Below are positions 1 to 64,000 of a DNA stretch of 64,000 bases, one piece after another (the stretch's first letter is position 1; the number at the start of each line of letters is the position of its first letter). This DNA is from an uncultured Hyphomonadaceae bacterium (GTDB lineage Bacteria > Pseudomonadota > Alphaproteobacteria > Caulobacterales > Hyphomonadaceae). Position numbers and translations under genes: made by a program. The stretch is from NCBI GenBank assembly GCA_938084575.1, contig CALKFG010000004.1, positions 62,001 to 126,000 of the forward strand. Reading direction: 5' to 3'. Under the pieces are notes generated by a model that saw nothing but the letters and a program-made list of their open reading frames with translations, was not told the origin of the DNA and made no database searches.

Positions 1-381
1 GTCGAGAAACAGATAATCGCGCAGATGAAAGCTTTGTCCGATGGCCGCGCATGTGTCTCCGCTGACCATGCGGTGAAACACCTTGGTGAGATGGCCCTCG
101 CGTTCCTTGGGATATTTCTGGATCAGCCATTCCGCCATGACCAGGCCAAGCACGCGGTCGCCCAAAAATTCCATCCGCTGATTGGAAAAGCCGGCGTCGC
201 CATCAAACTCGTCAATCAGGCTTGGATGGGTGAGGGCCTGCAGCAGCAGAGCCTCGTCCTTGAACCGGTATCCGATGGCGGTTTCGAGGGCGCGGCGACG
301 CTCGGAGCTCAGCCGGGGGCGGGCGCGTGCAGCCGATGCGGCACGGAGCCGGGTGCGCTTGGGGCGTGCTGGGCCTTTCAT
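1..381 (-). CDS. rnc: Ribonuclease III (5' part, cut by window edge)
   Basis: RNase III cleaves double-stranded RNA in rRNA maturation and mRNA decay. The 127 codons present run from an ATG at 381 to the window edge. After a basic N-terminal tail they show the family start ([23 protein letters not shown]) and the catalytic signature [13 protein letters not shown]. The first acidic residue of the usual NERLEFLGD signature is Gln here; the other two catalytic acids (Glu and Asp) are kept. The equivalent E. coli Glu38 is not strictly essential, so activity is still expected. The start overlaps the stop of acpS by four bases (ATGA), so the two are probably translationally coupled. The rest of the catalytic domain and the dsRNA-binding domain lie outside the window. 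Confidence 0.93.
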
Positions 382-791
382 GAGGCAAAGGCCTCCGGGT
401 GGGCTTCAATGATGACCTGGGCTTCGGCCCAGGGATGATCGTCGGTCATGGTCAGGTGAAGGGTCGCGACATGGCCCTGGGGCAGCAGCTCCCGCAGCCG
501 CTCGGCCGCCCCCTTGACCAGCCTTAGCGTAGGTTTTCCGCTGGGTAGGTTGACGACTTCCATATGCCGCCAGTGCACACCCCGGCGGGGCACACCTGTG
601 CCGAGCGCCTTTGCGCAGGCTTCTTTGGCAGCAAACCGCTTGGCATAGGTTTCAGCGGTGCGCATCCGCCCGCGCGCCTTGGCGATTTCCCCGTCGGTGA
701 AGCAGCGCTGCTCGAAGCGTTCACCAAACCGGTCGAGGGATCGGGCGATACGCTCTATATTGCACAAGTCGTTGCCGATCCCGATGATCAT
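378..791 (-). CDS. acpS: Holo-[acyl-carrier-protein] synthase
   Basis: AcpS transfers 4'-phosphopantetheine from CoA to apo-acyl carrier protein and so activates fatty acid synthesis. The 137-residue product has the normal length. It opens with [15 protein letters not shown], containing the conserved Asp that binds Mg2+, and carries the second signature [14 protein letters not shown] with its metal-binding Glu. It overlaps pdxJ upstream and rnc downstream by four bases each (788-791 and 378-381). This fits the pyrE-pdxJ-acpS-rnc order seen in many Alphaproteobacteria, except that no lepB lies between acpS and rnc. It is a cytoplasmic enzyme and no regulatory site of its own is visible. Confidence 0.96.
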
Positions 792-1531
792 GCCCGGGCC
801 TGGTCCATCAGGGTCCGCATCTTCCGGATCGCGGTTTCAAGACCGCTGAAGACGGCCTCACCAATCAGAAAATGCCCGATATTCAGTTCTGCCAGGTCCC
901 GAATGGCGGCAACCGGGCCGACATTGGCGAAGGTCAGCCCATGGCCGGCATGCGGTTCCAGTCCCCGTTGACGCGCGTCCTTGGCTGCGGTGGTAAGCCG
1001 GGCCAGTTCGGCGTCGCGTCCGGCGGTATCGCCGGCGTTATGCAAGTCAGCATAGCGTCCTGTATGAAGCTCGATGACCGGCACCTGCATCCGCGCCGCC
1101 ATGGCGATCTGGACGGGGTCGGGCTCAATGAAGAGCGAGACCCGTGCACCCGCGGCCCGCATGCGCTGAACGGCGGGCGTGACCTGTGCATGTAGACCGG
1201 CAATGTCGAGGCCGCCCTCCGTGGTGCGTTCTTCCCGTTTCTCCGGCACAAAGCAGGCTGCATGAGGGCCGAAGCGCTCGGCGATTCCCACCATTTCCTC
1301 TGTCACCGCCAGTTCAAGATTGATGGGCAGGGTCGAGGCGGCGCGGATCCGGTCCAGATCGTCATCGCGAATGTGGCGCCGGTCCTCCCGCAGGTGGACG
1401 GTGATGCCATCCGCACCGGCCGCTTCTGCCAGAGCCGCGGCTCGGGCCGGGTCCGGGTCGATCCCGCCGCGGGCATTGCGGATCGTGGCGACGTGATCAA
1501 TGTTCACGCCAAGGCGCAGATGATCCGGCAT
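788..1531 (-). CDS. pdxJ: Pyridoxine 5'-phosphate synthase PdxJ
   Basis: PdxJ condenses 1-deoxyxylulose 5-phosphate with 3-amino-2-oxopropyl phosphate to make pyridoxine 5'-phosphate in DXP-dependent vitamin B6 synthesis. The 247-residue TIM-barrel protein has the typical length. Family motifs include [17 protein letters not shown] near the N-terminus (catalytic His), [22 protein letters not shown] and, near the C-terminus, [11 protein letters not shown]. The start codon shares one base with the pyrE stop (TGATG at 1529-1533) and the stop overlaps the acpS start, so it sits in one transcript with both. Confidence 0.97.
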
Positions 1532-2112
1532 CAGGCGAGTCCCCGGCTGCCGGGCTTGACCGCGGGCAAGGGGGCGAGGTCAGCGGGCAGGTCATCGGGG
1601 GCATAGTCGGGAAACTTGATGCTGGCCAGGGCAACAAGGTCACAACCCACCTCTGCGGCGCCACCGGAGCGGTCAATGATGCAGGAGCCGCCGACAACCC
1701 GGCCCGGAAGAGGGGCCAGTGCCTCTACGGTTTCCCGAAAGGACAGGCCGGTTGTCACAATGTCTTCCGCGATCAGGACGCGGTCTTCCGGCGACAGGCT
1801 GAAGCCCCTGCGGAAGGACAGCTTGCCATCTGTGCGTTCGGCGAAAATGGCGCGTGCCCCAAGCTGGCGGGCCATTTCATAGCCGGGGATGATGCCGCCA
1901 ATGGCAGGGCCAGCCACGACATCAATCTCTCCGAGGGTCTCCCGCACCCGGTCTGCAAGGGCCGCGCAGAGGCGTTCCGACAGGTCGGGCCGCGAAAAAA
2001 TCAGGGCTTTCTGCAGAAAAACAGGGCTGCGACGCCCGGAGGATAGGATGAAATGCCCTTCCAGAAGCGCGCCGGCTTCCCGGAAGATATCCAATACGTC
2101 CTGACTATTCAA
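1531..2112 (-). CDS. pyrE: Orotate phosphoribosyltransferase (TTG start)
   Basis: PyrE converts orotate and PRPP to orotidine 5'-monophosphate in de novo pyrimidine synthesis. The PRPP-binding motif [17 protein letters not shown] is clear, and [26 protein letters not shown] and FAERTDGKL match the family. A much longer open frame reaches 2208, but it would read far into rel and gives non-family sequence. The TTG at 2112 is preceded by a strong GGAGGAG seven bases upstream and gives 193 residues, the usual size. The start lies inside the last eight bases of rel, indicating coupling. An ATT one codon earlier is a less likely start. Confidence 0.93.
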
Positions 2113-4372
2113 AATGGTTCTCCTCCAGCCTTTCAACGCGCTCGACAACGGCCAGGGACCGAAGCGCCGCCTTGATCTGTTCGAGATGGCGCAAATCTTC
2201 GACTTCAATGTCGAAAATCAGCTCCTGAAAGCCGTTCCCGTGATCATGGGTGCGCACACCTCTAATGTCCCCGCCCGCCTGGGCAACCACCGAACACTGC
2301 TGGGCCATGACGCCCTTGGAATCTGCCGCATTGACCGAGATTCGACCAATCGCTTTGACGCCGGTCTTGGCGAGATCATTCCATTTCAGATCAATCCAGA
2401 GGTCTGGCCGGTCATCATACTTTTCGGTGGCCTGGCAAAAGATCGTGTGCACGACGATGCCCCGGTCGGGTTCCCTCAGGCCGATAATGCGGTCACCCGG
2501 CAGCGGGTGGCAGCAGGTGCCCAAATGCAGGGTGACGCCTGGCGTGAGGTCTTTGCCATCAATGACATTGGCTGCCATCTTATTGTCCAGAGTCACCCGC
2601 TCGGCATCATCGTGTTCGGTGTCCTCGATTCCCGGAAACGCGATCCGGATGAGCCGGTTTGCATCGTCATGACTGCGGCCAACGGCTTCATACATATCCG
2701 AAACAGAGCCATAGCCGGCCCGCCGCGACAGCCGACGCATGTCGACTGACACCGGGTCGATGTCGAGCCGTCGCAGCCGACGTTCCAGAAGGGACCGGCC
2801 GAGATTGGAAAATTCGGCCGTTTCCAGTTCACGGCGCAGGCGGCGTTGCGCGGCGCGGGCTCTGCCGGTCACCGTGACGGCTTCGAAGGCCGGAACGGGT
2901 CTGGGCTCACCGCGCCGCAATATATCGACCACGTCTCCGTTCTGCAGCGGGGTCCGAAGCGTCCGCGGCACATTGTTGATCCGGGCACCGATGCAGGTGT
3001 CGCCAACCGCTGTGTGGACGGCATAGGCAAAATCGAGTGGCATGGCACCGGCGGGAAGCAGCACCAGACGGCCCTTTGGCGTGAATGCGAAAACGTGGGT
3101 GCGGTACATTTCCATCTTGGCGTGCTCGAGAAAATCCTCGGCATCGCCGCCATGGCTAAGCAGTTCCCCCAAGGCTCTCAGATTCGCGGCCGGATCGAGG
3201 CCGGCGGCGCGCGAAGAATCGGGGTCAAAGCCATACGAGCTGTTCTTGTAAGTCCAATGCGCCGCCACGCCACGCTCGGCGGTCTCGTCCATGTCCTCGG
3301 TCCGGATCTGCAGCTCAACCAGGCGGTTGCCACTGGCGCGGACCGTGGTCTGGAGAGAGGCGTAGCCGTTCGGCTTCGGAACGGAAATAAAGTCCCGGAA
3401 GCGATCTGGCAGGCAGGCCCATTCGGTATGGAAAGCGCCCAGAGCCTGATAGCATTCCGGCACGGTCTGGAGCACCACCCGGAAGCCGAAAATATCTGCA
3501 ACATCCCGAAAGCTGATCGATTTTTTTTCCAGCTTTCGCCAGATGGAATAAGGCTCCTTGCGGCGCCCCTTGATCCGGCAGGTAAGGCCCTGACGGTCCA
3601 TGATGTCGCGAATGGCGCGCCGCGTGCGTTCAAGGTCATCCTTGTTTTCCGATTGCAGCGTCTCGAGCTGGGCCAGGATCTGTTTTCGCGCTTCCGGATT
3701 CAACTGCTCGAAGGCCAGATCCTCCATCTGTGTTGCGACATTATGGAGGCCGATCCGCCGCGCCAGCGGAGCGTAAAGATCCATGGTTTCGCGCGCCACC
3801 CGGGTGCGGGATTCCGGTGATTTCTTGAAATGCAGGGTCCGCATATTGTGCAGCCGGTCGGCGACCTTAACCAGCAGGACCCTGATATCATTGACGGTTG
3901 CGAGGATAAATTTCTGGAAATTCTCGGCCTGCTGTGACGCTTCGCTGCGATATTCCAGCCGGCCCAGCTTGGTGACCCCGTCGACCAGTTCGGCAACGGC
4001 CGTCCCGAACAGGGCCTGGATGTCAGCAATGGTGACATCATCGCAATCTTCAACCGTGTCGTGCAGGAGCCCGGCCATCACAGTGGCGTCATCCAGCTTT
4101 ACCGAGGCCAGAAGCGTGGCGACGCGCACGGGATGTGAGTAATAAGGGTCGCCGGATTGGCGCAATTGGCTGCCATGACGGTCACGGGCGAAATCGTAAG
4201 CCGCCATGATGCGATCGCCGTCTGCGTCGGGCTGATAAGCCAGAACAGCGTCTCGCAGCTGTTCGCGTGACAGCAGCTCGTTACCGGTCAGGTCAGGGGG
4301 GATGTGAGGGGTCGTCCGCGCCTGTTCGGAAGCACGCGACCGATCCCTTTTTCTGACGGCCGCATCATCCAT
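2105..4372 (-). CDS. rel: Bifunctional (p)ppGpp synthetase/hydrolase Rel
   Basis: This 755-residue long RelA/SpoT homolog makes and degrades the alarmone (p)ppGpp during starvation. Order: HD hydrolase domain (about 50-210) with the metal ligands in YYSHPV (His80), LLHDTVED (His104-Asp105) and [11 protein letters not shown]; synthetase domain (about 270-390) with [25 protein letters not shown] and VELQIRT, whose Glu is catalytic; a TGS domain with [10 protein letters not shown]; and a C-terminal ACT domain. Both active sites look intact, as expected for the single alphaproteobacterial Rel. The first 45 residues are low-complexity and basic. rpoZ ends eight bases upstream, and pyrE starts within the 3' end. 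Confidence 0.96.
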
Positions 4373-4380
4373 TGAGGCCT

Positions 4381-4731
4381 CTACATGCGGTCGTCGCGGC
4401 CGGATTCCAATTCGGCCTGGTAAGCCCGCATGACGTCTTCTTCGGTCGCAACAGGCGCCGTCTGAAGCGCGATGCGGTCGGCTTCGCGTTCCTCTTCCTC
4501 GCCGGGACGGACTTCCTGCAATTCGGAGATCAGCGCCTCCTTGACGACCTTGAGGTCAACGGTCCGGTCCGCGATTTCACGCAGGGATACAACAGGATCC
4601 TTGTCATTGTCCCGATCCACGGTCATCGGAGACCCTTCACGGATCATGCGGGCCCGCTGGGCAGCAAGCAAGATCAGCTCAAACCGGTTAGGGACTTGTT
4701 CGACGCAATCTTCGACGGTAACTCGGGCCAT
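4381..4731 (-). CDS. rpoZ: RNA polymerase omega subunit
   Basis: The omega subunit stabilises beta' in RNA polymerase and forms part of a ppGpp site, which makes its position directly before rel meaningful. The chosen ATG at 4731 gives [20 protein letters not shown], the family start, preceded by AGGAGA six bases upstream; the frame is open further upstream but only as non-family sequence. At 116 residues it is slightly long because of an acidic C-terminal tail, which is common in Alphaproteobacteria. The motif LAAQRARMI is present. It is the first gene of the minus-strand rpoZ-to-rnc run; its promoter should lie in the 109 bases shared with the divergent glycosylase gene. Confidence 0.96.
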
Positions 4732-4840
4732 GTATGTCTCCTGTAGCCCGCCCTTATATGCGCGGAGTAGGGCAAGGGCAAGGCGGGCCTGCAGACGGAA
4801 TTCAGTCCATCTCCCAGTACCTCTTTTCAGGGAATATAGC

Positions 4841-5494
4841 ATGTCTTTGCCTGACCGCCAGACCCCGCCCGAAGCGCGATCCGATTGTGCCTATTGTCCC
4901 CGCCTGGTGGCTTATCGTGCCGAGGTCGCGGCCCGGGAGCCGAACTGGTTTAACGGGGCAGTTCCCAGCTTTGGTGATCCGGATGCGGGATTGCTGATTG
5001 TCGGGCTGGCGCCCGGTGTGACCGGGGCCAACCGGACCGGACGCCCTTTTACCGGGGACTGGGCCGGCGATCTGCTTTATGCGACATTGTCAAAGTTCGG
5101 GTTTAGCCGCGGGACCTATGCCGGTGATCCCACCGATGGCCTCCGCCTTGACAGGGCGATGATCACCAATGCCGTGCGGTGTGTGCCGCCTCAAAACAAG
5201 CCCGTCGGGGCGGAAATCAATCGCTGTCGTCCGTTTCTGGAGTCCCGAATCGCGGCCTTGCCGAATTTGAAAGTGGTGCTGTGCCTCGGTAAGATCAGCC
5301 ACGACTCCACTGTGCGGGCGCTTGGCCTGAAGTTGAAAGATCATCCTTTTGGGCACGGACAGGAATACAGGCTGAAGGACAGGACCTTGTTGTCGAGCTA
5401 TCACTGCTCGCGGTACAACACCAATACACGGCGTCTGACGCCGGCCATGTTTGAAGCCGTGTTCGAGCGGGCTCGCCAGCTTCTTGAAGGCTGA
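4841..5494 (+). CDS. Family-5 uracil-DNA glycosylase (UdgB type)
   Basis: It removes uracil and probably other deaminated bases from DNA at the start of base excision repair. The product has 217 residues from the ATG at 4841. It shows the family-5 motif [19 protein letters not shown], in which the water-activating polar residue of family 1 or 4 enzymes is absent, as expected for UDGb. Cysteines suited to a 4Fe-4S cluster occur in the N-terminal CAYCPRL, in RCVPPQNKP and around VLCLGK, and the C-terminal loop is SYHCSRYN. The gene diverges from rpoZ and is followed after 63 bases by a LemA gene. A longer upstream frame overlaps rpoZ and is not family-like. Confidence 0.9.
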
Positions 5495-5507
5495 CTTCTT
5501 GTCAGCC
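5489..5507 (+). terminator. Stem-loop at the end of the glycosylase gene
   Basis: A perfect 7-bp stem (GGCTGAC / GTCAGCC) with loop TTCTT includes the glycosylase stop codon. No U-run follows, so it may be a weak terminator or an mRNA-stabilising hairpin between this gene and lemA. Confidence 0.35.
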
Positions 5508-5557
5508 GGGTGCCGGTTGACTACCTCTTGTCGCAGCTCGGATTGGGAGACGGTGTG

Positions 5558-6127
5558 ATGAATTTGGTTTTTAGTCTGGTGGCTGTTGGTGTCCTGATCG
5601 GCGTCTTGGTTGTCGGGATTTACAATGGGCTGGTCTCTCGGCGGCAGCGATGCAATCAGGCTTTTGCCGATGTCGACGTCCAGCTCAAGCAGCGTCAGAA
5701 CCTGGTGCCAAACCTTGTCGAGACCGTCAAAGCCTATGCCACGCACGAAAAAGCGACACTGGATGCGGTGATTGAGGCGCGGAATTCAGCGGTTCAGGCA
5801 ACAGCGACCGGAGAAGTCGCCTCGGCGGAGGGGATCCTGACGGCACAGCTGGGCCGTCTGTTTGCGCTGGCGGAATCCTATCCCGACCTCAAGGCGAATG
5901 ACAATTTTATCCAGTTGCAGGACGAGCTGGCGACCATCGAGGACAAGATTGCGGCCGCGCGTCGGTTCTTCAATGCCGCTGTTCAGGATTACAATACCGC
6001 CCGTGAGCAATTTCCGGGCATGCTGATTGCCAGCCGGTTCAGGTTCGAGGCCCGGGACTTCTTCGATCTTGGGGTTGAGGTGCGGGCTGTGACGGCGACC
6101 CCACCGGACGTTGATTTCAAAGACTGA
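5558..6127 (+). CDS. LemA family protein
   Basis: LemA proteins are membrane-anchored helical-bundle proteins of unclear function. From the ATG at 5558 (GGGAG upstream) the protein has 189 residues: one N-terminal transmembrane segment (MNLVFSLVAVGVLIGVLVV), then the LemA signature NQAFADVDVQLKQRQNLVP (with NLVETVKAYATHE after it), then a mostly helical region ending FPGMLIASRFRF, as usual. A GTG at 5510 would add 16 residues but lacks a good ribosome site. LemA genes often stand beside a TPM-domain gene, but none is present: the next gene is a convergent TRAP permease directly abutting at 6128. Confidence 0.93.
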   Translation: MNLVFSLVAVGVLIGVLVVGIYNGLVSRRQRCNQAFADVDVQLKQRQNLVPNLVETVKAYATHEKATLDAVIEARNSAVQATATGEVASAEGILTAQLGRLFALAESYPDLKANDNFIQLQDELATIEDKIAAARRFFNAAVQDYNTAREQFPGMLIASRFRFEARDFFDLGVEVRAVTATPPDVDFKD

Positions 6128-7705
6128 TCATCTCAGCAGCTGGGGCAGATAAGTCGCCACCGCCGGAACGGCGATAACCACGGTGATGACCAGGATCTGC
6201 AACAGGATAAAGGGAACGGCCCCTTTCCAGATGTCGAGCGTGCGAACCTCGGCCGGTGCTGCACCTCTGAGATAAAACAGGGCGAATCCAAAGGGCGGCG
6301 TCAGAAAGCTGGTCTGGAGGTTGAGGGCCATCAATATGGCGATCCAGACCGGATCGGCCCCAAGGATAATCAAAGGCGGCGCCACCAGCGGCACGACCAC
6401 GAAGATGATCTCAATGAAATCAAGGAAGAAGCCCAGCACGAACATGACGATCATCGTGATCAGAAGGGCCCCCCAAAGTCCGCCGGGCAGGCCGGTCAGC
6501 ACGGCCTCAACATAATGATCTCCGCCATAAGCCCTGAATACGAGCGCGAAGAGCGAGGCGCCAATGAGGATCAGAAACACCATGCTGGTGATTTGCACGC
6601 CGGCATTGAAAGCCGGGCGGAGCTGCCGGGCTTTGGACAGAATGACAGCTGCCGCGCCGAGGCTTATCAGAAATAACAGACAGAGCAGGGCGGCAAGGGC
6701 GACGAGAAGCATGTCGGTAAGCGGAATGTCCGGGCGGGTCAGGCGCAGATCGGTCACATTCGCCAGGATACCCAATATTGGAAGCGCCACCAGACCCGCA
6801 GTAATTAGCGCCACTGCCCGCTGTTCATCCCGCTCTTTGCCCAGCCGCAGGCCGGCCAGGAGCAGCGCGCCTCCAGCGCCGATGGCGGCCGCTTCAGTCG
6901 GGGAGGCAAGCCCGGCAAGGATCGATCCTAAAACCGCCAGTATCAGCAGCAGGGGTGCGCCCAGGCTGATCGCCAAATCCAAGAGGGGCAAAGGCGGAAG
7001 GTCATGGCGCGGGCTGGCTGAGGCGACAGAATTCGGTCGCAAGAGGGTCGTGATGAAGAGGAAAACAAGGTAAAATCCGACCAGAAGAAGTCCCGGTAGA
7101 AGCGCGCCTGCAAAGAGGTCTCCGACGGACACCACGTTGGCCGGCTGGCCGGATTGCGAGGCCGCCGACTGATTGGCCGTTGAAATCGCATCGGCCAGAA
7201 GAATCAGGACAATCGAGGGCGGAATGATCTGGCCAAGCGTGCCGGCTGCCGCAATGGTTCCCGTTGCCAGCTTCGGATCATAACCCTGCCGGAGCATTGT
7301 CGGCAGGGCGATCAGGGTCATAGTGACGACGGTCGCGCCGACGATGCCCGTTGAGGCCGCCAGCAGCGTCCCGACAATGATCACGGCATAGCCAAGCCCA
7401 CCGGGCACACCTGCGAGAAGCCGGCCTGCGGACTGCAGCAGGTCCTCGGCGACCTTGGACCGTTCCAGAATAACCCCCATGAGCACGAAGAGGGGGACCG
7501 CAATCAGGATCTGGTTCTCCATCGAGCCAAGAATCCGGCTCGGCAGATTGCGCAGGATCGGCAGCGGGACCAGGCCGAGTTCGACGCCAATAAGGCCGAA
7601 CAGCAGGGCGACCCCGCCCAGTGTTAACGCGACAGGGTATCCCGCCAGCAGGGCCAGGATGGTGGTCGCAAACATGGCGATGGCAAGGATGAGTTCGGCT
7701 TCCAT
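6128..7705 (-). CDS. dctM: TRAP transporter large permease (DctM type)
   Basis: This is the large membrane subunit of a tripartite ATP-independent periplasmic transporter, which uses the sodium gradient to import a substrate delivered by DctP. The 525 residues form many hydrophobic segments. Family landmarks are the N-terminal GYPVALTLGGVALLFG, the conserved PLFVLMGVILERS region, TLGQIIPPSIVLILLAD, LASPTEAAAIGAGGALLLAG, and the C-terminal TSFLTPPFGFALFYLRG. It is about 100 residues longer than the commonest DctM, with extra helices in the middle, a form frequently paired with TakP-like binding proteins. Its start shares one base with the dctQ stop. Confidence 0.94.
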   Translation of the reverse strand: MEAELILAIAMFATTILALLAGYPVALTLGGVALLFGLIGVELGLVPLPILRNLPSRILGSMENQILIAVPLFVLMGVILERSKVAEDLLQSAGRLLAGVPGGLGYAVIIVGTLLAASTGIVGATVVTMTLIALPTMLRQGYDPKLATGTIAAAGTLGQIIPPSIVLILLADAISTANQSAASQSGQPANVVSVGDLFAGALLPGLLLVGFYLVFLFITTLLRPNSVASASPRHDLPPLPLLDLAISLGAPLLLILAVLGSILAGLASPTEAAAIGAGGALLLAGLRLGKERDEQRAVALITAGLVALPILGILANVTDLRLTRPDIPLTDMLLVALAALLCLLFLISLGAAAVILSKARQLRPAFNAGVQITSMVFLILIGASLFALVFRAYGGDHYVEAVLTGLPGGLWGALLITMIVMFVLGFFLDFIEIIFVVVPLVAPPLIILGADPVWIAILMALNLQTSFLTPPFGFALFYLRGAAPAEVRTLDIWKGAVPFILLQILVITVVIAVPAVATYLPQLLR

Positions 7706-8364
7706 CAGCCGGCTACGGACACATGTTCGGGGACGAATGGGTCGCTCCCGGATTGACCGCGCAAAAACAGCGCCGCCCGGATCGCCTGCGCCAGTCCCTG
7801 GCTTATGATCAGGACGGCAAAGACGGGCACCAGAGTTTTGAACAGATATTTGACGGGCAGGCCGTCACTCTCATTGAAAGTCTCAAAATTCATCCAGCTG
7901 CGCGCGACAAGGCCCGCGCTGGAATACAGGATTAAAATGCCAATCGGCAGAATGAAGGCCAGCGCGCCCACCATCTCGATGGCAGCCCGGATTTTCGGGC
8001 CGTATCTTGGCCGCAGAATGTCCACCCGGACATGCCCGTCCGTCCTCAGCGTACCGGCTGCGCCGAGCAGGAAAATGGCGGCAAAGGAGAATATGACGCT
8101 GTCGTTCATCCAGGAAAAACTGAGGCCGAAGACGTAACGCAGTAAAACGGCCAGCAATTGGATCAGCACGATGGCAAAGGCGAAGCACATAGCCGTTCCC
8201 ATCGCTGCCGCCGAGATCTGATCGATCCGCCGCACCAGGAGTCGGGCAAAGCCGGCGAGTGGCTTGGGGGCGATCAGGAGCGCCAGCGGAACCAGCAGAA
8301 AGGGCAGAGCCAACTGACCGAGCCAGTAAAAAATTGTGCCCGAAAAGGAGACCAGATGATCCAT
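7705..8364 (-). CDS. dctQ: TRAP transporter small permease (DctQ type)
   Basis: This is the small membrane subunit of the TRAP transporter, which partners DctM and helps dock the binding protein. The 219-residue protein has four main hydrophobic segments, plus an extra hydrophobic N-terminus (FYWLGQLALPFLLVPLALLI). Family features include LLRYVFGLSFSWMND, the region around FLLGAAGTLRTDGHVRVDI and LARSWMNFETFNESDGLPVK. The last matches the DctQ subgroup found with TakP/mannitol-chloroaromatic type systems. It starts five bases after the dctP stop and shares one base with dctM. Confidence 0.9.
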   Translation of the reverse strand: MDHLVSFSGTIFYWLGQLALPFLLVPLALLIAPKPLAGFARLLVRRIDQISAAAMGTAMCFAFAIVLIQLLAVLLRYVFGLSFSWMNDSVIFSFAAIFLLGAAGTLRTDGHVRVDILRPRYGPKIRAAIEMVGALAFILPIGILILYSSAGLVARSWMNFETFNESDGLPVKYLFKTLVPVFAVLIISQGLAQAIRAALFLRGQSGSDPFVPEHVSVAG

Positions 8365-8369
8365 CGGGC

Positions 8370-9482
8370 CTAGCTTTCACGCGTCGCCAGATAGGGGCCA
8401 TCGGAAATTGCGGCCCAGGTACGGGCCTTTCTGAGCGCCTCCTCGAAGCTTTCATAAATCCGCCGCTCCAGGTCGCCGCCGGCGCCGGCGCCGGCGCGGA
8501 TATCCTGCGAGATCTCGACCACTCGCGAAACCACATCCTTTGGAAACTGACGGAGCTGAACGCCTTCTTCCCTTACAAGCTTTTCGAGATAGACGCCGTT
8601 CTGGTACTGGAACTCACCCACCGACAGGTGGTTCACTTCGCGCGTGACAGAACGGATAATATTCTGCTCTGTTGGAGTCAGGGAGTCCCATTTTGCGCGG
8701 TTGATTCCAAGGGAAAGGACGGTTCCGGGCTCATGGAAGCCAGGCCCGTAATAATAGTCGGCCTCCCGATGAAACCCCAGGAAGTAGTCATTCCAGGGCC
8801 CGACCCATTCTGTCGCATCAATCCGCCCGGTCTGCAGGGCCTGGAACACTTCATTGCCCGGCAGCGCCTCGGCGGCACCTCCGAGTTCGCGGACGACATC
8901 CCCCCCGAGGCCCGGGATCCTCATTTTAAGCCCGCGAAAATCATCGAGACCATTAATTTCGCGTCTGAACCAGCCGCCCATCTGGTGACCTGTATTCGCC
9001 GCCTGGAAGGCAATCACGCCATATTGACCCGACAGCTCCTCCCAGAGGGCCTGACCGCCACCATAATCGATCCAGCCCATGATTTCCGTCGCCGTCATGC
9101 CCATCGGCACCGAGGTGAAGAAGTTGAAGGCCTTGGATTTCGATTGCCAGTAATATTCCGCGCCGTGATACATATCGACATTGCCAGAGGCGACCGCATC
9201 AAAAGCCTCAAACGCCGGGACGAGCTCTCCGGCGGCAAAAACAGAAACCTCCATCTGGCCGTCCGAAAGCGCCTTGATTCTGTCAGCGATCCGGTTCGCC
9301 GCCATGCCAAGCCCTGGCAGGTCTTTGGACCAGGTCGTGGTCATTGTCAGCTTGGTCCGCCTCCGGATGATCGCGGGTCCACCCGGGGCACCGGAGGGGT
9401 CGGTCCCACCGCTGCATGCGGCTGCGGCCAGACCGGTGGCGCCAAGTGTGGCGGTGCCGAGCAGTTTTCGCCGATTGATCAT
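8370..9482 (-). CDS. dctP: TRAP substrate-binding protein, TakP-like
   Basis: This periplasmic binding protein delivers substrate to DctQM. The 370-residue product has an N-terminal twin-arginine motif (MINRRKLLGTATLG) and a hydrophobic stretch ending AAAACSGG, so it may be a Tat-exported lipoprotein or simply Tat-secreted. The mature part matches the 2-oxoacid/mannitol subgroup: WSKDLPGLGMAANRIADRI, AGELVPAFEAFDAV, ALQTGRIDATEWVGPWND and MRIPGLGG. TakP binds pyruvate-like 2-oxoacids with bound sodium; the exact substrate here cannot be read from sequence. Its ATG overlaps the bpt stop by four bases, an unusual link between a transporter and an N-degron enzyme. Confidence 0.92.
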   Translation of the reverse strand: MINRRKLLGTATLGATGLAAAACSGGTDPSGAPGGPAIIRRRTKLTMTTTWSKDLPGLGMAANRIADRIKALSDGQMEVSVFAAGELVPAFEAFDAVASGNVDMYHGAEYYWQSKSKAFNFFTSVPMGMTATEIMGWIDYGGGQALWEELSGQYGVIAFQAANTGHQMGGWFRREINGLDDFRGLKMRIPGLGGDVVRELGGAAEALPGNEVFQALQTGRIDATEWVGPWNDYFLGFHREADYYYGPGFHEPGTVLSLGINRAKWDSLTPTEQNIIRSVTREVNHLSVGEFQYQNGVYLEKLVREEGVQLRQFPKDVVSRVVEISQDIRAGAGAGGDLERRIYESFEEALRKARTWAAISDGPYLATRES

Positions 9483-10267
9483 CCTTTGTCTCCTGTTTTC
9501 CGGACGGCGGCATCGAGTCGCCTCCAGTGGCGTCCGTCAAGAACTTCAAGCGGCTTGAACCGGCGCTTATAATCCATCTTGGCGCTCCCCTCGATCCAAT
9601 AGCCCAAATAGGTGTGCGGCAGGCCGAGATCATCGGCATGCAGGATATGGTCGAGGACCATATAGGTGCCCAGACTTCTGCGGGTGAGTGCGGGGTCAAA
9701 AAACGTGTACACCATGGACAGGCCATCGCGGAGTATATCCGTCAGCGATGCGGCGATCAGGGGCGAGTCAGGATCGGGTCCGAGGCGATATTCGAACACC
9801 AGGGTCTGGACCGGGCTGTCATTGATCATGGCGCAATATTCGCGATAGGTCATATCGGACATGCCGCCGCCATTATGACGGGATGTTAGATAGGTCCTGA
9901 GCAGGCGATATTGCTCGCGTGTTGCGGTCGGTTGAACCGGCCGTCGAACGAGGTCGCGGTTTTGGTTCAGCAGCCGTTTCTGATTACGACTCAGGCTGAA
10001 CCCGCTATTGGCGACCCGGACACTCCGGCAGGCATTGCAGTTCGGGCAAGCCGGCCGATAGGCGACGGACTGGCTGCGGCGAAATCCGGCCTGGCTCAGC
10101 AGGTCATGCACACTGTCTGAATTATCCTGATTGAGATGGGTGAACCCTTTGCGTTCGACCTGGCCCGGCAGATAGGGGCAGGGACTTGCGCTGGTGACAT
10201 AGAACCTCAGGCCGCGCTGCAGCCCTGGGACCTCGAAAAGTGATTCATCCAGTTTCATAGTGGCCAT
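9479..10267 (-). CDS. bpt: Aspartate/glutamate leucyltransferase (N-degron)
   Basis: Bpt adds Leu from Leu-tRNA to proteins that begin with Asp or Glu, making them ClpAP/ClpS substrates. The 262-residue product matches the bacterial Ate1-like family: the N-terminal CPYLPGQVERKGFTHL, the cysteine motif YRPACPNCNACRSVRV, NQNRDL and the C-terminal FFDPALTRRSLGTYMVL, followed by a conserved YLGYWIEGSAKMDYK segment. These resemble the ATE_N/ATE_C domains of eukaryotic arginyltransferases, and the bacterial branch with this cysteine pattern is Bpt. It starts eight bases after the SLC13 permease stop and is overlapped by dctP. Confidence 0.92.
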   Translation of the reverse strand: MATMKLDESLFEVPGLQRGLRFYVTSASPCPYLPGQVERKGFTHLNQDNSDSVHDLLSQAGFRRSQSVAYRPACPNCNACRSVRVANSGFSLSRNQKRLLNQNRDLVRRPVQPTATREQYRLLRTYLTSRHNGGGMSDMTYREYCAMINDSPVQTLVFEYRLGPDPDSPLIAASLTDILRDGLSMVYTFFDPALTRRSLGTYMVLDHILHADDLGLPHTYLGYWIEGSAKMDYKRRFKPLEVLDGRHWRRLDAAVRKTGDKG

Positions 10268-10275
10268 CTAGTCAG

Positions 10276-12114
10276 TTACAGGGCGAACCGCCAAGGGGCG
10301 ATGATGGTAAAAGATACCCACATCAGCACAACGAGCGGGCCGCCGAAACGCAGGAAATCCTTAAATTTATAATGCCCGGGACCCATGACCAGCATATTGG
10401 TCTGATAGGCGATTGGCGTCGCAAAAGCGCAGTTAGAGGCATAGATCACGGCCAGAAGGAAGGGAAAGGGATCGGCCCCGATCTGCTCGGCGGCGGAGAT
10501 GGCAATCGGCGAAAACAGGACGGCAGTCGCCGCATTGCTCAGTATATTGGTCAGAATGGCAACGGCGAGGAAAATGGCCGATAGCACGGCCAGGGCGCCG
10601 AAGGGAGCAGACAGCAATACCACCAGCTCTGCGATCAGGCGTGCTGCACCGGTGACCTCGAGCGAATAGCCCATAGCAAGGGCCGCGGTAATGATGAGGT
10701 AAATGCGCAGGTCGAGGGCCCGGCTGGCTTGCCGGTGATTCAGGCACTGAAGGACGATCATGGCAGTGGCGGCCACGATCGAGGCCAGGGTTATGCTCGC
10801 CAGCCCCAGGGCGGCCGTCAGAATCATGGCAAGGGTAATCAGGCGGGCGACCACGGCCCGGCGTGTGGTCGGGAATTCGGTTTGAGACCATTCCATCAGG
10901 ATCAGATCACGATTGGACCGCAAATTCCGAAAGGCGCTGATGGGGCCGCATAGAAGTAGCGTATCGCCGGCTTCAAGGCGGATTTCGCTGATCTTGCTGC
11001 GGATCATGCGGGACCGCCGCTGAATGCCCAGTGTCACGGCCTGGGTGAGCCGACGAAAGCCGAGCATTTCGACCGTTCGTCCTGTCATCCGGGAGCCTGG
11101 CGCCACCATCGCCTCAACCAGGCCCAGCTGCGCGCTTTCGCTGTCGTCCCCATCGTCGCTTGGGGCGCTTCCCCAGATGTCTTTCAACAGAGCGGGCTTG
11201 CCGGCCAGGAGATCCGTAAGCGCCTGCCGCGTCGCGGCAACGATCACGAGGTCCCCCGGTTGCAGCGTCAGCTGGTCGTAGGGGGGCAGAATGGCCTTTT
11301 CGCCGCGCTGGATCATGCGGACGGTCATGTCCTTCAGGTCTGGAAACATTCCCGCAATAGCGGTTTGGCCATGCAGGAAATGCCCGTCGGTAACTTCGAA
11401 CTGGGCCACAAACTGCTTCCCGGACTTCACCAGAGATTGCGCGAATCCCTCGCGCACGGGCAGCAGAAGCCTCGATGCGAAAAGGATGTAGACCAGCCCG
11501 ATCGCGGCGAGGATCAGGCCAAATGGTGTCTGATCGAAAAAGCCCAGCTGGTTTTCGGTGAGGCGGCTATAGGCGTCCGCGGCCAGAAGGTTCGTGGATG
11601 TTCCGATCAGGGTCGTCATGCCCGCCATGATGGACACAAAGCTCAGCGGGATCATCAGCCGTGAGGTCGATGTGCCCATGCGTGCGGCCATGGCCGACAT
11701 AATTGGCAGGAACATGATGACAACGGGTGTGTTGTTGGTGAAAGCGCTGGTGACGAACACAGCCAGAAACGCGCCCAGTAAAGTCGCGGTTGGGCGCGCA
11801 TCATAGGCCCGCACCAGAGCCTTTGAGGGGCCTTCCAGCGCCCCGGTCTGGAACAGGCCCTGGCCGACCACGAGCAACGCCATGATGGTAATCAGAGCCG
11901 GATTGGCAAACCCGCTTAGGATGTCGGTGGCAATAAGGGGCGCACCGGCCGGCGTGGTTGCACCGGGCAGGCTGAACATTAGCAACAGCGTGGTGATGAC
12001 ACCTATGGAGACGACTTCCATGGACCAGCGGTCGACCAGGTACAGCGTGATCGTGGCAACAATAATGGCGAGGCTGGCCCACATTGGCCAATGCGCCAGA
12101 ATTTCCGAGCTCAT
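10276..12114 (-). CDS. SLC13/DASS family permease with two RCK_C domains
   Basis: This inner-membrane ion-coupled transporter belongs to the divalent-anion family (dicarboxylates, sulfate and similar). The 612 residues consist of an N-terminal membrane half with the motif NNTPVVIMFLPIM, two cytoplasmic TrkA-C (RCK_C) domains in the middle (about 215-400; typical pieces are LQPGDLVIVAA and LEAGDTLLLCG), and a second membrane half with NILSNAATAVLFSPIAI and CAFATPIAYQTNMLV. The layout matches SLC13 proteins annotated as putative sulfate or citrate permeases. The start at 12114 has GGGAG nearby. It lies between motB and bpt on the same strand. Substrate unknown. Confidence 0.92.
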   Translation of the reverse strand: MSSEILAHWPMWASLAIIVATITLYLVDRWSMEVVSIGVITTLLLMFSLPGATTPAGAPLIATDILSGFANPALITIMALLVVGQGLFQTGALEGPSKALVRAYDARPTATLLGAFLAVFVTSAFTNNTPVVIMFLPIMSAMAARMGTSTSRLMIPLSFVSIMAGMTTLIGTSTNLLAADAYSRLTENQLGFFDQTPFGLILAAIGLVYILFASRLLLPVREGFAQSLVKSGKQFVAQFEVTDGHFLHGQTAIAGMFPDLKDMTVRMIQRGEKAILPPYDQLTLQPGDLVIVAATRQALTDLLAGKPALLKDIWGSAPSDDGDDSESAQLGLVEAMVAPGSRMTGRTVEMLGFRRLTQAVTLGIQRRSRMIRSKISEIRLEAGDTLLLCGPISAFRNLRSNRDLILMEWSQTEFPTTRRAVVARLITLAMILTAALGLASITLASIVAATAMIVLQCLNHRQASRALDLRIYLIITAALAMGYSLEVTGAARLIAELVVLLSAPFGALAVLSAIFLAVAILTNILSNAATAVLFSPIAISAAEQIGADPFPFLLAVIYASNCAFATPIAYQTNMLVMGPGHYKFKDFLRFGGPLVVLMWVSFTIIAPWRFAL

Positions 12115-12152
12115 GCCTTCTCCCAGCTTCGGCGGTCGCGGTTCCGGGCGGC

Positions 12153-12860
12153 TCAGACGCCAGCTGGCTCCGCCGCCAAAGACAGCACTATGGAGATCCG
12201 GCGATTGGCTGGCAAGTCAGCTTTGTTGGCTTCCAGAGGGCGGGTGTGTGCGAGACCGGAAACCTCCTTTATCCGCTGTTCCGGGAGGCCCGAGTCGATC
12301 AGCAAGCGGCGGGCGGCATGGGCCCTGTCGGACGATAATTCCCAATTCGAAAAGGTAGTGGCGGCGATCGGCGTTGCGTCTGTATGGCCTTCGATACGAA
12401 CCTCCACCGGAAACATGCCGAGGGTCCGTCCAGTGGCCTGAACAAGTGCCGCGCCAGTGCTGTTGAGTTGGCCGTGCCCGATATCAAACAGGGGGCGGGA
12501 TGTAGCGTCCGTGAGTTCGAGTCGGATTGATGCCGCCTCCCGAGTGATCCGGACACTGTCCCTGTAGGGGGACAGTTCGGCGGACGTTTGCAGGGCCAGG
12601 AACACGGTTTGCAGCGCCGTTTCGTGGGGACCGGACACGGAGGACTCGGCGCCGAATTGTTCGGCCAGGGCCGCCTTGTCGTCGGCGGACACACCATGGA
12701 TGATCCACATAATCAGGAAGAAGGCGCACAGGGCTGTCAGAAAATCCGCATAAGCCAGCTTCCAGGTGCCCAACCTCCGGCTCACCGGTGTGATCCTTTG
12801 GCCCGTCAAGCGGGTGGAAACTTGTCCGACTGGCATGTGGCGCAGTGACCCCTTTCTCAT
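12153..12860 (-). CDS. MotB-like protein with OmpA peptidoglycan-binding domain
   Basis: MotB anchors the flagellar stator to peptidoglycan and carries the proton-binding Asp. The 235-residue product shows the MotB entry motif GTWKLAYADFLTALCAFFLIMW, in which the Asp of YADF is the expected proton acceptor, and a C-terminal OmpA-like domain with VRIEGHTDATPI, SSDRAHAARRLL and NRRISIVLSL. No motA or other flagellar gene is near; the downstream neighbour is an SLC13 permease 38 bases away. It may be a second or orphan MotB, or serve another MotA-type stator. The start is uncertain between 12860 and the Met at 12836. Confidence 0.85.
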   Translation of the reverse strand: MRKGSLRHMPVGQVSTRLTGQRITPVSRRLGTWKLAYADFLTALCAFFLIMWIIHGVSADDKAALAEQFGAESSVSGPHETALQTVFLALQTSAELSPYRDSVRITREAASIRLELTDATSRPLFDIGHGQLNSTGAALVQATGRTLGMFPVEVRIEGHTDATPIAATTFSNWELSSDRAHAARRLLIDSGLPEQRIKEVSGLAHTRPLEANKADLPANRRISIVLSLAAEPAGV

Positions 12861-12967
12861 CCTGTCCTTGCATAGGCGGACATGGTGAATATCACTTGTG
12901 TCTGCGCCGTCAGATTTGCATGAAACTGGCTGGTGCGTGTTAATGTTTGATCTGTGGAGGAGCGCAT

Positions 12968-13837
12968 ATGGCTCGCATTACATTTCTCGGCCTGGGCGTG
13001 ATGGGCTATCCGATGGCCGGTCACTTGGTCGCCGCAGGTCATGAGGTGACGGTATGGAATCGGTCCGCAGAGAAGGCGGATCGCTGGGGCCTCGCGCATG
13101 CCGGCCAGGTGAAGCCGACCCCCGAGGATGCGGTTTTCGGTGCCGAATATGTCTGTATGTGCCTCGGGGATGACCCGGATGTCGAAGCCGTGTTCAGCGC
13201 CTTTGAGGGGAATATCGCAGCGGGCATGGTCGTGATTGACCATACGACGGCCAGTGCCGGCCTGGCCCGGCAGCTTGCCGCACGGACCCAGGCGCGGGGA
13301 GCATCCTTTCTCGATGCACCGATCTCGGGCGGACAGGCCGGGGCAGAAGCTGGAACACTGACGATCATGTGTGGGGGCGAACAGGCCACATTTGACCAGG
13401 CGCATGCCCTGATGTCGGCCTATGGACGGAGCCTGACCCTGATCGGGGAAACCGGGTCGGGTCAGCTCGCCAAGTCGGTCAATCAGATTTGTATTGCGGG
13501 CACTGTCCAGGGGCTTGCAGAGGGGCTGCATTTTGCCCGTGAAGCTGGGCTGGACATTGACCGGACCATTCGGGCGATCAGCGGCGGAGCGGCCCAGAGC
13601 TGGCAGATGGAAAATCGCTGGCAGACCATGCAGGACGGGGACTATGATCATGGTTTCGCCGTTGACTGGATGCGGAAGGATCTGCGGATTGCCCTCGAAA
13701 CCGCACGTGAAACCGGGGCCGCGACACCTGTGGCCGCGCTGGTCGACCAGTTCTATGCCGACATCCAGGCAATGGGCGGTGGCCGGTGGGATACCAGCAG
13801 CCTTCTGGCCCGTCTGGGCCGCAAGCCGGACTGCTAA
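12968..13837 (+). CDS. NAD(P)-dependent dehydrogenase, 3-hydroxyisobutyrate dehydrogenase family
   Basis: This beta-hydroxyacid dehydrogenase oxidises or reduces a small hydroxyacid; the family includes 3-hydroxyisobutyrate, tartronate semialdehyde and succinic semialdehyde enzymes. The 289 residues start with the Rossmann motif FLGLGVMGYPMAGHLVAAGH, continue with the substrate-loop motif DAPISGGQAGAEAGTLTIM, and have the catalytic-lysine region GSGQLAKSVNQ (the Asn is the usual partner). The ATG at 12968 is chosen because GGAGGAG lies five bases upstream; a TTG at 12947 is weaker. It diverges from motB and is followed, with one base of overlap, by a DUF1801 gene. The exact substrate is not predictable. 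Confidence 0.9.
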   Translation: MARITFLGLGVMGYPMAGHLVAAGHEVTVWNRSAEKADRWGLAHAGQVKPTPEDAVFGAEYVCMCLGDDPDVEAVFSAFEGNIAAGMVVIDHTTASAGLARQLAARTQARGASFLDAPISGGQAGAEAGTLTIMCGGEQATFDQAHALMSAYGRSLTLIGETGSGQLAKSVNQICIAGTVQGLAEGLHFAREAGLDIDRTIRAISGGAAQSWQMENRWQTMQDGDYDHGFAVDWMRKDLRIALETARETGAATPVAALVDQFYADIQAMGGGRWDTSSLLARLGRKPDC

Positions 13838-14277
13838 TGTCCGGCCGGGCCAATAAGACCCAGCCGGTTGCGATCTCTCCGCAAGCGCTGATTGATGCGG
13901 TGGACGACGATGTCCGGCGGGCGGATGCCCAGGTGCTGCTGTCGCTGTTCGACACGGCCACGGGCTACCCCGCTGTGGTATGGCGGGGGGGCATGATCGG
14001 GTATGGACGGTACGCGTATCATTATGAAAGCGGCCGGTCCGGGACGTTTTTCATGACCGGTTTTGCGCCGCGCAAGAACCATTCAGCAATTTACATTATG
14101 CCGGGTTATGACTTCCCTGACATCCAGCAGGATCTGACCCGTCTGGGCCCGCACCGGCATGGAAAATCCTGTTTGTACATCACCCGCCTGTCGCGGATTG
14201 ATTTGGACGTTCTCGAGCAGATCATTGACCGTGGCCTGTCGAGGCTGAAAGCGCGTTATCAACATTGGCCGCGATAG
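13837..14277 (+). CDS. DUF1801 domain protein
   Basis: This small cytoplasmic protein of unknown function has 146 residues from an ATG that shares one base with the stop of the preceding dehydrogenase (TAATG). Features of the YdhG/DUF1801 fold are visible: a helical start (IDAVDDDVRRADAQVLLSLF), the core WRGGMIGYGRYAYHYESGR with its Gly-Tyr-Gly turn, FAPRKNHSAIYIMPGYD, and the end HGKSCLYITRLSRID. The 3' end overlaps the convergent GNAT gene by 19 bases. Confidence 0.82.
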   Translation: MSGRANKTQPVAISPQALIDAVDDDVRRADAQVLLSLFDTATGYPAVVWRGGMIGYGRYAYHYESGRSGTFFMTGFAPRKNHSAIYIMPGYDFPDIQQDLTRLGPHRHGKSCLYITRLSRIDLDVLEQIIDRGLSRLKARYQHWPR

Positions 14278-14876
14278 GTCTGGGCCGGGCGGCGCAGCAT
14301 TGGGGCCACAGGAGGTCCATCCCCTCCGGCATGGAATTCGGCTGTCTTTTCGAAGCCATAGGCCGTGTAGAAGCCGTGATTGGCCGGGTTGGAATTCTCC
14401 AGATAGACGGGGAGTCCCTGCTGGTCGGCATGAGCAAGCATGGGCCGGAGCAGGGCCCCGCCAATCCCCTGTCCCCGGGCAGAGGCCCGGGTGCCGATGG
14501 TGAACAGGTAAAAATGCGGCATGTCGGGATGGTGATCGGCCATTTGCCGGCTGACCTGTTCAATCCGGGCCGTCGCCCCTGATCTCGCATGGCGCCACAA
14601 GCCGGCCAGAAAGCGTAACCGGAACCCAAAGCCCAGCTCTGCGGCGTGGCCGGGCCCCGTCCACATGGTCGCGCCCTGATCGCCGGAGAGATAGCATAGC
14701 CCCGTCCTCAAATACACCGGTGCCAGCGTTCTGAAGGCACTTAAAACGGCTCTCGGGGGGCCGAAGAGCCATCGGTTTAGCGGGTCATCCTGAAAGGCTT
14801 CAGCTGTAATCTCGGCCAGCTGCCTGTGGTCCCCTGGCCCCGCTTGTTTTAAGCCCTCCAGCTCCAGTTTCTGCAT
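14259..14876 (-). CDS. GNAT family N-acetyltransferase
   Basis: A predicted acetyl-CoA-dependent transferase of unknown substrate. The 205-residue product has the acetyl-CoA binding motif A at RASARGQGIGGALL (about 130-143), preceded by the beta strand HFYLFTIGT, and the C-terminal strand motif NHGFYTAYGF. A Trp-rich N-terminal half (AFQDDPLNRWLFG) resembles the subgroup often annotated as generic GNAT acetyltransferases. It converges with the DUF1801 gene and diverges from the rRNA methyltransferase gene 76 bases away. Confidence 0.87.
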   Translation of the reverse strand: MQKLELEGLKQAGPGDHRQLAEITAEAFQDDPLNRWLFGPPRAVLSAFRTLAPVYLRTGLCYLSGDQGATMWTGPGHAAELGFGFRLRFLAGLWRHARSGATARIEQVSRQMADHHPDMPHFYLFTIGTRASARGQGIGGALLRPMLAHADQQGLPVYLENSNPANHGFYTAYGFEKTAEFHAGGDGPPVAPMLRRPAQTYRGQC

Positions 14877-14952
14877 TCAGTTACAGCCTTTTTCATTGAT
14901 TTTAGTGCCCACCGTATTACCCCCGGCGCCATAGGAACAGGGCAGGCATAAC

Positions 14953-16260
14953 ATGCGCGACGGTGGACGGATAGCGGCGGCGATAGAGGTTCTTGGTGAC
15001 GTGACGACGCGTCATCAGCCTGTGAAATCGGCCGTTCGGGACTGGGGCAAGCGGGCCCGCTATGCCGGGTCAACCGACAGGGCATGGGTGTCAGGACTGG
15101 TGCTTGATGCGCTGCGCCGGCGCAATTCTCTGGCGCATGCCATGCAGGATGACAGCCCGCGGGGGGTGGTTCTTGGTGCCCTTGCGCAGGCCTGGGGCTG
15201 GGACATCAGGCGGATCGACGGGGCGATGGATGAACCCCATGCACCTGCGGCTCTGACCCTGAAGGAGCGCGAGCACCTGGTCATGGCTCCGGATGTCGAG
15301 GCACCAGCCCATGTGCTTGGCGATTATCCGGAATGGCTGGCACCGCATCTCCAGCGGGTGTTCGGAGAAAATGCCGTGATCGAGGCCCAGGCCATGGCCT
15401 GCCGGGCCAGCGTCGACCTGCGGATCAATACCCTCAAGGCGGATGCTGAACGGGCCGCTGCCCCGTTGCGCTCTGTTCAGGCCGAGCCATCGCCCTGGCT
15501 GAACCATGCCGTGCATATTCCGGCCCGGGACCCAACACGGCGGGAAGCGGCGCTTGACCGCATACCGGCCTATTCCAAAGGCTGGGTCGAGGTTCAGGAT
15601 GCGGGATCACAGATTGCGGCTGCGGTTGCCAATGTCACGCCGGGCGAACAGGTGCTTGATTTCTGCGCCGGGGGCGGCGGGAAGACGCTGGCTCTCGCCG
15701 CGGCGATGACCGGCAAGGGTCAGGTTTTTGCCTATGATATTGATGGCCGCCGGCTTAGCGCCCTGATCCCGCGCCTGAAGCGGTCTGGCGCCCACAATGT
15801 CCAGCTGCTGCATCCTGACACGCCGAATGTGCTGGCGCCGCTCGAGGCGGCGATGGATTGTGTCTTCGTCGATGCCCCCTGTACCGGAACCGGCACCTGG
15901 CGCCGTCGCCCCGACAGCAAATGGCGGGTCAAGCCGGCGGCGCTGGAGGCGCGCATGGCCCAGCAGAACGAAGTCCTCAGGGGGGCTGCGCGCTATGTCC
16001 GGCCGGGCGGGCGCCTGATTTATGTGACCTGTTCCTTCCTGATGGAAGAAGACGAGGACAGGGTGTCGGATTTCCTGTTGGACAGGCCGGATTTCAAACC
16101 GGAATCGGCGGCACAGCATGGCGTCAGCAGCGGGGCTCTGACGCGGGCCGGATGTGACCTGCTGGCGACACTGGAAACCCCGACCGGAGCTCTGCGCCTG
16201 ACCCCGCTGCGGGCCAATACAGATGGTTTCTTCGTCGCTGTCTTGCGCAAGGCAGGCTGA
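14953..16260 (+). CDS. RsmB/NOP-family RNA (cytosine-5) methyltransferase
   Basis: This SAM-dependent enzyme methylates cytosine in RNA, probably 16S rRNA. It has 435 residues: a helical N-terminal part related to the NusB-like region of RsmB, then a Rossmann methyltransferase domain with motif [18 protein letters not shown] (about 232), the catalytic pair [15 protein letters not shown] (motif IV) and [13 protein letters not shown] (motif VI with the nucleophilic Cys), and SAM-binding [10 protein letters not shown]. Alphaproteobacteria usually carry one or more such paralogues, and the exact target site cannot be assigned. guaA follows after 17 bases and may be cotranscribed. Confidence 0.93.
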
Positions 16261-16277
16261 ATCGCATAGAGGAGCTC

Positions 16278-17840
16278 ATGCAAGAGACCCGACACGAACG
16301 CGCCCTTATCATCGATTTCGGTTCGCAGGTGACCCAGCTCATCGCCCGCCGACTTCGCGAGAGCGGCGTTTATTGCGAAATCCACCCTTTCAACAAGGTC
16401 GATGCCACCTTTCTCGACCAGTATGATCCCCGGGCCATAATCCTGTCCGGCGGACCGGCCAGCGTGACCTGGGCCGACTCGCCCCGGGCCGACTCCGCCG
16501 TGTTCACCCGCGGCGTGCCGGTGCTGGGTATTTGTTATGGCCAGCAGGTGATGATGGCCCAGCTGGGCGGTCGGGTCGAAACCGGGACCAGCCGCGAATT
16601 CGGCCGGGCCTTTATTGACGGCGTCTCCGACGATCCTTTGTTTGAAGGTCTGTTCGCCGCCGATCTCAAGGAGGAGGTCTGGATGAGCCATGGCGATCAT
16701 GTCGCCGAGATGGCCCCCGGCTTTGGGGTCATCGCCCGGTCGCCCGGGGCGCCCTTTGCCGTCATTGCCGACCCGGACCGACGCTTCTATGGCACCCAGT
16801 TCCATCCGGAAGTGGTGCACACGGTGCACGGCGCCCGGCTGCTGCGCAATTTCACCCATGCCATTGCCGGCTTCCGGGGCGACTGGACCATGGCGACCTA
16901 TCGCGACGAGGCCATTGCCAAGATCCGCGCCCAGGTCGGCAGCGGACGGGTCATTTGCGGCCTGTCCGGCGGGGTCGATTCCTCGGTCGCTGCCGTGCTG
17001 ATCCATGAGGCCATTGGCGACCAGCTGACCTGTGTCTATGTCGATCATGGCCTGATGCGGGCGCATGAAAGCGAGCAGGTCGTCGGCCTGTTCCGGGAAC
17101 ACTATAATATCCCTCTGGTGCATGTTGACGCGTCCGACCTGTTCCTTGGACAGCTGGCCGGGGTCAGCGATCCCGAGCGCAAGCGCAAGATCATCGGCGG
17201 CCTGTTCATCGATGTGTTCGAGGCCGAAGCCAGAAAGATTGGCGGGGCTGATTTCCTGGCTCAGGGGACCCTCTATCCCGATGTGATTGAAAGCGTCTCG
17301 GCGATCGGCGGACCCAGTGTGACCATCAAGTCGCACCACAATGTCGGCGGCCTGCCGGAACGGATGAACATGCAACTGGTCGAACCGCTGCGCGACCTGT
17401 TCAAAGACGAGGTTCGGGCGCTGGGCCGCGAGCTCGGCTTGCCGCAGGCTTTTGTTGGCCGCCATCCCTTTCCCGGGCCGGGCCTGGCGATCCGGATCCC
17501 GGGCGAGATCACGGCAGAGAAAGCCGACACGCTGCGCAAGGCCGATGCGATCTATATTGAGGAAATTCGTGCCGCCGGCCTGTATGACGAGATCTGGCAG
17601 GCCTTCTCGGTGCTGCTGCCGGTCAACACGGTTGGCGTGATGGGCGATGAACGCACCTATGAAGCGGTTCTGGCGTTGCGGGCCGTGACCTCGACCGACG
17701 GCATGACGGCAGACTATTATCCGTTTGAACACGACTTCCTCGGCCGGGTGGCGACCCGGATCATCAATCAGGTGAAGGGGGTCAACCGGGTTGTCTATGA
17801 CGTCACGTCCAAGCCGCCGGGAACGATTGAGTGGGAATGA
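16278..17840 (+). CDS. guaA: GMP synthase (glutamine-hydrolysing)
   Basis: GuaA aminates XMP to GMP with ATP and glutamine. The 520-residue product has a class I glutamine amidotransferase domain (about 1-200) with the nucleophile Cys86 in LGICYGQQ and the His-Glu pair in QFHPEV; an ATP pyrophosphatase domain with the PP-loop [12 protein letters not shown]; and the C-terminal dimerisation domain ending [11 protein letters not shown]. All are as in well-studied GuaA proteins. The start has GAGG seven bases upstream (16271-16274). It is followed by a 1 kb non-coding tract. A 613-residue open frame on the opposite strand is a codon-bias shadow. Confidence 0.98.
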
Positions 17841-17881
17841 TTCCGCGTCTCTGGCGGGCATGCAGAAGCCGGACCGGGAGC

Positions 17882-18003
17882 GCCATTATCAGGCGCACTA
17901 TGCGGCGGCCTGACCGAAAGGGGTGACTCCGCGGCGCTGCACCCATTGGCCATTATCAGGCGCACTATGCGGCGGCCGGACCGGAAGGGGTGACTCCGCG
18001 GCG
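17882..18003 (+). repeat. Two 55-bp direct repeats, period 67
   Basis: Copies at 17882-17936 and 17949-18003 match at 53 of 55 positions by eye; the two differences lie near the middle. Each begins GCCATTATCAGGCGCACTAT and ends GACTCCGCGGCG. A 12-bp spacer separates them. The period of 67 is not a multiple of three, so they are not repeated codons of one frame. They stand just past guaA, at the start of a non-coding kilobase. Their role is unknown. Confidence 0.85.
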
Positions 18004-18670
18004 GCAGCGCGCTGAGACTGCGCGCCGGAACTGGGCATTGAGTCAGCGTGCATGCAGGTGAACGTCGTGGCCGCGGCGGGGCGCGCAGGGTCCGGGCCGC
18101 GGTCCCGGTCAGCCTTCAGATGGCCCTCCCGTCAAAAGGCCTTCCGTCTGCCGCTCCCGGGAGGACAGACGGCGTTTCGCCGGACCGGAGACCGGGAAAA
18201 GTCATCAAAAACCGCGGCTTGACGCCTGATCTTTACCTGCCGCCTGAGCCCGGCTGGCGACGATCAGGCCTGTCCCAAACCGAACCTGTCGTCGTATATT
18301 GACCAAGTCAGGTTTATCCAATGTCTTCGTTATGCATCACAAATATACTGGACTTGGTCACTGTATTGAGCGGAGGTCGGACAAGTATCGAAGACGGGCG
18401 GCGGTCGCTCAGGACGCGCGGCGCCGGTCCTCTGGCGCGGTGAGGTCACGTCCCCCCACCAGGTTTTCCGGGCCAGGAAGGTCTTCACGCGGCTCCGGCT
18501 TTTGGCGTTTGACACCCTCAGATACGGGCTTTTGGCGGGGGGCTTCCCTAGGGTCAAGATATCTAGTCGACCCGCGAGGGAAAATTTCCAGCGCCGCGCG
18601 GAATGGACAGAAAAGGCGGCGTGAATAGCCGCGGCTGGATTAAAACGCGTCCCATTTACTCCTATTCAGC
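18004..18670. other. Non-coding tract between guaA and the pepsin-like gene
   Basis: No convincing gene is seen: the open frames at 18048-18302 and 18299-18628 have no ribosome site, no domain and a composition unlike the neighbours. A stem-loop CCGTCTG (18144-18150) / CAGACGG (18166-18172) contains CCCGGG in its loop. The short word GGCTTTTGGCG recurs near 18500 and 18530. The base composition changes from GC-rich to AT-rich at about 18640. The tract could hold a small RNA or be the remains of decayed sequence. Confidence 0.5.
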
Positions 18671-18834
18671 TTGGTAAGTACACCAATTTAAATAGCAATA
18701 ACAATAAAAGATCTACTGCAATCAATACTCAGAAGGGTGGTATGAATCTGTCTGCAATCCCCGAAAGAAAAGGGATCCACATTTCATAAGTGGTGACCAA
18801 AAAATAACACCGCCGCAAAGGCGGAATTCGGAGG
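18671..18834 (+). promoter_or_regulatory. AT-rich leader of the pepsin-like gene with inverted repeats
   Basis: An inverted repeat TTGGT-N6-ACCAA (18671-18686) sits in a locally AT-rich region that would suit a promoter or operator. A small stem-loop CCGCC-GCAAA-GGCGG (18810-18824) follows, directly before the ribosome site CGGAGG (18829-18834), eight bases from the ATG at 18843. The hairpin is close enough to affect ribosome access. No -35/-10 pair can be assigned with confidence. Confidence 0.4.
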
Positions 18835-18842
18835 CAATAAGA

Positions 18843-20207
18843 ATGCGGAACTCCATCAATCATGTGGGAAAATGTGTGGCGGCGGCTGTGGGAGGGTGTC
18901 TTGCTGTGTCGTTTGCGGCAACGGCCCAGGTATCGGAGACGACCGGGTTTCAGTCGACAACGTGGCACAGTCCCGATCTATGCAACGCGCAACCGATCAA
19001 GGTCGATTTCGATCGCGGGCCGATGTCGGATTATGGCGCATCTCCCTGGTTTACCAATGACCTGCAAGTCGGACTCAGTCCGATGCGGTTCATTTTTGAT
19101 ACCGGGACGACCCTGCTGTGGGCGACCACAGACGTCTGCGATACGCCGGCCTGTCTCAATCACGAGCGGGTGAACACGGCCCAGCCTGGCCTGACCTGGC
19201 TGTATAAGCCGGACGGCGGCATCGAGGTGAATTTTGGCCCCTGGGGCAAAATGTATGTCTGGCTGGCGGCCGCTGATTTTTACTCTGCGGCGCTTGGCTC
19301 AATTGTGAATCTCGTTTTTGACGGATCGATCAAATATACCGGCAACCAGTTTGGTGACCTGGCCTGGGATGGCGGCATCGGCTTTCCATCGGAGTCGACC
19401 GATGTGTCGCAGGTCTCGTTCTTCTTTGGACAGCTGGTCCAAACCCTCGGCCTGTCCCCGTCTTTTTCCATGTATGGCAAGGATGCCAATGGCAAAGGGG
19501 CCACAATTCTGGGCGGCACCAATCCGGAAATGTACGAGGTTTCCAGTCAGGTGCTCCTCACGCCCAAGAAAGGGGCGTCACCGGGGGTCGGCTATCTTTG
19601 GGGAACCCCGCTTCACGAGGTCCGCTTTGGGGGCCGGGTGGTGCCTGGCCTGACCAACCAGACTTTTTTCATCGACAGTGGCTCGTCCCGTTTCAAAGGT
19701 GATGGGACTTATATCTACCCCATGCTGAACGTGCTGGTCGGGCTCAAGGACGCTCAGGGAAATCTGATCTTCGACAAGGTCTATGAGACCGTTAACGGTG
19801 ACCAGGCCTGGGCCGGACTGATCTATCGCAATGGCAAGGGGCCGCAGGACTATGTCGGCATCCTGCCCGATCTCAGCCTCGAAATGGGCCAGTCCTGCGG
19901 GGGTCATCTCGGCGACCAGCTGCGGCTCGACCTGTCGCCGGAGCAATATTCCTACAAAGTCGACATCGGCGAACGGGCCGGCCAGTACATGATTGCCATG
20001 CACCGTCTCGACGGGGTCGGCGGCCTGCTGGTCGGATCCACGGTGATGGACCTCGTTTACACCAATTTCAACTATACCACCCACCCGGATGGCTCGTTCA
20101 GCCAGGGCAATATGTACCTGTACCGCAAGACGCAGGGCGAACAGCCCAAGGGTTACACCTGCCTGCCGCAGTTCGACGTCAGCGTGCCTGACTATCCTAA
20201 CAACTAG
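18843..20207 (+). CDS. Secreted pepsin-like (family A1 type) aspartic protease homolog
   Basis: Predicted exported 454-residue protein: an N-terminal signal peptide (about 1-28, ending FAATAQ), then one bilobal pepsin-like domain. The first active-site motif is FIFDTGTTLLWATT (Asp86), close to pepsin FDTGSSNLW. The second is FFIDSGSSRF (Asp278), 192 residues later (183 in pepsin). The hydrophobic-hydrophobic-Gly partners are recognisable as AWDGGIGFP and GGLLVGSTVMD, and ATILGGTNPEMY resembles the pepsin LFGGID turn. The flap Tyr appears replaced by Phe131 (EVNFGPWG). There is no obvious propeptide. Pepsin homologs are rare in bacteria (for example shewasins). It may be a protease or an inactive binding protein; both aspartates are present. 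It is followed after 62 bases by the avidin-like gene on the same strand. Confidence 0.8.
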   Translation: MRNSINHVGKCVAAAVGGCLAVSFAATAQVSETTGFQSTTWHSPDLCNAQPIKVDFDRGPMSDYGASPWFTNDLQVGLSPMRFIFDTGTTLLWATTDVCDTPACLNHERVNTAQPGLTWLYKPDGGIEVNFGPWGKMYVWLAAADFYSAALGSIVNLVFDGSIKYTGNQFGDLAWDGGIGFPSESTDVSQVSFFFGQLVQTLGLSPSFSMYGKDANGKGATILGGTNPEMYEVSSQVLLTPKKGASPGVGYLWGTPLHEVRFGGRVVPGLTNQTFFIDSGSSRFKGDGTYIYPMLNVLVGLKDAQGNLIFDKVYETVNGDQAWAGLIYRNGKGPQDYVGILPDLSLEMGQSCGGHLGDQLRLDLSPEQYSYKVDIGERAGQYMIAMHRLDGVGGLLVGSTVMDLVYTNFNYTTHPDGSFSQGNMYLYRKTQGEQPKGYTCLPQFDVSVPDYPNN

Positions 20208-20269
20208 CAGACGGGCCGGCCGGGACATCCGGGGGGGGCGGTCGGACCGCTTTCAAGATGGAGACCAAA

Positions 20270-21232
20270 ATGACACTTAAACCCTCGTTTCGCAGCGTGG
20301 CCGCCGGCCTTGGGCTGACCCTGATGGCCAGCCTTCTCCCCGCCATGGCGCATCCGCTCTCGGGCACCTGGCACAACAGCTATTGCTCGCGGGTCGATCT
20401 GTCCGTTGGCGAGGATGGCGTGGTGACCGGCGTGTATACGTCCCATACGGGCAGCACCGGATCCTCTCAGGTCATTGGCTGGGTCGATCCAACAGCGGTG
20501 GCGCCGACCCCGCCGCGGACCAATGTCAAAGGTATCCCGTTCAGCCTCGACATTCAGTGGCGTCTAATCAACAAACCGGTTTCCGAAGCCGATGGAAGCT
20601 GGCACTGGGTCTCAGGGTTTTCCGGTCAGTATCACCCGGCCCAGACGATCTCGGAGCCGAACCAGGACTCCTACGCCATCCCGGAAACCCTCGAACTGCT
20701 GAATGTGCTCGAGGCATCGTCCACGGTGGCAGGCTTTGCCGATACCGCGCCGATCATGTGGCCACAGACGCTGCACTTCACCCGGACGGCCCCGAATTAC
20801 TGTTCCAGCGTGACGCCGGGCCGGCCGGTGCCCTTTACCAACAGTGCCGAGGACATGGTGTCGGGAACCTGGGCGATCGCCGGCGGACTGGAGCTGGAGC
20901 TGACAGCAGATCCGACGACCGGACGGGTAACCGGGAAGGCCACTCTGCCGGGCGCACCTGCCTTGCAGGTCATCGGATTGTATGACCGGCTGGCCCCGAG
21001 CCTGACGCCGACGTCCCGGGTCGCCGAGCAGGCGGTGACGCTGACCCTGTTCGACCCGAATTATGCCTGCGAGCTCAGCACCGGGCCGGGCATCTTCTGG
21101 GTTGCCGGTGGCGTCTCTTACACCCGCCCCAGCCAGCTGGATCTCTGGATGGGCACGATGCAATCGACCGGTTGGACCGACCGGTTTACGCAGGAGACAC
21201 TGTCACGCGTCCAACTGTCACGGGTGAACTGA
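20270..21232 (+). CDS. Secreted protein with two streptavidin-like domains
   Basis: The 320-residue product has a signal peptide cut near PAMA-H28. Domain 1 (about 29-178) matches streptavidin: SGTWHN..S keeps the residues aligned with biotin ligands Asn23 and Ser27 (Asn36, Ser40), TGVYTSHTG keeps Tyr43 and Ser45 (Tyr56, Ser58), Trp97 aligns with Trp79, and FSGQY (117-121) matches WSGQY with Phe for Trp92. The C-terminal Asp128 equivalent is lost (LHFTR). Domain 2 (about 196-320) has the fold pattern SGTW...GRVTGKATL without the ligand residues. Cys39, Cys178 and a late Cys may form disulfides. The ATG at 20270 has GGAG six bases upstream; the ATG at 20258 is less likely. Biotin binding is possible but unproven. 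It probably shares a transcript with the pepsin-like gene. Confidence 0.75.
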   Translation: MTLKPSFRSVAAGLGLTLMASLLPAMAHPLSGTWHNSYCSRVDLSVGEDGVVTGVYTSHTGSTGSSQVIGWVDPTAVAPTPPRTNVKGIPFSLDIQWRLINKPVSEADGSWHWVSGFSGQYHPAQTISEPNQDSYAIPETLELLNVLEASSTVAGFADTAPIMWPQTLHFTRTAPNYCSSVTPGRPVPFTNSAEDMVSGTWAIAGGLELELTADPTTGRVTGKATLPGAPALQVIGLYDRLAPSLTPTSRVAEQAVTLTLFDPNYACELSTGPGIFWVAGGVSYTRPSQLDLWMGTMQSTGWTDRFTQETLSRVQLSRVN

Positions 21233-21255
21233 TCTCCCCCGTGACGGTGGGGGCC

Positions 21256-21295
21256 GGAGGGGGTCGCCCAAAGTCAGCTTCGACTGACCCCCTCC
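21256..21295 (+). terminator. Long GC-rich hairpin after the avidin-like gene
   Basis: A perfect 10-bp outer stem GGAGGGGGTC / GACCCCCTCC encloses a short inner stem AGTC / GACT with loop AGCTTC. No U-run follows, so alone it is a weak terminator, but it could protect the 3' end of the message. Confidence 0.5.
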
Positions 21296-21355
21296 GTGAT
21301 CACCCGCAGATGCGACGCAGAACAGGGCGGTCCCTGCCGTCTCTGTTCCCAACTG

Positions 21356-21389
21356 GACCGACCTGCGGATCTTGCAGGTCGGTCATTTT
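21356..21389 (+). terminator. Rho-independent terminator of the pepsin-like/avidin-like operon
   Basis: A perfect 11-bp stem GACCGACCTGC / GCAGGTCGGTC with a 7-base loop is followed by ATTTTG. It ends the plus-strand transcript 20 bases before the stop of the convergent regulator gene. Confidence 0.75.
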
Positions 21390-21409
21390 GATCCGGCTGA
21401 GGCCGGGGC

Positions 21410-24106
21410 TCAGTCGATCAGATCAAGCTCCTTGGCGGTGGTGACGGCCTGAACACGGCGCGAGACCTTAAGCTTGGAGAAGACGTTTTTGAGGTGAAAT
21501 TTCACCGTGTTTTCGGTCATGTCCAGCGCGATCGCGATCTCCTTATTCGACCGCCCGAGCGCCAGTTCATCAAGAACCTGTAATTCCCTGTCGCTGAGCA
21601 ACTGGCTGTTGCGCCGGTCCCGGCCCAGCACATCGTTGAGAAAGGTGATGATTAGGGGTGCATTTTCATCATTGCTGATCCGGCCACGCGCCGCGCGCAG
21701 GATCCGAATGGTCTCCGGGCCGCGAAATGGCGCCCGGAACTCTGATGCGGCCGCCAGCTTGAGGGCCGGAACAATCGCAGCAATGGCATCTGACCGCTTC
21801 TTGAAGGCGTCGAGAACCATGGCCTTGGTCAGCAGCGCGCGGACGGCAAAAAACGGCGCGTCGACCCGCCGGGCAATTTCATGCGCCCGATTGGCATACA
21901 GCATCGCATCCTTCGGATTTCCGATCCGGGACAGATAGCTGGCACAGGCCGAGGAGGAGGCAAACACCACCTGCCAGGTTGGGACATACAGCCGGCGGGT
22001 ATCCTCGACGGCCTGCATCCGGGTGCGCTCGAAGGTGCGGGCGGCGGCACGCATCTGGTCGGTGCGTAAAAGGTAGTTCAGCTCACACGCCGTGGCCATC
22101 TGATCGAGCCGGGCCACGCCCCGTTCAGACGCGGTGTCCCGCATCTGCTCGATCAGGTCTCCGGCGATGTCCGGCGTGTCACCGGACAGGGCATGATGAA
22201 GCAGGGCGTCAAAGCCGAGGGCGAAGCTCTCAAACCAGCCATCGCGCCTGCGGACATGGGTCAGGGACCGGCGCAGCGTCTGTATCCCGGATCCGTCGAG
22301 CTGGCCGCGCCAGTAGCGCAGCGCATTGAAATGCAGGTCTGCCGCGTATTTGAGTCCGCTGTCCGCGCCGAAATTGTCGTGCGCCATGTCAACGGCCCGC
22401 TCGACATGGGTCAGGGCCCGCTGCAAGTCGCCGCGGAAATAGCTGATCAGGCCAAGATGCAGGTAACAGTAATTCAGCCCGAGAAGGGAATTTCCCTCGC
22501 GCATGGATCGTGCCGCCAGACCGGCCTGTTCCTCGGAGTCGCCAAACAGGCCGAACCCCGCCAGGCGCAGGGTGAGATTGCACTGCATCACGCCGCGTGA
22601 AATCGGATCATCGTCCCGCACCTCTGCGAGGGCCTGGTCGAGGAAATGATTGTCGGGATCGGACAGACCCTCATCCTCATACGCTTCCAGAAGGGCGCGC
22701 ATATTGATCTGATCCCGCAGCATGTCCGCATTTCTGGGATCAAACGCCCTCGACCGGGAGGCGGCGTCGAAATAGGCGCGGGCGAGGCGGATTTCACCGC
22801 GTTTCATCGCCAGGTAGCAGCGGGCAAACTGCAGCCGGGGCCAGGGCTGGAAATCCGCGTTTGGAAAACTGCTCAGCAAGCCTTCGAGGTCGCCTGTGCC
22901 GCCAAACAGGACCAGCTCCCAGCCGCCGGCCTGGCAGATCAGGTCGGCGCACAGCGCCACCTGTCCCGCCTTGGCCGCGTGGTGGACCGCATCGCCATAC
23001 TGGCCCCGGTCGCCCAGCCATTTGGCGGCCCTCAGGTGCAGTGTCTGATAGTCATCGCCATGGCGCTGGCGCAGCAGGTCCTGCAGGCATTCCGCAAACA
23101 GGTGATGATAACGGAAATGTTCATGCGTATCGTCAAGCGGGACCAGCAGGGCATGCAGGGGTGCCAGTGCCTTGAGATACTGGCGGCTGTCGGTCTGGGC
23201 ACAGACGGCATCGGCGAGGTCGGCATCGAATGTATCAAGGATGCTGGTCCGCAGGACGAAATCTTGCAGGGCCGGGCTGAGCTGACTGATCACCTGATCG
23301 GTCAGATAGGCGGCGAGGTGCCCGGTATGGCCATGCAGACCGGCAATGGTCTCGGCCTGGTCCTGCGCGCTGTCCAGCATCAGGCGGGCCAGCTGGACCG
23401 CAACCGGCCAGCCCTCCACCTTGCGCTGCAGGCCGATGAGAAGGCGGTCATCGAGTGCAAGTCCGAAGGCCTCGCGGACCTCCGCATCGCTGAAGCGGAG
23501 ATCGGACCCTGTCAGCTCAACGCCCTCGCCGGCGACAATCAGCGTCGACAGATCGCCGCCGGGTCGGTTGCGGGAACTCAGGCAGAGGCCGAAATTGCCA
23601 TTGCAGCTGGCCAGAATGTCGAGCAGCAGACGGTCGAGCAGAGGAGAGGCAATAAGGTGGTAATCGTCTAACATCAGCACGACGCGGTCCGGCGTGGTCT
23701 GGAACCACTCTCCCAGCTGGTTGACGATCTGGCGCGTCGGTGTGCCGACAAGGCCGGATTTGGCGGCGACGGCCAGCGCCCCCAGTTCGAGGCCGGCATG
23801 GGCCAGGGCGAGGATCAGATAGGAGAGCAATTGCTGCGGCTCGGCATCCGACGTATCAAGGCTCAGCCAGGCCGTCGGCTGGCCGGCCTGGACCCTGGCA
23901 GCATGGAGCTGGGCCAGTGCGATCGATTTGCCAAAGCCGGCCGGTGCCGAAACCAGCACAAGACGAAATTCGGTCGCCTGCGTCATCTGATAGATCAGGT
24001 GTGGCCGGTCAATCAGGTTGACCGACAGGGAAGGGGGGCTCAGCTTTGCCTTCAGGCGCCATTCCGGCAATCCGAGTGATATGTCGAAAGGGACTTTATC
24101 GGTCAT
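21410..24106 (-). CDS. LuxR/MalT-type ATPase transcriptional regulator (LAL)
   Basis: Large ATP-binding LuxR-family regulators of the MalT/AlkS type are usually inducer-dependent activators. The 898-residue protein has a P-loop APAGFGKS (54-61), a Walker B-like strand VVLMLDDYHL, a winged-helix/helical region, a long TPR-like helical sensor region (about 350-820) and a C-terminal LuxR helix-turn-helix with LSDRELQVLDELALGRSNKE and TENTVKFHLKNVFSKL (about 830-890). It converges with the pepsin-like/avidin-like operon and diverges from a membrane-protein gene, so regulation of these neighbours is plausible but inferred. A GGGGATGGGA sequence near 24327 only loosely resembles a MalT box. Confidence 0.92.
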   Translation of the reverse strand: MTDKVPFDISLGLPEWRLKAKLSPPSLSVNLIDRPHLIYQMTQATEFRLVLVSAPAGFGKSIALAQLHAARVQAGQPTAWLSLDTSDAEPQQLLSYLILALAHAGLELGALAVAAKSGLVGTPTRQIVNQLGEWFQTTPDRVVLMLDDYHLIASPLLDRLLLDILASCNGNFGLCLSSRNRPGGDLSTLIVAGEGVELTGSDLRFSDAEVREAFGLALDDRLLIGLQRKVEGWPVAVQLARLMLDSAQDQAETIAGLHGHTGHLAAYLTDQVISQLSPALQDFVLRTSILDTFDADLADAVCAQTDSRQYLKALAPLHALLVPLDDTHEHFRYHHLFAECLQDLLRQRHGDDYQTLHLRAAKWLGDRGQYGDAVHHAAKAGQVALCADLICQAGGWELVLFGGTGDLEGLLSSFPNADFQPWPRLQFARCYLAMKRGEIRLARAYFDAASRSRAFDPRNADMLRDQINMRALLEAYEDEGLSDPDNHFLDQALAEVRDDDPISRGVMQCNLTLRLAGFGLFGDSEEQAGLAARSMREGNSLLGLNYCYLHLGLISYFRGDLQRALTHVERAVDMAHDNFGADSGLKYAADLHFNALRYWRGQLDGSGIQTLRRSLTHVRRRDGWFESFALGFDALLHHALSGDTPDIAGDLIEQMRDTASERGVARLDQMATACELNYLLRTDQMRAAARTFERTRMQAVEDTRRLYVPTWQVVFASSSACASYLSRIGNPKDAMLYANRAHEIARRVDAPFFAVRALLTKAMVLDAFKKRSDAIAAIVPALKLAAASEFRAPFRGPETIRILRAARGRISNDENAPLIITFLNDVLGRDRRNSQLLSDRELQVLDELALGRSNKEIAIALDMTENTVKFHLKNVFSKLKVSRRVQAVTTAKELDLID

Positions 24107-24302
24107 GCGAAGGCTCCGCGTTTCGTGCCACCCGAGAGATTCGTCAGACGTGCGGCGCCGCCAGAACAGCGCGGGCCCGCCCTTTTAGGAGGGCTCCGGA
24201 ACACGGCATACCTACTCGTTTGGGTGGATGGCTGTTTCATTTCGGGTCCCTAGACTGTGCTGTATCAGACAAGCTCGGGCCGGACGGGGCCGGAGTGTGC
24301 TG

Positions 24303-24328
24303 AACCGGGTGGGTCAAAACCGGGTGGG
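24303..24328 (+). repeat. Two 11-bp direct repeats before the small membrane protein gene
   Basis: AACCGGGTGGG occurs at 24303-24313 and again at 24318-24328, period 15, in the 236-base gap between the divergent regulator and membrane-protein genes. It may be a regulator binding site; the rest of that gap contains only GC-rich sequence with a short GCCCT/AGGGC hairpin near 24180. Confidence 0.4.
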
Positions 24329-24342
24329 GATGGGAGCGCGTC

Positions 24343-24711
24343 ATGCCGGACCTGTCATTCCTTGCTTTCGTCTATATCGGACTGGCCCTCGGCTATAATG
24401 TCCTCAGCCTGATCTGGAGGGGTGTGGCGGGCCAGACGCTGGCCCCCACCGACCCGCAGCGTGGCCTGCAAGTCGTGACACTGGTCTACCTGACCCTGAT
24501 TGTGGCCCGCGATCTGGCCCCGGTCAGCGGGCAGCTGGTGCTGCTGGTCTGGGTTCTGGTCATCGCCTGGTTCGGTGTCTGGGCCCATCTGCGTCCAGAC
24601 CCTGAGCGGCATTATGCCGGCCCACTGGCGCGCTGGGCCGCGGTGATCATCAATCTTTACGGCGTCATTGTTATAACGTTGTCTGTATTTTCTCATCTGA
24701 AACAAGGATAG
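24343..24711 (+). CDS. Small multi-pass membrane protein, unknown function
   Basis: The 122-residue product is largely hydrophobic with about four predicted transmembrane helices: SFLAFVYIGLALGYNVLSL, VVTLVYLTLIVARDL, LVLLVWVLVIAWFGVW and WAAVIINLYGVIVITLSVF. The loop between the third and fourth contains HLRPDPERHYAGPL. I do not recognise a family. The start at 24343 has GGGGATGGGAG as a possible ribosome site. It lies between the LuxR-type regulator and a TonB-dependent receptor gene and is followed by an AT-rich 210-base gap. Confidence 0.65.
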   Translation: MPDLSFLAFVYIGLALGYNVLSLIWRGVAGQTLAPTDPQRGLQVVTLVYLTLIVARDLAPVSGQLVLLVWVLVIAWFGVWAHLRPDPERHYAGPLARWAAVIINLYGVIVITLSVFSHLKQG

Positions 24712-24921
24712 AGAATAAAATAAAAAAGTAAAACGCTACTTGTGGGGGTAGTGTAATAAAAAGGAACCCACTCGAATTCATATCTTTACTAATACTGTAT
24801 TGGGCGGTTGGGTCGTGACTGATGGTGCGCTTCCTGTGCCCGGGGTCTGCGAAGCGGGCCCGGTCGTATGGGGCAGCTTGTTTGCCGGATCATCTGAACA
24901 AGACTTTTGGAGGAAGTAAAA
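24712..24921 (+). promoter_or_regulatory. AT-rich upstream region of the TonB-dependent receptor gene
   Basis: The first 90 bases are A-rich and contain an imperfect inverted repeat ACGCTAC/GTAGTGT around TTGTGGGG near 24732-24753. A GTGGG/CCCAC pair spans about 24741-24773. The ribosome site GGAGG lies about nine bases before the ATG at 24922. This is the likely promoter zone of the receptor and perhaps the catabolic genes behind it; no specific operator can be named. Confidence 0.4.
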
Positions 24922-27111
24922 ATGTCTTTTTGTCGAACACATGGCGGGCGCCGGGCGCTGATGGCCGGGACCTTTCTGTCCGGGTGCCTGGCCGTCGGGG
25001 CCTTGGCCGCACCGGCCACAGCACAATCCGGGGAAGACGACGCCCTGGTTCAGGACAGGATCCTGGTAACGGCCCGGAAAATCCAGGAGGATATTCAGGA
25101 TGCGCCGCTCAGCGTCACGGCCTTTTCTGAAGAAGCGATCCGGGAAGCCGGCATTGGGGAGACCGCTGATTTCATTGCGCTGACCTCCAATGTTACCCTG
25201 GCGGAGTCACAGAGCATCTCAACCGCTTTCCTGACCATTCGTGGCCTGACGCAGGTTCGCAATGGCGAGATGCCGGTGGCGGTTATCGTCGATGATGTGC
25301 TGCAGTTCAACAATCGCCAGTTTGTCGGCCAGCTGTTCGACGTGGCGCAGATCGAAGTGGTCAAGGGACCCCAGGGCGCGCTGTATGGACGGAATGCCAC
25401 GGGCGGCGCCATTATTATCAACACCAAGGCGCCCGGCAATGAAACCGAGGGGTATTTCGGGCTCGGGGTTGGCAATGGCGAGGAAATGTCGGCTGAAGGC
25501 AGCGTCTCTGTTCCGCTGATCGAAGACCAGCTTTTCGCCAAATTGTCCGGCCGTGTTGTCAGCCGCGAAGGCTATTACACCAATGTCACCCGCAATGACA
25601 CGGACGATCCCTATTTTGACCGGGCCCTGCGCGGCCGGCTGCTGTGGACCCCCAGTGATGATCTGACATTGGACCTGATCGGCAATTTCGGGCGCCACAA
25701 TGGGCGTGGCATCGGCTTCCAGTTTGGCGCTGCGGGTGCGGACGATACGTCCTTACCCTTCGTGGCCAACAATGAGGATGTCGGGGAGCGTCAGACCCAG
25801 GGCATTTCCCTGCGCATCGAAAAGGAGCTGGACTGGGCGACCCTGACGTCGGTGACCGCGTGGGACCAGCTGACCAGCCTGACGCGGGCCGATCAGTTCC
25901 CCTATTCTGCTCTGGCCAATGGTGTGGATACGGTGCCATTCGGAGACGGAACGCAAAGCCAGTATACCGACATGGAATCCTGGAGTCAGGAAGTTCGCCT
26001 GACCTCCGCGGCGGACGGTCCTCTGCGCTGGCAGGTCGGCGCCTATTATCTCGACTGGGAGCGGTTCATTTCGTCAACCGTGGGCACTGATCTGGGCAAG
26101 GGCATCAAGCGGGTTGAGCGGACGCCTTTCCTGACCGACGCGACCAATCCGACCGTGTCTTTCTTTGCCGATGATAATGACAATGACGCCTGGGCCGTTT
26201 TCGGTCAGCTCAGCTATGACATTACCGACCAGCTGGAACTTAACATTGCCGGACGGTACGATGAGGAAAAACGCCGGCAGGCTGTGTCTCCGCTGAATAC
26301 ATCCGGAGTGCCCGGAGCCAGTAACAAGGCGACCTTTGACAAATTCTCGCCGAAAGTGACGCTCCGGTACATGCCACATGACACGATCACCCTGTATGGC
26401 AGCTGGGGCGAGGGCTTCCGGTCGGGCCAGTTCAACCAGAATGGCACCGCGGCCGCGGCGCAGACCGCCGGTATTCAGGGTGTCCAGGACATTGTCGATC
26501 AGGAAGAGTCGCAATCCTGGGAGCTCGGGTTCAAGACCGACCTGTTCAACGACCGCCTGCGGCTCAACGGGGCTTATTTCGACACCAAGGTCGAGGGCCA
26601 GCAATATTTCGTCTTTATCGGCGATATCGGCGCCCAGGTCCTGCTCAATATCGATGAGGTTGACATCGACGGATTCGAGCTCGAGGCGATCTGGCGGGCG
26701 GTGGACGGTCTCGACCTGTACGCCGCTTATGGGCAAACCAATTCCAAGGTCAAAGCCTATACCACGGATCCGAGTCTGGTCGGAAACAAGGCGCCGTACG
26801 TGCCGGATGAAACCTTTAATGCCGGATTTCAGTGGACAGCGGGGCTGAACCCGGACTTCGACCTGGTTACGCGTGTCGATTATGAGCGGCGCGGAGAGCA
26901 GTTCTGGTCGCCGGACAATACCGCGCCACGCTCGCCGCTCGACTTGGTGAATGCGCGCGTCGCCCTTCAAAAGGCCGATGGCCAGTGGGAGCTCGCGCTT
27001 GAGGCCAAGAATTTGACCGACGAGTCGTATAATTCGGAATTTGTCCTTCCGGCATTTTCCCACAAGGCCAACCCTCGCAGTGTGCGGGCGAAGCTGCGGT
27101 ACAATTTCTGA
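24922..27111 (+). CDS. TonB-dependent outer-membrane receptor
   Basis: This gated beta-barrel imports a ligand across the outer membrane using TonB energy. From the ATG at 24922 (GGAGG upstream) there are 729 residues: a signal peptide ending ALAAPATAQ; a TonB box-like ILVTARK; a plug domain (about 50-170) with NVTLAESQ, FLTIRGLTQ and VEVVKGPQGALYGRNATGG in variant form (IEVVKGPQG); then a 22-strand barrel ending in the canonical aromatic C-terminus LRYNF. It resembles the alphaproteobacterial iron-complex-type receptor group, which in practice covers many small substrates. The neighbourhood suggests an organic substrate of the hydantoinase cluster rather than iron. A terminator follows. Confidence 0.95.
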   Translation: MSFCRTHGGRRALMAGTFLSGCLAVGALAAPATAQSGEDDALVQDRILVTARKIQEDIQDAPLSVTAFSEEAIREAGIGETADFIALTSNVTLAESQSISTAFLTIRGLTQVRNGEMPVAVIVDDVLQFNNRQFVGQLFDVAQIEVVKGPQGALYGRNATGGAIIINTKAPGNETEGYFGLGVGNGEEMSAEGSVSVPLIEDQLFAKLSGRVVSREGYYTNVTRNDTDDPYFDRALRGRLLWTPSDDLTLDLIGNFGRHNGRGIGFQFGAAGADDTSLPFVANNEDVGERQTQGISLRIEKELDWATLTSVTAWDQLTSLTRADQFPYSALANGVDTVPFGDGTQSQYTDMESWSQEVRLTSAADGPLRWQVGAYYLDWERFISSTVGTDLGKGIKRVERTPFLTDATNPTVSFFADDNDNDAWAVFGQLSYDITDQLELNIAGRYDEEKRRQAVSPLNTSGVPGASNKATFDKFSPKVTLRYMPHDTITLYGSWGEGFRSGQFNQNGTAAAAQTAGIQGVQDIVDQEESQSWELGFKTDLFNDRLRLNGAYFDTKVEGQQYFVFIGDIGAQVLLNIDEVDIDGFELEAIWRAVDGLDLYAAYGQTNSKVKAYTTDPSLVGNKAPYVPDETFNAGFQWTAGLNPDFDLVTRVDYERRGEQFWSPDNTAPRSPLDLVNARVALQKADGQWELALEAKNLTDESYNSEFVLPAFSHKANPRSVRAKLRYNF

Positions 27112-27120
27112 CGGGTTGCG

Positions 27121-27154
27121 GCGCCTGCGCAGCCTCCTCCGCACAGGCGCTTTT
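27121..27154 (+). terminator. Rho-independent terminator after the TonB receptor gene
   Basis: A stem GCGCCTG / CAGGCGC (27121-27127, 27144-27150), extended by GC/GC across one mismatch, is followed by TTTT. It separates the receptor from the HyuB gene, although read-through is possible. Confidence 0.7.
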
Positions 27155-27245
27155 ACCTTCGCTGCCGGACAGATCCGAGATCTCGCCCGGCAGCGGTTCT
27201 TTTTCTTCGCCCGCCGTGAAGGACGTGTCGCATGACCAAGCCCGC

Positions 27246-28940
27246 ATGACCCAATCGCAAGGCCTCCGAACGGTCGACCCTGTAACGGTGGAAGTCCTGC
27301 AGCAGTCCCTTGTTGCGATCACGGACCAGATGTTCGCCGTCACCCGGCGAACCGCGATGAGCTCGGTGATCTATGAGGTTCTGGACTTCGGTGTCGCGAT
27401 CACGGACGGGGACGGCGCTCTGGCCAGCGCCGGGGCGGGTATTCCGGCTTTTGTCGGCATGCTGGATCCCGCGGTACGGGCCGTTCTGGCCAAATATGCC
27501 TGTGACGAGATTCAGGAGGGAGATGTCTTCATCTCCAATGATCCGTATCGCGGCGGGGTCAGTCATACCAATGATGTTGTTGTGTCCATGCCGGTTTTTC
27601 ACGACGGGATGCTGGTCGCCTGGACCGCGAACAAAGGGCATTGGATGGACATTGGCGGCTCCGCGCCAGGAAGTACGTCGCCGGACGCGACGGAATTGTT
27701 TCAGGAAGGCCTGCTGCTTCCTGAAGTGAAAATCATCGCGGCCGGGGCCCTCAACAAGGCCCTGTTTGCCACCATGACTGCCAATAGCCGGCTCCCTGAT
27801 CAGCTGCGGGGGGATTTCTGGGCTGCGATTGCTTCTGTCCGGCTTGGTGCGGAGCGCATCCGGCAATTGTGTCACCGGTATGGGAGGGAGGTGTTTCGTG
27901 CCGCCGTCCGGGATTATCTTGAAACCGCCGAACAGCAGGCGCTGCGGGGGCTCGCTGCCATGCCACAGGGGCAGTTTGAGGCGCATGACAGGCTGGATGA
28001 TGGTCGGCCGCTGCATGTGCGCGTGACGATTGAGGGGCAGCGGTTCACCGTCGACCTGACCGGAAATCCGGACCAGGAACCAGGGCCGCTCAATGCCACG
28101 CATGACGCGACCGTTGTCAGCGCCCAGGCCATGTTCAAGAGCCTGGTTGCCCCGCATGGCCCGGCCAATGCCGGGACCTTCCGGCCACTGCGTGTCCTGA
28201 CCCGGGAGGGGTCGATGTTCGCGGCCACCCGTCCTGCGGCCACCGGGCTCTACTATGAAAACAAGCTGCGGGCCTCTGACCTTATTCTTAAGGCGGTTGC
28301 CGGGGTGCTGGCGCAGGGGCGTGCGGCGGGTCATTTTTGTTCCGTCTGTGCAACCTTGATTGGCCAGGCCGACCCCGGTCAGCCGGGGCGCAGCTTCATT
28401 GAACCCGAGGTTGGGGGGTGGGGCGCGCGCATCGACAGCGACGGCAAAACAGCCATGTTCTCGACGTCGCATGGCGATACCTTCACCTGTCCGGTTGAAG
28501 TGAACGAGGCCCGGAATGGGATCGAGGTGGAGCGCCTGGCCCTGAATGACAGTGCCGGTGGCGCCGGGACGTTTCGAGGCGGGCGGGGCATCGATTTGCG
28601 GTACCGTATTCTGGCTCAGACGGGCTGGGTGACGGCCGCCTATACCCGCTCGACCGTGCCGCCCTGGGGGCTGGCCGGCGGGCATGAGGGGACCGTGAAC
28701 ACGCTGCAGATTGTGCGCACGACAGGACAGATGGAAACGCCCGGACGGGCGGCCTCGCTGCCCTTGCAGCGTGGAGATCTGGTCTGGATTCTCACCGGCC
28801 AGGGTGGCGGCTATGGTGATCCGCGCCAGCGGGACCGCAAGGCTGTCATCGACGACCTAAAAAATGGCTATATCACGCGGGCTGAAGCTCTTGGCCCCTA
28901 TGGGCTGCGTGACCGCGACATTGACGGGGTGACAGCGTGA
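27246..28940 (+). CDS. hyuB: Hydantoinase B/oxoprolinase family protein (first copy)
   Basis: HyuB proteins act with HyuA in ATP-dependent opening of hydantoin, 5-oxoproline or N-methylhydantoin type rings, or in related carboxylases. From the ATG at 27246 there are 564 residues with family motifs RRTAMSSVIYEVLDFGVAI, SNDPYRGGVSHTNDV, NKGHWMDIGGSAPGS and the C-terminal GQGGGYGDPRQRD. A GTG at 27216 could extend the start by ten codons. An 18-base mini-frame (27232-27249, five codons) ends in the ATGA that begins this gene, and AAGGA precedes it. The MFS gene overlaps its stop by four bases. It is one of two HyuB genes here. Confidence 0.92.
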   Translation: MTQSQGLRTVDPVTVEVLQQSLVAITDQMFAVTRRTAMSSVIYEVLDFGVAITDGDGALASAGAGIPAFVGMLDPAVRAVLAKYACDEIQEGDVFISNDPYRGGVSHTNDVVVSMPVFHDGMLVAWTANKGHWMDIGGSAPGSTSPDATELFQEGLLLPEVKIIAAGALNKALFATMTANSRLPDQLRGDFWAAIASVRLGAERIRQLCHRYGREVFRAAVRDYLETAEQQALRGLAAMPQGQFEAHDRLDDGRPLHVRVTIEGQRFTVDLTGNPDQEPGPLNATHDATVVSAQAMFKSLVAPHGPANAGTFRPLRVLTREGSMFAATRPAATGLYYENKLRASDLILKAVAGVLAQGRAAGHFCSVCATLIGQADPGQPGRSFIEPEVGGWGARIDSDGKTAMFSTSHGDTFTCPVEVNEARNGIEVERLALNDSAGGAGTFRGGRGIDLRYRILAQTGWVTAAYTRSTVPPWGLAGGHEGTVNTLQIVRTTGQMETPGRAASLPLQRGDLVWILTGQGGGYGDPRQRDRKAVIDDLKNGYITRAEALGPYGLRDRDIDGVTA

Positions 28941-30301
28941 CCGCGCCACGTCCCAGCCTCGCTTATGCCTGGTACACGGTCGGTGTCCTGATGCTGGCCT
29001 TTTTGCTGTCCTATGTCGATCGGTCCATCATGTCGCTTCTGGTCGATCCCATCCGGCGTGACCTGGCCCTGTCCGACACCCAGATCAGCCTGTTGCACGG
29101 GTTTGCTTTCGCAGTCTTCTATGCGGCCTTTGGCTTGCCGCTGGGCCGCCTGGCTGACCGGACCCACAGGGTCCGGCTGATCGTGGCGGGTGTCACGCTG
29201 TGGAGCCTGTTTACCGCTGCGTGCGGTCTGGCGCGGAATTTCTGGCAGCTTTTCGTAACCCGTATGGGCGTGGGGGTCGGAGAGGCGGCCTTGAACCCAA
29301 GCGCCTATTCGATCATCACGGATTCCTTTCCGCGGCATTTGCTGGCCCGGGCGCTGAGTACCTATGTTATGGGAACCTATATGGGGTTCGGCCTGGCCTT
29401 CATCATGGGCGGGATGGTGGTGCGCCTTGTCGAGGCCATGCCGACCCTTGTCCTGCCCCTGCTTGGAGAGGTTTACACCTGGCAGCTGGCCTTTTTCTAT
29501 GCCGGATTGCCGGGCCTTTTCGTGGCGGCGATGATCTTTTTGACCCTGCGCGAACCGGCGCGCCGCGGACGGGTCCGGGACACGCCGTCGGCAGCGGCGG
29601 CGCCGGCCGTTCCACTGCGCGAGGTTGTGGCTTTTATTGGCCAGAACCGGCGGACACTGATCTGTCATCTCGGTGGCTTCAGCCTGATTGGTATCCTGGT
29701 CAACGGACTGGTGCTGTGGACGCCGTCCTTTTTTCACCGGACCTATGGCTGGGAGGTCGCAGATGCAGGGGTTGCCTATGGCACGATCCTGCTGCTGGCG
29801 GGACCGATGGGGATCTTCGCCGGTGGCGCCCTGTCGGACTGGCTGGATCGCAAGGGACCGGCGGGCGGCAGCTTCCTGACTGCGGCGGTGTGCGTCGGCT
29901 GCGCCATTGGCCCGGCAATTGCCAGCCCGCTGGTGGACAATCCGGGCCTGGCCATGAGTCTGATCGCTGTCCTGGTCTTTTTTACCAGTGCGCCCTGGGG
30001 CGTAGCGGTTTCCGCCATTCAGCAGATCACGCCGAATGAGATGCGGGGCCAGGTTTCGGCAATCTATCTGTTCGTGGTCAATTTTATCGGAATTGGCTTC
30101 GGTCCCACCGTGGTGGCGCTGATCACGGACCAGGTTTATGGCGACGATGCCGCGCTGCGCTATGCACTGTCCTGGGTCGGCGGAAGTGCGGCTCTGGCCG
30201 CGATGGTCCTGCTCCTGTCAGGGCTGGGCGCGTTTCGGGCCAGCGCGCGGCGGGCCGAGGCCTGGGTATTGCCCGCCACGGAAGGCAACTCTCCCGGGTA
30301 G
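28937..30301 (+). CDS. MFS transporter, spinster-like
   Basis: A predicted 12-helix inner-membrane transporter of 454 residues. The first helix has YVDRSIMSLLVDPIRRDLALS and the loop between helices 2 and 3 has the MFS signature GRLADRTHRVRLI. GVGEAALNPSAYSIITD in helix 5 is typical of the spinster-like group, and the later half repeats the pattern (GALSDWLDRKGP). The GTG start overlaps the hyuB stop (GTGA), so it is translated with it and probably moves the substrate or product of the hydantoinase pathway across the inner membrane. Direction of transport is unknown. Confidence 0.92.
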   Translation: MTAPRPSLAYAWYTVGVLMLAFLLSYVDRSIMSLLVDPIRRDLALSDTQISLLHGFAFAVFYAAFGLPLGRLADRTHRVRLIVAGVTLWSLFTAACGLARNFWQLFVTRMGVGVGEAALNPSAYSIITDSFPRHLLARALSTYVMGTYMGFGLAFIMGGMVVRLVEAMPTLVLPLLGEVYTWQLAFFYAGLPGLFVAAMIFLTLREPARRGRVRDTPSAAAAPAVPLREVVAFIGQNRRTLICHLGGFSLIGILVNGLVLWTPSFFHRTYGWEVADAGVAYGTILLLAGPMGIFAGGALSDWLDRKGPAGGSFLTAAVCVGCAIGPAIASPLVDNPGLAMSLIAVLVFFTSAPWGVAVSAIQQITPNEMRGQVSAIYLFVVNFIGIGFGPTVVALITDQVYGDDAALRYALSWVGGSAALAAMVLLLSGLGAFRASARRAEAWVLPATEGNSPG

Positions 30302-30513
30302 GTTTCAGGCTTTGGTTCCAGCGTAAGCTGAAGAGACAGCTTAACCGACACCGGACCTGCCCAAACGGCCCGGCGGGTGTGTCTCGGAGCATGGCGGCGA
30401 CCGGCTTCAGGCGGGCCCCGTTTCAGGCGGCGCGAGAGGAAAGGGCCAGACCGGAGCGCGCGGCCAGAACCAGAAGACCAGAAAGACGAAAAAGAAAAAT
30501 AGAGGAAATTTGG

Positions 30514-32610
30514 ATGTCGAGAATACGCCTGGCCACAGATGTCGGAGGCACGTTTACGGATCTTGTATACTATGAAATTGACGAGGACTCCGGCCAGATC
30601 GCGTCCTTCAATTCCGTAAAGGCCCACACCACCCCCCCCCATTTCGAGAAGGGGGTCATGGAAGCGGTTGCCCGGGCAGGCCTGGCGCATGAGGATGTCG
30701 AGGTCTTTGCCCATGGCACGACCGTGGTGATCAATGCACTGACCGAGCGCAAAGGCGTCCGCACCGCACTGATCACCACGCAGGGGTTCCGGGATATTCT
30801 CGAAATCGCCCGCGGCAACCGGCCGGATTTCTTTAACCTGCGCTATCGTAAGCCGGAACCCTTCGTGCCGCGCTATTTAAGGCGGGAAATCCCGGAGCGT
30901 CTGAATTATCGCGGTGAGGTCCTCAAGCCGCTCGACCTGAGCGGCCTCGAGGACATGATGACCGAGTTCAAGGCGGAAGGGGTTGAGGCGATCGCGATCT
31001 GCCTGCTGCATGCGTATGCCAATCCGGATCATGAACAGGCTGTCGCCGCAGAGGTCCGGCGCCTGTGGCCAGAGGTGGCCATCGTTGCCTCCCACCAGAT
31101 TACGCGGGAATGGCGGGAATATGAGCGGACCAATACCGCCGTCCTGTGCGCCTATGTGCAGCCGATCGCACAGGATTATCTCGGTCGCATGGAGGACCAG
31201 CTCAGTGCGTCAGGGTTTAAGGGAGCGTTTTATGTCATGCAGTCTAATGGCGGCATTGATACGCTCAGCGCCGCCCGGGCCACGCCTATCTCCATGGTCG
31301 AATCCGGACCGGCAAGTGGGGTTCTGGGGGCCGCGGCGCTTGGTCGCCTGATTGGGGAGAACAATGTCATTGCTCTCGATATTGGCGGGACAACGGCGAA
31401 ATGCTCCCTGATTGACCATGGCCGTGTCGAAATCACCAGCCAGTATATGATTGAACAGAGCCGCCTGTCGGCAGGCTATCCCATCATGACGCCCGTCGTC
31501 GACATCGTTGAGATCGGCAATGGCGGCGGTTCGATTGCCTGGGTCGATGCGGATGAGAAATTGCATGTGGGCCCGCGCAGCGCCGGGGCCATGCCCGGGC
31601 CGGTTGCTTATGGCCAGGGTGGAACCGAACCAACCACCACCGACGCCAATCTGATGCTGGCGCGGATCAATCCCCATTATTTCATCGGCGGCGAGATTGA
31701 AGCCGATCTCAATGCGGTCGGCGCAGCCTTTGGCCGGCTTGGGGACCGGCTTGGCCTGTCCGCTGAGGATGCGGCGCGGGGCGTTATCCGGATTGCCAAT
31801 AATAATATGATCAACGCCCTGAAGCTGGTGTCGATCAATCGCGGCTATGACCCGCGGGATTTCACCATGATCGCTTTTGGCGGTGGGGGGGCCATGCATG
31901 CCACCGCGCTGGCACGGGAGCTGAATATTCCGAAAGTGGTCATTCCGGCCCATTCGGCGGTGTTCTCGGCCTGGGGCATGCTGGTGTCAGATTTGAGACG
32001 GGATTATATACGGACCCATCCGATGCGGCTCTCGGACGATGCGGCCGGGCCCATCGGCGCCACGTTTGCAGAGATGGAGGATGAAGCTCTGCAGGCCTTC
32101 CTGGCGGACCGGATTGCCAAGGATGCCATCTATTATGAGCGCTATCTCGACCTGCGATATGAAGGTCAGGAACATTCTGTTCGTGTCCCGGTTCCCTGTG
32201 TAAGGATCACCAAGGACATCCTGAAAGAGATCATCGCTCGGTTCCATGAAGCCTATGAGCGGGAATATACCTACCGGCTCGACAATGCGGTTGAACTGGT
32301 CACTTTTCACCTGGTCGCTTTCGCCCGGATCGACCGGCCGGATTTGGCCCGATTGCCTTCCGACAACACGGCCGAAGACGCCATCAAGGGACGCCGGGCG
32401 GTCGATTTCGACACCGACGGCATCTGCGATACGCTGATCTATGACCGCGACCGGCTGGATGCGCAGACGACCCTGAGCGGCCCGGCCATCATTGAAGAGG
32501 CTGGCAGCACGACGGTGGTCTTTCCCGGGCAGATGGTCCGGGTCGATGATTACGGAAATCTTCACATTACCATTGAGGAGGGCAGGCATGGCGCTCGCAC
32601 AACGGATTGA
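30514..32610 (+). CDS. hyuA: Hydantoinase A/oxoprolinase family ATPase subunit
   Basis: HyuA is the actin-fold ATPase partner of HyuB in ATP-dependent cyclic-amide hydrolysis. The ATG at 30514 (AGAGGAA upstream) gives 698 residues beginning RLATDVGGTFTDLVYYE, the first phosphate-binding loop; further motifs are FAHGTTVVINALTERKG, VESGPASGVLGAA, ALDIGGTTAKCSLI and AFGGGGAMHATALA. The C-terminal third (FDTDGICDTLIYDRDRLDA onward) matches the family end. A longer open frame from 30379 is lysine/arginine-rich and not family-like. The 211-base gap after the MFS gene could hold a separate promoter. The second hyuB starts 23 bases before this gene ends. Confidence 0.94.
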   Translation: MSRIRLATDVGGTFTDLVYYEIDEDSGQIASFNSVKAHTTPPHFEKGVMEAVARAGLAHEDVEVFAHGTTVVINALTERKGVRTALITTQGFRDILEIARGNRPDFFNLRYRKPEPFVPRYLRREIPERLNYRGEVLKPLDLSGLEDMMTEFKAEGVEAIAICLLHAYANPDHEQAVAAEVRRLWPEVAIVASHQITREWREYERTNTAVLCAYVQPIAQDYLGRMEDQLSASGFKGAFYVMQSNGGIDTLSAARATPISMVESGPASGVLGAAALGRLIGENNVIALDIGGTTAKCSLIDHGRVEITSQYMIEQSRLSAGYPIMTPVVDIVEIGNGGGSIAWVDADEKLHVGPRSAGAMPGPVAYGQGGTEPTTTDANLMLARINPHYFIGGEIEADLNAVGAAFGRLGDRLGLSAEDAARGVIRIANNNMINALKLVSINRGYDPRDFTMIAFGGGGAMHATALARELNIPKVVIPAHSAVFSAWGMLVSDLRRDYIRTHPMRLSDDAAGPIGATFAEMEDEALQAFLADRIAKDAIYYERYLDLRYEGQEHSVRVPVPCVRITKDILKEIIARFHEAYEREYTYRLDNAVELVTFHLVAFARIDRPDLARLPSDNTAEDAIKGRRAVDFDTDGICDTLIYDRDRLDAQTTLSGPAIIEEAGSTTVVFPGQMVRVDDYGNLHITIEEGRHGARTTD

Positions 32611-34273
32611 TACACCGGTCGCGTTCGACCCGATTACGAATGAAATTATTCAGAGCTCGCTGACGGCGATCACCGACGAAATGTTCGCGACGATGCGCAA
32701 GACCGCCATGAGCTCGATCATCTACGAGGTGCTCGATTTTGGTGTGGCCCTCTTCGATGCCGAGGGCCAGCTGGCCAGCTCCGGGTCGGGTATTCCGGGC
32801 TTTATTGGTATGCTGGAGCCCGGCGTGAAAGCGATATTGCAAAAATATGATGGTGCGCAGGATATTCGGCCAGGTGATATTTTCATGACCAACATGCCGC
32901 ATTTCGGTGGGGTCAGTCATCTGAATGATGTCGTTTTGATCATGCCGATTTTCGTTGAGGGACGGCCTCTGGCCTGGCTGTCCAACAAGGCGCATTGGGT
33001 TGATGTCGGCGGCGCTTTTCCCGGAAGCATCAATCCCGAAGCTGTGGATGTGTATCAGGAAGGCCTGCAATTGCCGGAAATCAAGGTGATTGAGGCTGGG
33101 CAGCCGAATCAGGCGGTTCTGGACATTATCGCCATGAATACACGGATCCCCGAGACGACAATGGGGGATTTCTGGGCCGGTGTTGCATCTATGCGTGCCG
33201 GCGAGAAGCGCATGCAGGCGATTGTCTCGAAATATGGCCGCGAGGCCGTTGAGTATGCGATTTCCGATTATATCGCGCTGGGGGAAGCAATGGCGCTTCG
33301 GACACTGGCGACCCTGCCAATGGGCGATTATCATGCCGAGGATACGCTGGATGACGGCCGCAAGGTCCAGGTCACCATACAGATCCGGGACAAGGATTTC
33401 ATTGTCGATTTGCGCGGGAATCCGGAGCAGACACAGACGGCCCTGAACTGCTCTTATGACGCCACAATGGTCGACGTCCAGATGATCTTCAAGGCCATCG
33501 CCGACCCTCAGGATTTTGCCAATTCGGGGACGTTCAAGCCGCTCAAGCTGCTGGTCGATGAGGGGTCAATGTTTGCGGCGACCTATCCGGCTGCCATGAG
33601 CGTTTATTATGAGGTCAGCATGATCCTGCTCGACCTGCTCTGGAAGGCGCTTGCGCCGAGCATGAAGAACAGTTTTCCGGCCGGTCATTATGCCTCCATT
33701 TGCGGGACCTTCCTCGGCGGCCCGCATGAAGACGGGCATGCCCACTCGATTGTCGAGCCTCAGCTGGGAGGCTGGGGCGCGAGCCATGACCGGGACGGCC
33801 TGAACGCGCTCTATACGGGCTATCATGGCGACACGTTCAACTGCCCGGTTGAGGTTACCGAGCAGAAAAACGGCCTCATGGTCGACCGTCTGGCGCTGTC
33901 GACCCAGGCCGGCGGAGAGGGTGAGTTTCTCGGCGGCAAGGGGATAGAGCTGGACTATCGGATCCTGCGCGATGGCTGGTGGTTGACCATGGCCTATAAC
34001 CGGTCCCGGCAGGGCCCCTGGGGTCTCGAGGGCGGTTTGAGCGGGTCCACCAATCATGTGGTGGTGCATCGAGCTGGCGGTCAGGGGCAGGAGCGCTACA
34101 GCGCCTGCACCGCCCTGACCCTGAATAAGGATGATGTCGTGAAGGTCTTCACGGCCAATGGAGGCGGGTATGGTGATCCCAAGCGTCGCGGCCTGAAACA
34201 GGTCCGCGCGGATGTCCGCAATGGCTATATTACGCCGGTCCAGGCGCGGGAGGTGTTTGGTGTCGCCCTGTAG
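32588..34273 (+). CDS. hyuB: Hydantoinase B/oxoprolinase family protein (second copy)
   Basis: This is the HyuB partner coded directly with HyuA. The ATG at 32588, with GAGGAGGG upstream, lies inside the hyuA 3' end (23-base overlap), which is strong coupling. The 561 residues align with the first copy throughout: RKTAMSSIIYEVLDFGVALF, TNMPHFGGVSHLNDV, NKAHWVDVGGAFPGS, and GNGGGYGDP in the form ANGGGYGDPKRRG near the C-terminus. The motif NMPHFGG differs from NDPYRGG of the first copy, so the two copies may recognise different ligands. Confidence 0.94.
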   Translation: MALAQRIDTPVAFDPITNEIIQSSLTAITDEMFATMRKTAMSSIIYEVLDFGVALFDAEGQLASSGSGIPGFIGMLEPGVKAILQKYDGAQDIRPGDIFMTNMPHFGGVSHLNDVVLIMPIFVEGRPLAWLSNKAHWVDVGGAFPGSINPEAVDVYQEGLQLPEIKVIEAGQPNQAVLDIIAMNTRIPETTMGDFWAGVASMRAGEKRMQAIVSKYGREAVEYAISDYIALGEAMALRTLATLPMGDYHAEDTLDDGRKVQVTIQIRDKDFIVDLRGNPEQTQTALNCSYDATMVDVQMIFKAIADPQDFANSGTFKPLKLLVDEGSMFAATYPAAMSVYYEVSMILLDLLWKALAPSMKNSFPAGHYASICGTFLGGPHEDGHAHSIVEPQLGGWGASHDRDGLNALYTGYHGDTFNCPVEVTEQKNGLMVDRLALSTQAGGEGEFLGGKGIELDYRILRDGWWLTMAYNRSRQGPWGLEGGLSGSTNHVVVHRAGGQGQERYSACTALTLNKDDVVKVFTANGGGYGDPKRRGLKQVRADVRNGYITPVQAREVFGVAL

Positions 34274-34360
34274 GCGCCGGCCCGCCCGGCATCGTCGGGA
34301 CCGTGTCGGGTGCGGCAGACCGTCTGGCGGAGGCTGGTGGGTCACGATGTCTGGCTGGCT

Positions 34361-35680
34361 ATGAGCCAGACCCCGCTCCTGAGTGATGAGGATGATTTCG
34401 TCCATCAGCCGGTTGCCGAGACCGAAACCACGACGGGGGTTCACCTCGCCTTGATCATTATCGGCGGAACCATTGGTTTTGCCGTATTCGTAATCGCGTC
34501 TCAGATTGGCGGCGCGCTTGGCTATCGTGGCGCGGCGGTGGCGTTTGGCATTGGCAGCCTGATTCTGGGCGTCATGGGGGCAGTAACCAGCTATGTTGGG
34601 GCCAGGTCCCGTTTGTCGACCTACGTCCTGACTGAATTCAGCTTTGGACGCAGCGGTGCGAAAATTGCCAATCTGGCCGTCGCCCTGTCTTTGATTGGCT
34701 GGTTCGGTGTCATCAGCAACACGCTGGGAGACGCGGCGCGTCAAATGCTGCTTGAATCGCTCAATCTTGATGTCTCTCCCTATCTGACGGTCAGTGTCGC
34801 CTGTGTGCTTATGATCGGGGTCACCGCGACCGGATTCACCGGGATCGATCGGCTTGCGCTTGTGATGGTGCCGCTGATGTTGGGCTTGATTGGCTTTGCC
34901 GCTTTGCGGGCGCTGCAGACCGGAGAGGCACATGGGTTTGAGTCAGGGCAGAGCTATACCTATCAGACGGCGATTTCCGCGGTGGTGGGCAGTTATATAT
35001 CCGGGGTGATTATCCAACCCGACTACAGTCGCTTCGCCGTCAATACAGGTCAGGCCATCTGGGCGGTCTTCATTGCACTGGGGGTCGTGTTTCCGCTGGT
35101 CCAGTTCTTTTCGGCCATTCCCAGCATGGCCATGGGAGAGCCGAGCATTGTGGTGGTGATGTCGGCACTGGGCATTGTCGTCCCGGCGTTTTTTCTTCTG
35201 TTCCTTGGCGCCTGGTCGAGCAATGTCCTGTGCCTGTATTCGTCGAGCCTGTCTGTGGCGACGATCTTTCCCCGCCTTCACCTGACTCTGGTAATTTTCG
35301 TGATTGGAGCTATCGGCACGGCCCTGGCCTTCGTTCCGGCCCAGAATTACCTGATTTTCTATCTCGAGCTTCTGGGCATTACCATTCCGCCGATTGGCGC
35401 GGTTTATATCGTTGACACCCTGCTTGTCCGGCGGTTCGAGCTGGCTCTCGACCAGCTGTCGAAGGATCCGCCGGTTCGGGTCAGCGCGTTTGTGGCCTGG
35501 GGCCTGGCGGGGATCGGGGGCTATGCCTCATCGCTTTACGGTCTCGGCCTGATCGGAATACCGGCGCTGGACTCGATCATCATCGCTGCCGCCGTTTACG
35601 CGGTGCTGAACCTTCCCCACATCCTTCGCAATGGGCGGGCGGCGGGCGGCTCACCGCCTGGATCAGTGGGCGGTCATTGA
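34361..35680 (+). CDS. NCS1-type permease (cytosine/hydantoin family)
   Basis: A predicted 12-helix permease of the nucleobase-cation-symporter-1 group (CodB, Mhp1 relatives). From the ATG at 34361 there are 439 residues, beginning with a short acidic cytoplasmic tail and then LIIIGGTIGFAVFVIASQIG. RLSTYVLTEFSFGRSGAKI, SLIGWFGVISNTLGDAA and VVGSYISGVIIQPDYSRF are family-like. The known NCS1 member Mhp1 carries hydantoins, which suits the HyuA/HyuB neighbours, but the substrate is inferred. A GTG at 34310 is an alternative start. An 18-base mini-frame (34347-34364) ends in the ATGA of this start, as before the first hyuB. It converges with ald, overlapping by 18 bases. Confidence 0.87.
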   Translation: MSQTPLLSDEDDFVHQPVAETETTTGVHLALIIIGGTIGFAVFVIASQIGGALGYRGAAVAFGIGSLILGVMGAVTSYVGARSRLSTYVLTEFSFGRSGAKIANLAVALSLIGWFGVISNTLGDAARQMLLESLNLDVSPYLTVSVACVLMIGVTATGFTGIDRLALVMVPLMLGLIGFAALRALQTGEAHGFESGQSYTYQTAISAVVGSYISGVIIQPDYSRFAVNTGQAIWAVFIALGVVFPLVQFFSAIPSMAMGEPSIVVVMSALGIVVPAFFLLFLGAWSSNVLCLYSSSLSVATIFPRLHLTLVIFVIGAIGTALAFVPAQNYLIFYLELLGITIPPIGAVYIVDTLLVRRFELALDQLSKDPPVRVSAFVAWGLAGIGGYASSLYGLGLIGIPALDSIIIAAAVYAVLNLPHILRNGRAAGGSPPGSVGGH

Positions 35681-36772
35681 CGCCATCGATTCCCGGAAAG
35701 ACGCGATTACGGCGGGATGCATGATTTCTCCACGGCGTATATTGAGACCATCCGCCAGATAGGGATTTGAACGCAAAGCGTGGTCGACGCCGAGATTTGC
35801 CAGCTGCAGGATATAGGGCAGGGTGGCATTGGCGAGGGCTTCGGTCGCGGTGCGGGCCACCGTCGCTGGCATATTGGTAACGCAATAATGCAGCGTTCCG
35901 CCGACCTTATAGACCGGGTCGTCATGCGTTGTTGGCCGGCTGGTTTCGAAGCACCCCCCCTGGTCAATCGCAATATCGACCACCACAGATCCGGGACGCA
36001 TTGCGGTGATGTGCCGCTTCTCAACCAGCTTCGGCGCGGTGGCCCCGGGCAGGAGGACCGCTCCGATCACCAGGTCCGAGTCAACGACGCTGTCGGCGAT
36101 GGATGAGGAGGATGAGAACAGCGTGCGGACGCGCCCCCTGAACAGGGCATTGAGCTCCCGCATGCGGTCTGGCGACCGTTCAAGTATGGTGACATCGGCG
36201 CCAAGGCCAAGGGCCATCTGGGCTGCGTTGAGGCCGGCAATCCCACCTCCAATGATGGTGACGCGGGCTGGCGCAACGCCGGTCACGCCGCCAAGAAGGA
36301 TGCCGGCGCCGCCCTCGACCCGCTCCAGGTGGCGTGCGCCGGCCTGGACCGCAAGGCGGCCGGCGATCTCGCTCATCGGTGTTAGCAGAGGCAGTCGCCC
36401 CTGTGCATCGGTCACGGTTTCATAGGCGATGCAGATGGCTTTGCTGTCCATCAGCGCGGCGGTCTGCTGGGCATCGGCCGCAAGGTGAAGATAGGTTAGC
36501 AGCGTGTGGTCCGGCGTCAGGCGGGCGATCTCGACCGGTAGAGGTTCCTTGACTTTTACAATCAGATCCGCCGCCTCAAACAGGGCATCGGGGCCCTGTA
36601 CCAGCCGGGCCCCACTGTCCCGATAGGTCTGGTCTGAAAAATCCACGCCAAGGCCCGCGCCGGCTTCTACATAAACCTCATGGCCCGCGGCCACGAGTTC
36701 CCGGACTCCGGTTGGTGTCAGGCCAACCCGCGCTTCCCAATTCTTTAATTCTCTCGGTGTCCCAATTTTCAT
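35663..36772 (-). CDS. ald: Alanine dehydrogenase
   Basis: Ald interconverts L-alanine and pyruvate plus ammonia with NAD. The 369-residue product has the typical length. Family features: N-terminal MKIGTPRELKNWEARVGLTP; the lysine in IVKVKEPLP; the His in TYLHLAAD; the Rossmann fold VTIIGGGIAGLNAAQMA; and SVVVDIAIDQGGCFETS with the catalytic Asp, followed by TTHDDPVY. The start is at 36772, 121 bases from the divergent Lrp/AsnC gene, the classical arrangement for an ald regulator. It may process an amino acid liberated by the hydantoinase cluster or simply supply pyruvate and ammonium. Confidence 0.96.
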   Translation of the reverse strand: MKIGTPRELKNWEARVGLTPTGVRELVAAGHEVYVEAGAGLGVDFSDQTYRDSGARLVQGPDALFEAADLIVKVKEPLPVEIARLTPDHTLLTYLHLAADAQQTAALMDSKAICIAYETVTDAQGRLPLLTPMSEIAGRLAVQAGARHLERVEGGAGILLGGVTGVAPARVTIIGGGIAGLNAAQMALGLGADVTILERSPDRMRELNALFRGRVRTLFSSSSSIADSVVDSDLVIGAVLLPGATAPKLVEKRHITAMRPGSVVVDIAIDQGGCFETSRPTTHDDPVYKVGGTLHYCVTNMPATVARTATEALANATLPYILQLANLGVDHALRSNPYLADGLNIRRGEIMHPAVIASFRESMASMTAH

Positions 36773-36878
36773 GCTGATCTCCTGGGCTGTGCGGGAGTAT
36801 GACGGAAATCCGGGTGGATTAAATTCGAAACTTGGGCTTTCTTGGGCGCATGGACGAAGAAAATCATCAAAATTCTAT

Positions 36879-36890
36879 CTTTAGGTAAAG
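36879..36890 (+). promoter_or_regulatory. Inverted repeat over the ribosome site of the Lrp/AsnC gene
   Basis: CTTTAGGTAAAG is a 5+5 palindrome with a 2-base centre, placed in AT-rich sequence directly before the ATG at 36894 and including the AGG ribosome site. It is a candidate operator for autoregulation of this regulator and of ald, by analogy with Lrp-type sites. Confidence 0.35.
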
Positions 36891-36893
36891 AAA

Positions 36894-37367
36894 ATGTCAG
36901 ACCAGCGAATTGATAGTGTTGATATAAAAATTTTGAAGGTGCTGCAGACCGATGGCCGCATCACCAATGCCGATCTTGCAGACCGTGTCGGACTGTCGCC
37001 GGCGGCGTGTCATAAGCGCCTCAAACGACTGGAGGCGACGTCCGTTATAAAGGCCTATACGGTCATGCTGAACAGGTTCGCGGTGGGGTGTCCCCAGAGC
37101 GTGTTTATTCAGGTTCAGCTTGAACGGCTCGGACATGAGGGGATTGAGGCCTTTGAAAAGGCGGTCATCAATGTCCCTGAAATCGTTGAGTGCCACCTTA
37201 TGAGTGGAACTTTTGATTATTTTCTCCACGTGGTGGTGCGCGATACGGCAGAGTTTGAAGCCCTTCACCGCCATGTGCTGACCTCGCTGCCGGGCATTAC
37301 CCGCATGACCTCGAGTTTCGGTCTGCGCAATGTCAAACAACGCGGGGCCGTTCCGATCCGGCTGTGA
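36894..37367 (+). CDS. Lrp/AsnC family transcriptional regulator
   Basis: This is a 157-residue amino-acid-responsive DNA-binding protein. The N-terminal helix-turn-helix is IDSVDIKILKVLQTDGRITN / ADLADRVGLSPAACHKRLKR. The C-terminal RAM (ligand) domain has PEIVECHLMSGTFDYFLHVV and LTSLPGITRMTSSFGLRNVK. It diverges from alanine dehydrogenase with a 121-base shared region, so it is probably the ald regulator (as AldR/BkdR-like proteins are) and may sense alanine or a related amino acid. Confidence 0.93.
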   Translation: MSDQRIDSVDIKILKVLQTDGRITNADLADRVGLSPAACHKRLKRLEATSVIKAYTVMLNRFAVGCPQSVFIQVQLERLGHEGIEAFEKAVINVPEIVECHLMSGTFDYFLHVVVRDTAEFEALHRHVLTSLPGITRMTSSFGLRNVKQRGAVPIRL

Positions 37368-37375
37368 GGGCACCG

Positions 37376-37939
37376 TCAGGCGGCGAGCCAGGTGTGTTCA
37401 ATAAAAATCTTGAGCCCGATGGCGATGAGCAAAAGGCCGCCAAGCCGTTCCGCCCGCTGACCCATCCGGCGTCCGAGATAGGGTCCGGCCAGAAAGCCGG
37501 TGGCCGCGGCCGCAAAGCTGGTCAATCCGATGATCAGGGCGGCGAGAGGGGACGCGCCGGTCAGGGCCAGAGCGACCCCGACCGTGGCTGAATCAATGCT
37601 GGTCCCGATCGCTGTTAGCCCGGTTATAAGCCAGGTCTGACGCCTCGGCCGGGGGGCATCGTCCGAGCCCTCGGGGGGAGCACTCGACCGGATCATCAGC
37701 AGGCCGATCCCGCTCAGCAAGATCAGGGCGATCCAGTGGTCGACGGCCTTGATCTGATCTGCGAACAGGGCCCCGAGGCTCCACCCGGCATAACACATCA
37801 GGCCCTCCGTGCCGCCAAAGACGAGGCCCATTCTCAGGGCCGCGGCCAGGGATCGGTTCGCCTCGCGGACCCCCCGGCCAAGGGCACCGGCAAACGCATC
37901 GGTCGACAGGGCCAGGGCCAGGGGGAAAAGTGTCAGCAT
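37376..37939 (-). CDS. mntP: Manganese efflux pump MntP family protein
   Basis: MntP exports Mn2+ from the cytoplasm. The Met at 37939 gives 187 residues, the standard size; a further-upstream Met (38014) would add a polar 25-residue tail that overlaps the cytochrome gene. Six transmembrane helices are predicted. The two conserved acidic motifs are LALALSTDAFAGALGRG and TAIGTSIDSATVGVALA, whose Asp residues are expected in the ion path. It is convergent with the Lrp/AsnC gene (8 bases) and lies 25 bases downstream of the diheme cytochrome gene on the same strand. Confidence 0.9.
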   Translation of the reverse strand: MLTLFPLALALSTDAFAGALGRGVREANRSLAAALRMGLVFGGTEGLMCYAGWSLGALFADQIKAVDHWIALILLSGIGLLMIRSSAPPEGSDDAPRPRRQTWLITGLTAIGTSIDSATVGVALALTGASPLAALIIGLTSFAAAATGFLAGPYLGRRMGQRAERLGGLLLIAIGLKIFIEHTWLAA

Positions 37940-37964
37940 AAAAAGGGCTCGGGTTGGGACAGGC

Positions 37965-39032
37965 TCAGCGGAGCCGGGCCGGCTGGGTCTGCTCGGGCTC
38001 GGGCATAGCGTCAATCCAGGCGCGGATCAGTGCCAACCCGTCTTCGTCGGGTAAGGCGCGACCAAGTTCGGGCATGGCGATCCCGGCTTCTGTTGACGCC
38101 ATGCGGTAGGCCAGGATGGACTGGTCCGACCGGCCGGGGGCAATGATGTGCAACGCCGTTCCCGACCCGCGTCCGGCCGCTGTCGGATATTTCCCGATCC
38201 CCAGACGGACCGGGCGATCTTCCGTGGCCTCGAGCCAAAGGCCCGAATTGGATGCCGAGCCGCCCGCCCGGTGGCAATGGGCACAGTTGATGTCGAGATA
38301 GGCCCTGGCTCGCATATCCAGAGGACTGTCCACGTCGCGATAGCTGGGGAGAGCTGGCAGATCGGGCGGAACCGGGCCGAGCAGACCCCGGGTGTGCCAG
38401 TCCTGCAGCTGGCTGACACCATAAGGACCGGTATGATTGAGGTGACGCACCCTGAGGCCGATCGGAACGATGTCGCCATTGATGGCGTGACAGGTTTTGC
38501 ACTGGTTCTGATTGGGAATCGCATAGGTGAAGCGGATATCCTGCCCGTCCTGTCCGATATAGTGGATGTCCCGGCGGTCGCCGACGGGACGGTAGATGGC
38601 GTCGGTACCGGTGTCATTCCAGACATAGGGATAAGCGACCCAGCCCGATTCCTTATGGATCAGAAGGCGGGTCTCGATCCGCGTTTGCGCCAGGTCCGGC
38701 GCACTTAAGTCTGGCGCGATGGCAAAGGTCTTGATGAGGACGGCACCAACCGGGAAGCTCAGACCGCCGTCTGCGGCATAATCGATCTGGCGGCTGGCCG
38801 GGAGGAACAGGTGGCGGTCCTTGGCGGCATGATCGGAGAAGAGGGGATTGATCAGATCATAGGAAATGACTCCCTTGGCCGGGCGGTCCAGCCTTTCCCC
38901 CTGGAACAGGCCATAATCTGACAGGTTCAGCGCCGGGCGTTCGGCCAGGATGGCGGCCAGATCGGGGCCCGCCTGTCCCCTTGCACAGGCCGCAAGGAGG
39001 ACGATCAGCAGGCCGCCCAGCAGGCGTCTCAC
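37965..39032 (-). CDS. Diheme c-type cytochrome lipoprotein, SO_2930/HNE_0200 family
   Basis: Predicted periplasmic or outer-membrane diheme protein of 355 residues. The N-terminal signal MRRLLGGLLIVLLAAC has a lipobox ending at Cys16. Two haem-binding CXXCH motifs are visible: CKTCH in NQNQCKTCHAINGD and CAHCH in INCAHCHRAGG. A distal Met ligand may come from the region near the C-terminus (GIAMPELGRALPDE). I recognise the family, which is usually coded next to a parallel beta-helix lipoprotein of unknown function, exactly as here: the gene overlaps that neighbour by four bases. Electron partner and substrate are unknown. It is followed by mntP on the same strand. Confidence 0.88.
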   Translation of the reverse strand: MRRLLGGLLIVLLAACARGQAGPDLAAILAERPALNLSDYGLFQGERLDRPAKGVISYDLINPLFSDHAAKDRHLFLPASRQIDYAADGGLSFPVGAVLIKTFAIAPDLSAPDLAQTRIETRLLIHKESGWVAYPYVWNDTGTDAIYRPVGDRRDIHYIGQDGQDIRFTYAIPNQNQCKTCHAINGDIVPIGLRVRHLNHTGPYGVSQLQDWHTRGLLGPVPPDLPALPSYRDVDSPLDMRARAYLDINCAHCHRAGGSASNSGLWLEATEDRPVRLGIGKYPTAAGRGSGTALHIIAPGRSDQSILAYRMASTEAGIAMPELGRALPDEDGLALIRAWIDAMPEPEQTQPARLR

Positions 39033-40273
39033 GCAGGTGTATCCTGGGGCAGGCTTATCGATGCCGGTTCAGGCACTGGGGTCGAAGCCGGGCGGGCCAG
39101 GCTGGGGCGAATGGATGAGGGGTCGCTTAACGGAATGGATCCGATTCCAAGGCTGAGAAAGCCGACGCTGTCGGCCTCGTCCACGACAATATTGACAGTC
39201 TGGTCCGGTCCGGTGGCGTAGGCGATGCCGCCATCCCAGATAATCTCGGGCAGCGGGCCGCCCAGCGCTGCGCCGATGGCGGCAAAGAGGTCCTGCGGGT
39301 CCTCTCCTCCGCCAATATAGGTGTTGGCCCGTATGACAATATCGTTGGGCAGGGCTGAGTAATCGGCATCTTCAGTTAGGCGTGTGTAGCCTGCGACAAG
39401 GATGTGGGCGGTCCGGTTGTCGTCGAATGTGTTACCAAACACGTGGACATTCCGGTTTGCCATGATGGTCAGGCCCGTGCCTGAGATGAGATCCGCAACA
39501 ATGCCGCCGGGGGGGGCGAAATTCTCGATATTGTTGGCGATGATCTTGTTGTTGAAGATCCGGGTCGAATGGCCATCCTTGACGGGCAGGTCTGGCAGAT
39601 CGAAGACGAGAATGCCGCCGGTATTCCCGATCGCAACATTATTATAAACATCGGCATGGGTCGAATTCTCAATTTCGATCCCGGCCACATTGGCCTCCGC
39701 GAGACTGTCTCGAACAATGATATTGTTGGACTGGCCAACATAGATACCGGCATCGGAACACCCGCTGACCCGAACCCGCTCGATCAGAACATGCTGGGAC
39801 TCCACAGGATAGATGGCATAGGCGCCATTGTCGGGATGAGGGCCACGAGTCCATTCGACCGTCAGGTCGCGGTAAATGATCCGGTCGGCATTTTTCGACT
39901 TGATCCCATCGCCTCGGGTATCCTGTACCGTGAAGTCCGACAGGGTGACATCGTCGGAGGTGACCAGTAAGCCCTCGCCGGCACCGGTCTGCCCGGCAAA
40001 GTTCAGGCGTGTCTGGTCCTGGCCGGCTCCCTTGAGGTGCACGCCATCGACATCAAGAGACAGTCCGTCAACCAGATGAAAGGTACCCGCGGGCATCACC
40101 ACCGTGTCTCCGGGGCGGGCTTCGATCAGGGCGGCCTGCAGAACCGGACCAAAATCCGGGCTGGCCGCGAGTTCGATCACGGCAGGCGACCCCGTGGCGG
40201 GGGGAGCAGCGGCGGGACCACAGGCGGTAAGCGTCATAAGCGCCACGCTGAAAGTGAGTCGGTCGAGCATCAT
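39029..40273 (-). CDS. Parallel beta-helix domain lipoprotein, partner of the diheme cytochrome
   Basis: This 414-residue exported protein begins at the ATG pair near 40273 (GAGGGG upstream). The signal peptide MMLDRLTFSVALMTLTAC has a lipobox at LTAC. It contains a right-handed beta-helix region of repeated strands (VHLKGAGQDQTRLNF, VTLSDFTVQDTRGDGIKS, ILIERV-like turns as HVLIERVRVSGCSDAGIYVG, NNIIVRDSLAEANVAGIEIE), a fold shared with pectate lyases and similar carbohydrate-active proteins. Catalytic residues cannot be assigned. It is translationally coupled to the cytochrome (four-base overlap), a pairing known from Hyphomonas and Shewanella. A frame extended to 40333 is less likely because it adds a polar N-terminus before the signal. 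Confidence 0.85.
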   Translation of the reverse strand: MMLDRLTFSVALMTLTACGPAAAPPATGSPAVIELAASPDFGPVLQAALIEARPGDTVVMPAGTFHLVDGLSLDVDGVHLKGAGQDQTRLNFAGQTGAGEGLLVTSDDVTLSDFTVQDTRGDGIKSKNADRIIYRDLTVEWTRGPHPDNGAYAIYPVESQHVLIERVRVSGCSDAGIYVGQSNNIIVRDSLAEANVAGIEIENSTHADVYNNVAIGNTGGILVFDLPDLPVKDGHSTRIFNNKIIANNIENFAPPGGIVADLISGTGLTIMANRNVHVFGNTFDDNRTAHILVAGYTRLTEDADYSALPNDIVIRANTYIGGGEDPQDLFAAIGAALGGPLPEIIWDGGIAYATGPDQTVNIVVDEADSVGFLSLGIGSIPLSDPSSIRPSLARPASTPVPEPASISLPQDTPA

Positions 40274-40509
40274 CGTAAGGCCCCTCAGAACTGTTCCTGC
40301 GTCCACTCTGTCCCATGGCTGCTGACGATGCAAGACGGCGGCTCACCGCCTGCCAGGCCCGGCGCCGGCCATGAGGATAGGCCGGAAATGCAGAATTCGA
40401 TTGACACTCTCCGGACGTTCGGCGCTTACATCCCGCCGGGGTGGGGCGTGACAGACGCAATCCGGAGGCCATTGCCGGTTTGACCCCAGGCCGGATGGAT
40501 CTTTGCACC

Positions 40510-41937
40510 ATGACCCATGAAACCTCAGACACCGGCTCGGAGGTCAATGTTCCCGGTCCAATGGACGTCGACCGCCGTCTCATAGACGGTCGCATCGTCC
40601 CGACACTTGTTCTGTTTGCAATGCCGCTCATTGGCACCAATTTGATGCACTCAATTGCGGGCGCCTATACCGCGGGATGGGTCGGACAGGTGGTCGGCCC
40701 GAATGGGCTCACCGCTGTTGTTGTGGTCAATGTCCTGGTCTGGTTCATGCTGGTGTCGGCGATTATGGGGATCGCGTCGGCGTCCAGTATTCTGATTGCT
40801 CAGGCCTATGCCTCCGGGCGTCATCACCAGCTCAGGTCGATTACCGGGAATTCGGTCCTGTTCGTGCTGGTCGGATCCGCGGTGATGTCGCTGATTGGCT
40901 GGTTTGGGTCCCCGCTTTTGATCGACCTGATCTCGACGCCGGCCGAAGCCCGGGACCTTGCAATTGGCTTCCTGAAAGCGACGTCTCTTAGTATTCTGAC
41001 CGTGTTTCCACTTGTTTTCATAACTATTATGATCCGTGGTGTTGGGGATTCGAAGACGCCCTTCCGGTTTACGATGCTCTGGATTGTTCTGTCCATGCTG
41101 GTTCAGCCCCTGGTCCTGACCGGCGCTTTTGGATTTCCCCGACTGGGGATGCAGGGGGTCGCCCATGCCAATACCGCCGCCGCTCTGGTGGCCCTGATCG
41201 CCTTGCTTGTTTATCTCCGGCGAACCCGTCACCCGCTGATGCTGTTTGGCGAGGATGTTCGATATCTTTTCCCGGACCTGACGACCCTGAAATTGGTGAT
41301 GATGCGCGGCATGCCGATGGGGATTGAGGGCGTCCTGATTTCGGGCGTCTATCTGGTGCTGCTGTCGATGGTCAACCAGTACGGCGCCGCAACCAGCTCC
41401 GGCTATGGTGCGGCAACACAGCTCTGGGGTTTCATTCAGATGCCAATTGGGGCCTTGTCGGCCTCGGTCGCTGCGATGGCGTCTCAGAATATCGGCGTCT
41501 CTCAGTGGTCCCGAGTCAGTGAACTGGCACTCAAGGCCAGCCTGCTTGGAGCCGGCGTCACGGCTCTCGGAGTGCTGGTCGTATACGGGTTTGGTGAACT
41601 TCTGCTGGGTGTCTTTCTTCCAGAGGGCGGAGAAGCCTTAAGGGTTGCCCTGCGTATCAATCTTCTGGTCCTGTGGAGCTGGATCCCGCTTGCCATTACC
41701 ATGGTTCTTTTCGGCATTGTCCGGGCCAATGGCGCGATGATGCCGCCGACCCTGATCATGGTCGGGACGCTCTGGCTGGTCCGAATCCCCTTCGCTGACC
41801 GCTTCAGCGACAGCATTGGGTCAGACGCCATATGGTGGAGCTTTCCGGTCGGCACGGTGTCGTGTGCCCTTCTGGCCGGCCTGTATTATCGGTTCGGGCC
41901 CTGGCGGTCGAAAAATTTGCTGGGTGACCTCGCCTAG
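40510..41937 (+). CDS. MATE family multidrug/metabolite exporter
   Basis: A predicted 12-helix antiporter that exports drugs or metabolites using a sodium or proton gradient. The chosen ATG at 40510 gives 475 residues; an ATG at 40495 is nearly as good and no strong ribosome site distinguishes them. Typical elements are PTLVLFAMPLIGTNLMHSI, NVLVWFMLVSAIMGIASASS, MIRGVGDSKTPF (MATE repeat motif) and the second-half motif GAATQLWGFIQMPIGALSAS. The hydrophilic N-terminus is about 25 residues long. It converges with ornithine decarboxylase, overlapping by four bases. Confidence 0.9.
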   Translation: MTHETSDTGSEVNVPGPMDVDRRLIDGRIVPTLVLFAMPLIGTNLMHSIAGAYTAGWVGQVVGPNGLTAVVVVNVLVWFMLVSAIMGIASASSILIAQAYASGRHHQLRSITGNSVLFVLVGSAVMSLIGWFGSPLLIDLISTPAEARDLAIGFLKATSLSILTVFPLVFITIMIRGVGDSKTPFRFTMLWIVLSMLVQPLVLTGAFGFPRLGMQGVAHANTAAALVALIALLVYLRRTRHPLMLFGEDVRYLFPDLTTLKLVMMRGMPMGIEGVLISGVYLVLLSMVNQYGAATSSGYGAATQLWGFIQMPIGALSASVAAMASQNIGVSQWSRVSELALKASLLGAGVTALGVLVVYGFGELLLGVFLPEGGEALRVALRINLLVLWSWIPLAITMVLFGIVRANGAMMPPTLIMVGTLWLVRIPFADRFSDSIGSDAIWWSFPVGTVSCALLAGLYYRFGPWRSKNLLGDLA

Positions 41938-43130
41938 GACAGAATGGCGACGGTTGTATCCGACTGGAAGCCGTTAAAATTGGTCGCCAGTGCCTGCCCA
42001 TAGGCGCCAAGGTGTCCGATTTCGATCCAGTCGCCCGCCTTGATATCGAGCGGCAGTGCAAAGGGTCCCTCCATGACATCGCTGGAATCACAGGTCGGGC
42101 CAAAGAAGCGGTATTCCTGCACATCGGACGGATTTGGGTCATGATCACCGACCCGTTTGATCGGGAACTTCCAAGCGAAATTCGCCGCGTCGTACAGGGA
42201 TCCATAGCTGCCATCATTCAGATACAGATCCTGACCCTTGCGAAGCTCGACACGAGCCAGCGTCGACCCGCCTTCGGCACACAGCGCCCGGCCAGGTTCT
42301 CCCAGAATTTCGAGGTCGGAAAAACCTTCATGGGCGAGGGCGGTTTTAATGGTGTCAAAATAAGCTTTCAGGGGCGGCGGTGTCATATCCGGGTAGGCGA
42401 CCGGAAAACCGCCACCGCAATCGATCGAGTCAATCGGGACGCCCGCCTGGTCGACCAGCTTGCGGACATAAGCCAGGGTCCGTCGGTAATCTTCAACGTC
42501 CATGCACTGGCTGCCAACATGGAAGCTCACGCCAAGACGCTGACACAGCGGGCGAGCGGCGCGCAGACAGTCAATGGCTTCATCGAAGCCGGCGCCAAAC
42601 TTTCCAGCGAGCGGCATCGCCGCATGGCCGGCCGGAACGGCGAGACGCAGATGCAGGGTCAGATCCGACGCGGAGTCGGTTTCCTGTCGAATTTTTGCCA
42701 GCTCCTGCCAGCAGTCGAACGCCAGATGGCGCACGCCCTGCGCATAAGCGTGTCGAATGGTTTGGCGGGATTTGACCGGGTGCATCAGATACAGTTCGGC
42801 ATCCGGGATGAGGGACCGGACCAGATCAATCTCGTGAATTGAGGCGATATCAAAATGCCGGACGCCGGCCGCGGCCAGGATCCGGAGAATCGCAGGATGT
42901 GGATTGGCTTTTACCGCATACAGGACACGGCCCGGAAAGCCTGTGAGGAAGGTCTTTGCCGCGTCCGAAATTGTCCGCGGGTAGAGAACATGGATCGCAT
43001 TGTCGCCATCATACTGGGCGACGGCATCGGCCACAGTATGAAAGGCAGGCAGACCGAAAGCGCGGTCAAAATCCGGGAGCAGAACAGGCTGCGCAACACG
43101 CGCTGAAGACTGGGTGAACATAGCGAGCAT
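41934..43130 (-). CDS. Ornithine decarboxylase, fold-III PLP enzyme
   Basis: This enzyme makes putrescine from ornithine (possibly also cadaverine from lysine) at the head of polyamine synthesis. The 398 residues match the alanine-racemase-fold group: the PLP lysine in VLYAVKANPHP (Lys74), SFHVGSQCMD, the phosphate-binding SIDCGGGFPVAY, ILGEPGRALC, and the catalytic Cys motif FGPTCDSSDVM. Two near Met codons (43130 and 43121) make the exact start uncertain. The message would begin far upstream, since the next gene on that side is rne 413 bases away; a possible short coding frame lies in that leader. Confidence 0.93.
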   Translation of the reverse strand: MLAMFTQSSARVAQPVLLPDFDRAFGLPAFHTVADAVAQYDGDNAIHVLYPRTISDAAKTFLTGFPGRVLYAVKANPHPAILRILAAAGVRHFDIASIHEIDLVRSLIPDAELYLMHPVKSRQTIRHAYAQGVRHLAFDCWQELAKIRQETDSASDLTLHLRLAVPAGHAAMPLAGKFGAGFDEAIDCLRAARPLCQRLGVSFHVGSQCMDVEDYRRTLAYVRKLVDQAGVPIDSIDCGGGFPVAYPDMTPPPLKAYFDTIKTALAHEGFSDLEILGEPGRALCAEGGSTLARVELRKGQDLYLNDGSYGSLYDAANFAWKFPIKRVGDHDPNPSDVQEYRFFGPTCDSSDVMEGPFALPLDIKAGDWIEIGHLGAYGQALATNFNGFQSDTTVAILS

Positions 43131-43198
43131 CCAACTGAGCGCAGTGCACTCATCTGAGATCTGATTTTCAGGGTAGGTGGACGAGGGCGGGCGGGCGA

Positions 43199-43339
43199 TT
43201 ACTGCCCGATCGGCCTACTAAGTTCAGCCACGGCCGCCATATAATCGGCGCCCTTGGCAAGATTCCTGAGTAAGCTCGACGTGTCAAAAGCCACATCGAC
43301 GTTTCTGGAAAAACAGTAGGAGCCCCAGATATGAGCCAT
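43199..43339 (-). CDS. Possible 46-residue leader peptide before ornithine decarboxylase
   Basis: An open frame of 47 codons starts at an ATG (43339) with GGGGA about eight bases upstream and ends at TAA (43199), 68 bases before the decarboxylase start, on the same strand. The peptide begins MAHIWGSYCFSRNVDVAFD and ends AAVAELSRPIGQ; third positions are about 63% GC. I recognise no family. It could be a regulatory leader (the E. coli speF gene has a short regulatory leader ORF), a small independent protein, or chance. Longer frames seen in the same stretch look less protein-like. Confidence 0.4.
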   Translation of the reverse strand: MAHIWGSYCFSRNVDVAFDTSSLLRNLAKGADYMAAVAELSRPIGQ

Positions 43340-43530
43340 CCAATTATCCCCGCATACAGACCGGTCACCCGGTTTTGAGTGTGAAGACAGTTGGGCTCAC
43401 TCGTACAGACAACCTTGCCGGTCGTAGCTCGCTTACGTGTCGTTGGCGCAGTTAGGCAGGGACGGGCCGCACGTCAAGAGACAAATGCAACCCGACTGAC
43501 CGGCCGGCAGACGCGCGCGTTTCAGACTGG
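43340..43530. other. Leader region between rne and ornithine decarboxylase
   Basis: No gene is seen here. The tract is GC-mixed and would form the early 5' leader of the decarboxylase message. An alphaproteobacterial structured leader named speF is known upstream of such genes; I cannot confirm it by eye. Confidence 0.3.
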
Positions 43531-43557
43531 GGTCCGGGGCCGCTTAGCCCCGGGACC
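43531..43557 (-). terminator. GC-rich hairpin spanning the rne stop codon
   Basis: On the minus strand GGTCCCGGGGC pairs with GCCCCGGACC with one bulged base; the rne stop TAA is in the loop. No U-run follows, so it may act as a weak terminator or 3' stabiliser. Confidence 0.45.
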
Positions 43558-46252
43558 ACCAGCCTCGGCGTTTCCGCTTTGGTGGCACCTCGGCCTCGAG
43601 TTTTGGCTCTGTAGCAACCAGACCCCCCGGCTCATAAACCGCGCTGGTTACCGGCGCGTCGGCGTCCTCACCGGGCGCCTCGACCGGGGCAGGCGTATCC
43701 GGCGAACCGGTTTCGGGTGCCACGGTTTCTTCCTCACGCCCTGCGGCAGAGGTGGTCTCAACATCGGGTGTCGAAACAGGTGTTTCTGACCCGTCATCCG
43801 CGGCTTCTGAGGCTGGCTCCGTTATGGCCGGTTCGGCATCGCTGCGCGCTGGCGCCTCGGCTGCAGCCGAGGGGGGCTCATCGCCGGCCTCTGATGTTGG
43901 CAGGTCCGGGCTGACGTCACGGGTGCCGGGTGTCGGTTCGGTTTCGGTGGTGACCGAATCCGATGCACCCTCAGGCCCGCGACGGCGCCTTGAGCGGCGT
44001 CGACGGCGGCGTCCTCCAGGCTTTTCGGTGTCGGCCTCGCCATCGGGGGAGGTTTGTCCTGACGCACTGCTTTGAGCTGTGTCCTGATCGGCGTCGTCCT
44101 GCGATGGATTTGCATCCGGCGCTTCCAGACCGCCAAGCTTTGGATCCGGCAGATCAAGCGGCGCGTCGCCTAACAGGTGGGTGATGCTGGCAGACAGGCC
44201 GTCGATCAGGGCACCGCCGTCGCAAGGCGTGACCGTCGACAACTCATTGTCCCGACGCCGACGACGACCGCCACGTCGGCCACGGCGCCGACGCTTTCGT
44301 CGCCCCCCGGTCTCGTCCGTCTCGTCGCGCGGGGTGTCCGCCTGAACGCCTTCTGGGGCGCCTTCGGTGCTGTCGTCGATGACCGGCTTTTCGTCATCGC
44401 CTTCTTCCGGCAAGAGGTGATCGTCCTGATCGCCTTCCAGAAAGTCGCGGCGGTTATAGGCCGCCTGGCGTTTGCGGCCTGCGCCTTTTTCGACAGACAG
44501 CTCGAAGTCGCCGGGAATCATGGCCGCTGAAGAATGGATGGCTATGGCAAAGCCAGCCTCTTCCTCAATCGACGTAATGTCTTCCCGCTTTGAATTGAGG
44601 ATATAAAGCGCAACGTCCGTTGGCGCGGTGACCGTGATGGCTTTCAGCCCGCCACCACCTGCGCGCGACTCGATTGCCCGGATGATCTGCAGGGCCGCAG
44701 ACGGAATCGATCTGCGCCGGCCGGTACCGTGGCAGGCGTCACATTTCTCGGATGTCGCCTGCATGACCCCGGCACGCCGCCGCTGGCGGGAGATTTCCAT
44801 GAGTCCGAACTGGGAGATCCGATTGTTCTGGACGCGGGCTCGGTCGAGGCTGAGGCAATCCTTCATCTTCTTTTCGACGGCCCGATTGTTCTTGGGTTCG
44901 TCCATATCGATAAAGTCGATGACGATCAGACCGGCGAGGTCTCGCAGGCGCATTTGGCGACAAGCTTCCTCGGCGGCCTCCAGATTGGTCCGAAGGGCGG
45001 TTTGTTCGATGCTCCGTTCACGGGTTGATTTCCCGGAATTCACGTCGATCGCGACAAGGGCTTCTGTCTGGTTGATAACCAGGTAACCGCCTGACTTCAT
45101 CTGAACCGTGGGTGAGAAAACGGACTCAAGCTGCTCTTCGACACCCTCTGCTACGAAAAGTGGGGTTGGCGCCGTCCAGCGTTTGACTTTGCGCGCCTGC
45201 GTCGGCATCAGCGTTTTCGCCAGATCTTTCGCTTTCCGATATGCTTCGTCGCCCTGAACAATGACGTCATCAATGCCGCGGTCAAACATGTCACGCATGG
45301 CGCGGTGAACCAGGCTGCCTTCTTTGTGAATCAGGCTTGGGGCGGACGATTTCAGGGTTGTGGAGCGGATCGTGCTCCACAGGTTCTGCAGATAATCATA
45401 GTCCCGCTTAATTTCGGATTTCGTCCGTTTGGCTCCTGCCGTCCGGACAATAAGGCCCATGCCTTTTGGCACCGACAGGTCGGACATCATGGATTTCAGC
45501 CGTTTTCGGTCGGCGCCGTTCGGGATTTTCCGGGAGATGCCGCCGCCCCGGGGCGTATTGGGCATCAGGACCGAATAGCGCCCGGCCAGCGATAGATAGG
45601 TTGTAAGGGCTGCGCCCTTATTGCCGCGTTCTTCCTTGACGACCTGGACCAGAAGAACCTGGCGGCGCCGGATCACTTCCTGAATTTTATACCGGCGGGT
45701 CGCCGCGGTGGAGCGGGTCTTGCGGGGGCGGCGGCGCTGTTCTGTTGCCGGCGCAGCGCCATCGGGCGTTTCATCAGATTCCGTGGATGCCGACGCGACT
45801 GTATCGCTGTCATCACCATCCGAATCCTCGCCGTCCGTGTCTGCATCCTTGTCGGCCGAACCAGTCGCCTCAGAGCTCGTGGCGTCGTCATCGCCCTGCG
45901 ACTCGTCTCCGTCATCGTCAAGCTCGTCCTCGTCGTCCGGGTCCTCGTCGGCCTCGGCTTCAGCCTCGCGTGCAGCTTCCTCAAGAAGGCGCTGACGGTC
46001 CTCTTGCGGCAGCTGGTAATAGTCGGGATGGATTTCGCTGAACGCCAGAAAGCCGTGACGATTGCCGCCATAGTCAACAAAACAGGCCTGTAGCGAAGGC
46101 TCGACCCGCGTCACTTTCGCGAGGTAGAGATTTCCTCTTAGCTGTTCGTTGCCGGTTGTTTCAAAGTCGAAGTCCTCGACACGTCCATTGTCGACGAGGG
46201 CAACCCGGGTTTCTTCCGGGTGGCTCGCGCCAATTAGCATAAGTTTGCTCAT
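43544..46252 (-). CDS. rne: Ribonuclease E/G
   Basis: This is the main endonuclease of RNA decay and the scaffold of the degradosome; 902 residues. It has an N-terminal S1-like region (GNLYLAKVTRVEPSLQACFV) interrupted by a very acidic insertion (about 95-190), as in other Alphaproteobacteria, then YKIQEVIRRRQVLLVQVVK. The DNase I-like catalytic part has VAIDVNSGKSTRER and IVIDFIDMDE, whose Asp residues bind Mg2+. The zinc link is CDACHGTG. The disordered C-terminal third has Arg-rich tracts (RRKRRRRGRRGGRRRRR) and acidic, Pro-rich stretches, ending KRKRRGWWSRG; a GWW motif like this binds PNPase in Caulobacter. It diverges from the amidase gene. Confidence 0.96.
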   Translation of the reverse strand: MSKLMLIGASHPEETRVALVDNGRVEDFDFETTGNEQLRGNLYLAKVTRVEPSLQACFVDYGGNRHGFLAFSEIHPDYYQLPQEDRQRLLEEAAREAEAEADEDPDDEDELDDDGDESQGDDDATSSEATGSADKDADTDGEDSDGDDSDTVASASTESDETPDGAAPATEQRRRPRKTRSTAATRRYKIQEVIRRRQVLLVQVVKEERGNKGAALTTYLSLAGRYSVLMPNTPRGGGISRKIPNGADRKRLKSMMSDLSVPKGMGLIVRTAGAKRTKSEIKRDYDYLQNLWSTIRSTTLKSSAPSLIHKEGSLVHRAMRDMFDRGIDDVIVQGDEAYRKAKDLAKTLMPTQARKVKRWTAPTPLFVAEGVEEQLESVFSPTVQMKSGGYLVINQTEALVAIDVNSGKSTRERSIEQTALRTNLEAAEEACRQMRLRDLAGLIVIDFIDMDEPKNNRAVEKKMKDCLSLDRARVQNNRISQFGLMEISRQRRRAGVMQATSEKCDACHGTGRRRSIPSAALQIIRAIESRAGGGGLKAITVTAPTDVALYILNSKREDITSIEEEAGFAIAIHSSAAMIPGDFELSVEKGAGRKRQAAYNRRDFLEGDQDDHLLPEEGDDEKPVIDDSTEGAPEGVQADTPRDETDETGGRRKRRRRGRRGGRRRRRDNELSTVTPCDGGALIDGLSASITHLLGDAPLDLPDPKLGGLEAPDANPSQDDADQDTAQSSASGQTSPDGEADTEKPGGRRRRRRSRRRRGPEGASDSVTTETEPTPGTRDVSPDLPTSEAGDEPPSAAAEAPARSDAEPAITEPASEAADDGSETPVSTPDVETTSAAGREEETVAPETGSPDTPAPVEAPGEDADAPVTSAVYEPGGLVATEPKLEAEVPPKRKRRGWWSRG

Positions 46253-46659
46253 TTAAATCAGCCTTGCGCATAGGCGGCGCTAACGCACGGAGAATCCGGC
46301 GATGGCGAACGACGCCTAGAAAAAAAGTGTTGGGTTTTGAACAGGAAGAGGCCCGTCCAGACCACATGTCTGGACGATCAAGGAACATTTGAAATTTGTT
46401 CTGCTGGCTCATACCCATCCATTCCGGTATGGCAACTATACGACAAACGCTGTCGGCTATATTGCCTGTCGGAGAATCTCTGCCCCTCAAGGGACTGCGA
46501 CCTACATGCCCGCTCCTCTGCGGATTGGGAAGGGCTGATTGGCAGGAAAGAAGATAAATATTTCGTCAGGCGGGATAAATCTGGGGTTAATATGGCTTCT
46601 GCCATACCGCTGAGATACCCAGACGATCACACCCGGTTGGTTTATAGACGGAGCAAAGT
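46253..46659. other. Divergent promoter region and leaders of rne and the amidase gene
   Basis: No protein gene is supported; the small open frames have no ribosome site or family features. The most striking element is a perfect 9-bp stem-loop (CGTCCAGAC / GTCTGGACG, 46354-46376). Both genes must be transcribed from here. A long rne leader is expected because RNase E often controls its own message through it. Confidence 0.5.
46354..46376 (-). promoter_or_regulatory. 9-bp stem-loop in the rne leader
   Basis: CGTCCAGAC and GTCTGGACG pair perfectly around a 5-base loop (ATGTG in the rne sense), about 100-125 bases before the rne start. It may be part of the autoregulatory leader, as hairpins are in the E. 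coli rne leader. Confidence 0.45.
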
Positions 46660-47889
46660 TTGACGCTGATACGCCTTCTTGGACAGGCTTTTGCTGCCAT
46701 GCTGCTGCAGGGGTGGGCCCAGGCGCAAATAGAGTCGGTCGGCATTGCCGGAGATGGGCAGCATACGCGGATAACCATTGCCTCTCCCCAGGCTCTGGAC
46801 AGCACCATCCGCCTGACCGAAACCGAAGGCGTCCTCGGGCTTGATTGGATCACGCCGAACCTGGCGGTCCGCGCAGATGCCTATCTTGCTGCGCCGGTCG
46901 GTGGGATCTCCGCTTATACCCTTCAGGAGGATCGGATCAGCTTTGAAATGGACCGGCCGATGATGGTGGCCCGGCTGCTCGACGTGCCTCCGCGCACCGA
47001 CGACGGCGTCTTTCGGTATGTCATTGATCTGTCTGAGGTCTCACCGGCTCGCTTCAGGAGACAGCAGCAGCGGGATGCAGTAAGCCAGCCCGCATCGCCG
47101 CCAGTTGAGGCGCACGCACGCCTCGATATCACAGGCGATGAGGGGAACGTCATCTCTTCACCCTCGTTCAAGCCAGCGGGATTAGCGGATCCCGATCGCC
47201 AGCCGGAGCCCTTTGTCATCGTCATTGATCCGGGCCATGGGGGGCGGGATCCCGGCGCGTCTTCGGTGATCGGCGGTGAAGAAAAGGAAATCGTTCTGAA
47301 AGCGGCTGCCATGCTGGCCGAAGAGCTGGCCAAGGAACCGCGCTACGAGGTCCGTCTGACCCGGTCGGATGACACCTATGTGGAACATGAAGACAGGGTT
47401 ACTCAAGCTCGGGAATGGGGTGCAGATTTGTTCATTTCACTTCATGCAGATGCGGCGGGGGCGGCCTCTGTGCAGGGGGCGTCGGTCTACACCATTTCAA
47501 CGCGGGGGGAGTCGCGCATAAATGGTGCCGCAAACAAATATGGCTGGGAGATCCCGATAGAAACGGGGACATCTGAAACAGTGTCGGGTATTCTGGAGGA
47601 CCTTGTGCGGCGGGAAACAAAATCAAATTCGGCGATTTTTGCTGAGTTGCTGCTCCCGGAGCTCGCCAGTGCCGGTCCCCTGGTGCGCAATTCCCACCGG
47701 CAGGGAAATTTGTTTGTCCTGCTCGCGCCGGATGTGCCTGCAGTTCTGATTGAAATTGGCTTCCTCACCAATCGGGGTGATGCCCGCCGACTGGCATCAC
47801 GGTCGGGGCGCCAGAGGACCGCCCGGGCGATCAAGCGTGCGATTGATGCCTATTTTGATCAGCAAGAGCTGAGGCTGGCCTCCAACTGA
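46660..47889 (+). CDS. N-acetylmuramoyl-L-alanine amidase with AMIN domain (AmiC-like)
   Basis: This zinc enzyme cleaves the amide between MurNAc and the stem peptide during cell separation. The 409-residue product starts at a TTG (46660) with GGAG seven bases upstream, which gives a good signal peptide ending QGWAQAQ; a Met at 46699 would remove part of it. An AMIN-type domain (about 30-130) is followed by Amidase_3 (about 175-400) with VIDPGHGGRDPGASS (zinc His), KEIVLKAA (zinc Glu), DLFISLHADA (zinc His) and VLIEIGFLTN (catalytic Glu). The gene is adjacent to mrcA, a usual alphaproteobacterial arrangement, and is divergent from rne. Confidence 0.95.
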   Translation: MTLIRLLGQAFAAMLLQGWAQAQIESVGIAGDGQHTRITIASPQALDSTIRLTETEGVLGLDWITPNLAVRADAYLAAPVGGISAYTLQEDRISFEMDRPMMVARLLDVPPRTDDGVFRYVIDLSEVSPARFRRQQQRDAVSQPASPPVEAHARLDITGDEGNVISSPSFKPAGLADPDRQPEPFVIVIDPGHGGRDPGASSVIGGEEKEIVLKAAAMLAEELAKEPRYEVRLTRSDDTYVEHEDRVTQAREWGADLFISLHADAAGAASVQGASVYTISTRGESRINGAANKYGWEIPIETGTSETVSGILEDLVRRETKSNSAIFAELLLPELASAGPLVRNSHRQGNLFVLLAPDVPAVLIEIGFLTNRGDARRLASRSGRQRTARAIKRAIDAYFDQQELRLASN

Positions 47890-47987
47890 CCAGTTGGGCT
47901 TTCGCCGACTCACCCGTCGCCTTACTGTTGCCCTGTTCATATGAGAGGTGCGGTTTGGATTGCACCATGTTCTGAGAAGGGGGTGAC

Positions 47988-50567
47988 ATGCTCCAGGCCA
48001 TTCGCAGTTTTCTGTTCAGCTGGGCGATGCTCCGTTTCCTGCTGATCTCCGGAACAGTGGTTGGGGTGGTCGCGGCGCTGGCCCTGTCTGTCTGGGTGAT
48101 GATGCTGTCGCGCGGGCTGCCCTCTGAACTCAAGCTCGCGGAATATAATCCTCCGATTACAACACGTGTTCATGCTGGCGACGGGACGCTGATTTATGAG
48201 TTTGCCGATGAGCACAGGGTCTTTGTCCCGTATGAAGCCATTCCTGAACATGTTGTGCAGGCCTTTGTCGCGGCCGAGGATCAGAACTTCTTTCAGCATA
48301 ATGGGCTGGATTATATCGGGATTGTCCGCGCCGCTCGTAATTCCGTCGTCAACAAGCTGACCGGGTCCGGTGGTCTCCAGGGGGGGTCAACCATTACGCA
48401 GCAGGTCGCCAAGAATATGCTCCTGACGAATGCGCGGGCCCTGCAGCGCAAAATCAAAGAAGCGATTGTTGCCCGGCGCATCGAGCATGCCTTCAGCAAG
48501 GAACATATTCTCGAACTCTACCTCAATGAGATTTACTTGGGGGGGCAGTCCTATGGCGTAGGCTCTGCCGCTCTGAATTATTTCAACAAATCTCTCTCCG
48601 AGCTGAATATTGCGGAAGCGGCGGTGCTGGCTTCGCTGCCAAAATTTCCTGGCCGCGTGAACCCTTACACCAACCCCGAGCGCCTGGTTCAACGGAGAAA
48701 TTACGTGATTGGGCGGATGCTTGCGGACGGTTATATCGACCAGGAAGAGGCCGATACAGCCCGGTCCCAAACCCTGACGACGACACGTCGGTTGCGCGGG
48801 CCCGAATATGCTGCAGCGACCTATTTCGTGCAGGAAATCCGCCGCCAGCTGATCGACCAGTTCGGAGAAGACACGCTTGAACGAGAAGGTCTGTCCATCC
48901 GCACAACGATCGACACGCGACTTCAGCTCGCCGCCCAGGAAGCGTTGCAGATTGGTCTGGAGGCCTATGACCGACGCCACGGATACCGAGGCCCGATTGC
49001 CGAGATCGATCTGGCGTCAGCCACGGCCATCGAGGATTTGGCGGCAATACGCCTGCCAGGCGGCCATGGCAGCTGGGAAGGGGCCCTGGTTACATCCCTC
49101 TCTGAAGGGGGCGCTCGACTTGTGCTGTCTGATGGTCAGGAAACCAGCCTCCCTCCCGAGGATCTGGAATGGGCGGAGACCTTCATCCGTTCTGACGGAC
49201 GCACCGGCCTGCGTCGCGGTGACGTCGTTCTGGCGGAGGTTCTGCGCCGGCCTCTGGCGGTTGAGGAGAGCCCTCAGGCCGTCGAGGGACGAAGTGTGGA
49301 CGAGGGGGAGAAGACTCCGGATCTTGCTCCGATCATGGTTCCGACCCGCATGTCACAGCTGCGTCAGATTCCCAAGATCGAGGGCGCGCTGATTGCTTTG
49401 GACCCTCATACCGGTCGGGTTTTGGCGATGATGGGCGGTTACTCGTTCTTCAAGAGCCCCTTTAACCGGGTAACGCAGGCGCGTCGGCAGCCGGGATCGG
49501 CCTTCAAACCTTTTGTCTTTGCCGCAGCACTCGAGAATGGCTACACCCCTGCGACGTCCATCCTTGATTCTTCTTATGTCTTTTACGACGATCATACCGG
49601 CGATGTATGGAAACCCGAAAATTATGTCGAGGGTCAGTCTTATGGCGAGGTCACGATGCGCGTCGCCCTCGAGAAGTCTTACAATCAGGTGACCGCTCGC
49701 GTCGCGACGGATATCGGCCTTGAGGCTGTTTCTGAAGCCGGGGAGCGGTTTGGGGTTTATGACACGCTGCCCGCTTATCCGGCTATGTCCCTGGGCGCTG
49801 GAGAAACCTCGCCCTGGCGAATGGCCAAGGCTTATGCAGCCTTTGTGAATGGCGGCAAGGAGGTTGTTCCGACCCTGCTGGACCGGATTCAGGATCGGCG
49901 CGGGCGGACGCTTTTTAAATTTGATGACCGGTCCTGCACGGGCTGCATCGCAGATCAATGGGACGGCACCGAACCGCCGATTCTGCCAGATGAACGCAAG
50001 AGTTTGGTGGATCCCATCGTGGCTTATCAGATGGTCCACATGCTTGAGGGTGTCATCGAACGGGGGACGGGCAGACGCGCCCTGCGGGTCGGGAAACCCC
50101 TCGCCGGGAAAACCGGCACCACCAATGACTATGTGGACGCCTTGTTTTTCGGCTTTTCTCCGGATCTCGTCGTCGGGATCTGGATGGGCTTTGATGAACC
50201 GCGCACGCTCGGTGACGGCGAGGGCGGTGGCAGCGTTGCTGCGCCGGTGTTTACAGAATTTATGAGCCGGGCTTTAGCCAATAAACCCGGTCTGCCTTTC
50301 CGTATTCCGCCGGGTGTCCGGCTGGTTTCGATTGATGCGGAAACCGGTCAGCTGCCGGATGCGGGAACCCGTACGACGATTTTGGAAGCCTTTCGCCCGG
50401 GCACGGAACCGGGGATGGTGGTTCCGGAGCGTCGGGAACTCACCCTGTCCGGGCTCAGCTCCCGACAGGAAGGGGACCGCGAACCGGGCCTGCCTGTGAT
50501 TGATCCCGAGACGGGGCTGCTGATCACGGAAGAAGTGGTTGAGGAAAGTCTCGACGACATCTATTGA
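47988..50567 (+). CDS. mrcA: Penicillin-binding protein 1A (bifunctional)
   Basis: This class A enzyme polymerises and cross-links peptidoglycan; 859 residues. One N-terminal membrane anchor (about 12-42) is followed by a GT51 transglycosylase domain with Glu97 in AAEDQNFF and the motifs GGSTITQQVAKN and LYLNEIYLGG. An OB-fold-like region leads to the transpeptidase with nucleophile Ser504 in GSAFKPF, SYNQ (SxN) and AGKTGTTNDYVDALFFG (KTG). The C-terminal tail is Pro/Glu-rich. The 98-base gap after the amidase gene and the 30 bases before prfB make cotranscription of the three likely. Confidence 0.97.
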   Translation: MLQAIRSFLFSWAMLRFLLISGTVVGVVAALALSVWVMMLSRGLPSELKLAEYNPPITTRVHAGDGTLIYEFADEHRVFVPYEAIPEHVVQAFVAAEDQNFFQHNGLDYIGIVRAARNSVVNKLTGSGGLQGGSTITQQVAKNMLLTNARALQRKIKEAIVARRIEHAFSKEHILELYLNEIYLGGQSYGVGSAALNYFNKSLSELNIAEAAVLASLPKFPGRVNPYTNPERLVQRRNYVIGRMLADGYIDQEEADTARSQTLTTTRRLRGPEYAAATYFVQEIRRQLIDQFGEDTLEREGLSIRTTIDTRLQLAAQEALQIGLEAYDRRHGYRGPIAEIDLASATAIEDLAAIRLPGGHGSWEGALVTSLSEGGARLVLSDGQETSLPPEDLEWAETFIRSDGRTGLRRGDVVLAEVLRRPLAVEESPQAVEGRSVDEGEKTPDLAPIMVPTRMSQLRQIPKIEGALIALDPHTGRVLAMMGGYSFFKSPFNRVTQARRQPGSAFKPFVFAAALENGYTPATSILDSSYVFYDDHTGDVWKPENYVEGQSYGEVTMRVALEKSYNQVTARVATDIGLEAVSEAGERFGVYDTLPAYPAMSLGAGETSPWRMAKAYAAFVNGGKEVVPTLLDRIQDRRGRTLFKFDDRSCTGCIADQWDGTEPPILPDERKSLVDPIVAYQMVHMLEGVIERGTGRRALRVGKPLAGKTGTTNDYVDALFFGFSPDLVVGIWMGFDEPRTLGDGEGGGSVAAPVFTEFMSRALANKPGLPFRIPPGVRLVSIDAETGQLPDAGTRTTILEAFRPGTEPGMVVPERRELTLSGLSSRQEGDREPGLPVIDPETGLLITEEVVEESLDDIY

Positions 50568-50597
50568 TGGGCGTCAACCCAGCGATAGGAGAGCGCC

Positions 50598-51702
50598 GTG
50601 TCCGCGGAACTTCAGGCAATGGCCCAGAAAATCAAGCAGTCGGTTGTTCTGCTGAGGAGGCGTCTTTGACTGGGATGTCGCAGAGAAACGTCTTGATGAG
50701 CTGAACACGCTCGCTGAACGCCCAGGCTTTTGGGATGACGCCGAGGCCGCCCGGAAATTGATGACCGAACGGCAAAAGCTTGAACACGCAATGCAAACCG
50801 TCACGGAGTTGGACCGCGAAGCCCAGGATGGGGCTGAGCTGATCGAGCTCGCCGAGGGTGATGCGGACATGCTGGAGGATGTGCGCAACAGCCTGTCTGC
50901 GGCGCTTGAGCGCGCCAGACGGGCCGAGCTCGAAGCCCTTCTGTCTGGTGAGGCCGATGGCAATGATTGCTATATGACCATCAATGCCGGCGCTGGCGGA
51001 ACCGAAAGCCAGGATTGGGCCTCCATGCTGCGCCGGATGTATGTTCGGTGGGCTGAAAAGAACGGCTATGCCGTCGAAGAGGTTGAAAGCCATGAGGGCG
51101 ACGAAGCCGGCATAAAGTCTGCCACCCTTCTGATTAAGGGGGGCAATGCCTATGGCTGGCTTAAATGGGAGCAGGGGGTTCACCGCCTTGTTCGAATCTC
51201 TCCCTTTGACAGTTCTGCCCGCCGTCACACGTCTTTTGCCTCGGTTGGGGTATCGCCAGTAATTGATGACTCGATAGAGGTGGACATCAACCCTTCAGAG
51301 GTTCGAACCGACACCTATCGCGCGTCGGGCAAGGGCGGCCAGCATGTCAATAAAACAGATTCTGCTGTGCGCCTGACCCATGAGCCAACAGGAATAGCGG
51401 TTGCGTGTCAGTCGGGGCGCTCACAGCATCAGAACCGGGCGGCCGCTTGGGAGATGTTGCGGTCGCGACTGTATGAACTTGAATTGCAAAAGCGCCAGGC
51501 CGCGGCTCAGGACAGTCACGATGCAAAAAGCGACATTGGCTGGGGCCACCAGATCCGGTCCTATGTGTTGCAGCCTTATCAGATGATCAAGGACGCCCGG
51601 ACCGGCTATGAGACATCGGATACGGGCGGCGTGCTGGATGGCGACATCAGTGCCTTCTTGAGTGCGTCGCTCTCCCATATGATTGGTGAGGGCGAGACCT
51701 AG
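50598..51702 (+). CDS. prfB: Peptide chain release factor 2 (programmed +1 frameshift)
   Basis: RF2 ends translation at UGA and UAA. The gene begins with GTG at 50598 (AGGAGA five bases upstream), reads 23 codons to CTT, meets TGA at 50667-50669 and continues in the +1 frame from GAC at 50668 to the TAG at 51702, giving 367 residues. The shift site has an internal Shine-Dalgarno AGGAGG (50655-50660) three bases before CTTTGAC, the same arrangement as in E. coli. RF2-specific SPF occurs in [13 protein letters not shown], and the catalytic GGQ in [15 protein letters not shown]. Low RF2 thus favours its own synthesis. It must not be read as broken. Confidence 0.97.
50655..50670 (+). promoter_or_regulatory. 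prfB +1 frameshift signal
   Basis: Internal Shine-Dalgarno AGGAGG, three bases (CGT), then CTT-TGA-C. Pausing at the UGA when RF2 is scarce allows the ribosome to slip one base forward. Confidence 0.95.
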
Positions 51703-51724
51703 TTTTTCTCTTTGCTAAGGCACA

Positions 51725-51752
51725 AAAAAACCAGCCTCAGGGCTGGTTTTTC
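51725..51752. terminator. Bidirectional terminator between prfB and the bactofilin gene
   Basis: The stem CCAGCC / GGCTGG (loop TCAG) is flanked by AAAA and TTTT runs, so it can end transcription of the convergent genes in both directions. Confidence 0.9.
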
Positions 51753-51776
51753 TTGAGTCCAAAAAAATATGATGGC

Positions 51777-52307
51777 TTAGGCCATGCTGGTGGAGCTGGC
51801 GACGGAGGGCTTCTGCTCGGGCTCCTGCCGCTCTGCCGTGCCGTTGCGGCCATGCCCGGCAGACAAGGCCGCTGCTGGCGCTGCAACCCTGGGCGCATCT
51901 TCGTGTAAAGGGTTTTCTTTGCGCTTGACCTGTCCTTCAAAGGACGCGTCGGGCTGAATGATCAAAGCGGCGTGGACAATATCTCCCTCAACATGGGCGC
52001 CGGTCTCCAGTTCAACCTTACGGGCGCGTATCGTCCCCTTTACGGTCCCTTTTACGCGGAGCGTTTCGGCCTTAACCTCACCTGTGATAACGCCGGACGA
52101 GCCCACCGTAACGTCAGCAGCCGAGACATCACCGTCGAGTTTTCCATCAATTTGGAGGGCGCCGCCTGACTTGATGGAACCGGTGATATGAACATCCGAA
52201 CAGATGATAGAGGCACCGACCCGAGCGGCGGGTTTAGATGAAGCCCCGCGCACAGCGTCCTGAGCCGGAGTGAAGGATGGAGCGTCGTCTTTATTCTTGG
52301 TGAACAT
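51777..52307 (-). CDS. bacA: Bactofilin
   Basis: Bactofilins polymerise without a nucleotide into membrane-associated filaments that position cell-wall enzymes. The 176-residue product has a flexible N-terminus, then the DUF583 right-handed beta-helix core (about 30-135) with typical repeats such as VHITGSIKSGGALQIDGKLD and GDVSAADVTVGSSGVITGEV, and a Pro/Ala/Glu-rich C-terminal tail. The bacA symbol follows the usual alphaproteobacterial name. It overlaps the M23 peptidase gene by 17 bases, and in Hyphomonas a bactofilin works with such a membrane-bound peptidase (LmdC). Confidence 0.93.
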   Translation of the reverse strand: MFTKNKDDAPSFTPAQDAVRGASSKPAARVGASIICSDVHITGSIKSGGALQIDGKLDGDVSAADVTVGSSGVITGEVKAETLRVKGTVKGTIRARKVELETGAHVEGDIVHAALIIQPDASFEGQVKRKENPLHEDAPRVAAPAAALSAGHGRNGTAERQEPEQKPSVASSTSMA

Positions 52308-53502
52308 GGTTGCCTGCCTTTATGAACTCTACTGGATTATAAGGTTTGCCGTTGAAGAGAATTTCGTAGTGGAGGTGTGGTCCCGTGCTGCGGCCAGATG
52401 AGCCCATTGTGCCGACCTTGTCGCCAACACTGACCTCTGCCCCTCTTCTGACGGTGATCCGGTTGAGGTGGGCGTAGCGGGACACAAAGCCACCTCCATG
52501 ATCCACGTCCACAACCCGACCATAGCCAGTCTTGCGACCGGCATAGATAACCTTGCCGGGTCCGGCGGCGATGATTGGTGCATTCCATCCAGCCCCCATG
52601 TCGATGCCGCCATGCCAACCGGGTCGCTTCCGGATGGGGTCGGTCCGCATGCCGAATGCCGACGTCAACCGGGACGGAATCCCGATGGGGGTCTGAAGTG
52701 GCAGCGTTTCGACAAGTTCGCCGAAATAGCGCGCTTCTTCAAGCCGGGCTGCGACTTGCGCGACACGATGGGCGAACTGAGCTTCCGCTTCGGAACTGAA
52801 GTCGCCGGAAGTGAGGGTCGCAAAAGTGATCTCCGGACCGCCCATATTCTCGGTGTCGCCGAAGCGATTTTCTCCGACCTTAGTGAGGCGGAGAACACCG
52901 CGAGCAGCCTCGGTGCGCTCAACGGCCTCTTCCTCGATTGCGTCGAGCAAAGCATCTTGCTTCGTGCGCAGGGTTGAGACCTGGCCGGATAATCCCACCC
53001 GGGGAAGCGTGCTGGGGGCCTGGGAGAAGCGTTGGGATTGGCGGCCATCCGCATCGTCAATCGACGCGGTGACCAGCAGGGATGCGCCATCTCCGCGCAG
53101 ATTCGAGACCTGAAGCTGGTCGCCATTCTTGAACGCGTTCAGCATGGTTTCGAGGGTCTCATGCCGGGTCTCAAGATCCTGCGCGGCATTTTCAAAGGCC
53201 TCGGTTCGGGATGCCAGCTGAGAGCTTGATAATTCATCTCGAGCCCGCAGTTCCTGAACCCAGCGCTCCAGCTTGTGGACCTCGCCGCTACCGGCCACAA
53301 GTCCGCCATTCCCGGGGGCCAGCAGAACCCGCCCGGTCGCATAGAGGCACCAGCTGGCAATGGTGAGCGCCGCGCAGCTCAAGACCATCTGCTGAAAAGA
53401 CGAAACGGTAAAATAGCGGACGGTCCCACCGCTGCGGTGGTAAATCTGACGCTCCGGGAAGGTCACACGGAGGAAATGAAACAGCTTGTTGAGGCTAGTC
53501 AT
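52291..53502 (-). CDS. Membrane-anchored M23 (LytM) peptidase, LmdC-like
   Basis: A predicted inner-membrane peptidoglycan endopeptidase of 403 residues from the Met at 53502; an upstream GTG at 53526 is possible. The N-terminal cytoplasmic part is about 40 residues, then one transmembrane segment (MVLSCAALTIASWCLY), a periplasmic coiled-coil region (about 75-270) and a C-terminal M23 domain with zinc ligands in GWHGGIDMG and GPHLHYEI. A Pro/Arg-rich N-terminus (FPERQIYHRSGGTVRYFTVS) is like that of LmdC proteins that bind bactofilin. Its end overlaps bacA by 17 bases, fitting a bactofilin-guided wall hydrolase. Confidence 0.9.
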   Translation of the reverse strand: MTSLNKLFHFLRVTFPERQIYHRSGGTVRYFTVSSFQQMVLSCAALTIASWCLYATGRVLLAPGNGGLVAGSGEVHKLERWVQELRARDELSSSQLASRTEAFENAAQDLETRHETLETMLNAFKNGDQLQVSNLRGDGASLLVTASIDDADGRQSQRFSQAPSTLPRVGLSGQVSTLRTKQDALLDAIEEEAVERTEAARGVLRLTKVGENRFGDTENMGGPEITFATLTSGDFSSEAEAQFAHRVAQVAARLEEARYFGELVETLPLQTPIGIPSRLTSAFGMRTDPIRKRPGWHGGIDMGAGWNAPIIAAGPGKVIYAGRKTGYGRVVDVDHGGGFVSRYAHLNRITVRRGAEVSVGDKVGTMGSSGRSTGPHLHYEILFNGKPYNPVEFIKAGNHVHQE

Positions 53503-53678
53503 TCTACTAAACCCATCCAAAAACACGGTCCAAAGCGCTGCGTCACCGCTCGGTGCAGTCGGGAAAAAACGGACTGTAACCGCATAATTTGCCCCTAGGG
53601 AAGCCTTTTTTCACTCATTTCCGCTAATTAATACAGACGTTTCGTAAAATTCACATTAAGGGCTCAGCTGGTCGTCAC

Positions 53679-54155
53679 TTAATCGCTATTTGCCTGAATA
53701 TGGGCAATCACCGCATCGACATGACCCTTGACCTTCACTTTCCGCCAAACTTCGGAAATCCGGCCATCTTTTTCAACCAGGAAGGTCGAGCGCTCAATAC
53801 CCATGAATGTCTTTCCGTACATCTTTTTTTCGACCCAGACACCGAAGGCTTCACAGGCTATTCCAGTTTCGTCCGACGCCAGCGGCACGGTCAAAGCCTG
53901 CTTGTCCCGAAAGCGCTGATGGGCCGCCAGGCTGTCACGCGAAACTCCGATGACGTGATAACCGAGATCGGCAAGCCTGGCTTTTTGAGCGGAAAAGTCC
54001 TGCGCCTCCGTGGTGCAGCCGGGGGTGTTATCCTTCGGATAGAAGAAAAGGATTTGACCGGTCTTGCCCGGCTTGCCAAGGCTGACGGCCGAAGTGTCTG
54101 TTGCGGGCAGCTCGATCACGGGTGCGGTATCGCCTTTTTCTGGTCGGTTTGTCAT
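53679..54155 (-). CDS. bcp: Thiol peroxidase Bcp (AhpC/TSA family)
   Basis: Bcp reduces organic hydroperoxides and H2O2 with thioredoxin electrons. The 158-residue product carries the peroxidatic Cys47 in DNTPGCTTEA, the family pattern FFYPKDNTPGC and LASDETGIACEAFGVW. The resolving Cys five residues after Cys47, present in E. coli Bcp, is absent here, so it is the 1-Cys or atypical type. It diverges from the large AsmA-like gene, with 47 bases between the start codons. Confidence 0.94.
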   Translation of the reverse strand: MTNRPEKGDTAPVIELPATDTSAVSLGKPGKTGQILFFYPKDNTPGCTTEAQDFSAQKARLADLGYHVIGVSRDSLAAHQRFRDKQALTVPLASDETGIACEAFGVWVEKKMYGKTFMGIERSTFLVEKDGRISEVWRKVKVKGHVDAVIAHIQANSD

Positions 54156-54202
54156 GGCAGTCTCCTTGGGTCCGCGGGGGCGGCAGAAATGAGGTTAGAG
54201 TT

Positions 54203-57200
54203 TTGGTTCGCCAAACCACTGCAGTCATCGTCGTAGAGCTCCTTGGCGCCGTCTCCTTGCTGGCGATGGCGATCGTCGGTGTGCTGGCCTATACCCTGTC
54301 ACAGGGCCCTCTGGAACTTGGCATGTTTCGTCAGGATGTCGAGCGTGCGTTGACGAATGCGCGCAATGGCCGCCCCGTTGAGGTGCAAAGGCTGACGCTT
54401 GAATGGTCCCCCCTTGACCGGAGGCTTTACGTTGTTGCCGGGCAAGTGTCGATCCGTGATCAGGCGGGTGCCGAGGCAGGCTGGGCAGAACAGGCCCGCA
54501 TCACACTTGACGCCGGATCTGCGCTAACCGGTAAAGTCGACCCCATAGAGGTGGAATTCGAAGAAGGCTGGCTGGGACTCCGCAATACCGGGCAGGACAT
54601 GTGGTCTTTGGCAGGAGATCCGTTGCCGCCGATCCGGGCGCGGGAATTACCAGAGACCCCCCGGGCCTGGCTGGATCTTTCCAATCGGGTACTCAGCGAC
54701 ATGCTCGCCGGCTTCCTGGCGCTTGAAACCGGGTCGACGATACGAATGGCAGGCTTCGATCGCATGGAATTGCGGATCGAAGGCCAAACGGGAGAGCGTC
54801 TTGCGACACTCGAGGATGCGTCCGGGAAAATTGAACAGATGTCCGGCGATATAGGTCTGTCTCTTGCGGGCATGGGCGATGGAGTCGGCCTTCCGGGGCG
54901 GTTCGAGATGTCGCTATTGGTCAACAGCGACAGCCGCCATCTGGAGGCCAATCTTGACGTTGGGGCCTGGCCCCTCGGTGACCTTCTCGACCGGTTCGGG
55001 CTTCAGGGCTTTGCCCAGAGCGACGTCATTGTCGGTACGCATTTCGCAGCGCATGTAGGCCAGGCGACCGGGCTGGACAAGCTGGATTTTCTTATCGCCC
55101 GGCAGGAAGGAAGCCTTGAGCTGCCAGGTTTGTCTGTCGTCATCGATGCCTTTTCGCTTTATGCAGGCTATCGTCCCGCTGACGATGTTGTCGAAATCAA
55201 GCGCCTGGAATTGGAAACACCGCGGCTCCAGACTGTCCTGTCGGGTTCGGTCCAGAACGTGCTGGAGAATGCCGGGCTCCGCCGGATCGACATGGCAGCT
55301 CCCCGTCTCAACGTCGACCTGACGGAGGATTTCCCACGGTCCTGGACATTTAACGATGTTGAGCTGGAGGCGGATCTTTCAGCGGATTTCTCAGTGATTG
55401 ATCTGCGCCAGTTTCTGGCACGGATTGACGGTGTCGACATTCTCGCAACCGGGGCTTTGGATCTCGATGTCGGGCACAGTCCCGGTCAACTGCCCTTCCG
55501 GCTGGAACTTGCCGCTGAGGCCGTCGGCGACGTATCGAAAGAAACCGTCCTGTCCTTCTGGCCGGAAGACTTGGGCAGAGGGGCGCGGAATTTTGTGGTT
55601 GAGCGCCTCGAAGCGGGGCGTGTGTCGGAAACACGGGCGCGGCTGTCATTAAAGCCCGACAGCTTTGCCGCGGGTTTTCTCCGTGATGAAGACCTGGATG
55701 TTCGCTTTTCCTTTGTCGACGGGAAAGTGCGGTTCATGGAAGACGTTCCGCCGGTTGAGGAGGGTCTGGGCACGGGGTGGCTTCGTGGAAACAGTTTTGG
55801 AATTGAGCTGATCGGCGGGCGCATACAGGACTGGTCCGTCAGCGCCGGCATGGTCGACTTCCCCCTGCTGAACCCTGCGGGGCAATCATTTTCGGTCAGC
55901 ATGGAGGGGGCCGGCCCGGCACAATCCATGATCCGGATGGTGTCTGAGTCGCGCCTCCAGCTTGAGGCCCGGACAGGGTTCGACCCCGGCCGGGTGAGCG
56001 GCATGGCTGACTTGCGTCTTTTCATTAAGCGCCCGGCCCGTCCGGACATTCGCCTCGACGATATCGACCTCAAAGCCACTGGCACGATCCGTGAAGGTGA
56101 GCTGAAGGATGTGACACCAGGGCTGGATCTTGAGGCGGCAACCGTTCAGGTGGATCTGACCGCGGAGCGGCTGATTCTTACCGGGTTCGGTGAGGTGAAT
56201 GCGGCCCCGGTTCAGTTCACCTGGCGGGATGATCTGACCCAAGCGAACAAACCGGCAGATATTTCGGCTTCTGCCATTGTGACCCCGGATGTTCTGAACA
56301 GGTTCGGCCTGGTTGGACGAGCCTATCTGACCGGAGAAATTCCAGTCGAAATTCAGGGCCAGGTTGGCGCGCGCGGGCTCGGACAGGCAACGTTCGGTTT
56401 TGATCTGCGCGATGCCCGAATTGCCATTGATGAAATTGGCTGGGTTAAGCCTGCCGGGGAGGCGGCTCGGGCGACGCTGGGCTATACCGGCGACCCTGAA
56501 AGCTTTGTTTCCACCGTCAGGGTCATGGGCGACAGTGCCCGGTTGGATGGTGATCTGCGTCTTGATCGGCAGGGACGGCTTGATATACTGGTCCTGCGGG
56601 AATTGTTCATGGCCGGGGCCGCTGATGTTTCGGGAACGATTTCGCGCCCACGCCCGCGCACCGTCGATATGGAGCTGCAGGGGGCCTATCTCGATATCAG
56701 TTCGCTCCTGACCGGCTTTGAGGGACTAGGCCGGCCTGCCGGTGCGGAACCTCTGGGGCTCGCCCTGAACGTCTCGGCCAATGTGGCGCGGCTGCGTGTC
56801 CGCCGAGGTCTGGAGCTGCGCGCGGCCGAACTCCAACTGGTCAATGGGATTGACCGGCTGATTTCGGTTGAAGCGACGGGTCAGAATGCGCAAGGCGCGG
56901 AGTTCGGGGCTTCCTATTTTGCGCGGGATCCCGATCAGGCGCCAACCATCGGTATGACCTCGAGCGATGCGGGTTTTCTCGCCAAGGCTTTTTTTGGGGT
57001 CAATTTCCTGAGTGGCGGTGAGCTGAACCTGTCCGGCACCTTGGGCCGGGACGGTGCGCCTTCGCGGCTTGTGGCGCGTGTTTCAAACGCGCGGCTCACC
57101 AACGCTCCCTTTGTCACCCAGATCCTGTCCCTGGCCAGTCTTCGCGGTCTTTCCGACACGTTGAATGGAGACGGGGTTCTGTTTTCAGACATTGTGGCGC

Positions 57201-57634
57201 CGATCACAATCGGAGGCGGGCGCTATGTGATTGAGGGCGGCCGGGCCAGTGGTCCGGCTCTGGGGCTGACCGTCAACGGCTTCTTTGCCAATGAAAGTCG
57301 GCAGATTGAACTGAATGGCGTTTTGGTGCCGAGCTTCGGCGTGAATTCCGTCCTGGGCGGCATGCCGGTCATCGGAGATCTCTTTGTTGGGCGGCGCGGA
57401 GAGGGAATTTTTTCCATCACCTATTCCATTGGGGGCACGCTGGATAAAGCGCAGGTGACCGTCAATCCATTGTCAGCTGTGACGCCCGGAATATTGCGCA
57501 GGATTTTTGAGAACCCGTCTGACACCTCTATTCCTGCAGGCCTCGATACCGACCCCAATCTCAAACCACCGACCGAGAAGCTCCCTGATCTGCCCGAAGA
57601 TGAATTTATCGAAACCGCACCGGGAGGCGGCTAA
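54203..57634 (+). CDS. Very large AsmA/DUF3971-type envelope protein (TTG start)
   Basis: A predicted inner-membrane-anchored periplasmic protein of about 1143 residues, possibly involved in lipid transport to the outer membrane like AsmA-family members. After an N-terminal membrane helix (VIVVELLGAVSLLAMAIVGVLAY) the protein is beta-rich with the DUF3971 region (about 120-600) and an AsmA-like C-terminal domain near GGRYVIEGGRASGPALGLT. GSGQ-like low-complexity is absent and the tail is Pro-rich. I choose the TTG at 54203 because GAGG lies eight bases upstream and longer frames overlap bcp. The stop overlaps tyrS by four bases on the opposite strand. Confidence 0.85.
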   Translation: MVRQTTAVIVVELLGAVSLLAMAIVGVLAYTLSQGPLELGMFRQDVERALTNARNGRPVEVQRLTLEWSPLDRRLYVVAGQVSIRDQAGAEAGWAEQARITLDAGSALTGKVDPIEVEFEEGWLGLRNTGQDMWSLAGDPLPPIRARELPETPRAWLDLSNRVLSDMLAGFLALETGSTIRMAGFDRMELRIEGQTGERLATLEDASGKIEQMSGDIGLSLAGMGDGVGLPGRFEMSLLVNSDSRHLEANLDVGAWPLGDLLDRFGLQGFAQSDVIVGTHFAAHVGQATGLDKLDFLIARQEGSLELPGLSVVIDAFSLYAGYRPADDVVEIKRLELETPRLQTVLSGSVQNVLENAGLRRIDMAAPRLNVDLTEDFPRSWTFNDVELEADLSADFSVIDLRQFLARIDGVDILATGALDLDVGHSPGQLPFRLELAAEAVGDVSKETVLSFWPEDLGRGARNFVVERLEAGRVSETRARLSLKPDSFAAGFLRDEDLDVRFSFVDGKVRFMEDVPPVEEGLGTGWLRGNSFGIELIGGRIQDWSVSAGMVDFPLLNPAGQSFSVSMEGAGPAQSMIRMVSESRLQLEARTGFDPGRVSGMADLRLFIKRPARPDIRLDDIDLKATGTIREGELKDVTPGLDLEAATVQVDLTAERLILTGFGEVNAAPVQFTWRDDLTQANKPADISASAIVTPDVLNRFGLVGRAYLTGEIPVEIQGQVGARGLGQATFGFDLRDARIAIDEIGWVKPAGEAARATLGYTGDPESFVSTVRVMGDSARLDGDLRLDRQGRLDILVLRELFMAGAADVSGTISRPRPRTVDMELQGAYLDISSLLTGFEGLGRPAGAEPLGLALNVSANVARLRVRRGLELRAAELQLVNGIDRLISVEATGQNAQGAEFGASYFARDPDQAPTIGMTSSDAGFLAKAFFGVNFLSGGELNLSGTLGRDGAPSRLVARVSNARLTNAPFVTQILSLASLRGLSDTLNGDGVLFSDIVAPITIGGGRYVIEGGRASGPALGLTVNGFFANESRQIELNGVLVPSFGVNSVLGGMPVIGDLFVGRRGEGIFSITYSIGGTLDKAQVTVNPLSAVTPGILRRIFENPSDTSIPAGLDTDPNLKPPTEKLPDLPEDEFIETAPGGG

Positions 57635-58884
57635 ACGGGGCGGACGAGGGCAATCTTCTTCTTGCCGAGCTGGACTTTGAAGGCCGTCACATCCGGCATC
57701 ATGCTGTCCCAGCCGTGCTGCGTATCTGCATCGACCCGCTGGTCATTGATCCGAACGGCGCCTTCTTGCAGCTTCCGTCGGGCCTCCCCATTTGAACCGA
57801 CCAGGCCGGCGGTCCGCAGCAGGACAATCGTGCTCGGGCCATCAGGATAAGCCTTAGGGTCGAGGTCATGTGTCGGCAAATCTTCCGACACCCCACCGGC
57901 GGCGAAGGCCTGTTCTGCGGCGGCTTCAGCTGCCTGAGCGGCGGCATCGCCGTGCAGCATGCGGGTTGTTTCATTTGCGAGCGCGATCTTGGCCTGGTTG
58001 ATGTCGGCGCCCTGCAGCGCTTCCAGACGGGTGATCTCATCCAAAGGGAGGTCGCTGAACAGGCGCAGGAACCGGCCAACATCACCGTCTTCTGTGTTGC
58101 GCCAGAATTGCCAGTAATCATAGGGCAGGCATTTGTCCGCATTCAGCCAGACCGCCCCATCGGCCGTTTTGCCCATTTTCCCGCCCGAGGCCGTCGTGAT
58201 CAGAGGACAGGTCAGGCCGAAGGCCTGGCCGCCATCCGCTTTGTGGACGAGGTCGATACCGCCGATAATATTGCCCCACTGATCGGATCCACCCATCTGC
58301 AGGAAACATCCATGCCGCCGCGAAAGTTCAAGAAAATCATAGGATTGCAGCAGAAGATAATTGAATTCAAGGAAGGTGTACGGCTGTTCATTGGCAAGGC
58401 GGCGGGCGACCGTATCCTGTTTGACCATCGAATTGATTGTGAAATATCGCCCGATATCCCGCAGGAAGTCGATGTAGCCCAACGCGCCCAGCCAGGACTC
58501 ATTGTTGACCATGAGGGCCCCGTTGGGACTGTCATCGAAGCGCAGGAACGTCTCGAAAACCTGGCGAATGCCCCGTATGTTCTGCTCGATCTGCGCCTCG
58601 GTCAGGATCGGACGGGAGGCTTCCTTATCGGTCGGATCGCCGACTTTGGTGGTGCCGCCGCCCATCAGGACAATGGGGCGTCCGCCGGCCTGCTGGAACC
58701 GCCGCAGCATCAGGATGCCGACCAGAGATCCGACATGCAGGCTGTCTGCGGTGGCATCGAAGCCAATATAGGCGACCGGCGTGCCGGAATCGCAATAGGC
58801 ATCGAGCTCGGCGACATGTGTGGTCTGCTTGATATAGCCCCGCTGCTCCAGCGTTCGCAGGAAGTCAGATTTAAATTGGCTCAT
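57631..58884 (-). CDS. tyrS: Tyrosyl-tRNA synthetase
   Basis: TyrS charges tRNA-Tyr. The 417-residue class I enzyme shows the HIGH-like HVGSLVG, the tyrosine pocket YIGFDATADS, QMGGSDQWGN and the KMSKS-type loop GGKMGKTADG (KMGKT), and ends in an S4-like RNA-binding region with RKLQEGAVRINDQRV. The arrangement with divergent anmK is common in Alphaproteobacteria. The start at 58884 has AGGAGA (58892-58897 on the plus strand as TCTCCT) eight bases upstream. Confidence 0.97.
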   Translation of the reverse strand: MSQFKSDFLRTLEQRGYIKQTTHVAELDAYCDSGTPVAYIGFDATADSLHVGSLVGILMLRRFQQAGGRPIVLMGGGTTKVGDPTDKEASRPILTEAQIEQNIRGIRQVFETFLRFDDSPNGALMVNNESWLGALGYIDFLRDIGRYFTINSMVKQDTVARRLANEQPYTFLEFNYLLLQSYDFLELSRRHGCFLQMGGSDQWGNIIGGIDLVHKADGGQAFGLTCPLITTASGGKMGKTADGAVWLNADKCLPYDYWQFWRNTEDGDVGRFLRLFSDLPLDEITRLEALQGADINQAKIALANETTRMLHGDAAAQAAEAAAEQAFAAGGVSEDLPTHDLDPKAYPDGPSTIVLLRTAGLVGSNGEARRKLQEGAVRINDQRVDADTQHGWDSMMPDVTAFKVQLGKKKIALVRPV

Positions 58885-58940
58885 GGCGTATAATCTCCTA
58901 CAGCGTCGCGCACTAGCATGGCTCCGGGAAGGAATGAAGC

Positions 58941-60107
58941 ATGACAGGCGAGGAATTTCAGCCGATCTGGGCGGCGGGGTTCATGTCCGGGACGTCAATT
59001 GACGCCGTCGATGGGGCCCTGATCCTGACCGATGGCGAGCGGGTGATTGATTTCGGCCCGGCCATTGAGCGCCCGTTCACGGCGGAGGAACGGGCCGGTC
59101 TTGAGCAGGCGACGCAGGCCGCGCGGGCATGGAACTGGCGCGGGACAGAGCCGGATAAGGCCTTCAGCCTGGCCCGAGATATCCTTGTCGCGACCCACCA
59201 TGATGCGTACATAAAGCTGGAATCGGAGCGGCACGCGGCCGGACTCCAGGCGGAGTCGGCGGGTCATCCGGTTCTGGTCGGGGTTCATGGCCAGACCGTG
59301 CTGCACCGCCCGCCCTCCGAGGCACAGACCGGGGCGACGTTGCAGCTGTTTGACGGGCCCCGTTTTGCCCGCCGGATCGACGGCCCCGTCATCCATGATT
59401 TTCGCACCGCCGATGTCGCCGCAGGCGGACAGGGCGCCCCGCTCGCGCCGGCCTATCACGCCGCTTTGCTGCAGCGTCTCGGCGCCGGGCCGGCCGTCGT
59501 CCTCAATCTCGGGGGGGTTGCGAACATCACGGCGCGCCTGTCGGATGGCACCCTGATCGCGCTCGACACCGGTCCAGCCAATGGCCCGATCGATGAGTGG
59601 GTGACCGGGCATGACCGCGGACTGCGCGACGAGAATGGCCGGTTCGCCGAGCGCGGGCTGGTGCATGAAGGGCTGCTGGCGCAATTGTTTGAGCATCCCT
59701 TTTTCAGTGCGCCGCCGCCAAAATCACTCGACCGGTACGATTTTAATGCCAGCATGGCCCGTGGCCTGTCCTTCTATGATGGCTGCGCCACTCTGACCGC
59801 CTTTTCGGCCCGCGCCGTGGCGACCGCCATCACCCGCCTGCCAGAGCCGCCCGTGCGGGTGATTGCCTGCGGCGGCGGGCGCCATAATCCCAGCCTGATG
59901 CGGATGCTGAGAGAGGCCCTGCCATGTCCGCTGCTGGCCGCTGAGGCGGTTGGCTGGCGGGGGGACTCGCTTGAGGCGGAGGCGTTTGCTTTCCTCGCCG
60001 TGCGCAGCTTGCGGGGGCTGCCCTTGTCCTGGCCCGGCACGACCGGTGTCCCGGGCCCTCAACAGGGCGGAATCCTGACCCGGCCGTCAGCTCTGTCCGG
60101 TGTCTGA
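58941..60107 (+). CDS. anmK: Anhydro-N-acetylmuramic acid kinase
   Basis: AnmK phosphorylates and opens the 1,6-anhydro ring of MurNAc for cell-wall recycling. The 388-residue product has GFMSGTSIDAVDGAL near the N-terminus, VLVGVHGQTVLHRP, VVLNLGGVANITARL, ALDTGPANGPIDEW and VIACGGGRHNPSLM, all typical of the actin-fold kinase family. It diverges from tyrS with 56 bases between them. A small exported protein of unknown function follows 84 bases later. Confidence 0.96.
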   Translation: MTGEEFQPIWAAGFMSGTSIDAVDGALILTDGERVIDFGPAIERPFTAEERAGLEQATQAARAWNWRGTEPDKAFSLARDILVATHHDAYIKLESERHAAGLQAESAGHPVLVGVHGQTVLHRPPSEAQTGATLQLFDGPRFARRIDGPVIHDFRTADVAAGGQGAPLAPAYHAALLQRLGAGPAVVLNLGGVANITARLSDGTLIALDTGPANGPIDEWVTGHDRGLRDENGRFAERGLVHEGLLAQLFEHPFFSAPPPKSLDRYDFNASMARGLSFYDGCATLTAFSARAVATAITRLPEPPVRVIACGGGRHNPSLMRMLREALPCPLLAAEAVGWRGDSLEAEAFAFLAVRSLRGLPLSWPGTTGVPGPQQGGILTRPSALSGV

Positions 60108-60191
60108 TCCGGGCGGCAGCGTCCCGTTTGGGCCGGGATCCGGCGATCGGCGCAGGACACACCCGACCTGTACAAGGGAGGTAAAGGACTG

Positions 60192-60962
60192 ATGATCACG
60201 ACACCTGGCAAACCGCCCGCCCGGCCCGACCGGAGCACTGTCCGGCGCGGGGCCGTAGCACCCCGCATAGCCGCGTGCTGCCTGGTTGCAGCGGCGGCCG
60301 GGGCAGCCCATGCCCAGAATCTCGGTGGCGTGTTCTCGCCGGTTGTGCGGGCAGGGACATCGGCCATTCAGTACCGCGCGAGTCTCGATCCCGAGACCTC
60401 GGCGCTGGCCCAGCGGGTTCATGTTCAGCGGGCTTTTGGCGACCGGAGGATGTGGCGCCTCGCCGCCAGTGTCCGCACAACCGGGGCGTCGGATGTCGAC
60501 CTGGACCAGCTGCGCGCCGAGCTGTTCTGGCAGCTCAGTCCCGCCGGCCGGGCGCATCAGCACGGGGTGCGCTTTGACCTCGTCCTGCGCGATGATCGCC
60601 GGCCGCAGTCGCTCGGGCTGAACTGGAGCCATAATTACGCCATAAGCCCCGACTGGTCGGTGCGGGGCATCCTGCTGACCTCTCTTGATTTTGGCGAGAA
60701 CAGAAGCGACGGCCTGGGGCTTCAGACGCGCGGACAGCTTGTCCGTAAGCTCTCCGGGGCGCGCCGCGCCGGCCTGGAACTCTACAGTGCCTATGGCCGC
60801 ACCGCGGGGCTTGCCCGGCTGCGTGAGCAGCGTCACCAGGCCGGCCCCTTCCTTGTCCAGCCGCTTGACCCGGCCTGGTCTGTCCGGCTGGACGGGCTTT
60901 TTGGCCTGACGCCGGCATCGCCCGGCGCCGAAGTGCGGCTTCGTCTGACCCGGTCGCTTTAG
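60192..60962 (+). CDS. Exported protein, unknown function
   Basis: The 256-residue product has a basic N-terminus and a signal-like segment ending GAAHAQ (about residue 42). The mature part consists of alternating strands rich in Arg, aromatic and Gly residues (for example SIRT-like VQRAFGDRRMWRLAASVR, YAISPDWSVRGILLTSLDF) and ends in VRLRLTRSL, which could suit an outer-membrane beta-barrel, but no family is recognised. AGGGAGG and AAAGGA stand before the ATG. It lies between anmK and metG, converging with metG over 21 bases. Confidence 0.65.
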   Translation: MITTPGKPPARPDRSTVRRGAVAPRIAACCLVAAAAGAAHAQNLGGVFSPVVRAGTSAIQYRASLDPETSALAQRVHVQRAFGDRRMWRLAASVRTTGASDVDLDQLRAELFWQLSPAGRAHQHGVRFDLVLRDDRRPQSLGLNWSHNYAISPDWSVRGILLTSLDFGENRSDGLGLQTRGQLVRKLSGARRAGLELYSAYGRTAGLARLREQRHQAGPFLVQPLDPAWSVRLDGLFGLTPASPGAEVRLRLTRSL

Positions 60963-60983
60963 GGCCATGCCCTGTCGGGATGG

Positions 60984-62717
60984 CTAGTCGGCCGGCGCGC
61001 CGCCAAACTGGTCCGACCAGTCAGCCACGGTGGCGTCCTCCAGCTTCATGAACAGGACGGGCGGCGGCGAGATCGGGTGCCCCTCCGGCAAAAGGTCCAG
61101 GCCCTCGAAGCGGTCCGGGTCCGGCCAGCTGCGGTCGGCGTCCGGGATTTGCAGCGCGTCGAGCAGGCGCGCCGCGGTTGCCGGGATCAGGGGCTGGGCA
61201 ATGCGGGCAAACAGCGCCACCAGGTTGAGGCCCGTGCGGACCCCGACCGCAGCGGCCGCGCGGTCGGTCTTGAACTTCACCCAGGGCGCGGCCCGGGTCA
61301 GATACTCGTTGCCTGCAGCCCAGATGGCCCGGGTTTCCGCGGCAGCCTTGCGAAACTCCATGGCCTCATAATGCGCGGTCAGCTGGCTCAGTCGGGTCCG
61401 GATCTCGGTTTCAATCCAGGCTTCGTCCTCACCGGGCGTGCCCTCGGCGGGCAGGGCCCCGTCAAATTTCGAGGCGGTGTATTTTGTGATCCGGTTGACA
61501 AAATTCCCAAGCACATTGGCCAGATCCGAATTGATCGCGGCCTGGAACCCCTCCCAGGTAAAGGCCGCATCGGATCCCTCGGGTGCATTCGCCATCAGAT
61601 ACCAGCGCCAGTAATCCGACGGCAGCAGCTCCAGTGCCTGGTCCATGAACACGCCGCGGCGATGAGAGGTCGAAAACTTTCCGCCATACCAGGTGACCCA
61701 GTTAAAGGCCTTCAGACGATCGACGGTCTTCCACGGTTCGCCGGATCCGAGCAGGGTGACGGGAAAGGAGACGGTGTGGAAGGCGACATTGTCCTTGCCC
61801 ATGAACTCGACATATTCGACATCGTCGGCGCCCTTGTCACGGCGCCACCAGCTCTGCCAGTCGCTACCCGTCGCCTCGGCCCATTCCTCGGTTGCGGCGA
61901 TGTATTCGATCGGTGCATCGAACCAGACATAAAAGACCTTGTTCTCAAAGCCCGGCCGCGGCGTACCATCTGGCCCGATCACCGGAACACCCCAGTGCAG
62001 GTCACGGGTAATCGCCCGGTCGCGAAGCCCCTCATCCAGCCATTTTAAGGCGATGGAGCGGGCCAGCGGCGGCCAGTCGGTGGCGCCCTCGACCCAGTCG
62101 CGAAGGGTGTCCTGCAGCTCTGACTGACGCAGGAACAGGTGGGCGGTGTCGCGGATCTCGATCTGTGTGCCGCCGGACACGGCCGAATAGGGATTCTTCA
62201 GGTCCACCGGGTCAAGCAGGCGGCCGCACTGATCGCACTGGTCACCCCGGGCCTTGTCATAATCGCAATGCGGACAGGTGCCCTCGACATAGCGGTCAGG
62301 CAGGAAGCGGCCATCATCATGGCTGTAGACCTGTTTGGAGATCCGTTCCTCGATCAGGCCCCGGGCCTCGAGCGCATTGGCAAAATGCTGGGTCAGGCGG
62401 GCATTCTGAGGGCTGGAGGAGCGCCCGAACCAGTCATAGGACAGATCAAAGCCGGCGCCCGCGGCCCGCTGAATGTCATGCTGCTGGTCACAATAGGCGC
62501 GCACATCCATGCCCGCCTGCTGGGCGGCGAGCTCGGCCGGCGTGCCATGTTCGTCGGTGGCGCAGATATACAGAACGTCATGGCCGCGCAGGCGCTGAAA
62601 CCGGGCGAAGACATCAGCCGGCAGCATCGAGCCGGCAAGATTGCCGAGATGCTTGATGCCATTAATATAGGGCAGGGCTGACGTAATCAGGATCCGGCGC
62701 TTGGGGGTCTGGGCCAT
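60984..62717 (-). CDS. metG: Methionyl-tRNA synthetase
   Basis: MetG charges initiator and elongator tRNA-Met. The Met at 62717 (GGAAGAAGTC upstream) gives 577 residues; a Met at 62729 is possible. Features: ALPYINGIKHLGNLAGS with HIGH-like HLGN; a zinc knuckle CPHCDYDKARGDQCDQCG; WFDAPIEYIAAT; and KFSTSHRRGVF, where the KMSKS loop is changed to KFSTS, a variant seen in some bacterial MetRS. The C-terminal EMAPII-like domain is absent. It diverges from a DUF1761 gene 103 bases away. Confidence 0.95.
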   Translation of the reverse strand: MAQTPKRRILITSALPYINGIKHLGNLAGSMLPADVFARFQRLRGHDVLYICATDEHGTPAELAAQQAGMDVRAYCDQQHDIQRAAGAGFDLSYDWFGRSSSPQNARLTQHFANALEARGLIEERISKQVYSHDDGRFLPDRYVEGTCPHCDYDKARGDQCDQCGRLLDPVDLKNPYSAVSGGTQIEIRDTAHLFLRQSELQDTLRDWVEGATDWPPLARSIALKWLDEGLRDRAITRDLHWGVPVIGPDGTPRPGFENKVFYVWFDAPIEYIAATEEWAEATGSDWQSWWRRDKGADDVEYVEFMGKDNVAFHTVSFPVTLLGSGEPWKTVDRLKAFNWVTWYGGKFSTSHRRGVFMDQALELLPSDYWRWYLMANAPEGSDAAFTWEGFQAAINSDLANVLGNFVNRITKYTASKFDGALPAEGTPGEDEAWIETEIRTRLSQLTAHYEAMEFRKAAAETRAIWAAGNEYLTRAAPWVKFKTDRAAAAVGVRTGLNLVALFARIAQPLIPATAARLLDALQIPDADRSWPDPDRFEGLDLLPEGHPISPPPVLFMKLEDATVADWSDQFGGAPAD

Positions 62718-62820
62718 GACTTCTTCCATAGTTTGCTATCAGGAGGCAGACTGCCCCTTCGCGGTCTGAGGGTTCTGATAACGATCAGCGCGAAAAATGG
62801 AACCATTTCGGGAGGAAACA

Positions 62821-63267
62821 ATGTTGCGGATTTCAGGAATAAACATTCTCGGCGTTCTGCTGAGTGCCATCTGTATCTGGCTTTTGGGGTTTCTCTGGTA
62901 CGGGCTGGCGTTTGAGCGCGTTTGGATGGCGGAGATGAAGTATACTGAGGACATGGTGGCCGGCGCGATGGAGCCTGTCCTGTTCTTTGTCGGCGGCGGC
63001 CTGATCTCCCTGTCGCTGGCCCTGGCCCAGGCCCTGGCGATGCGGGCGTTTGACGCGACCGACTGGCCCCGCGCGACCCGGCTGGGGGCGCTGATCGGGG
63101 TCTATATCGGATTGCCCATGGCGGGGTTTGATCTGGTGTACAATGTTGATCACAGCTGGACGCTGTTTGCGCTGCATGGCGGTTATAACATCGTGCTGTT
63201 CAGTCTGGCCGGGCTTGTCATGGCATTGTTCTGGGGCAAGGACACCGAGGCCGAGCCGGCCGGCTAG
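62821..63267 (+). CDS. DUF1761 membrane protein
   Basis: The 148-residue product starts at 62821 with GGGAGGAA four bases upstream. Four predicted transmembrane helices include INILGVLLSAICIWLLGFLW with YGLAFERVW (DUF1761 start), LISLSLALAQALAMRAF, ALIGVYIGLPMAGFDLVYN and YNIVLFSLAGLVMALFWG. The family has no known function. It is the last gene before the tRNA and is followed by a 6-bp CCGGCA/TGCCGG stem without a U-run (63272-63294). Confidence 0.82.
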   Translation: MLRISGINILGVLLSAICIWLLGFLWYGLAFERVWMAEMKYTEDMVAGAMEPVLFFVGGGLISLSLALAQALAMRAFDATDWPRATRLGALIGVYIGLPMAGFDLVYNVDHSWTLFALHGGYNIVLFSLAGLVMALFWGKDTEAEPAG

Positions 63268-63355
63268 GGATCCGGCAGGGGCACAGAGTGCCGGGCGGAT
63301 CATCCTGACAAGGGTTCTTGCGCTCCCCGGCAAGGCGACGTAAAGGAGCCGCTGT

Positions 63356-63431
63356 GCCCCTATAGCTCAGCTGGTAGAGCAACTGATTTGTAATCAGTAG
63401 GTCCGCGGTTCGAGTCCGTGTGGGGGCACCA
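63356..63431 (+). tRNA. tRNA-Thr (anticodon UGU)
   Basis: A 76-base cloverleaf with encoded CCA: acceptor GCCCCTA / TGGGGGC, discriminator A, D-arm GCTCAGCTGGTAGAGC, anticodon arm CTGATTTGTAATCAG with TGT, and T-arm GGTTCGAGTCC. All stems pair. The integrase remnant 197 bases downstream suggests that this tRNA served as an attachment site. Confidence 0.97.
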
Positions 63432-63628
63432 TCAACCCGTCCGGCGTGATCCGGGGTGCTCAGAAAAACCAATCAAAAACAGTTTACTAAAGGTTTCTGG
63501 ATGTCGGACTGTCGGGGTCTGTCCAAGGGTAAACAGTGTTGTCCGTGCAAATTGTGGGTGTATTTGTGGGCCTGTTTCGGGGGTGTTTTGCGAGCCTCTG
63601 AGTGATCCCCAACGCCCATGGATGTGCC
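63432..63628. other. Short AT-rich tract between tRNA-Thr and the integrase remnant
   Basis: Contains GTTTAC / GTAAAC inverted repeats (near 63483 and 63529) and two TTGTGGG repeats (near 63553 and 63564), which could be arm-type sites of an integrase or a fossil of its promoter. No repeated copy of the tRNA 3' end was seen nearby. Confidence 0.35.
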
Positions 63629-63766
63629 ATGACGCTTGCCGATTCCCAGATCAGGAAGGTCCGACCGGGCGCGAAGACGATGACACAGGCCGACGGCGGG
63701 GGCACACCCCTGACCTCGCCGGCGGGGTCGCAGCCGCCATGGCCCGGGCATGTGTCCTCCCCCTGA
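63629..63766 (+). pseudogene. Decayed N-terminus of a P4-type tyrosine integrase
   Basis: The 45-codon frame begins MTLADSQIRKVRPGAKTMTQ and contains ADGGG followed by TSPAG, which matches the Arm-DNA-binding start of P4-type phage integrases (usual pattern: LTD..IRxxKPGxKxxxLxDGGG...TPxG). It then runs into PPWPG and a stop; the catalytic domain is missing. Its position just beyond tRNA-Thr, in the same orientation, is typical of such integrases. I interpret it as the remnant of a lost genomic island. Confidence 0.6.
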
Positions 63767-63806
63767 CATCCCGGCCACAAGCATGGGCGAGTGGAAAAGG
63801 CAGAGG

Positions 63807-64000
63807 CTAAAAGGCGCGGCTGACAGACGCGTTTGAGCTGGGGACGGGCTCTGGCTCAATCTCTCCGAACTGGGTGACGATCGTAATGTCCCCATTGCGC
63901 TGCACCTGACCGAGGGCAATGTGCTTTGTCAGGTGCTGGTTTGCCAGCAGGCTGACTGGGCCGGCCGGGCTGTCATAGGACAGTCCGGACATGGCTGCCG
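63807..64000 (-). CDS. C-terminal end of an amide/urea-type ABC binding protein (cut by window)
   Basis: The last 64 codons of a gene that extends beyond the window. The peptide includes YDSPAGPVSLLANQHLTKHI, then ALGQVQRNGDITIV and FGEIEPEPVPS, which resembles the C-terminus of AmiC/UrtA-type substrate-binding proteins (usual pattern: APxGxVxxxxxNQHLxxxxxIGxxxxDGxFxIV). An ATG at 63992 lies in frame, but a full binding protein would be about 400 residues, so most of it is upstream outside the window. If so, the adjoining region should contain urt or ami-type transport genes. Confidence 0.6.
   Translation of the reverse strand, partial: AAMSGLSYDSPAGPVSLLANQHLTKHIALGQVQRNGDITIVTQFGEIEPEPVPSSNASVSRAF

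Follow-up and report, generated by a model that had tools for sequence, protein, structure and literature searches.

The window, the whole stretch of 64,000 nucleotides that was analysed, contains adjacent genes for a pepsin-type (A1) aspartic protease (P1) and an avidin with two predicted barrels (P2), and this type of avidin recurs in other Pseudomonadota close to a particular group of LAL regulators and to homologues of the ATP-dependent ring-opening enzymes HyuA and HyuB. Tentatively, and with slightly less than even confidence, we propose that the pair forms a capture arm, accessory in nature, within a regulator-linked locus for the breakdown of a cyclic amide, most likely a five-membered cyclic ureide. 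These data hint that some bacterial avidins aid the use of small ring-shaped nutrients, beyond locking up biotin. The ecological role of bacterial avidins has been described as never systematically studied, with the function of the newer clades requiring experiments (Laitinen et al., 2021; PMC8033661), and the recurrent tie of avidin type, regulator group and ring-opening enzyme makes function testable in tractable Pseudomonas and Novosphingobium.

Protease, avidin and regulator genes

P1 (454 aa; 18843..20207) and P2 (324 aa; 20258..21232, probably starting at the ATG at 20270 with GGAG just upstream) lie consecutively on the plus strand, separated by 50–62 nt, and are followed by the convergent gene of the LAL regulator P3 (898 aa; 21410..24106, minus strand), as a check of the open reading frames showed. 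Between the convergent genes a terminator-like hairpin with a T tail is found on the plus strand (21356..21390). Its stem (21356–21384, followed by ATTTT; −24.2 kcal/mol, z −4.6) was equalled in none of 200 shuffles and is the longest among the ten terminator-like sites of this region, where 5.1 were expected. The short gap and the strong hairpin after P2 fit a single predicted transcript of P1 and P2. The sequence-only reading, which had described two consecutive same-strand genes, a strong terminator and a convergent 898-residue LAL gene, was thereby confirmed for genes and hairpin. Its AT-rich, promoter-like region held for composition, with a GC content of 0.51 upstream of P1 against mostly 0.57–0.66 in the surroundings, but a promoter scan of 18300–24950 returned one site where 1.6 were expected, located inside P1 on the opposite strand, so that the label promoter-like describes composition only. 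The regions upstream of P1 and of the TonB receptor gene described below have no regulatory motif in common (one shared 8-mer against 1.4 expected). Upstream of the LAL and TonB receptor genes two overlapping 9-mers are shared, which 12 of 200 shuffles matched.

P1 matches Pfam Asp (PF00026; E 1.1e-9) and cathepsin E (8e-12), and its profile aligns with chymosin over both lobes (E 5e-22). The catalytic motifs DTG (D86) and DSG (D278) have both Asp residues invariant in all 11 aligned rows, from which the broken copy of the metagenome-assembled genome (MAG) L023 was excluded, and two D[TS]G motifs in a two-lobed chain place P1, judged by its sequence, in peptidase family A1. In the flap stretch FGPWG, placed by sequence only, Phe stands where the family A1 Tyr (presumably pepsin Tyr75) is expected. 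The predicted structure of P1 was poor (pLDDT 51) and was set aside. Hydropathy suggests hydrophobic, Sec-like N-termini for both P1 and P2. P1 shares family A1 with the shewasin-type bacterial pepsin homologues (PMC2761423; PMC4814920), but while those of PMC2761423 are reported there without signal peptides, the N-terminus of P1 is secretion-like.

P3 carries a C-terminal LuxR HTH (GerE, E 2.7e-18, well over the cut-off), TPR_MalT and AAA matches that stay under the respective cut-offs and the letters APAGFGKS. Its predicted architecture of an N-terminal STAND ATPase, TPR and C-terminal LuxR HTH in about 900 residues is that of the MalT/LAL regulators. Against the NCBIfam MalT equivalog model it scores 258 bits, far under the cut-off of 537, and it is thus not assigned to MalT itself; instead, it groups with the other Hyu-linked LALs in a 24-row tree (100/100).

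A predicted two-barrel avidin related to published fusions

P2 reaches 23.2 bits against Pfam Avidin (E 9e-5), just under the gathering cut-off of 24 bits, which its Pseudomonas homologue at locus L025 passes (30.8 bits), and it matches a streptavidin chain at 3.6e-4. The predicted model (pLDDT 72) has an avidin beta-barrel fold: all 50 Foldseek matches listed are streptavidin entries, with TM-scores of up to 0.82 by target length, and the best match over the whole length is the engineered single-chain dimeric streptavidin (6s50, 6s4q). The chain is predicted to comprise a first barrel (20348..20779, plus strand) and a degenerate second one (20780..21229, plus strand), both with approximate limits. 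A Pfam search of barrel 2 returned no match; hhalign aligned the N-terminal with the C-terminal half with a probability of 93.8 and a score of 44.3, where the best of 192 scored column shuffles reached 10.6.

In streptavidin, N-, S-, Y- and S-type residues hold the ureido carbonyl and one NH of biotin, and D128 accepts the second ureido NH. In what we take to be streptavidin numbering (N23, S27, Y43, S45, W79, W92, W108 and D128), barrel 1 retains the equivalents of the first five positions in all 14 aligned rows, and the N, S and Y equivalents are lost from barrel 2. The profile aligns W92 with an invariant W87, whereas counting back from the GQ motif leads to Leu, Met or Phe; no Trp occurs near the W108 column of the alignment. 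The D128 column is Leu in 14 of 14 rows, with an Asp two columns away in all rows except the window's P2, which has Gln there. The Leu at D128 and the missing Trp at W108 count against the capture-arm proposal.

The sequence-only reading knew of no described system combining these parts, a claim overtaken by Laitinen et al. (2021; PMC8033661), who published A1-protease::avidin fusions and the avidin clades 'Extended' and beta6. The window's pair is evidently a split version of such fusions: the two domains are the same and, for most of the published cases, so is their order, but here two genes each encode a secretion-like N-terminus of their own. The 'Extended' avidins are described with a C-terminal extension of about 150 residues (PMC8033661), for which our model predicts a second, degenerate avidin barrel. 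This would explain the unannotated extension as a natural counterpart of the engineered single-chain streptavidin dimer, which likewise has two avidin barrels per chain; P2, unlike that construct, is natural and lacks carbonyl-binding residues in its second barrel. The available part of PMC8033661 makes no mention of a HyuAB/LAL neighbourhood, and the extension as a second barrel, the linkage of extended avidins to HyuAB and the grouping of Hyu-linked LALs were not found in print.

Transport and putative ring-opening genes beyond the regulator

The locus, as the earlier reading overlooked, runs on past P3 to about 35.7 kb on the plus strand, and its TonB receptor, HyuA/HyuB, MFS and NCS1 genes are the best clue to function. 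A small hydrophobic, membrane-like ORF (122 aa; 24343..24711) with no family over cut-off precedes a TonB-dependent receptor (24907..27111; PF00593, E 1.4e-48), 41% identical to the receptor of a Novosphingobium avidin locus; the receptor may instead start at the ATG preceded by GGAGG, 15 nt inside this ORF. There follow a first HyuB-type subunit (27216..28940; PF02538, E 1.3e-149), an MFS transporter (28937..30301; PF07690, E 3.7e-42), a HyuA-type ATP-dependent subunit (30379..32610; homology from near residue 49), a second HyuB-type subunit (32492..34273) and an NCS1-family, cytosine permease-like protein (34310..35680), which scores below the family cut-offs and matches the cytosine permease 7qoa at E 7e-24.

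The adjoining A and B subunits are homologues of the ATP-dependent HyuA/HyuB hydrolases. By score, the nearest solved structure is N-methylhydantoinase for both HyuA (5.9e-140) and the second HyuB (3.1e-70), followed by 6yra (1.1e-114, labelled 5-oxoprolinase, and 1.5e-51, labelled Hydantoinase), and in comparison with caprolactamase the proteins stay under the NCBIfam cut-offs. Counting against the capture-arm proposal, no racemase or M24 match was found in the window.

Recurrence and proposed function

The earlier reading had asked whether the pair recurs in relatives, and there it does not: P1 was found in its own genome only among 101 genomes (0 of 100 relatives) and P2 in two, the other (G079) encoding a short avidin without protease. 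HyuA at 1e-100 occurs in 6 of 61 relatives, own genome included, the best other being 44% identical. A genus-typical pair is ruled out by these counts. Pfam Asp as a query found 0 of 385 class genomes, but missed the own genome as well, which makes this count uninformative. Across Pseudomonadota recurrence is observed: in a sample of 398 genomes, own included, each of the five P1-type proteases is either joined to an extended avidin in one protein or encoded next to one, which bears out the claim that the two proteins belong together. Plasmid records gave no match to P1 up to E 1, and only one record matches P2 against 920 with a window-type HyuA, which speaks against the capture arm. At 1e-50 a P3-type LAL occurs in one of 72,556 plasmid records, where an extended avidin adjoins it.

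Thirteen extended-avidin loci were scanned in named genomes, seeded with window, Pseudomonas and Novosphingobium sequences, and nine of them are from Pseudomonas; both points weigh against the proposal. HyuA (56–62% identical) and HyuB lie within about 10 kb in 12 of the 13, an Asp/Glu/hydantoin racemase in 11 and a LAL match in 10, so that the regulator as a system neighbour is recurrent, as had been claimed; together with the plasmid LAL and the tree, this led us to drop a chance neighbourhood of the LAL. The order is LAL-HyuA-HyuB-racemase-MFS-fusion in Pseudomonas and avidin-LAL-TonB-racemase-HyuA-HyuB in Novosphingobium, and in the MAG L023 avidin, LAL, TonB and Hyu follow one another as they do in the window. 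The pair might sit beside LAL-HyuAB by shared descent or transfer without functional tie, given that the supporting loci are mostly from one genus, that G737 and G806 carry the core of LAL, TonB receptor, HyuAB and NCS1 without the pair, which is thus accessory, and that three protease-avidin loci (G510, G616 and Motilimonas) show no HyuA or LAL match in 20 kb, so that the pair also exists outside the Hyu locus. We nevertheless consider this improbable, since the tie persists across Pseudomonas, Novosphingobium, L023 and the window in at least three arrangements that differ in the intervening genes, and HyuA, HyuB, LAL or protease occur in 0 of 6 other avidin-family control loci. A histidine-utilisation-like operon beside the LAL-HyuAB core at L080 was discounted, as the same-genus L079 lacks it.

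Hydropathy was measured for two Pseudomonas and two Novosphingobium homologues, L023 and Motilimonas; other N-termini were judged by eye, with start codons unsure in L021, L022 and L024. The G510 protease-avidin has a secretion-like N-terminus by hydropathy, and a hydrophobic N-terminus is missing from the homologues of Pseudomonas, Novosphingobium, Motilimonas and G616, so that the function these proteins have in common cannot lie in capture outside the cell. This counts against the capture arm and also against both extracellular readings. That the pair would sequester biotin and attack rivals or grazers, as suggested for the fusions (Laitinen et al., 2021; PMC8033661), agrees with the N-termini in the window and G510 and with the loci lacking HyuAB; the catabolic and transport neighbours and the regulator's grouping with Hyu-linked LALs make it quite improbable. 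As unlikely as a pair placed there by descent or transfer alone is biotin scavenging, in which the avidin would gather biotin that the protease frees from biotinylated proteins, with Hyu unrelated or handling spare biotin. Both proteins look secreted, the ureido-carbonyl residues are retained and BioB of the own genome (96% complete) reaches 27.9 bits against a cut-off of 225, which 11 of 17 congeners pass; six congeners fall short as well, the relatives lack the protease, tight binding would hamper release and the HyuAB tie stays unexplained.

In all loci examined the protease gene precedes that of the avidin, or the protease forms the N-terminal part of a fusion with it, as expected if the protease only matured or trimmed its partner in a two-protein unit that works apart from the catabolic genes. 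This is very unlikely, because such a protease was found in none of the three avidin-bearing Novosphingobium records (two genomes, one plasmid) and is broken or misassembled in L023; the avidin thus does not need it.

For the proposed capture arm, the LAL would sense the compound and switch the locus on, and the TonB receptor, MFS and NCS1 proteins may import it. The avidin would bind its ring through the ureido-carbonyl residues of barrel 1, with barrel 2 as a predicted degenerate partner, HyuA/HyuB would open it at the expense of ATP, and the simplest role for the protease would be freeing or trimming peptide- or protein-linked ligand. Among the literature matches listed, judged by title and start of abstract, we found no paper on bacterial biotin degradation genes and none linking a hydantoinase to biotin or the ureido ring. 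A bolder reading, which we regard as rather doubtful, holds that extended avidins in general are the ligand-binding part of regulated cyclic-ureide use and not primarily biotin weapons, that the ligand may be biotin itself or a biotin-like ureide, released in protein-linked form by the pepsin-type partner, and that HyuA/HyuB are candidates for opening its ureido ring. The pair is optional to the core of LAL, TonB receptor, HyuAB and NCS1 permease.

Gene content of the locus and recurrence of the pair

In the window, the A1 (pepsin-type) aspartic protease P1 (18843-20207) and the avidin-family protein P2 (20258-21232, start probably at 20270) are encoded on the same strand with a gap of 50-62 nt, and a strong hairpin (21356-21384; z -4.6) lies 3' of P2, ahead of the convergent gene for the MalT-type LuxR regulator (LAL; 21410-24106). 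The sequence-only reading had described a pair opposite this regulator, which stands, but its boundaries do not, as the locus extends past the LAL gene to ~35.7 kb. Beyond LAL follow a small hydrophobic ORF, a TonB-dependent receptor, HyuB, an MFS transporter, HyuA, a second HyuB and an NCS1 permease, so that one HyuA is flanked by two HyuB-type subunits (27216-28940, copy 1; 32492-34273, copy 2). The hydrophobic ORF (24343-24711), situated between LAL and the TonB receptor, fits no family above cut-off, and nothing matching it turned up in the related loci searched. At the cluster end, an alanine dehydrogenase gene (35663-36772) runs convergently towards NCS1 and may or may not be a cluster member.

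Combining the protease with an avidin had been regarded as new, a view that is superseded because A1-peptidase domains fused to avidins were already reported in Pseudomonas, Oleiagrimonas, Nitrincola, a Cytophagales bacterium and Flexibacter, in the latter with the peptidase domain C-terminal (Laitinen et al. 2021, PMC8033661). The neighbouring-gene survey of that paper names mobile-element and defence terms, and its Results and the first part of its Discussion mention neither hydantoinases nor LAL regulators (PMC8033661). Among the open-access papers of one library, none was found joining avidin, hydantoinase and gene cluster, and the study by Laitinen was the only one found from 2021 on for an aspartic peptidase-avidin fusion in Pseudomonas.

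P1 was found in 1/101 genomes of relatives, namely its own, and in 5/398 genomes of the phylum sample, own included. All five carry an extended avidin, fused to P1 in three (G510, G691, G782) and encoded next to it in the other two (own genome, G616); the recurrence expected by the sequence-only reading is thus missing among relatives and present in the phylum sample. A scan of named genomes, seeded with the window, two Pseudomonas and one Novosphingobium sequence, yielded 13 extended-avidin loci (L015-L027) out of 59 pattern matches, and this set overlaps with the phylum sample, since L019 apparently stems from the G782 genome and L021 from that of G691. A P1-type protease is fused or upstream in 11 of the 13. 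The two Novosphingobium loci lack it, and by profile it was not found in their two genomes or on the Novosphingobium plasmid (0/3 records, the plasmid record being without its host chromosome). In L023 (8700-13414; MAG JA6.bin23) the avidin is intact, while the protease is split among several frames, contains a stop and shows no match across the second catalytic motif; since the LAL there is also spread over two frames, draft error appears as likely as decay.

A putative hydantoinase-type core

In 12/13 loci both HyuA and HyuB are encoded no further than about 10 kb from the extended avidin, with a LAL match beside it in 10/13 (in L017 the C-terminus alone, at the stretch edge) and an Asp/Glu/hydantoin racemase in 11/13; the L019 and L022 stretches stop near HyuA, and L026 has neither HyuA nor LAL. 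L023 repeats the window order, with avidin forward, LAL reverse, and TonB and Hyu genes forward. The Novosphingobium plasmid locus, reached via P2, holds avidin, LAL (35% identity to the window), TonB receptor (41%), racemase, HyuA, HyuB and an M24-type peptidase. For comparison, no HyuA, HyuB, LAL or protease was present around six control members of the avidin family (G079 and five Pfam matches of the class sample), with the caveats that these may include extended forms, one frame has 242 aa and the L032 stretch stops at the contig end right after the avidin. Counting against the tie, G510, G616 and likewise Motilimonas have the pair with no HyuA or LAL match (within 20 kb in G510 and G616). 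About 30 nt after the G510 fusion lies an 892-aa AAA_16/TPR protein (L034:11491-14169) with no HTH match, a different STAND-like neighbour. HyuA is widespread and has no fixed link to avidins: it occurs on 920 plasmid records versus one for P2, and five such neighbourhoods viewed contained HyuB (5/5), an M24-type peptidase (4/5) and an Asp/Glu racemase (3/5).

Viewed from the regulator, LAL matches at 1e-40 occur in 29/398 genomes, own included, and 20 kb around 9 of these, plus the stretches of G691 and G782, were inspected. G737 and G806 have LAL-TonB-HyuA-HyuB-NCS1 in a layout almost as in the window (identity: HyuA 64%, HyuB 63-64% to copy 2 and 49% to copy 1, TonB 45%, NCS1 52%), with protease and avidin absent from these neighbourhoods. 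G767 and G041 show TonB and Hyu-family genes, the G041 match reaching just 26%, and none of them lies near LAL in G137, G725, G585, G532 and G768. In a 24-row LAL tree, a branch with support 100/100 separates the 9 Hyu-linked LALs from the rest, a grouping matched by 0/500 shuffles; of the 15 other rows the neighbourhood is known for 5, 6/30 sources gave no long ORF, matches such as G528 and G605 were left out, the G782 LAL, cut by a contig end, was excluded, and long branches (window's included) and uneven composition drew warnings from the program. Because of this grouping and the clusters without the pair, LAL, TonB receptor and HyuAB seem to form the core, with protease and avidin optional. 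The G806 cluster (L080:762-8609) adjoins what we take, from sequence starts and gene order, to be a histidine-utilisation operon, not seen in L079 from a congener.

Two predicted barrels and the putative ligand

For 'Extended' avidins, some 150 additional C-terminal residues were described without an explanation (PMC8033661), and no report of tandem or natural single-chain avidins was found by titles and abstract starts in the same library. A P2 model built on 14 aligned sequences (window and L015-L027; mean pLDDT 72) aligns from end to end with engineered single-chain dimeric streptavidin in each of its top four structural matches, at TM-scores of 0.64-0.68 by query length and 0.76-0.80 by target length. 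The N half of the alignment matches the C half with hhalign probability 93.8 and score 44.3, compared with a best column-shuffle score of 10.6 (192 scored of 200 run); Pfam gave no match in four C halves. In streptavidin numbering, barrel 1 keeps the equivalents of N23, S27, Y43, S45 and W79 in every row (14/14), while in the predicted barrel 2 the N, S and Y equivalents are gone (0/14 rows, columns placed by alignment). The W92 position is ambiguous, being invariant W87 by profile and Leu, Met or Phe when counted back from the GQ motif; the 14-row alignment has no Trp near the W108 column, and the D128 column is Leu, with Asp two columns off in 13/14 rows and Gln in the window.

The nearest solved structure to both HyuA and HyuB is N-methylhydantoinase, ahead of 6yra, presumably caprolactamase, and the NCS1 permease matches cytosine permease. 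By these similarities the ligand or substrate is probably a small cyclic ureide or amide, of a kind that barrel 1 looks able to hold. Caprolactamase is described as driving lactam hydrolysis by ATP, with the ATP site in one subunit and the metal site in the other (PMC8453981).

Localisation and biotin

Secretion-like N-termini are present in window P1 and P2 and in G510, and absent in the measured homologues (two Pseudomonas, two Novosphingobium, L023, Motilimonas) and likewise in the others inspected, the start codons of L021, L022 and L024 being uncertain. This variation argues for ligand binding rather than extracellular capture as the probable shared function. Scavenging of biotin by the pair is kept alive as an alternative to the cyclic ureide or amide, because the window's own draft genome has no BioB above cut-off, though 96% complete, whereas 11/17 congeners do; at 2.33 Mb it is also small compared with about 2.4-4.3 Mb in the congeners searched.
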